Assembly: GCA_905221605.1 (NCBI GenBank)
Contig: CAJNDS010002851.1
Coordinates: 196,889-260,888 of the forward strand
Direction: 5' to 3'
Source of the DNA: Symbiodinium natans
Lineage: Eukaryota; Sar; Dinophyceae; Suessiales; Symbiodiniaceae
Length of the DNA stretch: 64,000 nucleotides
The notes below the pieces were generated by a model that was given only the letters and a program-made list of their open reading frames with translations, made no database searches and was not told the origin of the DNA. Within the stretch, counting starts at the first letter, position 1. The number at the start of each line of letters is the position of its first letter. Shown here in pieces: positions 1-64,000 of this stretch. The position numbers and the translations under genes are program-made.

Positions 1-903
1 TTTGGGTTTAGGGTTGGGGGTTGAGGGTCTGCGGCTTAGTAGCTTGAGATTTAGCTTTTAGGGCTGAGGGTAAACATGAGGGGCGGTCTTTGGGTACCCG
101 AAGCTTTTGGAATATGCGCGGCAGTGGATGCCCAGTGAGGCACTTCATTAAAATGTACATCACCCGCCCCCCCCCCCCCCCCCCCCCCCCAAGACCCAGC
201 TTCGTTCGTTCAAATTCTTTAGGTTTGGACGCTGGGGCTTTGGATGTTCGGGTTTAGGGTGTAGGGTGTAGGGTGTAGGGTTTAGGGTTTAGGGATACTC
301 TGATAAACTGCGCAATAAGCACTGAATGGTCTCGCCTGTCTTGGCCGCGATCGCCTTCATGTGAGACCTTCAGCTGGCTTCCAAGGGAGCAACTTAAAGC
401 CCTAACCCTAACCCTAAACCCGAAACCTAAACTTACCCTGTTTGGAATCCCCGAACCCTAAACCGGGGATCCCAAAGCCATAAGCCCTAAACCCAGCACT
501 CTGCTCAATACGTCGTAGGCAGAGGGGTGGGAACCCCACACAAGACTCTAAGATAGGAAAGCCCATAGCCAAAATCCTCTACACCATGAATGTTTAGATG
601 CCCAAGACCGGAAACTTCCAAATCAATCCTGCGATCCCTAACCCTCCCCCTGCCCCAACTTCCAGTCTGCGCAACAACAGCCTGAACCCTGAAAACCCTA
701 AGGGGCATAGGGGTTACCTCAAGCCCCAAACCCCTGGCATCCTACGCCCCAACCCCCTAGCCCACAAAAACTTCACAGTCAACCCTAAAAGCCCCAAACC
801 CTAAACCCTAAACCCTAAACCCTAAACCCTAAACCCTAAACCCTAAACCCTAAACCCTAAACCCTAAACACCAACCCGAAACCCTAAACCCCAAACGCCA
901 AAC
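1..903. other. intron or intergenic sequence with telomere-type runs
   Basis: TTTAGGG-type runs in the first 300 bases, a poly-C run at about 170-190 and a CCCTAAA array at 780-868. No exon with credible splice sites seen. Confidence 0.5.
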
Positions 904-960
904 CCGGGGGCGCGGCCCGCTGGGACCCAACAAGCGCCGCCCGACCCGGAAGATGGGATC
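904..960 (-). CDS. exon, 19 codons
   Basis: Reads DPIFRVGRRLLGPSGPRPR. Acceptor gcaag|GAT, donor CCGG|GTTTGG. GRRLLGPSG faintly resembles a KH-domain G-x-x-G loop, but the fragment is too short. CCCTAAA array on the left, TTTAGGG on the right. Confidence 0.55.
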
Positions 961-1295
961 CTTGCGAAGGGACCAGGGGCGCAAACCCCAGGATGAAGCC
1001 CGAAGCCCCAGGGTTTAGGGATTTAGGGTTTAGGGTTTGGGGTTTGGGGTTTAGGGTTTAGGGTTTAGGGTTAGGACCCGAAACCCTACAGTAGGATGTA
1101 GGATCTGGAGTTTGGGTTTAGGATTTAGGGCTTAAGGTGTTGGAGTTTAGGGTTTAGAGCCCTACAAGCCCAGTAAACCCTACAGGCATCTAGAGGCCCT
1201 AAGCCTCACTTCTCGGGTGGAGGGCTTCGGGCTCGGGAGGCCCGAGCCGGAGGTTGAAGCCATCTGCCCCTTGAGCCTGACAGGTGTTTCCTCTT

Positions 1296-1417
1296 TCATT
1301 CTTTCATTCTTTCCCTCTCTTTCCCTCTCTTTCCCTCTCTTTCCCTCTCTTTCCCTCTCTGTCCCTCTGTCCCTCCCTCTTTCTTTCTGTCTTCCGTTCT
1401 TCCTTTCTTTGATCCCG

Positions 1418-1470
<53 letters not shown>

Positions 1471-1545
1471 GCTCGATCTGTCTGTGTCTCTGTCTCCGTC
1501 TGTCTCCGTCTCCGTCTCGGCCTCTCTTTCTTTCACTCCCTCTCT
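1296..1545. repeat. CT-rich microsatellite
   Basis: TTCCCTCT units followed by (CT)n and CTGTCTC variants. Open frames here are low-complexity artefacts. Confidence 0.9.
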
Positions 1546-1638
1546 CTCCTGCTACTTTTACGCAGGGCTTGCATGGCCTTCTCTTGCCCTTTTTTTATTG
1601 TGCTGTGGGGCACCGAATTTCTTGACCCTCTATAGGGC

Positions 1639-1678
1639 CTCCTCGATGCCAATGATGAACTGGCACTGCTTCTTGCAC
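1639..1678 (-). CDS. candidate exon, 40 nt
   Basis: Reads CKKQCQFIIGIEE after cggag|G, with a GC donor (GAGGAG|GCCC). The plus frame (LLDANDELALLLAPP) is also open. Confidence 0.42.
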
Positions 1679-2067
1679 CTCCGGAGCCCAGGACATCGGG
1701 GGGGAATGGGGGGGGTGGGGGGTTGGGGGGTTTCTAAACTCAGGGCAACCTTTTGAAGTACCTGCTGCAAGAAAGCAGCAGACCCTAGCCCAATGGAGTC
1801 CTTGAGGCTTTAAAGAACGCCTTATAAGAGCCTGCACCCCCCCTAAAACCCTTCATCCCCTCAGCCGCGCTAAGCATGCCGGGAGGTCAGGCTTCGGTCT
1901 GTCCTCGGCGCACAACGGTGACGCCCACCGGTTTAGGGTTTAGGAAGTTTGGGCGGCTTCAGTAGGGAGCTTAGGGAGCTGAGCTTGGGGAACCCAAACC
2001 CTAAACCCTAAGCCCCGTTTTCGGGCCTAAGTGCCTAGTTCGTGTGGATATGTATGTATGTATATAC

Positions 2068-2075
2068 AGACAGAG

Positions 2076-2122
<47 letters not shown>

Positions 2123-2312
2123 AACCGAGAGCGCGAGAGAGGGAGTGGGAGAGGAAGAGGGGTAGGGAGAGGGATAGGGAGAGGGAAAGGGAGCGCGAGC
2201 GGGAGGGGGAGAGGGGAGAGGGGACAGGGGAGAGGGGACAGGGGAGAGGGGAGAGAGGAGAGCGTAGAGCGGAGAGGGGAGAGGAGGGAGGGAGAGAGAG
2301 CGAGAGCTCGGG
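2068..2312. repeat. GA-rich microsatellite
   Basis: (GA)n passing into GGGAGAGGGGACAG-type units; two overlapping open frames are artefacts. Confidence 0.9.
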
Positions 2313-2952
2313 CCAGAGGAGTCTCCCAACCCGCATTTGGGGGGTTTGGGATTTCTGGTGTTTAGTTCCCGCATTGGGAAGTTTTGGGACCCCAATGTAG
2401 CGTAAATCTAGAGGCTCGAGAGAACAGGGGACTAGGCCTTTGGGGCTTCAGGTTCTGGATTTTGCGATGAAGGGGTTAAGGGATTGGGGTGAGGTATTAA
2501 GAGGCTTATACAGAGCTTTGCTCGGATTCAGGAAAACAACGATTCGGTTCCGCTTTTAAGGTTTGGAACCTACTTTCCAAAAAAGAAAAGCATAACTTGA
2601 ATCACCGTTGGCAGGGCAAACATTGATCTGAAGTCACATCATCCGTCAATATTCTGCAGAATGGGTTCTTCAACTTAGGGCAGTTTCAGGATGGGTGTTC
2701 CACGGGCAGGGTGCCTGCAACCTCGAGAACTCTGCCAGCTAATACCACCCCTGGTATTTTGGGCATGGCTGACGACACAAGGAGGTTGCTTGATGTGGCT
2801 GGCTGGCCCAACCTTGAGAACACGACAGGACAATACTACTACCACCCCTTGGGGGGGGGGGGGGGGCAAGGGGGAGCGGGAGGGGTGGAAGGCAACCCTG
2901 AACCCGAAACCTGAAACCCTAGAACCCTAAACCTAAACCCTAAACCCTAAAC

Positions 2953-3009
2953 CCACCTCCTACTCTTACTCTCAGGGCTCAGCCGATCTTGTTGTGGCTG
3001 GCGCGCGCC
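2953..3009 (-). CDS. exon, 19 codons
   Basis: Reads GARQPQQDRLSPESKSRRW. Acceptor ggcag|GGC; the donor is TGG|GTTTAGGG, in the telomere-type run. TTTAGGG run on the right as well. Confidence 0.6.
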
Positions 3010-4012
3010 CTGCCCAGAAAAGTCCCAAAAGGGAACGGGAAACCTAACTCCGAACCAGGGGGGGTTTAGGGTTTAGGGTGTTGGGTTTAGGGTGTAGGGT
3101 TCAGGGTTGTAGTGGGGGGGTATCCCCCCAGATGCTCCTTTGCGGGAGGTTCGGGGCGACCTATGGGCAGCCCCTCAGGCCGAACGCAAACGAAGACCAC
3201 CAAGCCCGAATCGATGACGCAAAAACCTTACTGCAAACCCTATAGCGAAGGCCCTATAACCTTGAAGCGTAAGCCCTGAAACATCACAAAAGCCCCGCAA
3301 GGTTCGTAAAGTTTCGGCTTTCACAACCGAAGCCCGACACAGCACAATGAAGATAGGGTTAAGGCTTCAAGGCTTCCAAGCTTCGGTTTTGGGGTTTGGG
3401 GTGAAGCTGAGCCATAAACACAGTGCAATGACATCCTGAACCCTATTACAAGCACAAGAAACTCACGGCACGGAATGAAAGCCTTCGCATCTCCATCACC
3501 CTCCAGACCTACCTCTACGCCCCCCGACCTGAACCAACATCGGCCACCTCTTTTAGGCCTCACACATCGGACCCGAAGCGGTTTTTTGGGGAGGGTCATC
3601 GGGGGTTGGGGCTTAGGGCTCAGAGGGTCCCAAAGCCTTCCCCTTGATGGCGTAGCTTCCGGACACGGCATCTGCATAAGCCTCAGGGCAGCAGAACAGT
3701 TCAGATTCAGGGATATGAAGTAGGGTTTATGTTTCTTGTACCCCCAAAAGGACACCCGGTATATACACTCACCAATACTACAAACGGAACCATATACACA
3801 CTCACCAAAAAAAGTGATATAAACCCTACTTCATATAAGGAGGGAACCCCTTAAGCCTGGGTTTAAGGCTCCAGGTCTAGGAAATCTGCATGCCTTTGAT
3901 GCCAAACTGAGGGTCGTGAGGCGGCTCCCCCTGAAAGGGAGCCGTCTCCCTGAAGCTGAGTCCCGAAGACAACCTAAACCCTCAACTCCCTCAACCCTAC
4001 AATTTGAGGAGT

Positions 4013-4228
4013 CTAGGGTTTAGGGTTTAGGGGGTAGGGTTTAGGGGGTAGGGTTTAGGGTTTAGGGTTTAGGGTTTAGGGTATAGGGTATAGGGTATAG
4101 GGTTTAGGGTTTAGGGTTTAGGGTTTAGGGTTTAGGGTTTAGGGTTTAGGGTTTAGGGTTTAGGGTTTAGGGTTTAGGGATTAGGGATTAGGGTTTAGGG
4201 TTTAGGGTTTAGGGTTTAGGGTTTAGGG
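4013..4228 (+). repeat. interstitial TTTAGGG array
   Basis: About 30 units with a few variants (TATAGGG, GATTAGGG). It lies 5' of the exon at 4273 in the minus-strand sense's downstream intron, so here the G-rich strand is plus. Confidence 0.95.
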
Positions 4229-4272
4229 CTGCAAAAACGCCCAAAGCCTGTAAGGCCTAAACACAGTGTATC

Positions 4273-4347
4273 CTTGCATCTGAGCGCGCGGACGCCCGCG
4301 TAGGAGTGCGCGGGCTCATAATCCTTCCAGCTCTTCTGGCGGCCGCC
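4273..4347 (-). CDS. exon, 25 codons
   Basis: Reads GGRQKSWKDYEPAHSYAGVR then ALRCK. Acceptor gtcag|GGC, GA donor (AAG|GATACA), phase 0. A 28-bp direct repeat starts beside the acceptor. Confidence 0.65.
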
Positions 4348-4365
4348 CTGACTTAGCGTGAAGAG

Positions 4366-4421
4366 ACAAATGCCGCCCTGACTTAGCGTGAAGAGACAAT
4401 GCTGGAACCCCCGCCCCTTTA
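4366..4421. repeat. 28-bp direct repeat, 2 copies
   Basis: GCCGCCCTGACTTAGCGTGA plus AGAGACAA is repeated in tandem, beginning within the acceptor region of the exon at 4347. Confidence 0.85.
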
Positions 4422-5042
4422 GGGTTTAGGGTTTAGGGGTTTAGGATGACCTCCGCTTTAGTCGGGGTCCTCTGAACTAAGTCACGTTTGCCAGGATATT
4501 CAGGACCGTGTGACTTGTGGGGGATGCCAGATGGGATGAACCACTAGGTCCGTGTGTCGACAGAATGTTTCGTGTGGCGCGCAAATTGCCGGGTCTCTCT
4601 GTCCGTTTTTGGTTCATATAAACTCTTCCCTTTACAATCATAGCCAATTCCGGGACCATGTAAAGAGGATCAAAATCAGTTTCGACTGTGAACTGTTTGG
4701 CGGGGGGGGGGGGGGGGGAGGCAATGCACACTAATGAGGGTGCAACATCACTCCTAGAAGGGTCCTTAACCAAAAACCCAAAAGTCTTAAGAAGCTCTGA
4801 AGCCCCAATAAACGAGTGAAATCCTGGACCCTGAGGCGTCCAACGGTCCATCCACACAAGCAAAAGGGAGCCCGATTGACTGTGAAATGGAGGCCATCGC
4901 AGGTGCTTCGGCGCTTCGGGGATTTCTAGGGGCGGCTTAGGGGTGTATAGGGTTTAGGGATTTAGGGCCACGAAGGTTCTTTTTGTTCTTGAAATGAAGG
5001 GTTTAGGGTCTATAGGGTTAAGGGGAACATCCCCCAGCTGAC

Positions 5043-5134
5043 CCTGCGGAGGCCTTGCCATAACAGTACGTATCGCTGTTGTAACCTAGGTTGTGGTCGT
5101 AGTAGCGATCGTAGTTCTGGGCAACGTGCTGGCT
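5043..5134 (-). CDS. exon, Tyr-rich
   Basis: Reads SQHVAQNYDRYYDHNLGYNS then DTYCYGKASA. Acceptor tcaag|AGC, donor GCAGG|GTCAGC. Tyr/His/Asn-rich, recalling the Tyr patch of the secreted protein at 12.7 kb, but linkage is not shown. Confidence 0.65.
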
Positions 5135-8100
5135 CTTGACCTCAGCAGCTCGGTGTGATCAGCGAATGTTTGACACTGACAAGTCAAGTCTTAGGAACGA
5201 AGTTGTAGTTTTCAACACTGGGGCCCGTACAACCCCCAAAATATGATCGTAGACGCCTCCTTGAAAAGCACCACCCGCAGGGGACTCCGCAAAATAAACC
5301 TTCGACGCCTGCTAAACCCCTAGACTACAACCAAGCCCAACCAGACAAAGTCCAGACCCGGTTCCTTCTGACGTCCGTTGAAGTTCTTGTTGGTTCCATG
5401 AAGGATCTGATATAGCACACAGAAGAAACTACCGTGGAGTGTCAGGGAGGGTTTTTCGGGAGCCCCTTTTGTGTGTCGAAGGATTTTGCAATGTGTTTAG
5501 CAACGTCGCACGATGTCTGCCCCCTCTGTCGTGTGGCGATTCTCGGCTGCTGCTCCCAAAGTTAGTTAGCTAGGTTCATGCGCTTCAGCGACTTTGCAAG
5601 ACATGCGTGCAAGATACGCATGGAAGTCGTATCTCCCTTCTGCAAGTACTTACATTCGACTCACCTGCACATGCTCCTTATCATGCCTGCATGAGTTTCA
5701 TACTATCACTAACCCAAGGTACATGGAATCCACCTGCTCATCATGTTTGCTTCCCAGACCCAGGAGGAACCCAGGAATAAAACGTGCACCTTTCTTTCGT
5801 TTTTTTGGCCTTTTCAGGGGATTATAAGGGAACCCCAACCCCAAAAAGAGGAAATAAGGGCCTACTCTGGATCCTTGCTTCTGCAGTAACGCAGCGCCGA
5901 GACTCGGGCAGGCTGGGAACGTGCTTCGCTGAAAGTTCCTGCAGACGCGTCAGTCACCTCAGAGAGAAATGCAGACCTTCAGGTATGTTTCTAATTTTTG
6001 CCCTATAAGCCTTGGGTACATCCTCACCATACGGCATTTAAAAAAAGTGGGGCTCATGAACGGCAGTCGCAGATTCGCAGCTAGAATTTGGGTACTGTTA
6101 GAGGGTGAGTGGGGGGGGGTATCGCGGTGAATAGGCAACCTACACGTTGAGCCCTACTGTTCTGGGGTTTTCTGTTGGCGTCCACGATGACCAAGCCCCT
6201 CAATCCTCCGAGCTCCTAAGCCCGAACCTTCCGACGCTGAAGAGACTGACAGAAGCCCCTTCGCCAGGTTTTTCAACCTGAAAGTGCAAGATCCTCAGAA
6301 ACCCTAATGTAGGGGGCCTGAATCACTAGAATAGGGTTTTGGGGGATACTCTGGTATAGTTGTATCTATAGGGACTACGAGGGGATACTAGTCGTAAGTA
6401 TTCCGACCCCTATATTGCACCTTAAAGCGTGCCGTGGCGCGGACAAGAACAACTCAGTGTCCTCACTCTTGCCTATTTCTTATACAGGTTGTAAGCTGGA
6501 TGTCAATGTTCTAGACCTGCGTGCCTTGCTCCCCGCTTTACCCTTCTAAGGTGCTGAACGGCCCAACGCCAACAACACAAAAACTTAGGTGTCAGAGGTT
6601 GGTGACTTTGGGCTTTATACACCCGAAGCCCTGAACCCAAAACCCTAAGCCCCCAGGCCCCAAATCTTACATCCCAAACACTAAACCCTTCCACGCACCA
6701 GTGCCTTGGCAGTCCATCGCAACCCACGTCCTGTGCAGGGAAGGCCAAACTTCAAATCCTGGACCAAGAGTCTAGCATTCAGGGTTTTCGGCTTCGGTGT
6801 TTTGCCACTCTATAGGGCTTAGTCAGGGTTCTTGGGTTTTGGGGTTTAGGGTTTTTGGGGCTGCAAGGTCGCAAGTCTCAGAGTTCTAAGATGCTTTCAG
6901 GTCTAGGGCTTAAGCTTAAGCGTTTTTGGGGTGCCCCCAAAGCTTCAAAACCCCTGAACTCCCAAAAGCCTAGACACCAAAAACCACAAAGCGCTTTTCA
7001 AGAGGGCTTAAGACTTATTGATGCTTCGCAAGGAATGAGGGCATTAGGTCCCTATTTCCCCTTGCAGGGGTATAAATAAAGAACCATTAGGGACCCCCCG
7101 GCCCCTTCAAGAACCTTGCCTTCTAAACCCTCTGTAAACCCTCTGGGCCCTGCAAACCCTCTAAACCCTTTAAAAATAACTCTACAAACCCCTATAAACC
7201 CTCCATGAGCCCTCTACTCCCTGAAATCATTACTGTAAACCTTAAACCCTACACTCGCCTTTGGCTCTGTAGGTAGAGCTGAGTAGGGTCGTTGGCCTGT
7301 CAGGCCTCGATTCAACATCGGCAGTGCTTGCTTGGGTTCCGCGTTCGTGGGCTTCGCGTTCGTGGGTTTGGGGTTTTAAGGTTTAGGGAGACTTGACATC
7401 GATCCGATCGGAGGCTTAGGGTTTCAGGGTTTGGGGGTGGAAGGGGTGGAAAGGGGGGGAGCGGGTGGAGATCGGAGCATTGGGCTTCGGCAGTGGGCCC
7501 TGAACCCTAATTCCCAGCCTGGACGATGCCTGGGTTTTCGAATTTCAAGAGCTCTGGGCGTTACAAGTGCCACTACTACTAAGCCACTAAGCGGATGTTG
7601 GGGGGAGGGGATGGTAAACCCAAACTTTGGATTTGGATCTGTTTCTTTTTTGGGGGGGAAGGCTTGCCCAATCTTACGTTTGGGCATGGAGTGCGAGCGC
7701 CGTATCATGACTACAAAAACACACACTTCCATCGCAAAATGGGGGGGTGTACTGTGTACTGACCACAAAGGATCCGAGCCGCTGTGACCATCACCCCCCC
7801 CCCCCCCGCACCAAAACATTGACCCGAGCCAAACTGCCAAACCCTCGACCAAGAATGCCGACGCCCTAAACCTTGCCCCTGTATCCCTTCAACCCTGAAC
7901 CCTGACCCATAAACCATACACCTCAGGCACGCACTTTCCGGCTCGCCCGTACGACGACGCCCTCCAGCGTTCATCGACATCGAAAACAACCCTGAGGGCC
8001 CAAAACCCCTCAATGAGCATGTACCTCAAGTATAAAACAACTCTCAGAACCCCTAAAGCCCTAAACTCCCAGCCCTAAACCCTAACTACACGAGGGAGCA

Positions 8101-8678
8101 TGCAGGTCATGAACTGGGGTATTTCAACTTTGGGTGTTTCGGGTTTGGGGCTTGGGAGTTTATGTGTTTCGGGGATGCCACGTGCTGCACTTAGCATGCG
8201 CTTCTCAGCTATCGCAAAGGAGGAGAGGGAGGGGTTGGGGTTATGGTTGAGGTCTTAGGGTGCATCAACCCCTTGCAGGCCGCTGATCTTCACAGCCTTC
8301 CACATTCGGACTTTGGACGTTTACTTTAGCTACGACAAAAGAGGGGTTACACACCATTGGATCCCTCTGAACACGATATCGACAGAGTTGCAACAAGCTC
8401 GCTGCAGATACCCAGCCTATAAGACACCTCCTCCCACAAACCAGAACCCAGAGATATATTGTAAATTATATGTATACATGTATTTATGTATTGATTGGTT
8501 TGTTGATGAGTTTTTCTACACGATCCCAAATTCTAAGGCCAAAGCCCTCTATACATTGACAAATAAACTGCTTGAAGCTCTATACGTAGCATACATTAAA
8601 TCATTATCTTTATAGCCCAGCCAAGTGACCAACAACCCTAAACCCTAAACCCTAAACCCTAAACCCTACACCCTAGAC
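5135..8678. other. long gap without clear exons
   Basis: Contains a MITE-like element (5770-5870), another (6314-6420), CCCTAAA/TTTAGGG scraps and G/C homopolymers near 6112, 7660 and 7794. A third possible element is at 7005-7100. No exon with family or splice support seen. Confidence 0.5.
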
Positions 8679-8726
8679 ATTCATCTCGGTGTCTGGCGAA
8701 GCGTCTGCCACGGTCTCGGTGAACTC
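8679..8726 (-). CDS. exon, 16 codons
   Basis: Reads EFTETVADASPDTEMN. Acceptor atcag|GAG, donor GAAT|GTCTAG, phase 0. CCCTAAA array on the left. Confidence 0.62.
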
Positions 8727-9655
8727 CTGATGCGGACTGGCCTGTCAGGTGCGCTTCCCACTGCGTAGCCCTCTGAATCCTATAAACCCTAAACCATTGA
8801 TTTAGGGGTTTAAGGGTTTAGGGGTTTCGGGGTTTAGGGCCAAACCCCACCCTACGTAACCCCTGAACCCTATAAACACATAACCCCTAGTCCCCTAAAC
8901 CCTATGAACCCCCCCAATGCCCAACCCCAAAATGGTTGCAGTGCTTTGGGCAACCGGCACCAGACTGATGTGAAATCGCGATTCCGTTCATATGGAAGAA
9001 TCGTGTGCTATGGCGCAGCGGCAGGTGCAGGGTTCATGGTTTAGGGTTTAGGGAGTGCTCCAGTCGGGACCCAAGCGGGAGCGCGAAGTTGGCCGTGAAT
9101 CTTACATCTCGACTCGTTAGCCGCCCTGGTTTAACAAAATGTGAAGCACAATTGTGTAGCAAGTCCAATGGATCCAGAATTGGCTAGAAAAAAAGCCAGA
9201 TAAATAACTAGTTCACTGCTCGTGATGATCTATCTGTGTTTTTGAGGTGCACTTTTTGGTGCGACTCCTAACCTATCCTACCCACTTCTAGGGATCACAC
9301 AGCATCCTCCCCGTCGGCACCCGACTAAAGGACATGAACAAAGCACACACCTGCCAGGAAACACTTAGGTTTAAGTAGAGTTTATAAGGTTACAGGGTTT
9401 AGGATTGTAGCAAAATGAGGAGCATCCCTGCTTGGTAAATCGGGTGCCCCGAAAAGGGAGCATGATTTAAAGAACACTTGGAGCCCGAAACTCTTTCAGC
9501 CATCATACAAATATTTCATTATGCAAACTCGCCTAGAAGCCCGCCACCTCCGAAACGCTTGTCCCAAAGCCTACACCCTCCAGCCTACAAGTCCTCTTGC
9601 GAAAACCCTAAACCCTAAACCCTAAACCTTACACCCTAAACCCTAAACCCTAAAC

Positions 9656-9736
9656 CCTTGAGGAGGCCTGGTCCGAGCTGTCAAAGCTGTCTATGCTCTT
9701 CGAGCCCTGGTCCGAGTCCATCGCATCCTCCTTCGC
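9656..9736 (-). CDS. exon, acidic Ser/Asp-rich
   Basis: 27 codons, AKEDAMDSDQGSKSIDSFDS then SDQASSR. Acceptor gcgcag|GCG. The donor is AGG|GTTTAGGG, inside the telomere-type run. The frame also stays open upstream (HVCTAACVAQ). Confidence 0.75.
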
Positions 9737-10323
9737 CTGCGCCACGCATGCCGCGGTGCAAACATGGCGTACATGGGTTTGGGGTTTAGGGTTTAGGGGT
9801 TTAGGGTTTAGGGTTTAGGGTTTGGGGTTTGGGGTTTGGGGTTTGGGGTATGGGGGTTTGGGCTGTAGAGTTTGGGCATTCAGGGTTTAGAGCATAGGGG
9901 TTTGCTTTCAAATCGCCCACCCTAACTCTGCACCCCAATGCCACAGAGGGCTTGGGGTTCAGGGCAGACCGTGCAGGAGTTTAGAGCTTAGGGGTACAAG
10001 ACCTGCACAAGGATTACAGCTCCGAAGCACTAGAACGCCCAACCCTAAACCCTAAACCCTAAACGCTAAACCCAAAAACCCCGAAAGCATTCTGAGCCCA
10101 TTCTGTGTCGGAGGGTGGGGCTTTGTAGAATTTAAAGGGCCTTGGGAGATTTGGGACTTGGGTTATGTTCTTCGCCATGACATGGACCCCTCAACTCTGA
10201 ACCCTAAACCCTAAACCCTAAACCCTAAAACCCTAAACCCTAACACCCTAAACCCTAAAACCTATAAACCCTAAACCCTACAAAGCTATAAACCGCTAAA
10301 CCCTCCACCTGGTGGGCTTTAAC

Positions 10324-10368
10324 CTTGAGGTCGTCCCATCCACGCTCCGGCCAGCTCTCTTCCTCGAC
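10324..10368 (-). CDS. exon, 15 codons
   Basis: Reads VEEESWPERGWDDLK. Acceptor ggcag|GTC, donor AAG|GTTAAA, phase 0. CCCTAAA runs on the left, TTTAGGG on the right. Confidence 0.68.
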
Positions 10369-10654
10369 CTGCCGGCTATTGGCTTGGTGGTTTTGGGGTT
10401 TAGGGTTTAGGGCTACCCTAAGCCCTAAACCCCAAACCCCAAGCCTTAAGAACCCTGGGGGAATTGAGGTTTTCAGGGTTTGGGGTTGGGTGCTTTGGGC
10501 TTCGGCGGCGTCTCCATCTTCAATTTTGTGGGAATGTTCGGGGGCTACCGGGCCCTTAGGTGGTTTGGGGTCTCAGGTTTGGGGCTGAAGGTTGTAGAGT
10601 TCGTTTAGTGTGGTACTGCATTGGTTTAGGGTTGCGAAGGCCCACGCCTCCGTG

Positions 10655-11093
<439 letters not shown>

Positions 11094-11666
11094 TTCTTTC
11101 AGAATTGCACGCGTCGTCAAGTTCCGGGACTGCGGGAAATCACCCGGCTGGTCCAGGTTGGAAACGTGCATGCATGCAGTCCTCCATGCTGGGGTTTAGG
11201 GTTTAGGGTTTAGGGTTTAGGGTTTAGGGTTTAGGGTTCCCAGGCCAAAGTCCTTACAATCTCAGCATTGGATAAACCAACAAAAGTCAAGGAACAGGGC
11301 AGTAGCATAGAGCTGCTGCAGTCGGGCCAGCATCATTGGCCGAGCAATCGATCATGCTGGCATCACCATCAAAGTACGTACAGTTTGAGCCCTCCGAGAT
11401 ATTCAATGGATTGAAAGTAAAAGATGGGTTTCCCGCCACGGATCCTCGACTGTGTTTCGGACTCGCTTTTCTTTCTTAAATCTTCATTTCGGTCCGCAAA
11501 ACAAGGCGAACCACAAAACGCATTCTACAAAAGAACACAGAAAGTTCAGAACTTCATAATATATCGACGGCGATTCCCAGAAGACAGCCCTGGACTGCAC
11601 CCCGGTAACCCTAAACCCTACCCCCCCAGAAAACCTAACCCCTACCCCCGAAATGCCAAATCGAGC

Positions 11667-11768
11667 TGAAGGAGCCCGGCATGGTGCTGGTGCAAGGTGG
11701 CGCGCCCGCAGACGCCACGGTTGCGCTGATGGCCGCAGAGCTGTTGATGGCTGCCATCAGCTCCTCGG
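11667..11768 (-). CDS. candidate exon, Ala/Ser-rich
   Basis: Acceptor ggtag|CC; reads EELMAAINSSAAISATVASA then GAPPCTSTMPGSF. GC donor (TTCA|GCTCG). The plus frame is also open (MVLVQGGAPADATVALMAAE). Minus is preferred because of its neighbours and the flanking repeat orientation. Confidence 0.5.
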
Positions 11769-11819
11769 CTACCAGGGTTTAGGGTTTAGGGTTTAAGGTT
11801 TAATTAGGGTTCTGTACTA

Positions 11820-11915
11820 AACTTGGAACCCTTGCAAGAATTGGAATTTGTAGCTGCTTCTTATAGGAAAGATAGTACCCAAAATTTAAAAATCACTACT
11901 CCCAAGTATCCCTAA
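11820..11915. mobile_element. MITE-like element, family with ACTTGGAACCCT end
   Basis: About 95 bp, starting near ACTTGGAACCCTTGCAAGAA and ending CCCAAGTATCCCTAAG. Similar copies at 50694-50792 and 57673-57766. ACTTGG/CCAAGT form short inverted ends. Confidence 0.7.
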
Positions 11916-12328
11916 GGATGACAAGTCACAGTGGGTTTGGGGGTTGGGGTTTGGGCGTTCAGGGGTTTAGGGGTTTAGGATGGTTTGCGGCACAAGGTGG
12001 CTTATATCTCATATATATATATATACGGAACACGCAATCGAATTGAAAGACTTGCTGGTCTGTATCCCAGGATCTTTGTTGCACTGACCGGCGCACAGCG
12101 AATCACAAGATGAACCTGCCCATTCAAGGCCCGCAAGCCCCCCGCCGCAAGGTCGGCTTTTTAAGGGTTTAGGGTTTAGGGGTTTAGGGTTTAGGGTTTA
12201 GGGTTTAGGGTTTAGGGTTTAGGTTCCACCCCACTTTCTCTTCCTCTTTTGCTACCCTAAAGTACTAAGCGAGGGTTGGGGGTTCATCTTGCGTAAGGAC
12301 AAAATCAAAAAACTGCCCAGCCTCCGAC

Positions 12329-12925
12329 CGAAATGACCAGAACGAATGTGATAGACGAAGTTGATGTGGTGCTGACCGTGGTGCTAGCTGTGGTGCTGAC
12401 CGTGGTGCTAGCGGCGGTGCTGGCCGTGGTGCTAGCTGCGGTGCTGGCCGTGGTGCTGACCGTGGTGCTAGCTGCGGTGCTGACCGTGGTGCTAGCGGCG
12501 GTGCTGGCCGTGGTGCTAGCTGTGATGCTGGCCGTGGTGCTAGCCGCGGTGCTGGCCGTGGTGCTAGCCGCGGTGCTGGCCGTGGTGCTAGCCGTGGTGC
12601 TGACCGCGGTGCTAGCCGTGGTGCTGACCGCGGTGCTGACCATCGTCGTGCTCTGGGTTGTGCTCGGAGGGCTTGTAGGGCTGTAGTAGTGATACCCGTC
12701 GTGGTACCCGTAGTAATATCCGGAACGACGGCGTCTACGGCGCCACCGAGCAAGCAAACCAGCATGACGGCTTTGTAACGGCGTCGATGTCGGTGAGATC
12801 ACTCGTGGCTTTGCCGGCACAGACGCTTGAAGCAAACAGGTCTGGTCCACATCATTCCTCTCGTCGGCTCTGCATGCGGAGAATGCCCAAAAGAGGCCCC
12901 ACAGCGCACACATGAAATGATGCAT
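12329..12925 (-). CDS. first exon of a secreted Thr/Ser/Ala-repeat protein
   Basis: 199 codons from ATG 12925 to a donor at TTTCG|GTCGG. Residues 1-20 form a signal peptide (MHHFMCALWGLFWAFSACRA). Then come an acidic stretch with QTCLLQ, a run of six arginines, a Tyr/His-rich patch (SGYYYGYHDGYHYYSPTSPP) and about 95 residues built from STTAS/STTVS/STAAS pentapeptides, ending STSSITFVLVIS. Such a tract suggests an extracellular O-glycosylated or mucin-like stalk. Downstream exons are not firmly linked; 11667-11768 may be one. The plus-strand Val/Leu/Ala frame is the shadow of the repeat. Confidence 0.78.
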
Positions 12926-13584
12926 GGCTGGACACCTTTTTTCCGTTACCTAATACTAAGTAAGCCCCGGGGCGATCTTGGCCTAAGACTGGTGGTCCGG
13001 CAGCCTTCCGGGGCGGCGAGGCTGGACATGAGCAATGGCAATGATTCAACTGGGACCCCTCCGGGCACCTAAACAGGAGACCTGTTCAGCTACAAGCAAA
13101 ACCCAAATGCCAAAAGGTGCGCGAGTAGCGCGATAGGTCATACAGGTGGTGCCTTGGGCACGCGGGGGGCCTGGAAAGACTCTGGTGAGAACTCTTCTTG
13201 CATTCTGTATCTTTCACATGCTCTCCTGTGTGATGTTGAAATGAGGGATCGAGTTGCCGCGGAATGCGGCCACACCGAATACAGCCTCAACCCTAAACCC
13301 AAAGAGCATCCCAATTTCTAACCCCCCTCCGATTTCCTCCACCTTTGCGAGTCAACTAGAGGTTGATGTGCTACACCTACCATAGTAGGAAGTGGTTGCT
13401 ACACAACAGAAAGCTCTGAGGTCGTTGTCTACCAGCAAGGCAAAGTGGACTCTGTGGATGACGAGCTGTTTCATTGCCTTTACCGGAAACCCTAACCCTT
13501 ACACCCCTAAACCCTATTTAAGGGTTTGAGGTTAGGGTTAAGGGTTCAGTATAATACTAAACCCTTAACCCTAACCTCAAACCC
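12926..13584. other. intergenic interval between two minus-strand genes
   Basis: Lies between the TAA at 13585 and the ATG at 12925, so it should hold the 3' UTR of one gene and the 5' region of the next. No TATA box or recognisable motif seen. An inverted CCCTAAA/TTTAGGG patch is at 13490-13590. Confidence 0.45.
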
Positions 13585-13671
13585 TTAAGCGGACAGGCAT
13601 TCTCGAACCTCGTCGCTGAGATCCGCCCACCTCGCCTCAAAAAGCGAAGCTTGCGCATCCGGGATTGATTG
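13585..13671 (-). CDS. probable 3'-terminal exon of a minus-strand gene
   Basis: Reads SIPDAQASLFEARWADLSDE then VRECLSA and TAA at 13585. Acceptor cctgag|C. If the stop is used, the gene ends here and the next gene in the same direction starts 660 bp downstream at 12925. A GT inside (TGCCT|GTCCGC) could instead be a donor. Confidence 0.6.
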   Translation of the reverse strand, partial: QSIPDAQASLFEARWADLSDEVRECLSA

Positions 13672-14237
13672 CTCAGGGTCTCGGAGTGGGGGGGGGCCTA
13701 AGTATACTTGCTTAGGGTTTAGGGTTTAGGGCTTAGGGGTTAGGGTTTAATTAGAATTAGGGGTCAGGGCTTAGGGTTGAGGGCAGGGTTAGGGAGTTTA
13801 GGGGTTCACACGATGCGCTCAAGACGGAATTTTTATCAGTACGGTGGCTCCCTGCTGAAAATTGTTGGAAACCGTGCTGCTGGTGTGAGGCAGATTGGAT
13901 AAACAGTGAGACAGCGAATGAGCGAGAGGCGAGACAACTGCTACTCAACAAGTCATGCGAACTTTCCTTAGATGACTTTCTGCTTCCTTGTCAGACCGTT
14001 TTCAGGTTGTGTGCAGCCGGGCAGGAAGCAGACGCAATAGCACATGGCCCCTGCGCCCTCATTCCTAAACCCGAAAACCTTGGCACCACAGTTTAAGTTG
14101 CCCGCAACAATCCTCCTAGATAAATCTCCCAACATCACCGGAAAACCCTCAACCCTATCCCCCCCTAAACACAGGAACCCTGAACCCTAAACCCCTAACC
14201 CTTAACCCCAAACCCTAAAACCCCTAAACCCTCAAAC

Positions 14238-14279
14238 GGCCTTCGATCGAGCTCCTGTCTGAGGGGAGCTCCCGCAGGC
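14238..14279 (-). CDS. candidate exon
   Basis: Reads LRELPSDRSSIEG after cctag|GC, donor GGCC|GTTTGA. Bracketed by CCCTAAA (left) and TTTAGGG (right). Confidence 0.45.
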
Positions 14280-14360
14280 CTAGGCCACGAAATCTTGCGT
14301 TTCGGGTGGGATTCAGGGGCGCCTTGAGGGTTTCAAAAGAGGGGCGAAGAACAAAAGGCT

Positions 14361-14472
14361 TTAGGGTTTAGGGTGTAGGGTGCAGGGTGTAGGGTTTAGG
14401 GTTTTAGGGTTTTAGGGTTTAGGGTTTAGGGTTTAGGGTTTAGGGTTTAGGGTTTAGGGTTTAGGGTTTAGA
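14361..14472 (+). repeat. interstitial TTTAGGG array
   Basis: About 15 units, first ones variant (GTGTAGGG, GTGCAGGG), followed by a G10 run. Confidence 0.95.
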
Positions 14473-16573
14473 GGAGGGGGGGGGGGGAGGGAATGAATCT
14501 GAGCTCAAGGGTTTCGGTGCGTTCCAGAGGTTGGAGCTTTGATGTGGCTTGATGCCCAGTGATCAGTTTCTGCTCGGGCAGCTTGTGTGTGCTGTCTGGA
14601 ACATGTCCCTAAGGACCCTAAGGACCCTAAACCCTCAACCCTAAACCCTACACCCCAAAGACCGTAGAATCTTCTGAGCCAGCTTGCTTGTCAAGACCAG
14701 GAAATCTCGAACAAGGTCAACTCAACAGGGCTTTTGCTTCCCCCTCCCTAAGCCCTAAACCCTACTCTTCTAAACCCTAAAACGAGAACCCAAAACCCCA
14801 AAACCCAACCTCCCCCCCCCTCCCGCCCCAAAACCTGTACCAAACACCAGGCCCTTGAATTCCAAAGCCCGACAACCTGTACACCCTAAACCCGAAAAAC
14901 CTCTAAACCAAATCCCTACACCCGAAACACAACTAAACCTCACCCCTGCACAAGGCGAAAAAAACAACTTGCTGCAAAACAACCTCAGAGCCCAAACCCT
15001 AAGCCTGAAAACTTCAAAGATGCCAAAGCAACCTAGACCCTAAAGCCCTAAAGTCAAATAGGGTTAGGGTTTGCGTTTAGGGTCCACCCTAAAGTAACTC
15101 TACCCCCTGAGCCCTAAACTCCAAAATAGCCCTAAGACGCTTACCCTAGACTCCGAAAAGATCGGCGCCCTAGCGGAGGTGGAACTGCTCTCCAAGGAAA
15201 TGCCCATCGCGGCGGTACCTCAGGGGTTTAAGGGTTTCTAGGGTTTAGAGCTTCGACGGTAGGAGGAGGAGGAGGTTGCTAATGCTTAAAAGGGTCTAGC
15301 GTCGTGTTGATGGCTTTGTGCTGCGGGCAAATTTCGACTTCAACCCCAAAAGCCTCAAATCATACCTACATCTTCATGCTCCTGAAATTGCACCCAAACT
15401 CTATCAGCCCTGAAACGTTGAAGCCTTGAAGTCCTATAAGCACCAGCCAGTCAACTCTGAAAGCACACAAACTAATCACACAAGTTCTCAGCGTTGAGCC
15501 TTCGAAGCGCCAGAAAAAAGGGGAAAACAAAAACTAAAACATCGTAAACTGTACTTAAAGCCCTCAGGCTCAGGGAGGCAGTGTATAGGGTTCACAGGGC
15601 TTAGGTTGTAGAGCTTTTAGGATTCAGGGTGTATGCGTCAGCAACCCCAGTCGACCGAAAGCCACACTTACCCCCACCCTGCCGCCGAATCAACAAAGTG
15701 AATCCTGCTGGGTAAAAATACTTGGTCAAAGCTCCTACTTCTGAGGGCGGCGTAAGACAAACAAGCCAACTTCCTGCGATTCAGTTCGCGCGCTGAAGCC
15801 GTTATTATAGGCTTCCCCTATACCTCCCGGGACCTCCCGTTGCCGCGTTGGGCATTGTTGAGCTGTTAAGGACTGATTGTTTTCATGGTCGGTCGCGCAG
15901 GTTTGGGGTCGAGAAAAAGGCATGAAACCTAGACAAGCACCATGCGGACTGGGGGCCCCCGCCACTGCACAGATGGAGCCTCGCAATGAGCAGCAGCTGA
16001 GCGGATCCCTCCCTGTTGAGCCGATCGAGGCAAGCCATGAGATAAATTGGGTTTAGGATTTAGGGTGTCAAGGCCCAAAAAGACTAAACGACAGATGCTC
16101 TCTCTTTCTGTGAGACGTGCGCATGCGGTGTGCGACTGCTTGTGTGTGTGGGGGATGGGGCGGAGGGGTGGGCACTGGAGGCGTGCTCCCTAAACCGTAA
16201 ACCCTATGTTTAAGGGGCTCAGCCGCCAATAGAAGAACTTTTTGTGTTTTAGCATATTAAACAAACCAAGAGCAAGACGAAAACGACCTCCCCTTCACAT
16301 TGCTTCGTGCCACGGTTCTCGCCAACCAGCTCCTACACCCTGCAACTTCCGGAGGGCTGGGGGGGGTTCTTGGAGACAGAATCGGCTTTCCATTTATGCT
16401 ACTATGGGCTTAGGGATTAAGAGTCTTAGCATGATTAGAGGAGCCGCAGAACGAGCGCGACAACTCTGAGGGAGTCGTAGTCTTTCGGAGGTTTGCTGGC
16501 CCCTAAACCCTAAACCCTAAACCCTAAACCCTAAACCCTAAACTTAGGGATTACCAGCTGACCTTGATTGACC

Positions 16574-16675
16574 TTGGGATGTTCTCCCGTACACCAACAG
16601 TCCTGAAGAGGGATTATGCTGGGGGGTATTAGAACCCCCATTAGGACTGTTAGTATCAGGGGGAAGATCCCATAA
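16574..16675. mobile_element. MITE-like element, TTGGGATGTTCTCCC ends
   Basis: Terminal inverted repeats TTGGGATGTTCTCCC and GGGAAGATCCCATA enclose an inner inverted pair ACCAACAGTCCT / AGGACTGTTAGT. A second copy is at 54372-54487. Confidence 0.75.
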
Positions 16676-18055
16676 CTACCGGTCTGACTTCTGAACCCTC
16701 CTAGAAGTTTAACATTTGGGCTCCTTATTGTAGTCTCTACAAAAACCCAAAAGGTTAAAGTCCTAAGAGCCAGCCAGAAGAAAGCCAAGTCTTCAGAGCG
16801 CTCCTAAATGCTACAGTCATAAGCGCGAAACACAAGCACGGGGGATTGACTTGGGGGTTTATGCGGCTGGCTCTTTCAGGTACCATCCTTTTTTGAGATT
16901 CTGTCGGGAACCCCCTCCGGTACTGCACAGCATCCTTGTAACAAAACGGAGCCCTCATTGTATATACGATACAGTAGCCTGGAACGACTGAAAGAAAACT
17001 CTGCAGAAACAGTTCGTATGCTACGGTCTACTCCCTAAAACCTAAACCCTATTGTATCGGAGCAGCTTGGCGTGGGGTTTTACTTCGAGGGGCTTGTTCA
17101 TGGTTTTAAGTTATAGCAAGGCTTGTAGGTGCTGAATTCAAAACAATTGAGGACGGCTTCTCCCTGGTATGATGGCTACCACAAGAAGACACAAGTTCGG
17201 ACAAGTGACCATGTGCTTCTGACGAAATATTCTGTGATCTCTGAGGTCGTCAAATTCTCGGGTGAAACAATCGTGGCAGCACTTGCCCGGAGCCATCCGG
17301 CTAAGGACCTGGAGAGAAAACAACCTCCAGACTATCACTATAAGCATCAGGGAGCCCGAAGCCCGAGACATACACTTGAGCTTGCCATGCACGTAATGAG
17401 GCCGCGCAGGGATGGCAATAAGCGAGACCCCTCACGTCGTCGTCAGCCCGTTCTGAAGCGTACCGATGACCTTCCCCGAGGGTCCACATGTGGAAAGCCT
17501 AGACCGTGGACCCTATTGAGTGTGGTTCAAGGGTTTACGGTGCTGATACGGAGTTAGCTACGCAAGAACGCTGCAGCGTTATGGTTTTGGGGTGTGGCTG
17601 ATTCCACAGTAGCACGACAAGCGGACCCTCTGATTTCTCTCCGGAAACAAGGTTGAGCTTGGGGTTTAAGGGCTTAGCTTGGCTACCCTAACCCTGAAAC
17701 TAGGATCCCTCGTTTTCCAAGGTGTCCCTAAGTCAGGCCAAGTCCAGGGGATTTAAGACTCAAAGCTTCGGGTTTGTGAGCTTGGGGCTTCTTCGTGCTT
17801 AGGGGTAGGGAACCCTCCCAAGGTCGTGCAACGCCGGAAACCCAAGGAACACACTCCAGGATTGAGTTGAGGGCGGGTTTTGGTTTTGGAGTGCAGGCGG
17901 TTCAGGATGTTTTTGGGGGGCTTGAGGTTTAGGGGCTGGGGTCTATTCTAGCGCCGGGGCCTTGCAGCAGAAGCCTGGCTGCAGGATACGGGAGAGGTTG
18001 GGGATTCTTCCCAGCCCTTGCAGGCCCATACCACACCCCCTCAAGTCTCTGAAGC

Positions 18056-18172
18056 CCTAAACCCTAAGCCCTAAACCCTAAACCCCAAACCCTAAACCCT
18101 GAACCCTAAACCCTGAACCCTAAACCCTAAACCCTGAATGAACCCTAAACCCTAAACCCTAAACCTAAAGCA
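18056..18172 (-). repeat. interstitial CCCTAAA array
   Basis: About 16 units with CCCTGAA and CCCCAAA variants, immediately 3' (transcript sense) of the exon at 18249. Confidence 0.93.
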
Positions 18173-18248
18173 AACCTAAGGCCGAGATCCCCGAAAACCC
18201 GGGAGCCCAAACTGGCCCCTTTGAACCCGAATCCCACAAACCCTAAGC

Positions 18249-18309
18249 CAGCTGCGCCTGCTGCTGCTCGCGGGAGACGTGCGCCTGCTGGCGTTTCAGG
18301 TCGGAAAAC
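18249..18309 (-). CDS. exon: Gln-rich helix
   Basis: Reads FSDLKRQQAHVSREQQQAQL. Acceptor ccgag|G; ends at a GC donor (CAGCTG|GCTTAG) or runs to TAG. CCCTAAA array on the left, TTTAGGG on the right. Confidence 0.65.
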
Positions 18310-18665
18310 CTCGGACGCTGTGTTTATAGGGTTTAGGCTAGCTAGGTGTTCAAGGCTTCGGGCTTGGGGTGTAAACCTAAAAGGGTTGCAGAGTTAAGGT
18401 CCAAAGCTTGGGATATGGGGATTCCGTCGTAGGGTTAAGGCTGGAGGAAGCTGGAGCTTGGGCAGAAAGGAAGCAAGGGTTTCCGGTCTGGAGACGTAAG
18501 CCCTAAAAACCCACAAGCCTCAACCCTCTTTGGGTCAGGTCAGTTCGGGTCCTGCGAATTCTTAAGAACTCACGCTACGCCCCAAACCTTCTTGAAGTCT
18601 GTCTCTTGCCGGGCTTTGTGGCTTTGGTAGGAGTGATACTTGGGCCCAAATTGAGCTGGGGATTC

Positions 18666-18762
18666 TCGGAAATAGGGGTGCCCCTTAAGTACCCCGAAAT
18701 AACTATACTCCCTTTAAAGGAACCCAAACAAGGGTACCCCTATTTTGCGGAAACCCCCAGTT
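18666..18762. mobile_element. palindromic MITE-like element
   Basis: GGAAATAGGGGTGCCCCTT at the left and AAGGGTACCCCTATTTTGC at the right pair as imperfect inverted repeats around an A/T-rich centre. A half copy is at about 56888-56930; looser relatives are at 36728-36835 and 46689-46780. Confidence 0.65.
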
Positions 18763-18901
18763 AGGGTCTGGAGTTTTGCTTTAGCTCAAGGTGCAGGGCT
18801 TGAAACGTGTGTGCAGCTCTTACGATGCTAGGGCTCGTTCTGGGCCTTGATGTGCCCTAATTAAGCCCTAAACCCTAAACCCTAAACCCTAAACCCTAAA
18901 C

Positions 18902-18989
18902 TGTCGAGAGCGTTGCGACCCATGGGTGCCAGGCCCTTTCTGCAGCTTCTTCAGCTTCTCGCCGTTATCTTCCATGGTCTTGGTGACGC
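18902..18989 (-). CDS. exon: Lys-rich helix
   Basis: Reads VTKTMEDNGEKLKKLQKGPG then THGSQRSR. Acceptor gccag|GC. The donor is GACA|GTTTAGGG: the intron begins inside the telomere-type array. Confidence 0.78.
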
Positions 18990-19540
18990 CTGGCAGGGAC
19001 CCCGCCCTACACCCGACACCCATGACATAACTCCACGTGAGAGAATGTACTTCTTCTAGGGCTTCTCGGAATGTTGTTTGAGGAAATACTTTTAGGAATG
19101 CTTGGTTCTTGGTACCCAACATTGGGATGAGGTCTTAGAAGCTAGAATGTGCACCACTTTTCATCCTAATTCCACCCGGGAGCTCCTGAAAAACCCTGGA
19201 CTGAACCCACCATGAACACAACGCATATCTGTTCATCTCTTGCCCTGATTTCGCCCGTCACGCGACATCCTTGAGTGCTCAGAAGACTCTTAGATGAAGA
19301 GAGCGCAACTCCACTTTGAAATTTTTCCTTCTCTCTGTGCCTTAATCCTCGAGAGCCGAAGTTTGAAAGTACACCCATATCATTCATATTGAGTTTGATA
19401 TTATGCGATTCCGATGATTGTTATTTACTTATACACACATACATATATATATATATATATAGTACCCCCCCTCCATATGCCCACACTTTTTCCTCTCAGG
19501 TACCATGGTAAAGTTTAGAGGCTTAGGATTTCGACGCCTC

Positions 19541-20110
19541 CTAGGGCAGCGAGCACGAAAGCGCTCTACTGCACCAATGTTTTAGGCCCAAGACTGCAAA
19601 ACGCTGTACTGTCCCAGAAAAACCAGTGTTTTTAGGCAAAAAACTGCAAAAATGCTGTACTGTCCAAAAAAAACCAAAGAAACCAAAGTTTGGAGACCTC
19701 CAGGCCCTGGAGGAGTCCAAGGTCTCCAAACTTTTGGTTTTTTTGTTTTCTTTTTTTGACAGTACAGCATTTTTGCACTTTTTGCCTTAAAAAGATTGGT
19801 TTTTTTGGGACAGTACAGCGCTTTCGAGGCCTGGGACTGCAAAAACGCTGTACTGTCCCAAAAAAACCAATGCTTTTCGGCCAAAAACTGCAAAAATGCT
19901 GTACTGTCCCAAAAAAACAAAAAAAAACCAAAGTTTGGAGACCTCCAGGCCCTGGAGGGGTCTCCAAACTTTGGTTTTCTTTTGTGACAGTACAGCATTT
20001 TTGCACTTTTTGCATTGAAAAGATTGGTTTTTTGGGACAGTGCGGCATTTTTGCACTTTTTGGCTTTAAAAGCTTGCTTTTTTTGGGACAGTGCAGCGTT
20101 TTCGCAGCTA
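19541..20110. repeat. nested inverted-repeat cluster
   Basis: TGCTGTACTGTCC occurs repeatedly with its complement GGACAGTACAGC, separated by A- or T-rich arms, and two long palindromes (AGTTTGGAGACCTCCAGG with its complement) at 19684-19740 and 19928-19975. At least four foldback units in 570 bp. The open frames through it are artefacts. Confidence 0.85.
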
Positions 20111-20129
20111 AACTCTAATGTTTCACGGC

Positions 20130-21250
20130 ATGCCTGATGCTACGACGAGCATCATGCGCACACTTCCTATTAACTTTTATCGGTTCCGAAAAATATTGGC
20201 AGGATTCCTATGAATTCAATAGAGGTTTCCTATATATTTTTATAGGATTCCAATCTATCAAATTGTTTTCGGATAAAAGCTAATAGGAAGCCTATTAGAA
20301 TGAACCTTAACAAATCAAAAAGAACGCGGTGGTAATTACTAAGATTAATGGGAACTAATAGGACTCCTATGAAAAAACAAGATTCCTTTAACAAGAACGA
20401 ATAGGAATCCTACTAAATGAGTATGATCCTAAACCAATAGGAATCCGTTTCAAACGGATGAACTCCCTATTAAAATTAATACGAATCCCATTAACATGAA
20501 GAAGAACCCGAAAATTGATAGGAATCTTATTGCATTGGTAGGAGCCTTATTAGAAAATTAGGAACCCTATGAAACTTTGATTCCTATGTAATCAATGAAA
20601 GATTCCTACTTATTTTCACAGGATGCCAATAAAGTTTCATAGGGTTCCTAATATTTTTAGAAGGCTCCCACTACAGCAATAAGATTCCTATCAGTGTCAG
20701 GGCTCTTACTCATGTTAATGGGATTCGTATCAATGTTTAATAGGGATCTCATTCGTTTGAGAAGGATTCCTATTGGTTTAGGCTCATATTAATTCCAGTA
20801 GGACTCCCATTCTTTAAGGGTTCACACTCTTTTTTATAGGAGTCCCATTGGTTCCTATTAATTTTAGTAGGGGCCCTCTTCAGTTTATTCGGATCCTATC
20901 AAGTATGATTGGGTTCTCATTAACCTTATTCGGGTTCCTATTCATGTTAATATGCTTCCTATTAACTTTATATACAGTCCGATCAATTTTGATAGGGTTC
21001 CTATGGATGTAAATAGAGGATTCCTTTTTTTCTGTTTAAAAGATTCCAACCAATTTTTAACTATTTTAATAAGGCTCCTACAAATGTAATATGATTCCTA
21101 TCACATTTGAATAGGGTTCCCATAGAGTGTAATCGAATTAAGGGTTCTCATTCATGTTAAAGGGCTTCCTTTTCATTTTAATAACATTTAATGAATCCTA
21201 TGAACCCCATTAAATTTGATAGGAACGCTATTCACATGCATTGGATTTCT
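20130..21250. repeat. degenerate A/T-rich repeat built on GGATTCCTATTAA
   Basis: About 1.1 kb in which GG(A/G)(A/T)TCCTATTAA-like words recur in both orientations every 20-40 bp, with A/T-rich spacers. No array with a fixed period. Composition breaks sharply with the GC-rich surroundings. Confidence 0.8.
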
Positions 21251-21821
21251 ATTAAATTCATGGCATGCAATCCACAATCTCGAGCAAATTGTTCAGGTCA
21301 CTTCTGCTTGAGTTTCTATGGGAGTCCCTCCCCCCTTTAAAAACCACCCGCAGGGCGGAACCTAGTATTTTTATCTGGAAACCATGCTGAAGCGTGGGCG
21401 CATGGGGGGGGGGGGGGGGGGGGGGTAGCATACATATATACATATATACATTATATATATATATATATATTTATTTATTTGTTTAATTATTTATATTTAT
21501 GTATTTATGTAATTGGGTTTTTTTTATATTTATATCTATATTTATATTCATTCTGTATTTATAGTGAATTGAAATCTTGCATTTTCCATATAACATAGTA
21601 TGTATTGCATGTTAATGCTCTAACTAACAGTGCAGTGGGGCTGAAACCACCCTAATTTTCGCACATTAGTCACGAATACCAGGTCATGGCGTCCAAGGGA
21701 AAGAGACATTGGAGAGATGCTGTGTGGTTGAACTTAAGGTTTCGGCCATACTTAGGGTTCAAGGTTCAGAACAGAGTCGAAAACCCGAAAGCCCGAGAGC
21801 CCGGAGACCTAACCCCTAAAA

Positions 21822-21942
21822 CTTGGTAGCCCAGCAACCATATTGCAACAAGTTGAACCCTTTTTGGGGTTGGTTGCTTCTATAAGGGAACCTGTTCACC
21901 CCTTAAAAAAGAGGGAGACGGGTACCTCACTGGGCTACCAAG
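21822..21942. mobile_element. MITE-like element, CTTGGTAGCCCAG ends
   Basis: Perfect 13-bp terminal inverted repeats, CTTGGTAGCCCAG and CTGGGCTACCAAG. The core (CCCTTTTTGGGGTT, TATAAGGGAACCT, AAAAAAGAGGGA) is shared with 5770-5870, 30128-30230 and 33074-33161. Confidence 0.8.
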
Positions 21943-21961
21943 AAATCCTACATCCACAGAC

Positions 21962-22012
21962 CCAGAGCACGCCTTCCAGTCTCTGCCGAGCCTTCGTGAT
22001 GAGAGCTTGGAT
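21962..22012 (-). CDS. exon: coiled-coil segment
   Basis: 17 codons, IQALITKARQRLEGVLW. Acceptor cgcag|ATC, donor CTGG|GTCTGT, phase 0. TTTAGGG array directly on its 5' side. Confidence 0.68.
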
Positions 22013-22419
22013 CTGCGACCGCGCTGGGTTTAGGGTTTAGGGTTTAGGGTTTAGGGTTTAGGGTTTAGGGTTGTTCGGAGCTTCAGGTTGCTAGGGCGAA
22101 GTTTTGCAAGGGTTCAGATTTTTGCAGCTTCAGGGTTTAAGAGCCGTTTTAGGGCTTTAGGGGTCTCAGGGATCTAAAACCTCAAACCCATGAAAGTCTC
22201 CCGTGGGTTCTTCACAACTTTCCAGCTGCCACCCTGAAGAATCTGCAGCTCCCATGGTATCCCTGAACCCAAGTCTTGCGGGAAACGCCTGCGGAGACTT
22301 TAGGGGTTTCGGGGTTTGGGGGTTTCAGGGGCTGGGGGTTTAGGGATGAGGGCACTTTGCCAAACTCTCAGCCCAACATCTCCTCCCGCACCCCAAACCC
22401 GAGACCCCAGACCCTACAC

Positions 22420-22492
22420 TCTGAAGACGCCGAGGCAACAGACCTCATCATCGATGTCTCGGATGACCTCACAGGCCGGTCTGTGCACGATT
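22420..22492 (-). CDS. candidate exon
   Basis: Minus frame reads IVHRPACEVIRDIDDEVCCL then GVFR, donor TCAGA|GTGTAG. The plus frame (EDAEATDLIIDVSDDL) is also open; minus is preferred because all clear exons are minus. Confidence 0.42.
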
Positions 22493-23696
22493 CTCTGGAT
22501 TCGGGGGGTTTGGGCTTCAGGGCATAGTTGCTGAACATCTCATGGCTGATTAGGGTTCCATAATCAGCGCAGGCCTCGACATAAGTACGATGCAGAGGAT
22601 GACCGGATGCATGGATCCATCGATGGAGTATGTTAGATGGGTCAAGTGGGGCCAGGTACCAAGTCATCACTGAGGAACAAGCACAAACAACTGAAGTTAG
22701 AGGTGCTTGTTGCTGCCTTTTGTGGGAGATCTGACACTGGGCAGCGTGCCGGCGTCTTGTTTGTGTCCTGCCGGCATCTTTGCGAAAACAAAGCCCATTC
22801 TTCAACGCGGGTGAACAGTTTTTACAGGCGCCAGCCTATATTGATCTACAAGAAGCCCTTAAGTAGTCATTCTAGTTCAATGTACCCGAATACAAGTAGC
22901 TCAGAGTTCGAGTTTAGGGTAGGCTGCCGGTGCCCGAACGTGTGCAGGAGCAGGACGGGGTGTAGGCTTAGGAAAAAGGGTTTGGTTTAGGGCTTAGTAG
23001 GGTTTAGGGTTTGTTGGGCGTCTGTCTATGGCTTGAGCTACGTTAGGCTCATGCAGCGCACTTCATATACGGATCCTGTAACCCAAAGCATGCAGGTATT
23101 GCTATAGGGCATACAGGGGCCCCAAAAGTCGCTACTATGTACTCTGTTGTGGGCATCTACTAAGTATCTACGATGTGAACGGTTCACATGCCCCAAAAGA
23201 ACCCCAAATATGCACTCACCAAAAGGGAACACGGATCCTTTGGGACGCGGAGCTGCAAGGATCACTTTGGGATGCGGCTGCAACTTCTCCACGCCAAAGG
23301 GCCCACTGCAAACCCGAGAAGTTCTGTGTGTGAAAAAATGTGCTTTTACATATTCTACAACCCTAAATCCTAAATTCTAGAGCCCTAACCCCCCCCCCCC
23401 CCCGGGAAACACAAAAGTGTACATAAACACAGGTCGATAATCCTAGCTCAGGAACCGGGGACAAGAGAGCACCCTTGTCGGTGGCAAACGTGGTTTGTGA
23501 GGAAACCTCAAGCCCTTGAAGGGTTTAGGGTGTATGTGGTTGAGGGTGTATGGATAGAGGTTGGGTGTACATAGGGGTTTAGGATTAAGCGCTTCGGGTG
23601 TAAGGTAAGGAAAGAAGTCAGCTAAGGGCCTAGGGTATACACGATCTTATCCATCTGTGCAACCCTCAAAACCGTCGACTCTCAACCCTAAATTGA

Positions 23697-23766
23697 ACAC
23701 ACACACACACACACACACACCACCCACGCACGCACGCACGCACGCACGCAAGCACGCACGCACACA

Positions 23767-23809
<43 letters not shown>

Positions 23810-24141
23810 GCACGCACGCACGCACACACGCACGCACACACACGCACACGCACGCGCACGCGCACGCGCACGCGCACGGCGCACGCGCACGCGCACGCGC
23901 ACGGCACGCGCACGCGCACGCGCGCGCACGCGACGCGCACGCGCACGCGCACGCGCACGCGCGCACGCGCGCACGCGCACGCGCACGCGACGCGCACGCG
24001 CGCGCACGCGCACGCGCACGCGCACGCGCCGCGCGCGCACGCGCACGCGCACGCGCACGCGCACGCGCACGCCTGCACACGCGCACGCGCACGCGCACGC
24101 GCACGCGCACGCGCACGCGCACGCGCACACACGCGCACACG

Positions 24142-24210
<69 letters not shown>
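23697..24210. repeat. (CA)n / (CGCA)n / (CGCACG)n tract
   Basis: About 510 bp of almost pure alternating purine-pyrimidine sequence with CpG-rich centre and (CA)n ends. All long frames across it are artefacts. Confidence 0.95.
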
Positions 24211-24211
<1 letters not shown>

Positions 24212-24237
24212 TCACAAGCCTTAGAAGCCGAAACGGG

Positions 24238-24329
24238 TGTTTAGGGTTTAGGGTTTAGGGTTTAGGGTTTAGGGTTTAGGGTTTAGGGTTTAGGGTTTAG
24301 GGTTTAGGTTAGGGTTTAGGGTTTAGGGT
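24238..24329 (+). repeat. interstitial TTTAGGG array
   Basis: About 13 units, one TTAGGG variant, adjoining the CA/CGCA tract. Confidence 0.95.
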
Positions 24330-24339
24330 AACACTCAAC

Positions 24340-24389
24340 CTTATCATCTCAAATTCCTCAAACCAGTCCTCGCCGCGGTCTTGCCTGGC
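24340..24389 (-). CDS. exon
   Basis: Reads ARQDRGEDWFEEFEMI. Acceptor tacag|GCC, donor ATAAG|GTTGAG. A TTTAGGG array lies directly to its left, i.e. in the C-rich sense downstream, against the usual orientation rule. Confidence 0.6.
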
Positions 24390-25131
24390 CTGTACTGGTA
24401 CAGAATTCTCATGCCAGCTTTGAAGAAACCCGGCACTCTAAGCCCCAATCTTCGTGATGTCAGATATATACTGGGGTTTAGGGTTCAGGGTTTAGAGTTG
24501 AGGGTTTAGGGTCTGGGTTCCGGCGGTTTTCGGCTTGGGCTTCAAGACCTCTATTGTTCGAATGCGTCTTGGGAAATTCTGGAGGTGCTTAAAGGGCGGA
24601 AGTCTTCGGTTTCAAGGGTCGGCAGCGGGGCGCTCTGACAGGTAGCTTCCTACAGGGCTTTGGGGCTTTGGGTGCTTTAGGTACTGGCCTCTCCATGATG
24701 CTTCTGAGGACAGCTTCAAGAGACAAAAGTCGGACTCTCCATACCCAACCCACCTGGACATGTCCCAGCACCCTGGGAATTCTGTTGGGGTTGATGTGTA
24801 GAGTGGTGGGCATGGAGTTTCTTCCAAAGCTGTTGAAGGTCCAGAATTCCACCCCACTCTGCACACCTCCCCAAGAAAGGGCTGCAAAGCTCGCCCCCCC
24901 AATCCCCCCCAACCGTAAAGCCCCCCAAAAAGGGCTTTCGGAGTCCGGTTTTAGGGCGCGCACGCGCACGAACCAGGAAGGTATGGCGTTCATTTAGCCT
25001 CTGACCTTCCAGGCTGGACCTCCAGACACTCTTGCAAATACCCATAGGATCCTCTTGAAGACTCTCAAACACAAATAGGGAAGCATATATACCCTAAACC
25101 CTAAACCCTAAACCCTAAACCTATATGATAC

Positions 25132-25191
25132 ATCCCAAGAGGCCTCGTCCTCGGCGTCGCCCATCGCTTCAAGGCGGAACGCGGAGCGGAT
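25132..25191 (-). CDS. exon, 20 codons
   Basis: Reads IRSAFRLEAMGDAEDEASWD. Acceptor ccttttag|ATC, donor GAT|GTATCA, phase 0. CCCTAAA run on the left; a 48-bp tandem repeat lies 85 bp upstream in the preceding intron. Confidence 0.72.
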
Positions 25192-25274
25192 CTAAAAGGC
25201 GATGTTCGCCCCCCACCCCCGAAGACACTTCGAGAAGCGGCGGCAGAGACGATATCGGCCGGACGAGCCGCAGG

Positions 25275-25508
25275 GTAGACCCTTTAAGGATGTGGAGTTT
25301 ATAGGCTTATAGGGTACCAGTCGGTAGACCCTTTAAGGATGTAGAGTTTAGGCTTATAGGGTTCAGTCGGTAGACCCTTTAAGGATGTAGAGTTTAAGGC
25401 TTATAGGGTACCAGTAGACCCTTTAAGGATGTAGAGTTTAAGGCTTATAGGGTACCAGTCGGTAGACCCTTTACGGATGTAGAGTTTAAGGCTTATAGGG
25501 TCCAGTCG
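25275..25508. repeat. 48-bp tandem repeat, about 5 copies
   Basis: Unit begins GTAGACCCTTTAAGGATGTA, then GAGTTTAAGGCTTATAGGGT and ACCAGTCG; copies differ by small indels. Confidence 0.92.
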
Positions 25509-25995
25509 CGTGTTTCTAGAAGGGGGGTGGGTTGTGTCTTGCCTGTTTATTTTCGTTCATGGGGCTACCTCCCTGTCCTCACGATAGCAACCCAGAGCTA
25601 CGTGGAGGTGTGTTCATGTGTCGGTTTCCGAAAACAACCCACACGCAAAAAACAAACTCAAACTCCCAACCGGCCCCTCAGCCCTCAGCAAGCGGGTTGT
25701 GGCCGTACGCGGAGCGCGCGCCATCTCACGCGGCAGGACCCAGAGGGCCAAATGGACTCTTTATGGTCAAAGCCATGAAACTTAAAAAAAGCTTTCGGTT
25801 GTAGGGTTTGACATCTTTTTATGTATGCTTGGCCATGTGGGGGGGAAAGGGTTCAGGAATGAGGCTTGTGGGTGAACTTGAGGTCCATTCAGTCTTAAGA
25901 GAGAGCATCGCGGCTATAGTGTACAGGTCATGCTGCCACCGCAACACGCTGCATCCGTCCTCGGGCGTAGGGTTCTATGGTGTGGACCTACTGAA

Positions 25996-26071
25996 TCAAC
26001 CCTAAACCCTAAACCCTAAACCCTAAACCCTAAACCCTAAACCCTAAACCCTAAACCCTAAACCCTAAACC
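25996..26071 (-). repeat. interstitial CCCTAAA array
   Basis: About 10 perfect units. Confidence 0.95.
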
Positions 26072-26156
26072 ATCAGGCATCCTGTAAGACGCTGCCCTTG
26101 AAGCGCCTTTCGGCCCCTCATTCGAGCACTTGCCTTGTGGGGTGCAGGTACGGTTG

Positions 26157-26303
26157 AGAGGTTCATGGTACATACTAACCACTTATAACTGGGCTTATGA
26201 CCCTACTTATACTTGGGAGAACCCCTATAAGGTTTTAGGGGTATTATAAGTAGGGTTATAGGTACAGTTAAAATTGGTTAGTAAGTACCGTGAACCTTTA
26301 AGT
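26157..26303. mobile_element. palindromic element, AGGTTCATGGTACATACT ends
   Basis: Left AGGTTCATGGTACATACTAA and right TTAGTAAGTACCGTGAACCT are inverted; inner arms (ATAACTGGGCTTATGACCCTA / TAGGGTTATAGGTACAGTT) also pair loosely. A half copy in the opposite orientation lies at 38831-38923. Confidence 0.8.
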
Positions 26304-27255
26304 AGGGGTCCCGAGTGCGGGGAGCGCACCGTTTGGGTTTTTCGGGGTATGAAAGATCAAAACTGCGAGTGCTTTGTGGGTTCTACCTGAATCCCTAAAA
26401 CCCTCAAGTGCGTTCCATGAGGCGAGGGTACAAGGAAACCCGAACCTTCTGGCTTAGGTAAGAGGCGTGTCGAGTGCTCAGGGCGTGTCCTGGCCACTGC
26501 AGCCGTGTCTGCGGAGGCTCCGCTGAGAACATGTTAAATTTAAGGCCTCATTAGCATCGGAGCTCTCTTGCTGCGCACGCGACTTCCACAGTAGCATGGG
26601 TTGAGGGCTTGAGGTTTTTGTGAGCCTGTAGGATGATTCGGGTTTAGGGTGCTGGTCCTTAAGTGGGGCATGGGTTTAGGGTTTAGGGTTTTGGGTTTAG
26701 AGTTCAGGGTTTAGGGTTTAGGGTTTAGGGCTTAGGGCTTAGGGTTTAGGGTTTATAGGGTTTAGGGTTTGGGGTTCGTCAAGTGCGGCTCAGCGCGAGA
26801 CTGCGAACCTTTGTTATAGACACTGACATTTGGCTGCACATCGCGCGGAAACAGCCAGGTCAGTGCAGCTGGCTGCCTTGGAGCTGCAGTCACTTAATTC
26901 ATCAGGATTCGAACTTTGCAATCCGTGAATTGCGAATTGCCCCTTCCACAGCTATGCCACGCGAGATGGCATGATAATCTGCGGGGCCAATGCACAGCAC
27001 ATCCAAACAAACCACAAAAAGCCTACACGCTTCACCTGAACCCCCCACCCTCAAAAAAATGAACATATAACAATAATAGTAATCGTCATACCAACTAAAT
27101 CACCTAAATGGTCCCAAGACCCACATGTAGTACCCCAATAAAGTCATGCTGGAACTCGGGCGGAATGCGAGCCGCTCATTGTATCCGTGATGGCCCGAAC
27201 CTGCCGGGCATTGCGGGCTTAAAGGCTTCTGGGCTGGAGCTTGGGGTTCGCATGG

Positions 27256-27350
27256 GTTTAGGGTTCGGAGTTTAGGGTTTAGGGTTTAGGGTTTAGGGTT
27301 TAGGGTTTAGGGTTTAGGGTTTAGGGTTTAGGGTTTAGGGTTTAGGGTTC
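27256..27350 (+). repeat. interstitial TTTAGGG array
   Basis: About 12 units, first with variant GGAGTTTAGGG. Confidence 0.95.
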
Positions 27351-27725
27351 GGAGTTCAGGATTTAGGGCGTTGGGTTTAGGAAAGTTCAGTGCTTACAGG
27401 GTTTACTGTGGCTCACGGGGCTAACGGGCTCCTAGACCCATGCCCATACCCAAGAAGCAAAAGCCCTAAAGCCCTAAACCCATGAATAGGGGGTCTGCGA
27501 CCCGAAACGCCAAACCCTTGATCTGGGGGGGGGGGGGGGGTTGGGCCAAGGCTTCCGGGGGGTTATGCTTGTTGGCATTGTTGGGTAACCTTGAACCCTA
27601 AATAACCCTAAACCTAAACCCGAAGCCCTAAACCCTAAACCTAAACCCGAAGCCCTAAACCCTAAACCTAAACCCGAAACCCTAAACACTAAACCCTAAA
27701 CCCCTGAACTCAGCACAAGGCACAC

Positions 27726-27803
27726 GCCCAGGCTCTGTTGCATGGGATCCAGCCGCTCCATGCCGGGCATGTCGAAGTCAACCTTGGCCACGTTCCAACG
27801 CGG
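27726..27803 (-). CDS. exon
   Basis: 26 codons, PRWNVAKVDFDMPGMERLDP then MQQSLG. Acceptor ttcag|CCG, donor GGGC|GTGTGC, phase 0. No domain recognised. Confidence 0.72.
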
Positions 27804-27843
27804 CTGAACGGCCGCCGGGGGTTCGGCGGATTTTTGCATTGGG

Positions 27844-28250
27844 CCCTAAGCCCTCAACACCCCAAAGCCTTATGCTTAGGGTTCGGGGTTTAAGGGTTTT
27901 GGGGTTAAAAGCCTAAACCCTATAAACCCTAAACCCTAAAAAACCTGAACCCTAAAAACCCTGAACCCGGAAAAACCTAACCCCTAGGAACCGTGAACCC
28001 TACAGACTTTTAACCCTAAAAACCCTGAACCCTAGAAACCCTGATGAACCCTAAAACCCTGGACCCTAAATATCCTGAACCCGAAACAACCCTAACCCCT
28101 GAAAGCCCTGAACCCGGAAAAACCTGAACCCTAAAAGACCCTGAGCCCTGAGCCCTAAAAGCCCTGAACGCTGAACCCGAAACAACCCTGAACAACAACA
28201 ACCCTCAGCCCCAAAAAAGCCCTGAACCCTAAAAGCCCTGAACGCTGAAC
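27844..28250. repeat. degenerate CCCTGAA/CCCTAAAA repeat
   Basis: Loosely repeated AACCCTGAACCCTAAAA words over 400 bp, a decayed form of the telomere-type repeat. Confidence 0.8.
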
Positions 28251-28854
28251 CCTAATTGTGGGAAGCTGGAAGCCGACACATCTAAGACCGGCCAAAGCTG
28301 AAGAGCGCACCTGTCGCTGGCCCGGAGGCGCCAACAGCCCAGCCTCAGTAAATGGTTTGGGGATCCTAAACCCTAAACCCTAAACCCGAAACTCCAAAAT
28401 GCAGTTGAGGGTTTGGAAATTTGGGCCCAGGGTTTGGAGTGGAGGGCTCGGGAGAGAGCTTTCAAATCTTTAGCGGCTTAGGGTTTAGGGTTTAGGGTTT
28501 AGGGTTGAGGGATGCTGGCCAAAGTTTGAGTATACCCCATGCCTCCCTCGGAACGTGAACGCCGCCCAGAGTGTTCAACTGTAGTATTCTACAATTTTCC
28601 AGATACCCTTTCCAACTCTGTAGTATGGCCACTAATTTCATAGAAGACCGAAACCGTAAACCCAAACCGAGCAAGTGTGTCATCAACCGGTTCAAGGTGA
28701 CCCCAATAACCAAAACAGCTTACAGGTTTAGGGTACAAGGGTACCGATTTTTCACCCGCAAGAATTGGAACAAGTTGTTGAGGCATCGACCTTGAGCCCT
28801 AGAAAACTGAAACCTCGCGAACCTAAGGATAACAAAACAACCGCTGGGGATGTG

Positions 28855-28931
28855 TTTAGGGTTTAGGGTTTAGGGTGTAGGGTTTAGGGTTTAGGGTTTA
28901 GGGTTTAGGGTTTAGGGTTTAGGGTTTAGGT
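28855..28931 (+). repeat. interstitial TTTAGGG array
   Basis: About 10 units. Confidence 0.95.
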
Positions 28932-28968
28932 TGTCTTCGGATTCCGGGCTCGAAAGCAGAGCCTCAGC
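28932..28968 (-). CDS. exon, acidic
   Basis: Reads AEALLSSPES(E) after ggaag|GCT; donor uncertain (GA). A CK2-like acidic Ser stretch. Confidence 0.45.
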
Positions 28969-30014
28969 CTTCCGCCACGGAGCAAGCGACCGTGTTGGGG
29001 TTTAGGCTCTTTGGTGCCATGCCTCATAGCCATATGAATAAGAGTAATCAGTGCAATAGATAAGAGTACTTAAGTACTTAGGTGGCATTTAAGTTGTGTC
29101 AAAGGGCCAGGCGTGTTCAAACGATTCGCAGCGGGCTTACATCCCCCCAAAAAAAACAACAACGTGTCAGTGTGAGCTCCACGGGACCGTTGCTGACCCT
29201 CTACAGGGTCTGGAACTTAAGTGTTCGATTCACACGTGTTTTGCTCAGATACATCGTATTCAAAAAATGTAGTGCGCGAGCTTCTTCAATGGCTCATTTA
29301 CCAAAGACTCAAGGGACTGTCAAGTTTATTTCGATTGCCACAGCGAATGCTGCTGAATCCCGAAAGAAGCGAGCTGCAGCCGTGAAAATCCAACAAGGCT
29401 CCGACGTCTTGCGGGTGCATGTGCATGCCCGGCCTCAGTGGCTTAGGGTTGAGGTAGGGTTTAGCGGTTTGGGAACATCCGAGCCGGAGCTCAGTTACTC
29501 CGGTGTTGGAATTTTTGGGAGCCACCCTCGCTCCTAAACCCCTCCAACAAGCGAAGTTGCACCCGAACCCAGAACCTGCCTTGGTTCAGTTGAGCGATGC
29601 GTCGTCCCGACACACAGAAGCCCTGCACTCTAAGCTGATCCCAAGGCCCTGGACCCACAAGTACCCTAAACTGCAGGGTTCGGGCTTCAGACCACCGGTC
29701 TCCCCCTATTTCACTAATTACTTGGACATTTCGGTGCCCTTTTTTCGGAAAACCCCCCATTTAGGGCTTGACGTTTAGGGATTGGGGTTGGGTCTTGCGA
29801 CAAATTCTAGGACCTGGCTCCGAAATTGGTTAGTTTGTGCATGAAAACCCTCTGCGAAGGTCATACATGCCCATTCTGCCTTAGTTTTAAAAAAAATCCC
29901 GAATATTCTAAACCCTAAGCCCTAAACCCTAAACCCCAACTCCCAAACCCTAAGCCCAAAACCCTCATAAGCCCTGATATTAACAGCTACAATGGCTTTC
30001 GCAGTTCTGAGGAC

Positions 30015-30067
30015 ATCGGCGGAATCCCCACCGCGCGGTCGCTTTCGATGAGGGCCCGACTCCTCGG
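30015..30067 (-). CDS. exon, basic segment
   Basis: Reads EESGPHRKRPRGGDSAD, which resembles a nuclear localisation signal. Acceptor gaaag|CC, donor GAT|GTCCTC. TTTAGGG run on the right, CCCTAA run on the left. Confidence 0.65.
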
Positions 30068-30127
30068 CTTTCTTGGGAGTCTAGGCATGGGGTTTAGGGT
30101 TCAGGGTTTGGGGTTTGAGTCCTAGGT

Positions 30128-30230
30128 TGCCCAGTATCCTAGGATGAAAAAGGGTGCCCTTTTTTTGGTTAAAGGGGCTTGTAAGGGAACCTACACCCCC
30201 AAAAAAGGGAAAAAGGTTAGTACTGGGCAT
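30128..30230. mobile_element. MITE-like element, GCCCAGTA ends
   Basis: Ends GCCCAGTA and TACTGGGC are inverted. The core GGGTGCCCTTTTTTTGGTTA and ACACCCCCAAAAAAGGGAA matches the element family at 5770, 21822 and 33074. Confidence 0.75.
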
Positions 30231-31120
30231 CCTAGAGTTTAGGGTATCACCTCTAAGCGCCTCATGCCCCAAAACCCAGAACCCCAAGCCTGCACGAGTT
30301 AGGGTGCGGGTTGCGGAGTTTTTGGGGTTTAGGGTTTAGGGTTTGGGGTTTAGGGTTTAGGGTTTAGGATTGGGCATATGAGAACTGGCTGTTGTCCAGG
30401 AAAGCGAGGCATGTGGCTTTTTTTCAGGAAGGGGTTACCTCAGGTGTAGGTTCAATACCAGAAGAGGACGGGTTTTCAGTTGGAGGGTTTTCAAAGGTCC
30501 TTGGGTTTCATTGTTTTTTTTCGGGAGCTTTGCGCAGGAATAAAGACAACAGTAGACAACCCCAGAAACGGGAAGACCTTTATGCCTGGAGTACCACATA
30601 CCTTATACCGACCCTGGAGCTACGGAGTACAGCAGACTTCTCAAGAACCTTCTGGGCCAAGGCACATGCTTTCCATCTGCCTGGATGAGGTTAAGGGCCG
30701 AGGGGCTTCGGGTTTAGAACTCTAAGAAGGGAAGAAGGAAGGTGTTCAGAGGGCGAGGTTTAGGGCTTGATTGCGGGGCTTGTAGCCCCACGGTTCAAGG
30801 ATGTAGGGTTTACTGACTAGGGACTATAGGGAATACAGCCCTTGAAGGCCCAACCGCAACCGCCAGAAGCCTAGCACTTCCTTCCTTCCTCTTTTCTGAG
30901 CCCCTCCCGCCTAAACCCCAAATCCTACAACCCTAAATCCTACCCTGAGCCGTGCTCCCTTCAGTAGCACCTTAACCCAAAGCAAAAAAACACCCGAACC
31001 CTGAACTCAGAACTCCCCACCCTCCCTAAAACCCTGAAGCCCTAAACCCTAAACCCTAAACCCTAAACCCCCCCAAACCTCAAAAAAAAAAACAACCCCA
31101 AGGCTCCGGAAGCCAAGGGC

Positions 31121-31164
31121 CTGGTGATGCTTCTTTGCAGCTTCAGGTGCTTCTGCTCCAGCTC
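31121..31164 (-). CDS. exon: coiled-coil segment
   Basis: Reads ELEQKHLKLQRSIT. Acceptor cagag|GAG, GC donor (ACCAG|GCCCTT). Confidence 0.6.
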
Positions 31165-33073
31165 CTCTGGGGCTTAGAACCCTGAACACGAAGGCCCTAA
31201 ACCCTAAACCCCAAGGCCCTAATGTTAGGGTCCCTTTAATAACCCCCCCCCCCCCCAAATCTTGTTTTGGTCACCGGGGTTTGGAGGGGTGGAAAAAAAG
31301 ACGGGGTGCCAATAATCAATTCTGGGGGTCTGGGGGTCTGGGGGTCTGGGGGTCTGGGGGTCTGGGGGTCTGGGGGTCTGGGGGTCTGGGGGTCTGGGGG
31401 TCTGGGGGGGGTCAGCTGTCGGGGTCTGCTTTGCTTTGTCTTGAAGGCATCTGCTTGCTCTCTGCAGCTCCTTTTGCTCTGCCGGCCCGACTTTGTCTCT
31501 GTGCTGTCCTGCCCTGGTAGTTAGTCTTCTCTGCAATGGAACTCTTAAGCGATTCTCAGTAAAATTTTCCATTCCAGGCCGGCAGAATTTTATAATTACC
31601 ACCCTTTATTATTATCATCGCACACCCCAAAATAGACTTGTTTACATACATCGGCCCGAAAACCTCCCGTAATGGAAAGTAGTCTTCGGCTGGACCCCTC
31701 TGGCCCGGCGAATTTTAGTATTACCACCCCAATTAAAAATGGGATTCTAACATTAAACTCTAAGGCCCTAAACCCTAAACCCTAAACCCTAAACCCTAAA
31801 CCCTAAACCCTACACCCTAAACCCTAAACCCTAAACCCTAAACCCTTACATCCTAAACCCGACGCCCTGAACTCTCTCAGGCTTTGCTTCGGGAGTTTGG
31901 GGCTTAGGTTCAGGGCATCAGCTTCAGGGTTTTGGGGTTTAAGGTTTGGGGTTTAAGGCTGAGGGTTTGGGTTAAGGGTAGGGTAGGGTAGGGTAGGGGT
32001 AGGGTTTGGGTTTCGGGGTTTCGGACTGTGATGTAGGCTGCTTTTGGAGCTTCTTCGTTGATCAGGTTATGGCTTTTTGCGGTTTAGCATAGAAGAGATG
32101 CTGGAAACTTCCGCCCCGACCCCCTGAACCCTAAACCCTCTCTATCTAAAGCGTCCCAGCTCACTCCAGAAATCTCCCAACACCCCAGAGCCCTGAAGGC
32201 TCGAAGCCCTGAAGAGGTTTTGAGTTCAGGGTCCAAGTGCAGGGTTTACGGTTCAGAAACAGGGCTTAGCCTTTCCGGCTAGGGGATGGTAGGGTTTGAG
32301 TACCTTGAACAAACAACGCCCCAAATATAAAGCCTAGCACCTCAACCCAGCACTCCGGACTCTGAAGTCCAACCTCCCAGAATCCGAAGACTCGCAACCC
32401 TCAGTGAATCAGCCTTCCTTAACCTTCAACCCTAAACCCCCCTGAACCCCCACATCCCAACACCACCCCCAAACCCCCAAACCCTAAACCCCATACACCC
32501 TAAACTCTCAACCCAAACCCCTCAAAACCTAAACCTCCTCCTAAAAAAGCCCTAGACTCCCTTAATAGCGCCTCTCTGAGGTCGGACTCCAAAGATTTGA
32601 TCTTCGACTCCAGCCTCTCTGTTGTGCCGGAAGCCTGGAGGAAGGGGGCAGAGTCAGAGTTTGTGGGATTTCGGGTTCTTCTGAGTGCTTGCAGTCCTTC
32701 GCTTTAGTTGTGTTTTTTTTCTTGTTATAGGGGGGGGGGGGGGAGGTTGGGGGGGAGGGTAGGGCCGGGGGGAAAAAGGGGGGGCGGGGCAGGGGGTGGG
32801 GAGGGGGTGGGTGAAGGGCGCAGGATCTGGTTTTGTTAGGTCCAACTGCAGTTTCGGGCTCGGGCCTTGTTCGAGATTTCTGGGCGAAGAAACACAAACC
32901 CTAAACACCCTAAACCCTAAACACCGAACCCTAAACCCTCAAACCCCCCTACACCCTTCAACCTAAACCCTAAAAGCCCTGCGAAGCCTTCATACGGTCC
33001 ACCGCCATCGCATCGTTCAACTTGGAGACCTGAAGTTCATGAGAGGGCTACCACTGCCAGGCCCCAAGAGCCA
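31165..33073. other. gap without clear exons
   Basis: Holds the 8-bp repeat, a CCCTAAA array (31771-31850), GGGTA repeats (31976-32005) and a G-rich stretch at 32.73-32.81 kb. No supported exon. Confidence 0.5.
31321..31400. repeat. (GGGGGTCT)n tandem repeat
   Basis: About 10 perfect 8-bp units; the Pro-rich minus frame and Gly/Val plus frame are artefacts. Confidence 0.95.
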
Positions 33074-33161
33074 CCTAGGAATAAATAGGGTGCCCTTTTT
33101 GGTTCAAAGGGGGTTATAGGGGCACGTAAACCCCCCCCAAAAAAGAGGAAGAGGTCCTAGG
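33074..33161. mobile_element. MITE-like element, CCTAGG ends
   Basis: CCTAGG at both ends, core GGGTGCCCTTTTTGGTTCAA and AAACCCCCCCCAAAAAAGAG. Same family as 30128 and 5770. Confidence 0.7.
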
Positions 33162-33175
33162 CCGTGTCATGTTCT

Positions 33176-33267
33176 TACCCAGAGGCTCCTATGTAGTACC
33201 TCGTTGGGGTAGTATACCAGAATCCCTGTACTAACCCAAAGAGAAACTACATTGGAGCCTTCAGGTA
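33176..33267. mobile_element. MITE-like element, TACCCAAAGGCTCC family, inverted copy
   Basis: TACCCAGAGGCTCCTATGTAG to TACATTGGAGCCTTCAGGTA: 92 bp, opposite orientation to the copies at 47132 and 55401. Lies 15 bp from the preceding element. Confidence 0.82.
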
Positions 33268-33464
33268 GGCTCCCGAAACCCTAAACCCTAAACCCTAAAC
33301 CCTAAACCCTAAACCCGAAACCCTAAACCCTAAACCCTAAACCCTAAACCCTAAACCCTAAACCTGCAAAGCCTCTCATCAACTGCCGGGCTCCCGAGCG
33401 TCCATGGCGGTACCTGAGATGCGCTCCTGGCCACGGCGATTCAAGAATTTTCAAGCTGAGGCTC

Positions 33465-33533
33465 TAGGGTTTAGGGTTTAGGGTTTAGGGTTTAGGGTTT
33501 AGGGTTTAGGGTTTAGGGTTTAATTAGGGTTTA
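33465..33533 (+). repeat. interstitial TTTAGGG array
   Basis: About 9 units. Confidence 0.93.
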
Positions 33534-33584
33534 GGTTTTTTTAAGGATCCTCTAATTCCCCAACTCCTACTGAGAGCCAGGAGA

Positions 33585-33645
33585 GGCTTTGGGGGTCGGG
33601 GGCTTCACCTTGGGGCCTACGGCTGCCACGATCTGGCGACGCCCT
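33585..33645 (-). CDS. candidate exon
   Basis: Acceptor aaaag|AGGG with a TTTAGGG run on the right. Two frames are open; one reads GRRQIVAAVGPKVKPPTPKA and then reaches TAG. Frame not decided. Confidence 0.35.
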
Positions 33646-34132
33646 CTTTTGGTTTAGGGTTTAGGCTTTAGGGTTTATAATTTAGGGTTTAGGGTTCAGG
33701 GTTCAGGGTTCAGGGTTCAGCGTTTCGGGTTTAGGGACCAAGAGACCAAACATCCAGCCTTAGAATCTCAAAGGTTTGGGGCGTGGGGTTGATTTAGGGC
33801 TCCAGCCACAGACACCTTCTCCCCAAATTCCAAACGGTTATGGGCCGCATGCCCAACATCCCAGATTACAGGGTCTTCGAATTCTGGCATCGGAGTGTAG
33901 AGTGTAGAGTCTACTTCTTTCTGAGTGTCAAACGAAGGGGTCAGAGTTGGTCAGGGTATGCGGGGGTCCTGAGTTTAGGCTGAGAGGTGTTTGGCTCGAG
34001 GTTCAAGGCTTTCTCCTAAGACCTGAAACCCCAAAAAGCTGCAATGTACAACTCAGAAGTACTAAGTCGGACATAGATACTGTTTCGGGCAGCATCATCA
34101 CCTATAGCCTATTGACATAGGGGATCATGCAC

Positions 34133-34214
34133 CCTGACAGCTGCGCTCCTGAAGGTTGCTGGTGGTTTTCAGCATGGTGTCTTCCACCTGCCCGTTCAGC
34201 CAGCTTTGGAAAGC
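34133..34214 (-). CDS. exon: helical segment
   Basis: Reads AFQSWLNGQVEDTMLKTTSN then LQERSCQ. Acceptor cttcag|GCT, donor CAGG|GTGCAT. Confidence 0.72.
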
Positions 34215-34245
34215 CTGAAGAATAGAACCCCCAACCAGGTTCAAC

Positions 34246-34336
34246 CATTAAACTCCCAAGTCCCTATAAGGCCCAAAAAGGCCCTGGACCACCATGAAAC
34301 TGGAAAGTCCCTATAAGGCCCAAAAAGGCCCTGGAC
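34246..34336. repeat. direct repeat, 2 copies
   Basis: AAGTCCCTATAAGGCCCAAA followed by AAGGCCCTGGACC occurs twice, 53 bp apart. Confidence 0.85.
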
Positions 34337-34384
34337 CCCCACCCAAGCCCTAAGACCCAGAAACCCCCCACCCTCAGGATGTTT

Positions 34385-34426
34385 CTTGCAGTGCGCAGTG
34401 CGCATGTGGGGCTTGATCTCACGCCA
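34385..34426 (-). CDS. exon, His/Cys-containing
   Basis: Reads WREIKPHMRTAHCK after caacag|TGG; the frame stays open to KKHPEGGG. Resembles half of a zinc-finger-like motif but is too short to assign. Confidence 0.45.
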
Positions 34427-34945
34427 CTGTTGGTGCCCATAGTTTGTTTTACCCCTTAGATTTAGGCCTTGGGGCTTAGGGATCAACGCCCCGTGTGAAG
34501 AATGGGACTTCTTCTGACGGCCCTTGTATAAGAGGGGCATGAGACGCACAGCAAAGCCCTGAAGTCTCAACTCGTGCAGCCCCTCCCAATTTCGTCTTTG
34601 GTTTCAAGTTCTTTCGGGCTGTAGATCAATCAGTAAGGCCTACACATGGGCCCTACACACCCTTTTCAATCCCACAAACCCTGCAAATTAAACCCGAAGC
34701 CCTTCCTACACGCCCTATACACACCAATCATACCCTAAACAAACTCTCACTAAACCCTATTCATACGACACCCTGCACCATAAACCCGAAACCCTACACC
34801 CTAAACCCTAAACCCTGTCCATACACCCCCCATAATGCCCTCAAGGCCGCGGGCCCCAAAGCGGGCCGAGTCCGGGCGAAGCCTCCGAGTTTACAGTAGG
34901 GTTTATAGGGTTTAGGGTTTAGGGATTAGGGATTAGGGTTCCCGC

Positions 34946-35012
34946 CTTGGGCACCACGCTCAGCACAGTGTCGAGGTCCTGGGCCATGAGCTCGGCCTCA
35001 GCCGCAGCGGGG
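34946..35012 (-). CDS. exon
   Basis: Reads PAAAEAELMAQDLDTVLSVV then PK. Acceptor aaaag|C, GC donor (CCCAAG|GCGGGA). The largest TTTAGGG array of the window (35036-35189) is just 5' of it. Confidence 0.7.
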
Positions 35013-35035
35013 CTTTTGGGTTGAGGGGAATTGCA

Positions 35036-35189
35036 GGGTTTAGGGTTTAGGGTTAGGGTTTAGGGTTTAGGGTTTAGGGTTTAGGGTTTAGGGTTTAGGG
35101 TTTAGGGTTTAGGGTTTAGGGTTTAGGGTTTAGGGTTTAGGGTTTAGGGTTTAGGGTTTAGGGTTTAGGGTTTAGGGTTTAGGGTTTAG
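35036..35189 (+). repeat. interstitial TTTAGGG array, longest uninterrupted
   Basis: About 21 units, almost perfect, with one GGTTAGGG variant near the start. Confidence 0.97.
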
Positions 35190-36305
35190 AGATGTTCACC
35201 CCTTTTTTTCAAAGAGTCCTTAATAGGGATAGAGCACCCCCAATGAAGGACGATAAAGGGTTTCGAGCTTCCTACTAATTGCTTAAGAACCCCCTTCTAA
35301 GGGCAATCTAGGGTTGTGCTTTTTTGCGGGGGGCTCTGAAGCAAATAGTAGCTCAGGGTTTAGGGTGCATTAGGGTTTAGTTTAGGGATGGGGAGGGGTT
35401 AGGAATTACCGGGTTTGCGGTCGAGGGTTTAAAGTTTCCTTTCTTTGACAGTTTTCGGGCCAAATATAGAGTTTTGGCGGGGTGCAGCTAGTATCTACAT
35501 GGTGAGTTCTCTAAATTATGGTCCCTCTGGGGATAGCAGTATAAGGCGGCCCCGAATTTTCAGGGTATCCGAAGAGGGAACGTAGCCCTAGTTGAGAGAA
35601 GTGAGCCCCCTGAGTCCCTGTATACATATATAGGGGCTTAGGGTTTGGGGTTATAGGGTTCAGGGTTCAGGGTTCAGGGTTTAGGGTTTAGGGTTTAGGG
35701 TTTAGGGTTTAGGGTTTAGGGCAACTATGGAATTCTCAAAAAAGTCCTACATGCTTGCCCCAACCCGAAGGGACCGTTTGCAGTACGATGCTGGAAGACA
35801 TGGCCACTACGAATGCCGAGTTGCACAATGGGTTTAGGGTTTAGGGTTTAGGGTGGCATCATCTCTGGACTCCCTGAGTAAGCTCAGCAAGGTACCATAA
35901 ATCTCAACTCCAAAAAGACCACGTTTCCAGCAACGCTCCAGCCCCAAAACGGCCTGAACCCCCTAAGCCCTTGACTCGAGACGGCTTTAGGGGTTGCACA
36001 CAGGGCTTGGGGTTTAGGCCGGGTTCAGTGTCCATAAGCCTTCATCCCAACCTAAGATACGGTCGACTGGCTTTTCTAGTGCGCCCCAAACGCTAAACAG
36101 TTAGCCCCCCCGGCCAACCTCTGCAGCCTGCGTGCTCTCATGGTAAATTCCCAAGCCCTATATAAACCCACGGTTTGGGGGTGTAGGGGCTTGGACTTTA
36201 CCATAACCCTGGACCCTCCTAAACCCGTAGACCTACACCCAAACCTTAAACCCAAACCCCACAAACCCTAAACCCAAAACCACCCATTCTGTTGGGGTTC
36301 CCCAC

Positions 36306-36342
36306 GCGCTTCTCCAGGTCTGCAAAGGCGGTCTGGTGCCGC
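36306..36342 (-). CDS. exon, 37 nt
   Basis: Reads RHQTAFADLEKR. Acceptor ccgag|G, donor CGC|GTGGGG. Bracketed by CCCTAAA and TTTAGGG. Confidence 0.6.
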
Positions 36343-36642
36343 CTCGGTGCACAGATTCAGAGGGGGGGGTTTGGGGATTATTGGGCCTAGGGTTTAGGGT
36401 TTAGGGTTTAGGGCTAGGATCAGGGGTTTAGGGGTCGGGGGAGGGGGGGAGCTTGGGGGCTTGGCTGCGGGGCTTATATGGGCTTTGGGTGCCCTGCGGC
36501 TACAAAACCCCAAATTGTTGGGTCGAATGCTTATTTCAGTCCTTAGGACCCGAAACCCCAAACATCCCGAAATTCCCCTAAACCCTAAACCCTGAACCCC
36601 AAACCCTAAACCCCATAAACCTTAAACCCTGAACCAAGTGCT

Positions 36643-36708
36643 CGGCTGGAAGTCTTGCTGCATCTGCTGGCTGAACTGACTTCCCTTCTCTTGCTGCTGC
36701 TGGAGCTC
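36643..36708 (-). CDS. exon: Gln-rich segment
   Basis: Reads ELQQQQEKGSQFSQQMQQDF then QP. Acceptor aacag|GAG; the donor is GA or GC near 36643. Composition matches the Gln-rich exon at 38 kb. Confidence 0.68.
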
Positions 36709-37139
36709 CTGTTTTGAGGGCTCAGATGGGGGTTTCCGAACATTAGTACCTTTCTGGGGCCCTCATTATCAGGGAATCCGACTTTCTGGGGGTCGACATT
36801 AGGGCTCCCGTGTTTTTGTAAAACCCCATGTGGTTTGGGAGTTTGGGGTTTATGGTCTAGGAGTTACAGGCAATCTACAGGCTTATGAAGTATGGTTTGT
36901 TTTGCATGGGTTCAGGGCAGAGCCCTAGACCCAGCCTGCGCAGCTATGAGGCAGCTGAGAACTGCTTACTTAGGATTTCGGCTTAGGGTTTAGGGTTGTA
37001 GGGCTGTTTAGGGTTTAGGGTGTAGGGTGTAGGGTTTAGGGTTGAAGGCTTGAGAGAGTTTCCCATCCTCACTCCCTACGTAGGCCAGCGAAGAAGTTCA
37101 AGCTCCAGAAGAACCCCGTGAATCTGAACCCTAAACCAA

Positions 37140-37289
37140 CGAGATCCCCCCTAAACCCTAAACCCCTAAACCCCTAAACCCTAAAACTCTAAAACCCTAA
37201 AACCCTAAAACCCTAAACCCCTAAAACCCTAAAACCCTAAAACCCTAAACCCTAAACCCTAAACCCTAAACCCTAAACCCTAAACCCTC
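37140..37289 (-). repeat. interstitial CCCTAAA array
   Basis: CCCTAAA with CCCTAAAA and CCCCTAAA variants, 20 or so units, on the downstream side (transcript sense) of the exon at 37308. Confidence 0.93.
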
Positions 37290-37307
37290 CCTTTAAGCCC
37301 AGTAAAC

Positions 37308-37366
37308 TTGAGGGTTTCAGCAAAAAGGATGCTCTCCTGCACGCGACTGGTCAGCGTGGATAGCTC
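37308..37366 (-). CDS. exon: coiled-coil segment
   Basis: Reads ELSTLTSRVQESILFAETL. Acceptor gcgcag|GAG, donor CTCAA|GTTTAC. CCCTAAA array (37.14-37.29 kb) on the left and TTTAGGG array (37.39-37.44 kb) on the right. Confidence 0.75.
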
Positions 37367-37631
37367 CTGCGCAGAGAATTGGGGAACTTGTGGGTTTAGG
37401 GTTTAGGGTTTAGGGTTTAGGGTTTAGGGTTTAGGGTTTAGCTGAGGGTAGCTTCGGAGATTTCGGGGAGGTTTTAAGGTTTAGGGACTCACAAGGCTGA
37501 GGCTTCTGTCACCCACCCCGTCAACCAACTCCAAGCTCGGAACCCCAAACGACCTCAGGTTCTGGACCCTTAAGCCCTAAACCCTAAACCCTAAACCCTA
37601 AACCCTAAAGCCTGTTTCGGCACGAACACAA

Positions 37632-37691
37632 GAGCCCGGGCCTCTTTGACGGTCTGGGAATGCTTTGCCAGCCTTGATGCTTCATGGCAGG
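37632..37691 (-). CDS. exon: coiled-coil segment
   Basis: Reads CHEASRLAKHSQTVKEARAL; the frame stays open upstream as ALSVLETEA, so the acceptor may lie about 20 nt earlier. CCCTAAA array on the left. Confidence 0.68.
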
Positions 37692-37861
37692 CTTCAGTCT
37701 CCAGGACACTCAAAGCCTAAATTCCCTCGATTGGCTTTACCTTTAAGCCCGGCAACCCCCACTCTGCATCTAAAATCTAAACCCTTGGCCTAGAAACGCC
37801 TAACCCTCAACCCTAATCCCATGACCTCTTTCAAATGAATCCCCCCCCCCCCCCCCCCTGC

Positions 37862-38214
37862 CAGTTATCTGCGTGCCAAGGAACTCCTGCTGAACGTGAG
37901 CAGCGAATTGCTGCTGGAGCTGCTGCTGCAGCTGCTGCGTCAGTTGCTGTGGAAGGTGGCTCTGCATGTGCTGAGACTGTTGGGTGACTTGGTGGCTTTG
38001 CTGCAGCTGCTGCTGTATCTGGGAGGTCATCTGCTGCAGCTGCGCGGTATGCTGCTGCAGCTGCTGTGCATGATGCTGAAACTGCTGTGTCTGTTGCTGA
38101 AGTTGGTGCCCGTGTTGTTGGATCTGTGTCGAGTGTTGCTGGAGTTGTTGTGAGTTGGTCTGCAGTTGCTGCGTTTGCTGGTGCATCTGCTGCGCATGCT
38201 GCTGCTGGCGGAGC
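37862..38214 (-). CDS. Gln-rich exon
   Basis: Starts gcccag|G; about 117 codons dominated by Gln, with His, Leu, Ser and Thr at regular spacing (QQTQQLQ, QQHSTQIQQHGHQLQQ), ending EFLGTQIT before a GC donor (ACTG|GCAGGG). The other open frames are shadows of the CAG-rich sequence. A low-complexity, possibly coiled-coil interaction segment. It lies between coiled-coil exons on the same strand and is probably part of the same gene. Confidence 0.72.
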
Positions 38215-38476
38215 CTGGGCCAGATAGCCTAAGGCCCGAAAACCCTAAGAGCCTCCTACAACACAAAGCCCGAAGACTCGAAACCCCTTAAACCGGGAAA
38301 ACAGAAACAAAAGACTAGACCCACTCTAACATCTCACAGGCCTGCCAAGCGACCGTAACTAAACATCCAAACCTTAACGTAGGCTCAAAAGAACAGACAA
38401 AAACTCTTATATAGGAAGGCCTTGGGGTCCAAAGACCCTAAACAAGAGTCCTCAGGGCAAACAGAACCTGCAAAAC

Positions 38477-38512
38477 CTGCCGGCAGGCCATCGCCAAAAT
38501 TTTGGCAGCTGC
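38477..38512 (-). CDS. exon, 12 codons
   Basis: Reads AAAKILAMACRQ; acceptor ggtcag|GCA, donor CAG|GTTTTG; phase 0 on both sides. Confidence 0.6.
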
Positions 38513-38830
38513 CTGACCCCACGCTCCCCAACTGAGCCCTGGGCTCCCTAAACCCCCGCACCTAAACTCGCAACACCTGGGGCCTTGACGCTTAAACCTC
38601 GAAGCCTAAGCTCGAACGTTCATACCCCAAGCCCAGAACCCCAAACCCCAAAACCCAAACCCCAAACCCCAAAACCCCAAAACTCAAACCCCAAACCCGA
38701 AACCCTAAACCCTAAACCCTAAACCCCAAACCCCAAAACCCCAAAGCCCGGAGCCCAAAAGACTCGGTCCTCGAGCCTTGAGACCCCGAAACGGAAAGAA
38801 GCAAAACCAAGGCCCTAAGGCCTCACAGAA

Positions 38831-38923
38831 CCCTACTTAAAGGCCTTATAGGGGTTATCCCAAGTATAGGTAGGGTTATAAGCCCAGTTATAAGTGGTTA
38901 GTATGTACCATGAACCTCCAAGT
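38831..38923. mobile_element. half copy of the 26.2-kb palindromic element
   Basis: Reads through TTATCCCAAGTATAGGTAGG and ATAAGCCCAGTTATAAGTGG to ACCATGAACCT, the reverse complement of the left half of 26157-26303. Confidence 0.75.
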
Positions 38924-39354
38924 AACTCCCACAAAGCGCTCTTTAGGGTTCAGGGTTTAGGCCGTAGGCTTTGGGGGCTTGGGGTTTGGGGGTAAACCCT
39001 ACAACTCCAGAGGCTCAAGGGTTCAGGGCTTTTGGCTCTGGAGGGGCTTCCCTGAACCCTAAACCCTGAACCCTAAACCCTAAACCCGAAACCCTAAACC
39101 CTAAACCCTACACTCAAAACTCGGATGGCCCGTAAAACCCTCTGAAAAACATTCCTGAGCGTGATCCTCTTGAACCCACGAAGGGAAATAACTAATGTCC
39201 AAAGGGCCTAGCTAGTAAACCCTAAACCCTAAACCCCAAGCCCCAAGCCCTAAGCCCCCTAAACCCTAAACCCTAGACCCTAAACCCTGAACCCTGAACC
39301 CTAAACCCTAAACCCTAAACCCCTAAAAGGAGGTCAGATGGCCCGGGCCACCGG

Positions 39355-39416
39355 GCTGCTGGTCATGGGTGTCACGCACCAAAGCTTTCTCGAACCCCGT
39401 CTGCCGCTCATCGAGC
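39355..39416 (-). CDS. exon: helical segment
   Basis: Reads LDERQTGFEKALVRDTHDQQ. Acceptor ttgcag|G, donor CCCG|GTGGCC. Bracketed by CCCTAAA (left) and TTTAGGG (right). Confidence 0.7.
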
Positions 39417-39935
39417 CTGCAAGGACATGGCTGGGGTTCGGGGTTTAGGGTTTAGGGTTTAGGGTTGAGGGTTTAGGATTTAGGTGGAGGGGTTTGGAGT
39501 TTTTTCCGGGTTAGGGTAGCAAGGATTTCAGGGTCTGGGGGGTTGAGGGGTTCAGGGATGAGGGAATCCGGTGTAGCAGTTTCGGGTTTCGGTGCTGAGA
39601 AGTTATAGGTTTCAGGTCCCAGTTCGACAAGCGGAGCTCAGTTTAGGGCTTAAAGTCTGAAAGGGCTTAGGGCTCTTCTCCCGCAAATTTCGAGGCCTCC
39701 GGAAGCCCGAATGTTAATCCCTCAGCCTTAAAATACCCTATATAACTCCGAACAAAAAACGACCCCCCCCCCCCCCCCCCTCTCCCCACCTGAAACCCCA
39801 AAGCGAATGCCTACACTTGACCTAAACCAAAGCGAATGCCCACACTTCACCTAAACCCCAAAGGGCCCCTGAACCCCAAACCCTAAACCCTAAACCCTAA
39901 ACCCCAAGCCCGCGACGCGAACCTCCAAAGCTCAC

Positions 39936-39999
39936 CACGGACGGTGCCACTCAGGAAGTCAATCTCTTCCAGGATGGTATCGGTCAAGGTGTTGAAAGC
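39936..39999 (-). CDS. exon: helical segment
   Basis: Reads AFNTLTDTILEEIDFLSGTV then R. Acceptor ttcag|GCT, donor CGTG|GTGAGC. CCCTAAA run on the left, TTTAGGG run on the right. The phase is compatible with 40385-40433 upstream. Confidence 0.75.
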
Positions 40000-40384
40000 C
40001 TGAACCGGTGTAGGGCTTGGGAGGCAGGGTTTAGGGTTCAGGGTTCAGGGTGTAGGGTTTAGGGTTTGGGGTTTAGGGTTTAGGGTTTAGGGTTTAGGCA
40101 CGAGGAATGGCCTTCCCTTTCAGAAGGATCTACTTGACACGCGCTGAAGGCGGTCTCCAGCCCGAAGCCCGAAACCTTCGCGCCCCAAAGCCGCAAACCC
40201 TAGAGCCTCGAAACCCGAAACGCTGAAAGCTGGAGGCCCCAGGCCCTATAGACATAAACCATGCCACAGGGTGTTAGGGTATAGAGGAAACCCTCTACCC
40301 TAAACCCTAAACCCTAAACCCTAAACCCTAAACCCCTCATCACAGCCCCCCCACCCCCCTCCCCAACTCGCGAACCCCCGAAGC

Positions 40385-40433
40385 CTCTTTGAGAGTGCGA
40401 AGCTGAGACTGGAGGAACTCAAAGGACCGCCTC
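40385..40433 (-). CDS. exon: coiled-coil segment
   Basis: Reads RRSFEFLQSQLRTLKE with leucines at helical spacing. Acceptor gccag|G, GC donor (AAAGAG|GCTTCG). Confidence 0.65.
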
Positions 40434-40884
40434 CTGGCCAAAGGTTGACGGCTTGCAGCGGGTTTTGAAGCCTTTTTTTTTTTTTTTTTGGGGGGGGGGG
40501 GGGGGGGTTGGGGGTTGGGTTTTGAAGGCTCTTCAGGGCAAAGTCTAATAGGCTATGTCGGAATTTTGTAGATTTTGGGGTTGTGGTTTTGAAGTGTTTT
40601 TCTTCACAAGGATGTTATAGGGTTTTACGGGTGTGATAGGGTTTATACGGTTTACAACGGGTTTCGTTTACGGTTTATGGGACTTACAGTCAGGGTGAAT
40701 AGGGCTTAGGATGATGCCGATGATCTGTGGCTTAAGGAGTTTGTGGTTTGCATGGTTTAGGGCTAGGGTTGAGGCGCTTTGTGCTTAGATTGTTGCTTTT
40801 GGGAGGCCTGGGCCGGAATGCACCACCGCGCATGACAGGGGCTCGGGGAGGTGGTCGCTCTAAACCCCTAAACCCTACTGTTCT

Positions 40885-41031
40885 TGGAAGCTCTCCATAC
40901 ATAGCGATGACCAAGGCATTTTGCTCAAAAGGCAAAGCCAACCGCGCAAGAATGGCTTTGACATAAGTGTCGAGGTACGGGACCGTACGACTGGGACAAA
41001 CCCTGTAAGCAGCACACAACTTTTCCAACAC
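40885..41031 (-). CDS. candidate larger exon or gene remnant
   Basis: Open frame reading LEKLCAAYRVCPSRTVPYLD, then TYVKAILARLALPFEQNALV. Unlike the other exons it has no convincing splice sites close by and no flanking repeat arrays. A decayed gene or retroelement fragment is possible. Confidence 0.35.
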
Positions 41032-41259
41032 AAAAGTCTAGGTAAAGGACACTAAGGCAAACACACAACCGGAAGCAAAACCGTCAACCCTAAATCCTAA
41101 ACCCTGAGCCCTCAACCCTAAACCCTAAACCCTAAACCCTAAACCCTAAACACCGAAAACAAAACTATACCGATGCCTATACCGACGAATGGAAGTTTAG
41201 GGGATCTGGGGCTTGGGGTGTAGGCTTGGGTGGCTTAGTGTCTGGAAGTTTGTAATATG

Positions 41260-41353
41260 TCTATATATATATATGGATATATATATATATATATTTTTAT
41301 TTAATAAGTATTACATTTAATTGTTTATAAATATATATATATATACACATACA

Positions 41354-41392
<39 letters not shown>

Positions 41393-41440
41393 AGAATATA
41401 TATATATATAGATGTATATATATATGCATACATTACAATA
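41260..41440. repeat. (TA)n-rich tract
   Basis: Several (TA)n blocks followed at 41458 by a G14 run; no coding sequence. Confidence 0.9.
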
Positions 41441-41996
41441 CTTTTGCTTTTTTCTGGGGGGGGGGGGGGGTTCCGGGTTGGGGGCTTTTGCGTCTTGCCG
41501 CCCGGCTTCTTGGGGATCCGGGCTTTGGAGTTCTGCCTTTTTATTGCCGCATGAAACATGGCAGGCGGGCGAGGACTGCTCGAACTCGATGTTGGTCACC
41601 TGGAATCTCTGAAGGCGCGGCGTATAAGCAAGGGAGAAGGGTGCTTGGCCTTATTCAGAAAATCAACAACTTAACCAAAGACACCCCCAAACCCCAGTCA
41701 CTCGACGATCGCACCAGAAGCAAGAACAACAATGAAAGATCAGGGCTTGTTTTAGAACATACACCTGCAGTCACCTGCATATGCACACCTTTTGATGTGT
41801 GTGTATGTGTATATACATGTATGTGTAGTTAGGTCTACATATATATATATATATTTATCTATTTATTTATGTAGGGAGAGAGAGAGAGAGAGAGAGAGAG
41901 AGTATGGCACTGGCAAATCATCCGGACTTATCTGGACCCATCCGTCCATCCGAAAGTGTAGACAGGCACGTGCTACATCATGTCAAGCCCGGTCAC

Positions 41997-42045
41997 GCTC
42001 TCCAGCGCCAGCTCGTCGTGCAGCTGGTTCACGCGAGAGGTCATC
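41997..42045 (-). CDS. exon: coiled-coil segment
   Basis: Reads MTSRVNQLHDELALES, heptad-like. Acceptor gccag|GATG, donor AGC|GTGACC. A long TTTAGGG array follows on the right. Confidence 0.6.
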
Positions 42046-42086
42046 CTGGCGCAGGGCAGGGTTCCCCTGAACCCACAAAGGGTTTG

Positions 42087-42209
42087 GGTTTTAGGGTTTA
42101 GGGTTTAGGGTTTAGGGTTTAGGGTTTAGGGTTTAGGGTTTAGGGTTTAGGGTTTAGGGTTTAGGGTTTAGGGTTTAGGGTTTAGGGTTTAGGGTTTAGG
42201 GTTTAGGGT
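42087..42209 (+). repeat. interstitial TTTAGGG array
   Basis: About 17 perfect units directly on the 5' side (transcript sense) of the coiled-coil exon at 41997-42045. Confidence 0.97.
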
Positions 42210-42638
42210 TCCCTAGACACTAGCAACCCAACCCAGCGGCCCTTGGGCTGCGTGTTGAGGATTGGAGGGCTGGCTTCTGGGCTTCGTACGGTTTAGTTTC
42301 AGATTCATAGGAAACCCTGCAAGGGTGTACCAGCAGATCACCCTGGAACATCACAGCGCCGAGGGCCTTACTACGAGTACATTCTGCTCCTCGAAGGATC
42401 CTTGTTAGAGTAAACCCCGGGTGGAGGGGTTCTGCCCGCCAGAAACCCTGTCAGCCCACAAGCCCACAACCCTAAGACCTAATCCTGGGCGCGAAGGACC
42501 TAAATCCTGTACCCCCAGACCCCAGGGCACCGAAAAGGTTTTCGGGGCTTGGGGTTTAGGGGTTGAGGACATAACTCCCCCTTAAAAACAGCCAAGCCGC
42601 CCCACCCCGTAAACCCCCCAAAGCCCTGCAAACTCTGC

Positions 42639-42675
42639 CTGCGCATGATGCTGGTGTAGGCGGCCGGCTTCTTGT
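42639..42675 (-). CDS. exon of unrecognised gene
   Basis: Reads KKPAAYTSIMR after caaag|AC; GC donor (GCGCAG|GCAGAG). Short but with good codon character. Confidence 0.45.
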
Positions 42676-42943
42676 CTTTGGTCAAGCTCAGTGACCTTTT
42701 GTTCGTTGGGGTTCGCGTTCAGGATTCAGGGACTACGGGCTGGCAAAAGCGACGCTCAATGAGGAACTGCTCGAAAGGACCCTTATACTCCTTCCCGACA
42801 AAGCCTATATATACATAAAATACACTCTGCGTATACCGAAGTACCCTAACCCGTCCCTTAACCTTAACTTTCAGGTTTTAAGAGTTTGGGCCTTAAGCCC
42901 TGAACCCTCAACTGTCACTGGTGAAATCATAGCACCGACTCAC

Positions 42944-42979
42944 AATCTGGTGCCCTGGCGCTGCCATGCTGTCGCCCAC
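42944..42979 (-). CDS. exon of unrecognised gene
   Basis: 12 codons, VGDSMAAPGHQI. Acceptor gacag|GTG and a consensus donor ATT|GTGAGT. Reading through would continue SRCYDFTSDS to a stop. Confidence 0.5.
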
Positions 42980-43031
42980 CTGTCGGGAAGCCAGGAGGTT
43001 CAGGGTAGAGGCCTTTCGGGGGTTGAGAGTG

Positions 43032-43135
43032 TGGAATATAGGGGTCGGAATAATTACGAATAGTCGCCCCTTAGGGTCCCTGTAGAATTTTACTATAGTA
43101 ACCTCCCAAAACCCTATTCTAATTATTCAGGCCAC
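43032..43135. mobile_element. MITE-like element, GAATATAGGGGTCGGAATA family
   Basis: About 105 bp, opposite orientation to copies at 6314-6420 and 59792-59904; shares TCGGAATAATTACGA and AACCCTATTCTAATTATTCAG. Confidence 0.8.
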
Positions 43136-43892
43136 GATATTAGGGTTTACATGGCTTGTAGGCTTGCAAGGTTCAAAGGGTTTCATCGGCTTTTATCGGT
43201 TTGTACGTACTAAGCCGGTTGCTGGGAGGGTCGGGCTTGAGCCTCACTCGAAAACTTCAGGGCTCACGACCCAATAGCGGGTCTCCAAAAGCTGGGAGGG
43301 GTATCCCTTTGCTGGGGGGTTCCTATACTCCCAGAAAACTTGGACCATAGTGTTTCTGGCTATGTTTGGAGAAACGAATGTGACTCAAAGTGCTCTCATT
43401 GTATTTCAACAACAACATGAGCCCCAAGATGAGAACCACGCACCATGCGTATCCACAAGCAAAAGGTAGCAATGAGAAGTGACAAATGGGAGGGTTTTGG
43501 GTTTAGGTCTTAGGGTATAAACATATCATTGCGGGAGATGCTTCGCTGCCAACAAACACCTATGAGAGGTCAGTGCAGGTACCATGGTGTACTAGAGCAG
43601 GCCATTGACCCCCAAGACCGATTGTCGTGTGCTACTAAACCCTATAAACCCAATAAACTCGACAAACCCCACGAACCCCTAAAAACAGAAAGCGCCTATA
43701 AACTTCCATGAATTCTAAGATGCAAGGTGCCAACAGCTGCAGTTTCCAACATGCTTCGACGCTGCCATGGTAGATCGAAGCCACATTGGGACAATCAAAA
43801 AGCCACCATGTGAGTAAGACGAAGCACGGCGCAATCCATGCACCAGAGCTGGACCGTTTCCTCTCTGTCTTGGCAGCTTCAGGACCTAGCAC

Positions 43893-45065
43893 CTAGCAGA
43901 AGGTGGCCGTCGTGATGCGAGCACAAAGAGCAAAAGCAGCGCCTGCAAGAGGACCGACAAGCAGCGTCCCGGCGATGGCCGCGCCAGTGCCCGCGCCAGT
44001 TGTGGCCGTTGCGCTCATTTTGCAACTTCGTTTCTGAGTCTCATCTGCACCAAAAGCTTGCTCGCAACGGCGGAGCTGGAAGAGAAACATTATGGTACCG
44101 CTCACGACTCCGCCAGCCACCATACCAGCATTTGCAGACTCCAGGGCCGAAGTTGCAAAGGAGTTCGCAGCAGCGGCAGAGCCAGCCACGACGCTGCCCT
44201 GAAACGCGCCTTCAGCAGCCTTTGACTTGATCTGTTCAGGCTTGTCGCCAGCGATCCGCGACACCAGCCCTGCAGAAGCCGCGCCAAGAGCGGCTCCGGC
44301 CATCGCAGCCGAAACTCCCACCTCGGCAGCAGTCGCAAGTCTACTCAGGGTGCTGGCCTGCTCCATGCCTGCCACCTCAACCCCATCCTGCAAGATCTTG
44401 TCTGCTTGAGCCCTGATGGATTCCGCATCTGCTGGTTCACTCTGCACGCCGCCATAGCAGATCCGATCAGTCGCCCCATGCTTGCTGGCCTTGTCTAAGG
44501 CCTCCGTGTTACAGACCTTCTGCATCCCTGCGTAGTCCGGGTTCCTAAGCCCCTTGCTGACATACTTTGGAGTTCCGCACTTCATCTGACACTGATCTAC
44601 AGTCTCCCCTGTGCTGGCGCGGACAATGCCAACGTCGGAGGGACTGTCAGAAGCAGATCCATACCATGCAGCTCTGAAAGGAGACCTCGAATAGATTGCG
44701 CTTTGATTGTAGGTGCGAGCGTGATGCTCCTCCATGAGCCACCCCTTTAGGATGTCGGGCGGTGCATCTGGGTGTCTGCTGACCATTTCGTGCATCTGCT
44801 GCTTCGAAGTTTGGTTGAGAGCCTGGAGCTCAAAGAACTTCTCGTGCTCGTCTGTGATAACGAGTGCTTCCCCCAACAGGGCCACAGCATGTTCGGCTCC
44901 GGATTTCTGGAAAGCAGTCTGCTTGTGCTCTTCATGGGAGGCCGACTCCACTGCAGACTGCCCATCTTGGACCTGGAGCTCTTGGGCGCGGCGACGCCGT
45001 GATGCCTTTTTCTTGGCGTAGTTCTCCTTCCATCGCTCATGCTGCGCCTCCTCAGCCTCGTCCAT
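43893..45065 (-). CDS. single-exon 390-aa protein with hydrophobic Gly/Ala-rich C-terminus
   Basis: Longest intact frame in the window, ending TAG at 43893. The frame is open further upstream without ATG, so the first ATG (45065, MDEAEEAQHERWKENYAKKK) is taken; an upstream exon is possible. Residues 1-60 are charged and helical (KASRRRRAQEL). A middle part carries spaced cysteines (CQMKCGTP, KVCN, RICYGG). The last third has three hydrophobic Gly/Ala-rich segments (about residues 250-275, 290-335 and 355-385) of glycine-zipper type, split by basic Cys-containing turns, which suggests membrane association. No family recognised. The 1.7 kb around it lacks telomeric repeats, unlike its surroundings; being intronless in an intron-rich region suggests a retrocopy or a different origin. 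Confidence 0.75.
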   Translation of the reverse strand: MDEAEEAQHERWKENYAKKKASRRRRAQELQVQDGQSAVESASHEEHKQTAFQKSGAEHAVALLGEALVITDEHEKFFELQALNQTSKQQMHEMVSRHPDAPPDILKGWLMEEHHARTYNQSAIYSRSPFRAAWYGSASDSPSDVGIVRASTGETVDQCQMKCGTPKYVSKGLRNPDYAGMQKVCNTEALDKASKHGATDRICYGGVQSEPADAESIRAQADKILQDGVEVAGMEQASTLSRLATAAEVGVSAAMAGAALGAASAGLVSRIAGDKPEQIKSKAAEGAFQGSVVAGSAAAANSFATSALESANAGMVAGGVVSGTIMFLFQLRRCEQAFGADETQKRSCKMSATATTGAGTGAAIAGTLLVGPLAGAAFALCARITTATFC

Positions 45066-45676
45066 CCTCTTACGATGCCACACCCTTACCACTTGGAGGG
45101 AGGCAAGGCACAGCCGACTGTGCGGGTTGCAAAGCGCCGCATGGCCGAGCTACCGCCAAGTCGTGAACCACCCCGCGCTTTGGCTATAGAGGCGCTGGGG
45201 CTCAGCGCTGCGTGGGGAGAGGGGTCGTTTCTAGTCTCGTGCTATCTATGTTGCTAAATACTTCGAACAAGCTGACCCTGAACCAAACAACTCCTAAAAC
45301 TGAACCCTAAATATCCTAACCTGCCCTTTGAGCCTTCATCCGAAACCGGAATCCAAAAGATGAACACTACATCGCAGACTCAACCTTGGCGAGGATTAAT
45401 TACCTCATTGATGGTTTAACCCTAGGCCCTGCAACCCTATAAACCTTCGGAGATACAGGGTTCTGGGTTAGTGTTTGGGAGAGTTGCAGAGTTGAGAAGA
45501 CGCTTGGCTTGCGACAAATAGAGTTCGTTTGGGGTTTAGGATTTCGAGGATCTAGGACATTTGGCTTGAAACTTGTATCGGGGCCATGTGGTGATTAGGG
45601 TTCAAAGGCTTTGAAGGGTTTGACTCATAGGGTTTAGGACTCGTTGGGTGTAGGCCTCGCAGGGAACCACCCAGCC

Positions 45677-45748
45677 AGCGGGCCCAGTTGATGTGGGCGT
45701 GGCCGGCGTGCCGCCTGGGCGTGGCCGGTTCTTTTCCGTCGCTGGCAC
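45677..45748 (-). CDS. candidate exon
   Basis: GC-rich island after tctag|GTGCCAG, with two copies of GGGCGTGGCCGG in the plus strand. All three frames are open, so no product is proposed. Confidence 0.3.
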
Positions 45749-45996
45749 CTAGAAAGGTTTCGAGTTGAAACGCGAAACTCTCATCCCTAAACCCTCAACC
45801 CCTGAACCCTGAACCCTCAACCCTGAAACCTCAACTGCTTCCTTGATGGGGTTAAAGCCAAAATATCATGTCTGTTCCTTCTTGGGAATTTAACATGACA
45901 AACATGTAAAATTATAACCAGCAAGGACCCAGTCAGCCCTTCAAACCCTCGTTTTTTTGTCCACAGAGAAGACCCACTGCAGCCTTGAGGGTTTTT

Positions 45997-46113
45997 CACG
46001 GTTTAGGGTTTAGGGTTTAGGCTTAGGGTTTAGGGTTTAGGGTTTAGGGTTTAGGGTTTAGGGTTTAGGGTTTAGGGTTTAGGGTTTAGGGTTTAGCGTT
46101 TAGGGTTTAGGGC
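45997..46113 (+). repeat. interstitial TTTAGGG array
   Basis: About 16 units with one GGCTTAGGG and one GCGTTTAGGG variant. Confidence 0.95.
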
Positions 46114-47131
46114 TCTTCGGGTTTTAGGACTTTATAGTGCTTGGGTAATTTTCGGGCTTTTCAGGGTTTAAGATCTTTTAAGATTTGGGGTTCTCAGAGT
46201 TTCGGGCACTTTGAACCGTGCTATTAAGCCTAAACCCTAAACCCCAAACCCTAAGAAAAAGATCGAAAAGCCGCACCCTGGACCCCAAACACTCAAGAGC
46301 CTGAAGCAAAACAGTAAAAGCCCTAGGTTCAAACCACACGGAGCTTCAAGGTTTTTGGATTCGTGTAGGTCCCTTTCTCACCTGCTAACTAAGCCCCCAA
46401 GGCCCTTATAAATAAACCCTCAACCCTAAAGCCTAAAGCCTAAACCCCAAACCCTCAACCCTAAACCCTAAACCCCAAACCCTAAACCCCAAACCCTAAA
46501 CCCGACTCCCTCCGAAAAAGACGCTCAGATCGCTGCAATTGGCTCTGGGTGGGCGCCACGTCTCTGGCGGCAGTTGGCTGGCTTGGGCCATAAAAGGTCG
46601 TCAAAGCGGCAGAAAGAGGGCTTACGAAAATAGGGTTTAGGGTTTAGGGTTTAGGGTTGAGGGTTTACGGTTTAGGGGCTTACGATAGTAGGGGTACCAT
46701 ATTGGGATCCTGATTTTCAGGGAATACTACTATTTGGGGGTCTATATTGGGGGCCCCCTCTTTTCGTAAACCCCCATATAATTGAGGCTGAGGGTGCGGG
46801 GCAATTCGTGCATGCAGGAAATTTAGGGAAGTTGTATGGCAGTTTGGGAACTAAGGGCCAGTAGGGACTGTGGGGAATCAAAGAACTCTGTGGTACTTAG
46901 GGCCTTTGGGGTGTCGAAAAAATTGTGTTGAAGGTTTTCCGGGAGATTTGCAGGAGGGCTTTCGGGCGCGCGTTTAGCGTCTCGGTGTTGAGGGTCTTTG
47001 GTGGTGCAGGGTCACCTTAACGATGCTGGTCCCCGCCATAGTAAAGGAGCTTCCCAAAAGGAACCCAGACATGCACTTCAGCCCCGAACGGGATGCTACG
47101 AGGAACCCGGAACCCTACACCCTGTAGACCT

Positions 47132-47225
47132 TACCCAAAGGCTCCAATGTAATTCCTTTTCGGGTTAGCTATAGGGGATTCTAGTATACTACGCCAAAAA
47201 GGTACTACATAGGAGCCTTTGGGTA
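47132..47225. mobile_element. MITE-like element, TACCCAAAGGCTCC family
   Basis: TACCCAAAGGCTCCAATGTA at the left and TACATAGGAGCCTTTGGGTA at the right: near-perfect 20-bp inverted ends, with a second inner palindrome CTAGTATACTA. Confidence 0.88.
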
Positions 47226-48055
47226 TAAACCCCAAAATCCTAGACTGGCCCGTCAAGGGTCTGTAGGGCGGGGGCCTGGAAGAAAGGAGGGAACCCTATA
47301 TATTCTTCTCAGGGAATCTTTTCAACCCCTAGAAAGGAGGGGGGGGGGGGGAATGAAACATAAACACAACCTGACATGACCTCAGGGACTAAGGTTTCGG
47401 GGCTAAGGGTTCCACACGGCTTTGGGGTTTTAGATGGTGCTAGGATTTAAGGATTGCTCGGTGTTCTAGACCACAAATCCCAATTCCAGTGATCGCAGCG
47501 GTCACATGCAGGCGGATTCCGCCTGGACCCATGTCTAGTCACAGCTCTTTGGCGAGGATCCATGCAAGGGGGGGTTTAGGGGCTTTGGAATTCGGGATTA
47601 GGGATAGGGATAGGGTTTACCCTTTAGTCGTTTGGGTTTGCGATACTGTCATGAACAGTAGGATCCACCTCAAAGCTCGCCAGGCAAGCAGCTTGAATGT
47701 CGTTGCTTGCTGCTACTTCGAATTCAGCGGTACGGCATTCTGCCCTTGTGTATGGTACCGGCCGCAAGAAGACAAAAAGGGCCTTCGGACTTGTCTAGTT
47801 GCGATCATACATGGTGCATCGGGTGCACTGCCCCGCACGCAGATGCGCTTCAATAAACCACTGCCCGCACTGATTCAATAGCCGGACGAGGAGAACGCTT
47901 CCGGCCCGCTCGCAGGTCTTCCGACGAAGCACCCGTATGGCCCGGAACCTAGAGTGTTCTTGAAAGCTCGCTACCGAATGCGGGGGAAGGCACGGCTTCT
48001 TACGAGTACAGCACTGAACGCTAAGGCCTGACAACCTCTATATGGTCAGTTCTCA

Positions 48056-48130
48056 ACATGATGGTCCCTTTTTGGGTACCCAAAAACTTCGGGGCTACCT
48101 TATAATACTATCCCCACAAGGGACCCTATC
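48056..48130. mobile_element. palindromic element, related to 35514-35584
   Basis: CATGATGGTCCCTTTTTGGG and CCCACAAGGGACCCTATC flank TACCTTATAATACTATC. The segment at 35514-35584 is similar in reverse orientation (GGTCCCTCTGGGGATAGCAG). Confidence 0.6.
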
Positions 48131-48181
48131 AATAAAGGGAATCCCCCATATCGGATAAGGGCATCCGAGACACTGTGCGGC

Positions 48182-48247
48182 TGGGCTGTGGCATCCGGCG
48201 TGGGCGCGGCAGGCTGCCATGATTGCGAGGTGACTCCCTTGCGCAGC
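48182..48247 (-). CDS. candidate exon
   Basis: Acceptor ccaccag|GCTGC; the best frame reads LRKGVTSQSWQPAAPTPDAT, then AQPHSV. A second frame is also open, so the reading is not certain. Confidence 0.4.
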
Positions 48248-48535
48248 CTGGTGGCAGAGGGATGACCTAAAGTCTATAAACTCTTCACCCTAAATACGAA
48301 ATCCTTAACTCTGTAGAGCCCTCTGCATCTCAAGAGCCGGACACCCTAGCGACGTAGCGCACGGGAGCTGTCGAGGGCGGGTTCATGCAGAAGGGGTGCT
48401 TTGTGGCAGCTCTCGGAGTTATGGTCCTGAGTATTATATTTTCGTGCGAGGCCTCACATCTAGTCTAGGGTAAAAACACCAAAAAGGGGCTAAAAGAAAA
48501 CTCCGAACCCCGTTAACCCTTAACCCTCTGAAGAC

Positions 48536-48626
48536 CAGAACAGCCCGTGGCAGCTGGCCTGCCCGCAGCAGTGAAGGCTGAGGCGGGTAGAGGGGCTCTT
48601 TGGCAGTTCACTGCGGGAGGATGGGC
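48536..48626 (-). CDS. candidate exon
   Basis: After ctcag|GCCC the frame reads AHPPAVNCQRAPLPASAFTA, then AGRPAATGCS. Pro/Ala-rich and without a recognised domain; donor placed at GT near 48536. Coding status is uncertain. Confidence 0.3.
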
Positions 48627-49001
48627 CTGAGAAGGCTTAGGCGACTGATGCTTCTTGGCTTCTTGGGGGAGTGTTTTGGGAGGTTTGAGGGGCGGTACCC
48701 AAGAAGGCGCCATGCCAGATTGCGATGTTATATTAAGCTTAGCTTTGTTCCTGTTCTTAGAACCCTCGCCCTTTTCAAAGACAATGAGCTCAGAAAGCTG
48801 GCCAACTGTATGTGGCGCTCAGGGCTCGCTATTCCAGAGCCGAAAGCCCCAAAGCCCTAAGCACTTAAACCCATCAGCGTGAGAAAGACAAAAGCCGTAA
48901 ACCCTCAACCTTTATAAACCCTCAACCCTATAAACCCTCCACCCTCAACCCCAAACCCTAAGCCCCTATCAACCTCCTTTCACGACCCAGGGGCCGCAAA
49001 C

Positions 49002-49095
49002 CTGCTCCGGGGAATGGAAGGATCTTGTCCCGGAGTTGACGCCCACTCGCATGGGCCCGGGCGAGAAGTCATGAACCCGGCGGATGACACCGCGC
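49002..49095 (-). CDS. exon of unrecognised gene
   Basis: 31 codons, RGVIRRVHDFSPGPMRVGVN then SGTRSFHSPEQ; acceptor cctag|GC, donor CAG|GTTTGC. The phase does not follow from 49429, so an exon may be missing between them or this may belong to the next gene. CCCTAAA-type run on the left, TTTAGG on the right. Confidence 0.5.
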
Positions 49096-49129
49096 CTAGT
49101 TCCAGGTCTACAGGTTCAGGGTTTAGCGT

Positions 49130-49330
49130 CCTATTTTTGCTTATCTATTCATTTATATTTACTTATATCTATTTATATTTATTTATATTTTTATTTATAT
49201 TTGTTTAAATTGTTATTTCCATTTGTCTTCATGTCTATATATATATATATATTATATTTGTATTTCTATTTTTTATATTCATATTTATACAAGTGTTTAT
49301 GAATTTATTCATGTTGTATGTTATTCATTG
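49130..49330. repeat. A/T-rich TTTAT-type tract
   Basis: TTTATATTTAT-like words over 200 bp, no coding sequence. Confidence 0.85.
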
Positions 49331-49428
49331 ATGGGGGGCAGTTCTCTAAAAAAGGGGTCCCTTTTTGGGTCCTCATTATAAGGCTGCCGAACTAAATATA
49401 CAGGAAGGTACAGCCGATATCGTGTAAC

Positions 49429-49527
49429 ATGCATATCTGATCCATTCAGCCCATAGCAGTAGCCACCTCCGAACTCGAAGCTTGGCTGAACATGGCCCTG
49501 CTCCGGCATGAGGTTCAGGGTCTCCAC
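49429..49527 (-). CDS. probable C-terminal exon of the HFM1-like gene
   Basis: 33 codons, VETLNLMPEQGHVQPSFEFG then GGYCYGLNGSDMH. Acceptor cccag|GTG, donor CAT|GTTACA, phase 0 on both sides, continuing from 49674. No domain recognised. Confidence 0.6.
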
Positions 49528-49628
49528 CTGGGATTAGGGTTTAGGGTTGACAGTTGAGCGTTTGAGCTTAGTGCTCGGGGCTTAGGAACCCTAAACCCTG
49601 AACCCTACAGTCCCTACACCAGTATACC

Positions 49629-49659
<31 letters not shown>

Positions 49660-52600
49660 AAACAACGCCCAACCTGCCCAGTGCATTTGGCACGGGCGAG
49701 GGCGAAGGTGGCCTCGTGCCCTGATTGGGGGGCCGCCACTTTGCGCTTCGGGGCCGCACGGGGAGCGCCCGCGTCTGCGTTCCTGCGGCAGGAGCCTCTG
49801 CACTGAGGGTTGAGGGGTCATGGAGTTACCTCAAGACTCCGAATGTAGTTCCTTTTGGGTCCGTGAGGGTGTTTCCATTAATTGACCTGAGAATTCAAAA
49901 GAGTCAGCAACCAACCATTGAGAGGTGTTTTACTCAAGAACAGCCCCAGGAGCTCCCTTTGCCAGAGTCCCGGTTTGGCGTGCAGGGCATGGCGGACGAG
50001 TTCAAGCTTGGAGCCAAACGAGAGTCCCCAAGAGCCTGAAGTTCATCCAGGCCCACCACGTCCTCATAGATCACGCGGGCCACGAGCCCTCGGGCGCGCG
50101 TTGAAGGATCTAGGGCACAGGGTCTCAGCGACTCGCCAGCTGAAAAGCTGCAACTTTTTCAATGAGGCATCCTGCGTGTTGCTGGTGACCGAAATCATGT
50201 GACCCGATTTGCCGACCGCGGGGCTTAAAACAGACTTCCGGCTTCCTTTATCGTCACCCTAGAAGAGACCTTGCCTGGTCAACTAACAGATCGCCCAAAA
50301 CCATCACCATGCGAATCTGTTTCGCTGGAATATATCAAGCGCGCTGGACCTTATGGAGTGAACCTATTTGAAGGGGCGATTGGTTCCTGCTGGTTTCTCG
50401 GTGTTCATGAGCATTTTCACTGCTCTGTTTCGCTGGGTTTCCGTACTGAGCTCCGCTGGGTTTTTGTAATCGGCTCCACTGGGGTTGCCCCCCTGGGCTT
50501 TTGGGGCATGGTCTTCATCTGGACCCGCTCGAAACTTTCAATCCGCACTAGTTAGTCACTAGTTCGCTGGAAACCCCTAAACCCCTAAACCCTAAAACCC
50601 TAAAACCCTAAACCCCTAAAACCCTAAAACCCTAAAACCCTAAAACGATCATGCGAATCATGCTTTTCCTGGTGACTGATGGAGAGGGCGACACTGAACT
50701 TGGAACCCTAGCAAAAATTGCAATTTTGGCTGTTTTTTTCGGAGTTGAAGTGCCCCCCAAAAAAATGAAAAATCACCTCCAAGTAGCCCAAAGTGATGGC
50801 TATACCCTAAACCCTAAACCCTAAACCCTAAACCCCTATAGGGAAGCCAAGCAGCCGCTGGCAGCCTGGAGCGTCACCGAAACACCCTGGGGCGGCTGCC
50901 GGGAGGGGAAGCGGAGGTGCTTCAGGAGCTGGCCCGTAGGTGCCGCATACACAACCAGATGGCTCCATGCCTGGGATTAGCATGGGTATAAGGGTTTCTT
51001 AGGGGCTGATGACCCCCTATGTAGCCCAAAAAAGGGTTAGCCGTTTAGGTATGGCAGGATTCTATGCAACCAAAAAGGTCTTAAGGTTTCCTACCCAGTC
51101 CCTCAATTGTTTAGGCTGTGTCCTTCCAGGGCTACAGTCGCGGGTTTGGGGGTGCGAATGGTACGTTTTGGGCGGCACAGAGATAACAACGCAGAACGCT
51201 TCCTGGGCCCCCCGGAGCGTGGGTTTAGGGTTGTCTTTCTAGGGTTCAGAGCGTCAGGGCATAGGGATTGCGACCCAGATACCCCCAGGGAACCTGTCTG
51301 CCTCATGGCATCTTGCGCGCTACTGGCCAGCTGAATGTACACAGTTCCGCCACCTCCCTGCGGGGTCCTCAGCTGAAACTGAAGTTTTTCTTTTTAGAGA
51401 GGGTTGGGGGGGGGGGGGGGGGGAGCTGTTCGAGATGCGACCCCATGTCCCCTCAGAAGTATAGTCAACACAACATGTGGAATTTTTCCTTCCTTGGGTA
51501 TTATAATAGATACAGGATGAACAAAAAGCATAGTCAAGAGTCAAGAACCTCAAAAGCCCAAACCTCAGCCTTCGAGCGCCCCTTACAACCCCAAAATTCT
51601 AAGCGTACAGAATCCCCACGCGAGCCTTGAAACAAAAGAAACACTACAGTCCCTGCGTCCAATAATCCCTTAATCCTATATAGATGCTGATCCCTATATA
51701 ACCCAAGCCCTAATCCCTGGCCAGGGTCAACCGCAGCCCGATACGAGGAATGCTGCGCAACTTTGCCTGCAGATCGGCGCCCGACACCCGGGATTGACCT
51801 TCGGCTTATAAAATCGCGGGGGGGGGGGGGGGTTAGGACTCTGGTTAGCCTTAGGGGCTGAATCACTCTTCCATGAGTTTCCATAAGACCCAAGAAACCC
51901 TTTACACTCCCAAGAGCCCTACGGATCCCGTAAACAGAGACATCCCAAACCACACGAAGTTAACCCCAAAACGCTGGGTCAACACCCCTCTAAACCCCTT
52001 TAAGACAAACCCTAAACCCTTAAACCCTTAACCCGAAATCCTAAATCCTAAACCCTAAACCCTATACCCTAAACCCTTAACCCTCAACCCTAAACCCTAA
52101 TATGGTTCATAAGTGCCCTGAACCTCCACTGGTGCCCTGAGCGGCAGGAGCGGTCGATCTGCTGCGGGTCTGCATTGCAGAGGCCCTGGAAGGAGGCCAG
52201 GCCGTGCTGGTGCAACGTCGCCGCGAACTTGTCCCCGATGCCTGAAAGGGTCTAGGGTTGAGGGGTTTCCCTAAACCCTAAACTCTGAACTTATAAAGCC
52301 TAAAGTCGTGCCTAAAGTAGAAGCACCCCAAAGGGGCAGGGATTTGGAGTTGGGTGTTTGGTCTTGGTCCTTGGGTATAGGCTCTAAAAAACTCAATGGG
52401 ATTTCTTGGGGGGCCTGAATCTCATCAGGTGCTTTCACTTGGCAGCGACATGTCAAAGGAAAACGCTGCCCTGAAATCCTGCAAATATTCGCAGAGAGGA
52501 TGCCCTTCAGCTGACGCACTGGCATTGCCGTGTCCTCTCCCACAGGTGCAACTATAACTAGGGGCCTCAACCCTACAAACTGGGTTGAGTTCAGGGGTTA

Positions 52601-55600
52601 GGGCTTTGTTTGGGTTGAAGGCTGAGAGGGTATATGGGACAAGTTGAAGGCCATTGCCTGCAGATGAGCCTTTCCGCTTCAACAGGTCCAGCTGCGAATC
52701 TGAGAGTCCCTTGTGGGGGTGCTTCTAGCGGAGGGCACGCTGCATGCTATGTATGGGGGCGTACCACTGCTTTAGACAACGCCCATCTGTGCATGTCCCA
52801 GAATAGGGGTCCCTTAACTTCTTATGGGAACTCCCAAGTAGCTACATCCTAAACCCTGCCATACACACGAGCAACCTACAGTCAACGGTCCTCCCAGAGC
52901 TGCGCGCGAAGGCCTCAGCAATACCAGCCGGTAAGCCCCAAAACCGAAACCCAAAACCCCAAGCCCCAGCCAAAACTCCTAAGTTCAGCCCTACATTTTG
53001 TATATCCAACAAACCTTAGACCCCTATGCGCACCCTTCCCGTCCTTCTAGCCCCCGGAGGTTTCCCCGTCCCCCGTGATTCGTGGTGTGTTTAGGGTTTA
53101 GGGTTAGGGTTTAAGGTTGAGGGCTTAGTTTCAGGGTTAAGGGGTCTCCATCCGTGGTGGAGCGCGGACGAATATGAACCCTATATACGCTATACTCGCT
53201 ACAAACCCAAAAGCCCGCTTCCCAGAAAAAAAACGCAAACAACACACCCGATAAACTGCCCGATGCCCCCCTTATCAACCCCTCACAGCCTTATAACTGT
53301 CGCCCTACCGACACTAGTCAACCCTAAACCTCAAACCCCTTGAGCTGATATAAACCCCAGGAGGGCGACCTGAGCCCGAAACCCCCCAAAAACCCCAAAA
53401 AATTGGGGGGGTTTGGGGCTTCAGCCCTAAACCCTAAACCCCTGCACCCTAAACCTCAGACCCGCCTGAATGCTCGCCCTGAAAAGTTTGTATCAGGGTT
53501 CCACACTCGTAATGGCGTGATGCAAGCGTTGTTGTCAGGTTCTCTGTATGTTCTGCCTGCGTAGACCGCAAACAGTGAGAGACCAGGTGAGCCCAGAAAT
53601 CCAGAAATCTGGCGAGCCCAGACGTTCAGAAGCCATGACAGCTTCGAGGACGGCGACGTACAGTCACGCTTGCGCCCTGACGAGAGCGCGACTTTTCGAT
53701 CAAAGGTTCGAGCAAGCTTCGAGAAAAAACGCATGGCGCGCAGCGCAACGCCGCGCGATGCTAAGGTGGCGACACTTCCGCAACAGCAAGCAAGCCGCCA
53801 CCGCCGGCCCTGCTGGCAGATTGTGGATTCCTAATAATAAGGGTTTAGGGTTTAGGGTTTAGGGGGACCTAAACACAGGCTTAAGGACCTTTATAATCCT
53901 GGACTCGACAAGTCTGAAAGAGCTACCCTAGTGTTCCAGCAGGCTGGAGGGTTCCTCATCCCTACCTCCCCCCCCCCCCCCCCCCGCGCGCACACACAAG
54001 CCCTCCTAAACCCTACTGCCCGAAACCCTAGACCCGGAAATCCTAAACCCCAAACCAGCCCAAACAACCTGAAGACCCAAGCTCTACATCCCGAAGCAGC
54101 CGTGTAAAATTGCAAATATAGCCACCTTTCAAAATTGAAGTTCTTGGCATTCCGTGCAAACAGCTGAACAGCTCCGAAGAACCCAGAACCCCCAAGCCCT
54201 TCATCCTAAAGCCCATGCCCCCAACCCACAAGCCTAAACCCTAAACCCTAAACCCCCCAAACACCGAACTAGAACAACACTAACCGGCAAGAAGCAGCTT
54301 GGACAACCCAAACCCTGAAAACCCGAAACCCCAACAACCCCCAAACCCTAAACGAGAAGGACCCAATCCGGTTGGGATGTTCTCCCTTATACTAACAGTC
54401 CTTAATAGGGATTCTCATAGGCGGGGGGGGGGTACTAGAATCCCTAAGCCCTATTAGGGACTGTTAGCATAAAGGAGACCATCCCAAACAATCCGGCAAG
54501 AAGCAGCTTGGCGCCTTGTCCCTGCGCTTCGAAGTACTCGGCGGCGACGTGGAGGAGTGGCTCGGCACGCCTGAGCACCTCTCCATGGGCATTGGTTTAG
54601 GGTGTGTTTTCCCCTTACCCTGAACCCTAAACCCTAAACCCCAAACCCTAAACCCTAAACCCTAAACCCGGGTAACGTACTGCCATGGGCATTTTCTGAC
54701 CTTGCAAGAAAACTTGGGATGCCACCAACACAAAGGGAAGCGAACTCATAGGGCTAACAAGGCCCCTAAGCCCACAACAAGCCTTAAGTCCCGCTTTAGG
54801 CTTTAGGGTTTAGGGTTTAGGGTTACCCACAGAAATGCCTGGGACCGAAAAGCCCCCAAAACCCTGAGGCAAACCTCAACCCCTCAAGCACGCAAGCCAG
54901 TAAAGACACTTAACGCCAGTGAGCCTGAAGCCCAACAAAAGCCCTTATAAACCCTACTCTAAACCTTAAACCCAAGGAGCCCAAAAATATCCGGCCACTA
55001 AACCCTAAACCCCTAAGCCCCATGACCGGATATCCCTTTAAACCCTGTGAACCTATAAACCCTAAACCCTATAAACCCTGTAAGCCCTATGAACTCTATA
55101 AAGGCTATAAACCCTGTAAACCCTATGAGGCCTATGAACCCTATGCACTATACAAACCCCATAAACTCCAACATAAACCTCTCTCTCTGTATACACCCGA
55201 TAAACCCTCATAAACCCCCATAAAGCCTATAAACTCCTGCATAAGCCTCTGCATAAGCCGCTCTAAGCCCCTATAAGCCCTTAAAGACGACAGTCCCCCA
55301 GGGCCGGCGCCTGGCTCTGCTGTGCCTTGAGATCCCAGGCTAGCTCTTGCCGCGGAGAGTCCGCAAGGGTCAGCATGATCAGGATCATGACCTGCGCTTC
55401 ACCCAAAGGCTCCAATGTAGTTCCTTTTGGGTTAGTTATAGGGGATTCTAGTATACTACCCCAAAAATGTACTACATAGGAGCCTTTGGGTAAGGATATA
55501 GGGTTTAAGGCTTAGGGCTTAGGAGATTCTATCTCGAACAGCCGTGAGCCTTAACTGCCTTCCTAACCCCCCACATCAAACCCTGAACCCCGAACCCCAA

Positions 55601-58600
55601 AAAAACAGCACAAACCCTAAATTTTCTGAATCCCAAAACCTTAAGCCCTGATTCCTGTTTGGAGAAACCAAAATCTCAGCTTGCTGCTTGCGGCACCTTC
55701 TTTGCGGCGGTGTCAACCGGCCCCGAAAGAGGCCAACCTCGTAAGAGTGTTAGGGTTTAGGGTTTAGGGTTTAGGGTTTAGGGTTTAGGGTTTAGAGTTT
55801 AGGGCTTGGGCATTTTAGGGTTGGGATTGGCAGGCAACCGCCTAGGGAGTTGAGCGTTCGTGAAGGAGGAGGTCTCCGGAGTTTCGGACTTTGGGGTTCT
55901 TGCTCAGGGTTTAGGGTTTAGGGTTTAGGGTTCAGGGTTCAGGGTTCAGGGTTTAGGGTTTAGGGTTTAGGGTTTAGGGTTTAGGGTTTAGGGTTTACAG
56001 ATTGAGACGCCGCGCGAGGGCGCCTAAATCACGCATTCTTCTTCTACATGTCGTACTGCTTCTGGACTCAAGTTCCCGAGATGTTGTCCAGTATGTTTTT
56101 GTGGGGTGCCTGGTTCCTAGTAGGACACTAGGAGTTCTTCAAGAGCTTGAGAGACGCTGGTGTTTTACAAGGTCTTCAGCTGCCAAGTCAAGGACTCCGC
56201 CAGGGTTTTATCAGGTATTATATTGTCTTCTCAAAACGAGGCAGAACCAGAAAGGCACAAAAAACCCGAAACCATCAGACCCATCCGCACATCCTCCCCA
56301 AATCCTCCCTCATTCTCTCGACCCCGTCGACCCCACAGCGCTCAATGCTAATATCCTCAAACCTCAAACCCCAGTACCTAAATCCACAAGCTCTCAACCC
56401 ACCCAATGGCTGCCCCCCCCCCCCCCCCCCCCCCCCCAAACCCACTCAAATTTAAAGCACCGTGAACCCCTCGACCCTGTATCCGCAAAAAACTCCTGGG
56501 CCCCCAGCGCACGGTGTGCCGCTTGGCCAGCGCCCGCAGCTGCGTTCGCTCGCCCTGCCTGGGGCGAAACCTGGCTGTGCAAGAGCTCGGTTTCGCGGAC
56601 TGTTGGTGGATGGCTTTTTCAGTTTAGAGCTCCAGCATGATGGTTTAGGATCGGCTCTTGTGGCCGTGTAGATTCTAGAGCATCTCTCGAGTGGCGGGCT
56701 TGTGGTGTTGGGATGGCAATGAAGATGGCTTTCGGGATCTAGAGAGTCCAGGGGTTCAGGGTCTTACATGCTCCCCAAACCCCTGCAAACATCTACTGGT
56801 ACAACTATAACTTATAACCCCCTTCGGACCACAATCTGAAAACCATATGTCGCTGTACACCAGTTTAGATTTACACAAACAAAAATGGCGGTTTCCGAAA
56901 ATAGGGGTACGCTTTTTGGGGGTCCCTTTGAGGGCATTCTATTCCATTCTATTTTGGCCCTAAACCCTAAACCCTAAACCCTAAACCCCAAACCCCAAAC
57001 CCCAAACCCTAAACCCTAAACCCTAAACCCTAAACCCTAAACCCTATGTTGGGAAATACCAAAATGAAGCCGGCGCAGGGGCCCCGGCTCCTCGAAGTCA
57101 TCCGTTGATGCCAGGAGCCAGAGGAGGTCCTGGCGCAACAGGGAGGAGGGTTTAGGGTTTAGGGTTTAGGGTTTAGGGCTTAGGGTTTAGGGTTAGGGTT
57201 AGGGTTGAGGGTTGAGAGTTGAGGGTTTGAAGGAGAGGGTTTAGGGTTTAGGGCTTAGGGCTTAGGGTTTATGTTTGGGCATTACAGGGATAGTGGTGTA
57301 GGGCATTCTAGGGCTGTGGGTTGTGCACGCACAAGATATTGCATCCTACGCCCAGAACCCCAAGAATGTCTCCCGCACTTCCCGGCCAAACTTCGACGAA
57401 ACGACCCTGAACTCTAAACCCTAAACCCTATACCCTAGAGCCCTAAGCCCTAAACCCTGAACCCTACACCCTAAACCCTATAACCTAAAGCCCTAAGCCC
57501 TAAGCCCTAAGCCCCAAGCCCTAAGCCCTAAACCCTAAACCCTAAACCCTCTCCTTCATGTCCTGAGGTGCCCCTGCGGCTTGCAGCTGGTGCAGCGTGC
57601 TCACGCGCACCCCGCTGCGGCACAGCGTCCCGCCGAGGGGGGTTGCCTGGAAGTCGGTGGGTTGCTGCCTCTACTGAACTTGGAACCCTCGCAAGAATGA
57701 TAATTACAGATGTTTCTTAAATGTTGTAGTACCCGAAAATTGAAATTATTCCCAAGTGTCCCTGAGCTGCAGGTTCTGGGAGATCAGGCCGGCTGCGCGC
57801 ATCTTCTCCTCCTCCGCGCGTGCGAGGAGCTGCAGAAATCCAGCCACGTCAGGCCCCGAAGGGAAGTTGAGGGGATGCGCCTGGCCCTTTTCATTCAACC
57901 TAGGATGGCCCCCTAAAAAGCCCTCTGAAAACACTTCCTACATAGAGTCCTCTTAAAACCCAAGTAAGGGAAAATATATACAACATATAGTCCTCTTAAA
58001 CCCAACAAAGGAAAATATGTAAACAGAGTTCCCTGAAACCCAAAATAAGGGAAAATTCAAAAAATGTCCCAAGACCTTGTACCGAGTAACGGGCAGGCTG
58101 TGGAGTAGCGCTGAGGATCCCTCGAGGACCTCACGGCAAGAAAGGTGCCAGAGAGCCAGGTGCAGAGCGACTGGTGGTTGTGAATGGAGCCTCCCACCAC
58201 CTGGGGCTTTCAATAATTTTCAATAACAAGTACCAGGATGGCCCTCAAAACCCTCTAAAGCATATTCTTGAACATATTATCTTCTTAAACCCAAGTAAGA
58301 GAAAATATGAAATCTTCTAGGACCTACTGAGATTATAGCACTTGGAGTGCAGAAGGGGGTAGCACCGCTTGTTTAGGAAGAGGCCGCCCCCGCCTCGCAA
58401 AGAAGAGCTTCGGTGAGCCTCTCGGGAAGCTTACTCTCCAGTGGCCGGCCTCGAGCAGATGCCCTAAACCCTAAACCCTAAACCCTAAACCCTAAACCCT
58501 AAACCCTAAACCCTAAACCCTAAACCCTAAACCCTAAACCCTAAACCCTATACCCTATAAACCCTAAACCCTAAACCCCAAACCCTAAAAGGCCTTCGAG

Positions 58601-61600
58601 CATCTGCTGCCACCGCCCAGAGAGGCCCTGCTCCGTGAGGATCACAGCCACCCCCTGGTCCTCGCTTCGCCGCTTCAGTGAAGAAACTGCAATCCTCTAA
58701 CCGTGTCGAACCCCTGCTTAGGTCTGTGAAACATAAGAAGCTAGGGCAAAGATAGATAGATAGAAAGTAGATAGTAGATAGTAGATAGAAGATAGACAGG
58801 CTGCAGGCACATAGAGAGATCGAAAAATGCAGATCTGCACTTTCTATTTCTTGTGACTTCCAGGATGTTCAAAACACCAATAAGCCATGGTGACGCTCAA
58901 GCTGTCCACCAAAATCCTAACCCCTAAACCCTAAACCCTAAACCCTAAACCCTAAACCCTAAACCCTAAACCCTAAACCCAAAACCCAGGCTGGAATCCC
59001 TGCAGGCATCAACCCCACGCTGCTGAACTGCCTTTCGAGAATGCCCTGCAGACCCTTGAAACCAAGCCCTCAATCCTTGCCAAAGCACTGCTACAGCCCT
59101 AACCCCCAAACCCTAAACCCTACACCCTAAACCCTAAACCCTAAACCCCCCCCTAAACCCTAAACCCTACACCCCTCCCCAAGCCCCAAGAAGTGCCAAG
59201 CTCAGTGTCATCGAACTGGGGTCGCCCAGCCCGGCCCATGATCTGCAACATCTCCAACTCGTCGTACTCCTCCCAGCCGCCCTCTTTGTACCTGGACGTC
59301 TAGGTTTGGGTTTAGGGTTTAGGGTTTAGGGTTTAGGGTTTAGGGTTTAGGGTTTAGGGTTTTGGGTTTAGGGTTTTGGGTTTTGGGTTTAGGGGATGAG
59401 GAGTGTAGGGAGTAGGGTTTACGGCTTGGGGTTTAGGAGTCAGGGTTGAGGTCGTATCGGAAGCCTTGGGCCTGGGGACCTTGGTCAGGGAATCGGGTTC
59501 TCAGAGTTGTAAACCTGATCTGAAAACCTTGAACCCAAGCCAGGTTGATGTCAAGGAATCTACACCAAGCTACCAGAAAAAACATACTAAGTACTACATG
59601 ACATATCATGTACCCTTATTACGCCACCGTGATTTTTGACAACGTGCCGCAGAAGCACCACAGCATAACCTGACTTGAACTCCGAGGCACGCCGTGGTTC
59701 CTTTCACGACGACCAGCCGCGCGGGAAGGTTCACGCCCAGTGCTAGTGTCTGCGTGCAGAACAGCACCTGGTCCAGGACAGAAAATATACGGGCCTTAAT
59801 AATTAGAATAGGGTTTTGGGGTTATTCTAGTAACATATTTCAGTATAGCTACAAAGGGATCATAAAGGATTACTATGAGTAAGTATTCTGACCGCCTATG
59901 TTGCCTCTTTGCAACACCTTAATGGGGTGGTTCAGGAATTTGGCTTTAGGGAGGGGCATATACCGAATGACCCCACCCTACACCCTACACCCTAAACCCT
60001 AAACCCTAAACCCTAAACCCTAAACCCTAAACCCTACCCTAAACCCTAAACCCTAAACCCTAAACCCTAAACCCCAAACCCTAAACCCCAAACCTAAACC
60101 CCAAACCCCAAACCCCAAACCCTAAACCCTAAACCCTAAACCCTAAACCCTACCCCCCCGGCCCGAAATCCCTCCGCCTGAACAGCACCTTGAAGGAAGA
60201 GTCCCTCCACCAGGTGCCGGTCTTGAGCCTCGGATCTGGGGTTAACAGGTTAAGGGTCTCGGGTTTAAGGTTTTAGGGTTTCAGGTTTAGGGGTTTAGGG
60301 TTTCAGGATTTAGGGTTTTGGGGTTAACAGGTTGGGGTTCCGGGTTTAGGGGATTAAACAATTTGGAGGGCTTGAGGGTTTAAGGGTTTAAGGGTTTTAG
60401 GGTTTACGGATTTAGGGTTAGGGGTTCAGGGTTTAGGGGTTTAGGGTTTTAAGGGTTTAGGGTTTTAGGGATTGAGGGTTTGAGCCTGGGATTTGGGGAT
60501 GACGTGGCGTGTAGGATTTGTTGATTGGGGTTCAAATCTTTGCGTGGCTCTTGTCATATGCCCTACGCCTACGCAGAAATGATGATCAAAGGACTCTTCA
60601 AAGAACGAGGAAGGCACTCATTCCCAAACCCCAAAACCCAAAGCTTCTCTCAACCCCACGAGACCCCCCAAAAACCAACCCTGATCCCCACAAGCCCTAT
60701 AAGCCCTCAACCCCAAAAGCGGAGAACCCTGAACCCCAAAAAACTTAAACCCAAAAAACTCAAACCCTGAACGCCAAAATCATAGCCGAAACCTCAACCC
60801 CCCCCCCCAAAAAAAAAAACATAATAAATATACATACTTAATATATATATATATATAGATATAAATAAACAAAACAAAACAAAACACATCGCAAAAGGGG
60901 AGCATTCAGGCCCGAGTGGTGGAAGGCCAGCCCGTGAGGCAGAAGACCCCGGAGAGCGGCATCCGAAGCCGCGGGCGCCTTCTCGCAACGGGCTTGAGGG
61001 CTTCCAGGATAACCTTGGGGCCCCTTATACATACACACATATACATATACAAATACAAATACATATAATAAATAAATAAATATACACATACTCATATTCG
61101 TGACTATATATGTAGATATATAGTTTTCCTGCATGCATATTTGTGTAAGGTTCGGGGTTGTCAGATTACGATCACCACTATTTGAACCCCTAAACCCATA
61201 GTCCTCCGAGCTCTGTGCCCAACTGGCCGCCTTCTGCTCCAGCCACGCGCATGCGCTGGGCGTCGACAGCCAGGCGCCCCCGCCGCGGAGGCTGGCCGCG
61301 GCTGTCTCGCAAGCCCTGGATTCGGGTGGGTCAGGTTGGGCTTAGGGCTTAGGGTTTAGGGTTTTGGGTTTAGGGCTTAGGGTTTAGGGTTTAGGGTTTA
61401 GGGGTACGGTACTATTGATGCTGGAATGAGGTGCCGAAAGCACCCATGTAGCACGGTTTCTGGCCAGAATGCTACAGAAGCCTTTGACCTACATAAGCCT
61501 AAGCCCTAGACCCCCAATTTTTTGAGAGACTGGGCCTCTTGGTCACGCAGAAGACCAGGGTCGCCTTGCCCTCGGAGTACCTCTGCTGGCTCCATTTGCT

Positions 61601-62733
61601 GTAGACCATGATGAACACAGCATGTCAAGGGTTTGGGGTTTAGGGTTTAGGGTTTAGGGTTTAGGGTTTTGGGTTCAGGGTTCAGGGTTCAGGGTTCACG
61701 GTCAGCCATGGGTTTTAGATGGGTTTTAGATGGGAGATTCCCAACAAAATACAAGGGACACCCTCTGTAGCCGCAAATATGGCAGAAGTCACCCCTTGCA
61801 GAATCCCTCAAAAGAAGAGGCGATCGACCCCACGCCAACAAAGATGCCGCTATAAGCCCTAAACCCTAAACCCTAAACCCTAAACCCTAAACCCTAAACC
61901 CTAAACCCTAAACCCTAAACCCTAACCCTAAACCCTAAGATTCCGAAGCAGGCTTGAGGTGCTGGTGGAGGATGTGTGGCAGCTCGCGGTTCAAGGACTC
62001 TTGGAACATGAACCTGCTTCGGGGTTTAGGGTTTAGGGTTTAGGGTTCAGGGTTTAGGGTTTAGGGTTTAGGGTTTAGGGTTTAGGGTTTAGGGTTTAGG
62101 GCTTTGGGTTTAGGATTAGGGTTCAGGGGTTTCGGTGGTTGTATGGGGCTTCAGGAGTTTAGGGGATTTTAGGGGTTTAGGGTTTAGGGCTGCTATGGGG
62201 TTTGAGGGGTTTCAGGGTTAGGGGTTTAAGATTTAGGGGTTTAGGGTTTAGGGCTGTTACGGGGTTTTAGGGTTTCTGGGGTTAGGGGTTGAAAAGTTTA
62301 GGGGTTTGGGGGGAGCTTAGGGCCACTATGTGCCATTATGGAGTTTTAGGGGTTTCAGAGGGGCTAGGGGCTAGGGGTTGAAGGAGTTTAGGGGTTTGGG
62401 GGAGTTTGGGGCCATTGTAGGGTTTGAGGGGTTTCAGGGGTTCGAGGTTTAAGGAGCTTAGGGGTCTTTGGGGGGAGTTTAGGGCTAACTTGCGGGTTGC
62501 AAGATTTCGGTCCTGTGGGCTTTGGAATTTGTTTTCCTTGGGGTTTGGAGGTTGTAGGGTTGGGGAATTGGGGTTTGGGACTTTGGGGTTGAAGCATGCA
62601 TGGGGGGATTTAGGGTTGAGGGTTTGGTTTAGGGTTTAGGGTTTAGGGTTTAGGGTTTAGGGTTTAGGGTTTAGGGTTTAGGGTTTAGGGTTTAGGGTTT
62701 AGGGTTTAGGGTTTAGGGTTTAGGGTTTAGGGT

Positions 62734-62793
<60 letters not shown>

Positions 62794-63372
62794 GGTTTAG
62801 GGAAAGGGAAAATGAGTCTGCGGTAAGACTGTTGAGCTGGGGGGAGGCGGTTTTGAGTTGTCGAGTTTATTTAGGCTTTGGAGTCAGGGCTTTTTGGGCT
62901 TGGGGTTCGTTTCAAGGTTGTCGGGGGGTCGCCCGCCACCTGGAAGTCGCCTCAACCCCTAAACCCTGCACCCTAAACCCTGAACCCTAAAAAATCTAAA
63001 CCCTAAACCCTCATCCAGCCATTCAAAGTCACGAAGCACCTGTGAGAACCCCCCCCCCCCCCACTTCCAAGCCAAGGAGCTCGTTCTTGCCGCCCCTGAA
63101 GCTTTGCACATGCACCTTGCGGTTTAGGGTTTAGGGTTCAGGGTTTAGGGCTTAGGGTGTGAGCAGTCCCCCCCCCAGTACACCGAAAAGCAGCTATAGA
63201 AATCTCCCCCCTGAACCCTAAACCGTATACCCTAACCTCCCTAAACCCTAAACCCTAAACCCTAAACCCTAAACCCCTTAAGCTTCGAAAGCCCCCCCAC
63301 CTGGAGAGGACAGGGCCGGTGCTCCCTGCCGAAAGCCTGGCAAAGGCCGGGGAACCCTGAGGTCGTCCAAGG
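49429..63372 (-). CDS. HFM1: HFM1/MER3-like meiotic DNA helicase, multi-exon, 5' end outside window
   Basis: Ski2-like SF2 helicase; HFM1/MER3 acts in the nucleus in meiotic crossover formation (family knowledge). About 27 short minus-strand exons, some 2.0 kb of coding sequence (about 670 residues), are spread over 14 kb. In order they show: the linker after motif III (FGREHRPCPLQ); GKATLVFCVTKR (motif IV); GLAFHHSGL; DRHLVEGLF; TLALGVNLPARLVVVKG (motif V); LQIMGRAGRPQFDD (motif VI); the AVILTEQ strand; the winged-helix part; and a Sec63-like part ending in a helix-hairpin-helix (IGDKFAATLHQHGLASFQGL). Walker A and the DEVH box would lie beyond 64000, so catalytic competence cannot be judged. 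The best match is HFM1/MER3: one helicase cassette, an EYDELEMLQ-type lead into motif VI, and an R(E)xRP linker. ASCC3 or BRR2 are less likely, since no second cassette follows. Junction phases agree except 58083/57829 and the stretch 56023-55391. The 3' end and stop were not identified. Confidence 0.88.
49674..49795 (-). CDS. probable C-terminal exon of the HFM1-like gene
   Basis: 40 codons, basic (RRNADAGAPRAAPKRKVAAP, ending KCTGQ). Acceptor gcagag|GC, donor CAG|GTTGGG. Phase continues from 50020. The C-terminal tail of HFM1 proteins is poorly conserved, so assignment rests on phase and order. Confidence 0.65.
50020..50088 (-). CDS. HFM1: HFM1-like exon
   Basis: Reads LVARVIYEDVVGLDELQALG then DS. 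The F/Y-E-D-x-VGLD block is the last recognisable family landmark. Canonical donor TCTC|GTTTGG. Confidence 0.72.
50694..50792. mobile_element. MITE-like element, ACTTGGAACCCT family
   Basis: Second copy of the family at 11820 and 57673. Confidence 0.7.
50853..50928 (-). CDS. HFM1: HFM1-like exon
   Basis: Reads LLKHLRFPSRQPPQGVSVTL then QAASG. Acceptor gccag|CTC; GC donor (GGCT|GCTTGG) gives the phase of the next exon. Confidence 0.65.
51313..51357 (-). CDS. HFM1: HFM1-like exon
   Basis: Reads GGGGTVYIQLASSAQ. Phase 0 exit at a GA donor (CAA|GATGCC). An alternative GT donor at 51293 would extend it by DAMRQT but breaks the phase of the next exon. Confidence 0.65.
51716..51798 (-). CDS. HFM1: HFM1-like exon
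   Basis: Reads QSRVSGADLQAKLRSIPRIG then LRLTLAR: the helix and L-x-x-xP strand after the helix-hairpin-helix. GA donor (GCCAGG|GATTAG) gives phase 0. Confidence 0.78.
52152..52241 (-). CDS. HFM1: HFM1-like exon: helix-hairpin-helix
   Basis: Reads IGDKFAATLHQHGLASFQGL then CNADPQQID: a helix-hairpin-helix DNA-binding unit followed by the DPxxIE-type turn. GC donor (GACC|GCTCC). Confidence 0.88.
52887..52913 (-). CDS. HFM1: HFM1-like exon, only 27 nt
   Basis: Acceptor tgag|GC, donor GACC|GTTGAC; reads LRAQLWED. The LW-(E/D) pair is a family landmark. It lies 1.58 kb from the preceding exon and 0.65 kb from the next. Confidence 0.75.
53095..54370. other. HFM1 intron without clear exons
   Basis: Part of the intron between 52913 and 54494. 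Contains a 104-codon plus-strand frame (53548-53862), free of repeats, basic and without splice or family support, and a C17 run at about 53970. Confidence 0.5.
54372..54487. mobile_element. MITE-like element, TTGGGATGTTCTCCC family
   Basis: Second copy: TTGGGATGTTCTCCCTTA ... TAAAGGAGACCATCCCAA, with inner ACTAACAGTCCT / AGGGACTGTTAGC. Lies 6 bp from the HFM1-like exon at 54494. Confidence 0.82.
54494..54578 (-). CDS. HFM1: HFM1-like exon: Sec63-like helix
   Basis: Reads VLRRAEPLLHVAAEYFEAQG then QGAKLLLA. GA donor (GCCG|GATTG) joins to the next exon as LLLA-G-LRAQLWED. Confidence 0.83.
55022..55280. repeat. degenerate CCCTATAAA/CCTATGAA repeat
   Basis: Loose ACCCTATAAACCCTGTAA words for about 250 bp; the Lys/Pro/Tyr frame on the plus strand is an artefact. 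Confidence 0.75.
55305..55391 (-). CDS. HFM1: HFM1-like exon: Sec63-like region
   Basis: 29 codons, VMILIMLTLADSPRQELAWD then LKAQQSQAP, matching the hydrophobic strand and helix of the Sec63-like domain. GC donor (GCGCCG|GCCCTG) gives phase 0. A dispersed 92-bp element abuts its 5' side (55401-55492). Confidence 0.82.
55401..55492. mobile_element. MITE-like element, TACCCAAAGGCTCC family
   Basis: Third copy, 92 bp, ends ACCCAAAGGCTCCAATGTAG and CTACATAGGAGCCTTTGGGT; it abuts the 5' side of the HFM1-like exon 55305-55391. Confidence 0.9.
55999..56023 (-). CDS. HFM1: possible 25-nt HFM1-like exon
   Basis: GATTTAG|GCGCCC...AATCT|GTAAAC reads SALARRLNL and takes the right phase from the upstream exon. 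The phase to 55391 closes only if a 16-nt micro-exon (55722-55737, LLASFG, GC donor) is also used. Speculative. Confidence 0.4.
56494..56574 (-). CDS. HFM1: HFM1-like exon
   Basis: Reads ARFRPRQGERTQLRALAKRH then TVRWGPR, which matches the basic R-x-x-E-x-x-x-L stretch at the start of the Sec63-like part. Acceptor gcacag|CC, donor AGGA|GTTTTT. Confidence 0.78.
57060..57129 (-). CDS. HFM1: HFM1-like exon
   Basis: Reads DLLWLLASTDDFEEPGPLRR then LHF. Acceptor gccag|GAC, canonical donor TTTTG|GTATTT. CCCTAAA array on the left, TTTAGGG array on the right. Confidence 0.82.
57548..57646 (-). CDS. HFM1: HFM1-like exon
   Basis: 33 complete codons, from ATPLGGTLCRSGVRVSTLHQ to QDMKER. The donor is AGG|GTTTAG: the first intron bases are already the telomere-type repeat. 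Confidence 0.8.
57673..57766. mobile_element. MITE-like element, ACTTGGAACCCT family
   Basis: Third copy; its right end touches the HFM1-like exon 57761-57829. Confidence 0.75.
57761..57829 (-). CDS. HFM1: HFM1-like exon
   Basis: Reads LLARAEEEKMRAAGLISQNL then QLR, a helix with a GLI turn. GA donor (CAGG|GACACT) gives phase 0. A dispersed 94-bp element (57673-57766) touches its 3' edge. Confidence 0.75.
57905..58065. repeat. CCTCTTAAACCCAAGTAAGGGAAAATAT repeat cluster
   Basis: Three tandem variants of a 45-55 bp unit (CTCTTAAAACCCAAGTAAGG, then GAAAATAT). A further copy lies at 58232-58312 and looser ones at 39128-39185 and 25020-25090. Confidence 0.75.
58083..58200 (-). CDS. HFM1: HFM1-like exon: winged helix
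   Basis: Reads VVGGSIHNHQSLCTWLSGTF then LAVRSSRDPQRYSTACP; the W-x-x-x-x-F-x-x-VR-x-x-x-x-P-x-x-Y pattern matches the family. The donor is either GT at 58082 or a GC upstream; the GT version does not match the phase of the next exon. Confidence 0.8.
58385..58449 (-). CDS. HFM1: HFM1-like exon: start of winged helix
   Basis: Reads GRPLESKLPERLTEALLCEA then GA, the VES-x-L-x-x-x-L-x-E-x-L pattern that opens the winged-helix domain. The exact donor (GC) is uncertain by 3 nt. Confidence 0.8.
58466..58588 (-). repeat. interstitial CCCTAAA array
   Basis: About 17 units, 6 bp from the HFM1-like exon ending at 58594. Confidence 0.96.
58594..58672 (-). CDS. HFM1: HFM1-like exon after motif VI
   Basis: Reads RRSEDQGVAVILTEQGLSGR then WQQMLE; G-x-AVILT is the strand after motif VI. 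Donor GAAG|GCCTTTTAGGG (GC), with a TTTAGGG-type run directly behind it. Confidence 0.88.
59204..59291 (-). CDS. HFM1: HFM1-like exon: helicase motif VI
   Basis: Reads YKEGGWEEYDELEMLQIMG then RAGRPQFDDT. Q-x-x-GRAGRPQ is motif VI with both arginines present. Acceptor gtccag|GTAC; phase 0 exit uses a GA donor (GACACT|GAGCTT). Confidence 0.95.
59691..59767 (-). CDS. HFM1: HFM1-like exon: helicase motif V
   Basis: Reads VLFCTQTLALGVNLPARLVV then VKGTT. T-x-LAxGVNLPA is motif V. Acceptor accag|GTG, canonical donor GGC|GTGCC. Confidence 0.93.
59792..59904. mobile_element. MITE-like element, GAATAGGGTTTTGGGG family
   Basis: Third copy of the family at 6314 and 43032, 25 bp upstream of the HFM1-like motif V exon. 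Confidence 0.78.
59985..60152 (-). repeat. interstitial CCCTAAA array
   Basis: About 23 units with CCCCAAA variants, just 3' (transcript sense) of the HFM1-like exon 60178-60235. Confidence 0.95.
60178..60235 (-). CDS. HFM1: HFM1-like exon with DRHLVEGLF
   Basis: Reads SEAQDRHLVEGLFLQGAVQ; the DRxxVExxF helix follows the HHAG block in the family. Acceptor ccag|ATCC, donor CAG|GCGGAG (GC). CCCTAAA-rich to the left. Confidence 0.85.
60908..60992 (-). CDS. HFM1: HFM1-like exon with GLAFHHSGL
   Basis: Reads RCEKAPAASDAALRGLL then PHGLAFHHSGL, the conserved A(Y/F)HHAG block of Ski2-like helicases. GA donor (GGCCT|GAATGC) joins as HHSGL-SEAQDR. Flanked by AT-rich simple sequence, not telomeric arrays. 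Confidence 0.88.
61212..61315 (-). CDS. HFM1: HFM1-like exon after motif IV
   Basis: Starts ccag|GGCTTG; reads ACETAAASLRGGGAWLS, then a Trp/Ala-rich helix ending SWAQ. The phase fits the next exon with a GC donor (CACAGA|GCTCGG). Confidence 0.72.
61536..61582 (-). CDS. HFM1: HFM1-like exon: helicase motif IV
   Basis: Reads RYSEGKATLVFCVTK plus a split Arg. LVFCxTK is the motif IV signature of Ski2-like helicases. GC donor (AAGAG|GCCCAG) restores the phase with the next exon as TKR-ACETAAASL. Confidence 0.88.
61854..61938 (-). repeat. interstitial CCCTAAA array
   Basis: About 12 units, 6 bp from the HFM1-like exon at 61944. Confidence 0.96.
61944..62013 (-). CDS. HFM1: HFM1-like exon
   Basis: Reads FMFQESLNRELPHILHQHLK then PAS. 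Acceptor gcag|G. Phase 0 exit requires a GA donor (TTCG|GAATCT). Directly bracketed by CCCTAAA (left) and TTTAGGG (right). Confidence 0.8.
62028..62110 (+). repeat. interstitial TTTAGGG array
   Basis: About 11 units, 15 bp from the same exon on the other side: a clean example of the bracketed layout. Confidence 0.96.
62631..62800 (+). repeat. TTTAGGG array switching to TTGAGGG
   Basis: About 14 TTTAGGG units followed without interruption by about 10 TTGAGGG units. Confidence 0.96.
63081..63115 (-). CDS. HFM1: HFM1-like exon, 35 nt
   Basis: Reads VHVQSFRGGKNE. The frame joins the next exon as KNE-FMFQESL only if the donor is GC (AACGA|GCTCC). A GT lies further on at 63064 but breaks the phase. 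Confidence 0.75.
63301..63372 (-). CDS. HFM1: HFM1-like exon: linker before motif IV
   Basis: Reads ...CQAFGREHRPCPLQ after ctcag, donor CAG|GTGGGG at 63300. FG-x-E-x-RP-x-x-LQ is the conserved linker between the two RecA domains. CCCTAAA array to the left, TTTAGGG array to the right. Confidence 0.8.
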
Positions 63373-63423
63373 CTGAGGGTTTAGGGTTTAGGGTTTAGGG
63401 TTTAGGGCTTGAGGTTTAGAATT

Positions 63424-63481
63424 TAGGGTTTAGGGTTTAGGGTTTAGGGTTTAGGGTTTAGGGTTTAGGGTTTAGGGTTTA
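63424..63481 (+). repeat. interstitial TTTAGGG array
   Basis: About 8 units; directly followed by a short CCCTAA patch, giving a local inverted pair. Confidence 0.93.
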
Positions 63482-64000
63482 CCCTAAGCCCGAAACCCTA
63501 AACTGCAAGTGCAGGGCTTTTCGGTCTGTTTTCGGCTTCAGGACGTGTTCTGAGGGCTTCTAATCTTAGAGTTCAGGACTCCCTTCTGGTATAGGTTTCA
63601 GGGCTGTTGAAGTTTTGCAGGGCTTCTGGGTTTCAGGCTTCTTGAGGGGCGTTCGGGCTGGCGTTGCCTGTGGGCTCTTTAGTCGGGTTGAAGGGTTCGC
63701 GAGAATGGGAATTTGTTTTGTTCAGGGCTAGGGTTCGGTTTAAGGCGATTCAGGGTATTTCGGCTAGGGGCTTGCAAGACCAGGTACATCCGCAGTTCGA
63801 CTGTTTTGGAAAAGCCCAACCCATTGACCCCCCAAACCCTAACCCGAGACCATCAACCTGCTGACATTCGAGGCTGACACTCAGGAGGGCGCTATGGGCA
63901 TGTGTGTGCATCGTGTGAGAGTTCAGGTGGTGCTGCAGCAGGGCTACTGGAGTCACAAACCCTTCTAGGGGAAGAAATAATGATCACTTCTCTAAGATCT

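Follow-up and report, generated by a model that had tools for sequence, protein, structure and literature searches.

In a MER3/HFM1-type (Ski2-like) helicase gene of Symbiodinium natans, telomere-type repeats follow a nearly fixed strand rule: in the transcript, the donor halves of the introns carry UUUAGGG and the acceptor halves carry CCCUAAA. The gene is partly contained in the window (the whole 64-kb stretch of DNA that was analysed), and 19 of its introns were placed. Within 250 nt of the donor, the 5' halves of these introns contained 78 exact copies of TTTAGGG and 0 of CCCTAAA, and within 250 nt of the acceptor the 3' halves contained 76 exact copies of CCCTAAA and 15 of TTTAGGG. The corresponding counts with one mismatch allowed in the same zones were 153 to 7 and 144 to 25. 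The bias faded at 250-399 nt, where the 5' halves held 8 TTTAGGG and 8 CCCTAAA and the 3' halves 2 TTTAGGG and 5 CCCTAAA; 131 of the 192 exact copies counted to 399 nt were within 150 nt of a splice site. The 17 internal exons had no exact copies and three at one mismatch. The original prediction was that every intron has UUUAGGG at its opening and CCCUAAA at its close. Its polarity is what these counts show, but its symmetry is not, as only 4 of the 19 introns had exact copies within 150 nt of each end.

Since the copies of a heptamer are not independent of each other, blocks of at least two copies were counted too. Twelve TTTAGGG (G) blocks were located in 5' halves and one in a 3' half, and the CCCTAAA (C) blocks numbered 1 and 10, respectively. 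Of the 24 blocks, 22 were oriented as the nearer splice site predicts (flip test, p = 3e-5; Fisher p = 9e-5), as were 27 of 31 when single copies were counted as well. The discordant blocks were a G block by the acceptor of intron R-S and one C block in intron B-C. The block of intron J-K was scored as 5' because the array is centred slightly ahead of the intron midpoint, and at least six of its TTTAGGG copies are within 54 nt of the acceptor. All 14 donor ends with a strong array kept to the rule, as did 10 of the 12 such acceptor ends (p = 1e-5). G-quadruplex (G4) motifs were found on the sense strand at 10 of 19 donor ends and on the antisense strand at none, and at the acceptor ends they were antisense in 7 of 19 and sense in 2. 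A general G/C skew of the introns was discarded as the cause, as no such skew was seen in introns K-L, L-M and M-N, which have no array of at least two copies.

The gene was located on the minus strand at 49674..63336 by protein matches, a tblastn exon map and the junctions of relatives, and its earlier exons presumably lie beyond the window. A composite of the minus-strand exon peptides (49-63 kb) had dinoflagellate MER3/HFM1 helicases as its top matches, from Effrenium voratum, Durusdinium trenchii (P0003) and a model named Skav, which we take to be Fugacium kawagutii. After splicing, the 395-aa product fell in the same protein group, with 64% identity to Effrenium voratum. Shorter models were closer over the part they covered, namely P0129 (77%) and P0193 of Symbiodinium sp. 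KB8 (73%). By taxonomy look-up, Symbiodinium sp. KB8 and Effrenium both belong to the Symbiodiniaceae. A Pfam search with a rough exon join found Helicase_C and a weak ATP-grasp_IQCH match far under its cut-off. It had been expected from the letters that all exons are on the minus strand and are bounded by switches between CCCTAAA and TTTAGGG; the stretch at 49.7-63.3 kb indeed consists of minus-strand exons of this one gene, and the switch points at 59204, 61536, 63081 and 63301 are at exon edges or not more than 6 nt from them, with those at 57060 and 61944 within 30 nt of exons. The other eight switch points that had been noted are outside this gene.

The introns were placed by hand, using tblastn-mapped relatives together with a reading of the flanks; the intron counts cover neither the exons that lie between S and W nor the junction linking X with the last exon. 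The donors were 12 GC, 3 GT, 3 GA and 1 ambiguous, and the acceptors were AG|G, a tally that is no independent evidence, because the boundaries were picked knowing the dinoflagellate rules. The 17 internal exons are 35-126 nt in length and comprise 1185 bp together. When joined, the exons were open in one frame, and the two remaining frames contained 15 and 5 stops. In an alignment check of 16 junctions against 10 relatives (A-B, R-S and W-X were left out), at least 8 of the 10 relatives were free of indels in the six surrounding columns at 11 of the 16 junctions; elsewhere the support came from seven relatives at L-M and from one to five at N-O to Q-R. The splice sites are thus ordinary dinoflagellate GC/GT/GA-AG|G sites of spliceosomal introns as found in the Symbiodiniaceae, with the reading frame and the relatives in agreement. 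The donor frequencies published for Symbiodinium natans, as given in the accessible text, are GC 58, GT 23.6 and GA 18.4% (PMC10666404).

All introns are described here in the direction of transcription (minus strand). Intron A-B (GT-AG, 185 nt, 63116..63300) has six TTTAGGG at 27-85 nt from the donor and three CCCTAAA ending 7 nt from the acceptor. Intron B-C (GC-AG, 1067 nt, 62014..63080) has four donor-side TTTAGGG and long CCCTAAA arrays up to the acceptor, with one C block in its 5' half, and intron C-D (GC-AG, 382 nt, 61581..61962) has ten TTTAGGG on the donor side and four CCCTAAA ending 58 nt from the acceptor. In D-E (GC-AG, 220 nt, 61316..61535), five acceptor-side CCCTAAA are accompanied by degenerate TTTAGGG on the donor side. 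E-F (GC-AG, 252 nt, 60979..61230) has one TTTAGGG, 36 nt from the donor. The 3' half of F-G (GC-AG, 675 nt, 60229..60903) contains eleven CCCTAAA and its 5' half degenerate TTTAGGG. G-H (GC-AG, 410 nt, 59768..60177) has sixteen donor-side TTTAGGG and one CCCTAAA 184 nt from the acceptor, with degenerate CCCTAAA closer to it. H-I (GT-AG, 399 nt, 59292..59690) carries only acceptor-side copies, nine CCCTAAA, and I-J (GA-AG, 549 nt, 58661..59209) two TTTAGGG blocks in the 5' half only. Fifteen TTTAGGG occupy nearly the whole length of J-K (GC-AG, 144 nt, 58450..58593), the chief exception at the acceptors. An exon flank at J-K, TGCTCGAAGGCC, resembles the sequence at the 3' end of the intron and is TSD-like, though a score as high was also reached by 11 of 342 mismatched pairs.

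Exact copies were absent from K-L (GC-AG, 58201..58393) and from M-N (GA-AG, 114 nt, 57647..57760), most of which is overlapped by a repeat copy at 57669-57766. L-M (57887..58083, boundary uncertain by about 1 base) has one TTTAGGG 31 nt from the acceptor and weak degenerate TTTAGGG on the donor side. N-O (GA-AG, 424 nt, 57130..57553) has TTTAGGG starting 7 nt from the donor and CCCTAAA on the acceptor side; O-P (GC-AG, 518 nt, 56571..57088) has nine donor-side TTTAGGG only. P-Q (GC-AG, 771 nt, 55738..56508) contains two CCCTAAA blocks in the 3' half and degenerate TTTAGGG in the 5' half. Q-R (GT-AG, 305 nt, 55392..55696) has one donor-side TTTAGGG, degenerate CCCTAAA and a palindromic repeat copy adjoining the acceptor. 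The blocks of R-S (GC-AG, 732 nt, 54579..55310) run G, C, G, followed by a single C copy at the acceptor, and W-X (GC-AG, 767 nt, 50089..50855) has two TTTAGGG blocks, in the 5' half only. A 135-bp piece inside R-S (54667-54801) is flanked by CCCTAAA and TTTAGGG as the exons are. It scores as non-coding, ranking last in coding score among 20 such segments, and is a candidate for a lost exon or a captured fragment.

The two ends of an intron were independent of each other. Degenerate arrays, called at p <= 0.01 with 100 shuffles each, were found at both ends of 9 introns, at the 5' end only of 6, at the 3' end only of 2 and at neither end of 2; R-S was scored as acceptor-only though its acceptor end has a G array too. 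Arrays at both ends were expected in 8.7 introns from the margins (Fisher p = 1, although a sample of 19 introns might fail to reveal a modest association), and the strengths of the arrays at the two ends were not significantly correlated (Spearman 0.18, p = 0.46). The co-occurrence that end-pairing introns call for was therefore not observed. Inverted repeats of at least 8 nt joined an intron's own ends in 1/19 within 30 nt, compared with 7% for ends taken from different introns; the values were 4/19 vs 31% at 60 nt, 8/19 vs 44% at 100 nt and 10/19 vs 49% at 150 nt. Independent ends, together with no excess of complementarity within the same intron, indicated a rule that is local to each splice site.

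These results bear on the idea that the intron ends pair as RNA and draw the splice sites together, as has been suggested for Amoebophrya introners and for fish (AC)-(GT) introns. Some introns are predicted to do so: A-B folded at -94 kcal/mol with 57 of its first 92 bases paired with the last 92, and in the minimum-energy folds the number of end bases paired was 91 of 120 for N-O, 72 of 120 for C-D and 73 of 120 for P-Q. The expectation that the introns fold end to end thus held in the model for these four, but it failed for B-C, which has arrays at both ends and paired 0 of 120. Besides the independence of the ends and the lack of own-pair excess, complementary arrays were commoner around exons (7/17) than around introns (4/19), and since pairing across an exon would favour exon skipping, this excess counts against pairing. 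Moreover, the array-free introns K-L and M-N have the same kinds of splice sites. Hence the proposal that paired ends join the splice sites was not sustained, and we regard it as improbable.

The age of the introns relative to the arrays was approached through the predicted proteins of 13 relatives, in which 23 alignment events (inserts, deletions and ends of homology) were recorded. Thirteen of the 23 events were within 3 residues of a junction of the window, a zone that comprises 27% of the protein (p = 0.002), and 10 were elsewhere; the events are not fully independent, because P0001 and P0002 are nearly identical and one event is a model's first methionine. The clearest breaks were at N-O (P0001/P0002, P0004 and P0123), D-E and H-I (P0129), P-Q and Q-R (P0006) and E-F (P0193). 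The purity of the arrays was 94-99% in several introns. With relatives breaking at the same junctions and arrays of such purity, those arrays look younger than the introns that hold them, which suggests that several introns are common to the family and older than the purest arrays. At the E-F junction, P0193 of Symbiodinium sp. KB8 leaves the helicase sequence and continues with VGLGF, which could be encoded by sense TTTAGGG repeats, in this one protein model; GLGF was found inside 3 other proteins of the 208 examined.

Introners with telomere-type inverted ends could also have made the introns, with many of them losing one end and slippage keeping the rest pure. The order of G at the 5' end and C at the 3' end would follow directly from such elements, and the five introns with both kinds of block have G first, with an extra G block only in R-S. 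Introners have been reported in several dinoflagellates, and terminal inverted repeats in 72 of 177 families surveyed across eukaryotes, in the text available to us. Ungapped junction runs were slightly longer for the introns' own flanks than for permuted ones (means of 3.05 vs 2.63, p = 0.036), the flank similarity being highest for J-K, G-H and E-F. By local alignment, however, the junction flanks did not score above mismatched pairs (p = 0.73), 11 of 342 of which reach the score of J-K, and the excess of direct repeats at the junctions is weak at most. After the arrays were masked, the window gave 18 short repeat pairs, a few of them touching introns, and no family common to the introns. 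Arrays of 92-97% purity at one end of I-J, O-P and W-X face no significant array at the other, and H-I has a 149-nt array of 89% purity. The inverted-repeat part of the published definition (8-20 nt, arms not more than 30 nt from the ends) fitted 1 of 19 introns, N-O, with exact repeats of at least 8 nt. As several intron positions also look older than the arrays, an origin from introners seems unlikely.

Alternatively, repair by telomerase or telomeric RNA may have extended the 3' ends of breaks with TTTAGGG, each side being capped outward like a small chromosome, so that joining left G and then C. The polarity of telomerase predicts G to the left and C to the right of a break, singly or together, and the insertion of interstitial telomeric sequences (ITSs) at breaks is documented in mammals in the accessible part of PMC7215372. 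One-sided addition would fit J-K, and the non-coding piece of R-S at 54667-54801 is capped outward on both sides. If the breaks fell in existing introns, however, lone G arrays would not be expected to be confined to the donor half and lone C arrays to the acceptor half, yet they are so confined in the introns with one kind of block (J-K spans the midpoint). If the introns arose from the breaks, new positions would be expected, and several look old. Break repair as the whole explanation is accordingly quite unlikely.

Our preferred reading, held tentatively and at somewhat less than an even chance, is that these are spliceosomal introns with interstitial arrays of the telomere type, the strand of which is fixed at each splice site independently and kept where it suits splicing. 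The rule appears local because it holds in introns with one array, its sign switches with the kind of splice site, and the copies cluster by the splice sites. The repeats would have entered or expanded within existing introns, by insertion of the telomerase or break-repair type or by slippage, and arrays would have been retained beside exons where their sense strand suits splicing. On the donor side, sense G-runs capable of forming G-quadruplexes might help, or be harmless, after the often weak GC and GA donors. On the acceptor side, CCCUAAA might be kept since it has neither AG nor GT, and UUUAG|GG would mimic the acceptor AG|G; TTTAGGG itself contains AG, and its tandem copies contain GT. 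Avoidance of such decoys was rejected as sufficient alone, as close to the donor only G arrays are present in the donor halves. Because it leaves the absence of CCCTAAA near donors unexplained, a benefit of sense G-runs is assumed there. According to the accessible text of PMC9065059, sense G4s in vertebrates are enriched just after weak donors, and in a minigene the mutation of such motifs led to more exon skipping; the same text gives vertebrate acceptors a weak strand asymmetry towards sense and Arabidopsis a depletion of G4s (PMC9065059).

Several observations go against the favoured explanation of retention at each splice site. The acceptor ends of J-K, R-S and L-M hold sense TTTAGGG, just where decoys would be expected to do the greatest harm; J-K is packed with decoy acceptors, and its removal is deduced from homology only. 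The donor-side G arrays contain GT dinucleotides. The asymmetry of vertebrate acceptors is the opposite one, and the rule is well fixed in one gene only. A wider form of this explanation, in which exons genome-wide tend to be capped outward by telomere-type arrays, with a sense strand rich in G after the donor and rich in C before the acceptor, that act as splice-site or exon-definition elements and compensate for weak GC and GA donors, is possible but rather doubtful.

The repeats are abundant throughout the window, which has a GC content of 51%. Its plus strand contains 361 CCCTAAA and 396 TTTAGGG, 757 heptamers in total, where 100 shuffles of the 64 kb that preserved dinucleotides averaged 29.8, and 114 arrays have at least two copies. 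Neighbouring arrays in the order CCCTAAA to TTTAGGG (n = 28) were spaced 93-147 in 20 cases, and those in the order TTTAGGG to CCCTAAA (n = 28) were spread over 66-3898. As tandem telomere repeats at internal sites, the arrays are ITSs; the telomere unit of dinoflagellates is TTTAGGG in the sources as available. Arrays on both strands around genes, and a contig of 260,888 bp, suggest that the window is internal to a chromosome. A scan of IMG/VR for CCCTAAAx2-N90-120-TTTAGGGx2 had zero matches, in a collection that may omit records near this genome, and Rfam gave nothing at gathering scores in the window. Other repeats include long simple repeats at 10654-11077 and 23698-24210 (hexamer GTAGTC/GTAGTA and CA/CG-type) and three copies of a palindromic MITE-like element of about 95 bp at 33174-33272, 47127-47225 and 55401-55494, the last of which is 9 nt from the acceptor of Q-R. 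Repeat pairs of 72-82% similarity were found at 11812-11916/57669-57766, 6315-6420/43031-43133 and 26132-26232/38844-38937.

Outside the helicase gene, the rule was examined with a codon score trained on the 395 helicase codons, on which the test rests, and applied first to array-bounded segments of 60-240 bp. Thirteen segments within 783..46677 (no strand assigned) are CCCTAAA-(about 100-140 bp)-TTTAGGG pairs, and they were more coding-like than the other orders. The median coding score was 17.6 for C-to-G (n = 13), 10.4 for G-to-C (n = 9), 11.6 for G-G (n = 10) and 9.8 for C-C (n = 7), and C-to-G differed from G-to-C with p = 0.0012. For segments outside the gene that were chosen by codon score without regard to arrays, after overlapping, low-complexity and >600-bp segments were dropped, 48 of 68 flanks faced outward at threshold 16 (p = 0.0009) and 21 of 29 at 20 (p = 0.024); at the strictest threshold of 25, 11 of 18 did so (p = 0.48). 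In the gene region the values were 20/24, 18/21 and 14/16 at thresholds 16, 20 and 25, with 51% for random placements. The outward rule thus probably extends past the helicase gene, with uneven support.

The weakening outside the gene as the threshold rises (48/68, 21/29, 11/18) is what would be seen if the pattern were a feature of a single gene or contig, or had expanded from a small number of early seeds without any general rule behind it. The higher scores of C-to-G than of G-to-C segments outside the gene (p = 0.0012) and the VGLGF just past the E-F junction in the protein of Symbiodinium sp. KB8 argue against such a restriction, and we give it little credence. The window also contains an intron-free open frame of 418 aa on the minus strand at 43893-45149 with a strongly coding codon score. 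Among 7996 candidates scored, its matches at E <= 0.001 were only to the window's own protein P0122, and Pfam gave a weak MRP-S26 match under its cut-off. The heptamers nearest to this frame are single copies about 150-220 bp off, with no array.

The original prediction also held that no described intron class is built from telomeric repeats in this orientation, and none was found in the open-licence literature as accessible. The literature search covered open-licence papers, so the novelty is provisional: a strand rule of telomere repeats relative to splice sites appears new, with ITSs, dinoflagellate introners and fish introns with complementary ends as its nearest counterparts. Fish (AC)-(GT) introns reportedly have simple complementary repeats at both ends, with end pairing as the point of the arrangement; they share complementary simple repeats at the ends with the introns studied here, whose ends, however, are independent. 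Short ITSs are likewise telomere arrays inside chromosomes, some of them intronic and possibly arising by break repair, but the accessible text describes no orientation rule at splice sites, whereas the present arrays adjoin exons and switch strand at each (PMC7215372). The introners and non-canonical introns of Amoebophrya have inverted repeats of 8-20 nt at both ends, in the portion available (PMC7789003), and introners are reported in Prorocentrum cordatum by a paper whose accessible text refers to supplementary tables of introns with simple inverted repeats (PMC10666404). These too are dinoflagellate introns with complementary sequence near both ends; the introns described here differ, as far as those texts go, in having the telomere heptamer, often at one end only, the usual splice sites of the Symbiodiniaceae and an end inverted repeat in 1 of 19. 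Splice-site G4s resemble the donor side in that sense G-runs lie just after donors and are enriched at weak ones, but in the accessible text they are vertebrate, are not telomere arrays and have no mirror-image C bias at acceptors (PMC9065059). The AAACCCT repeats of Eimeria, also an alveolate, form arrays of a telomere-type heptamer that are abundant in non-coding DNA, yet they belong to another group, and the available texts describe no strand rule at splice sites (PMC9131526, PMC7564333, PMC4287421).

In this gene the commonest simple repeat of the window is tied to each splice site. Dinoflagellate introns are recognised despite variable donors, and the strand rule is a directly testable candidate for what guides the spliceosome to exons of 35-126 nt. 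The same repeat occurs in two orientations at two kinds of site, and it could serve as a marker that separates the mechanism of insertion from selection. Even if only biased retention were at work, splicing would here have left an unusually sharp imprint on a genome's repeat content.
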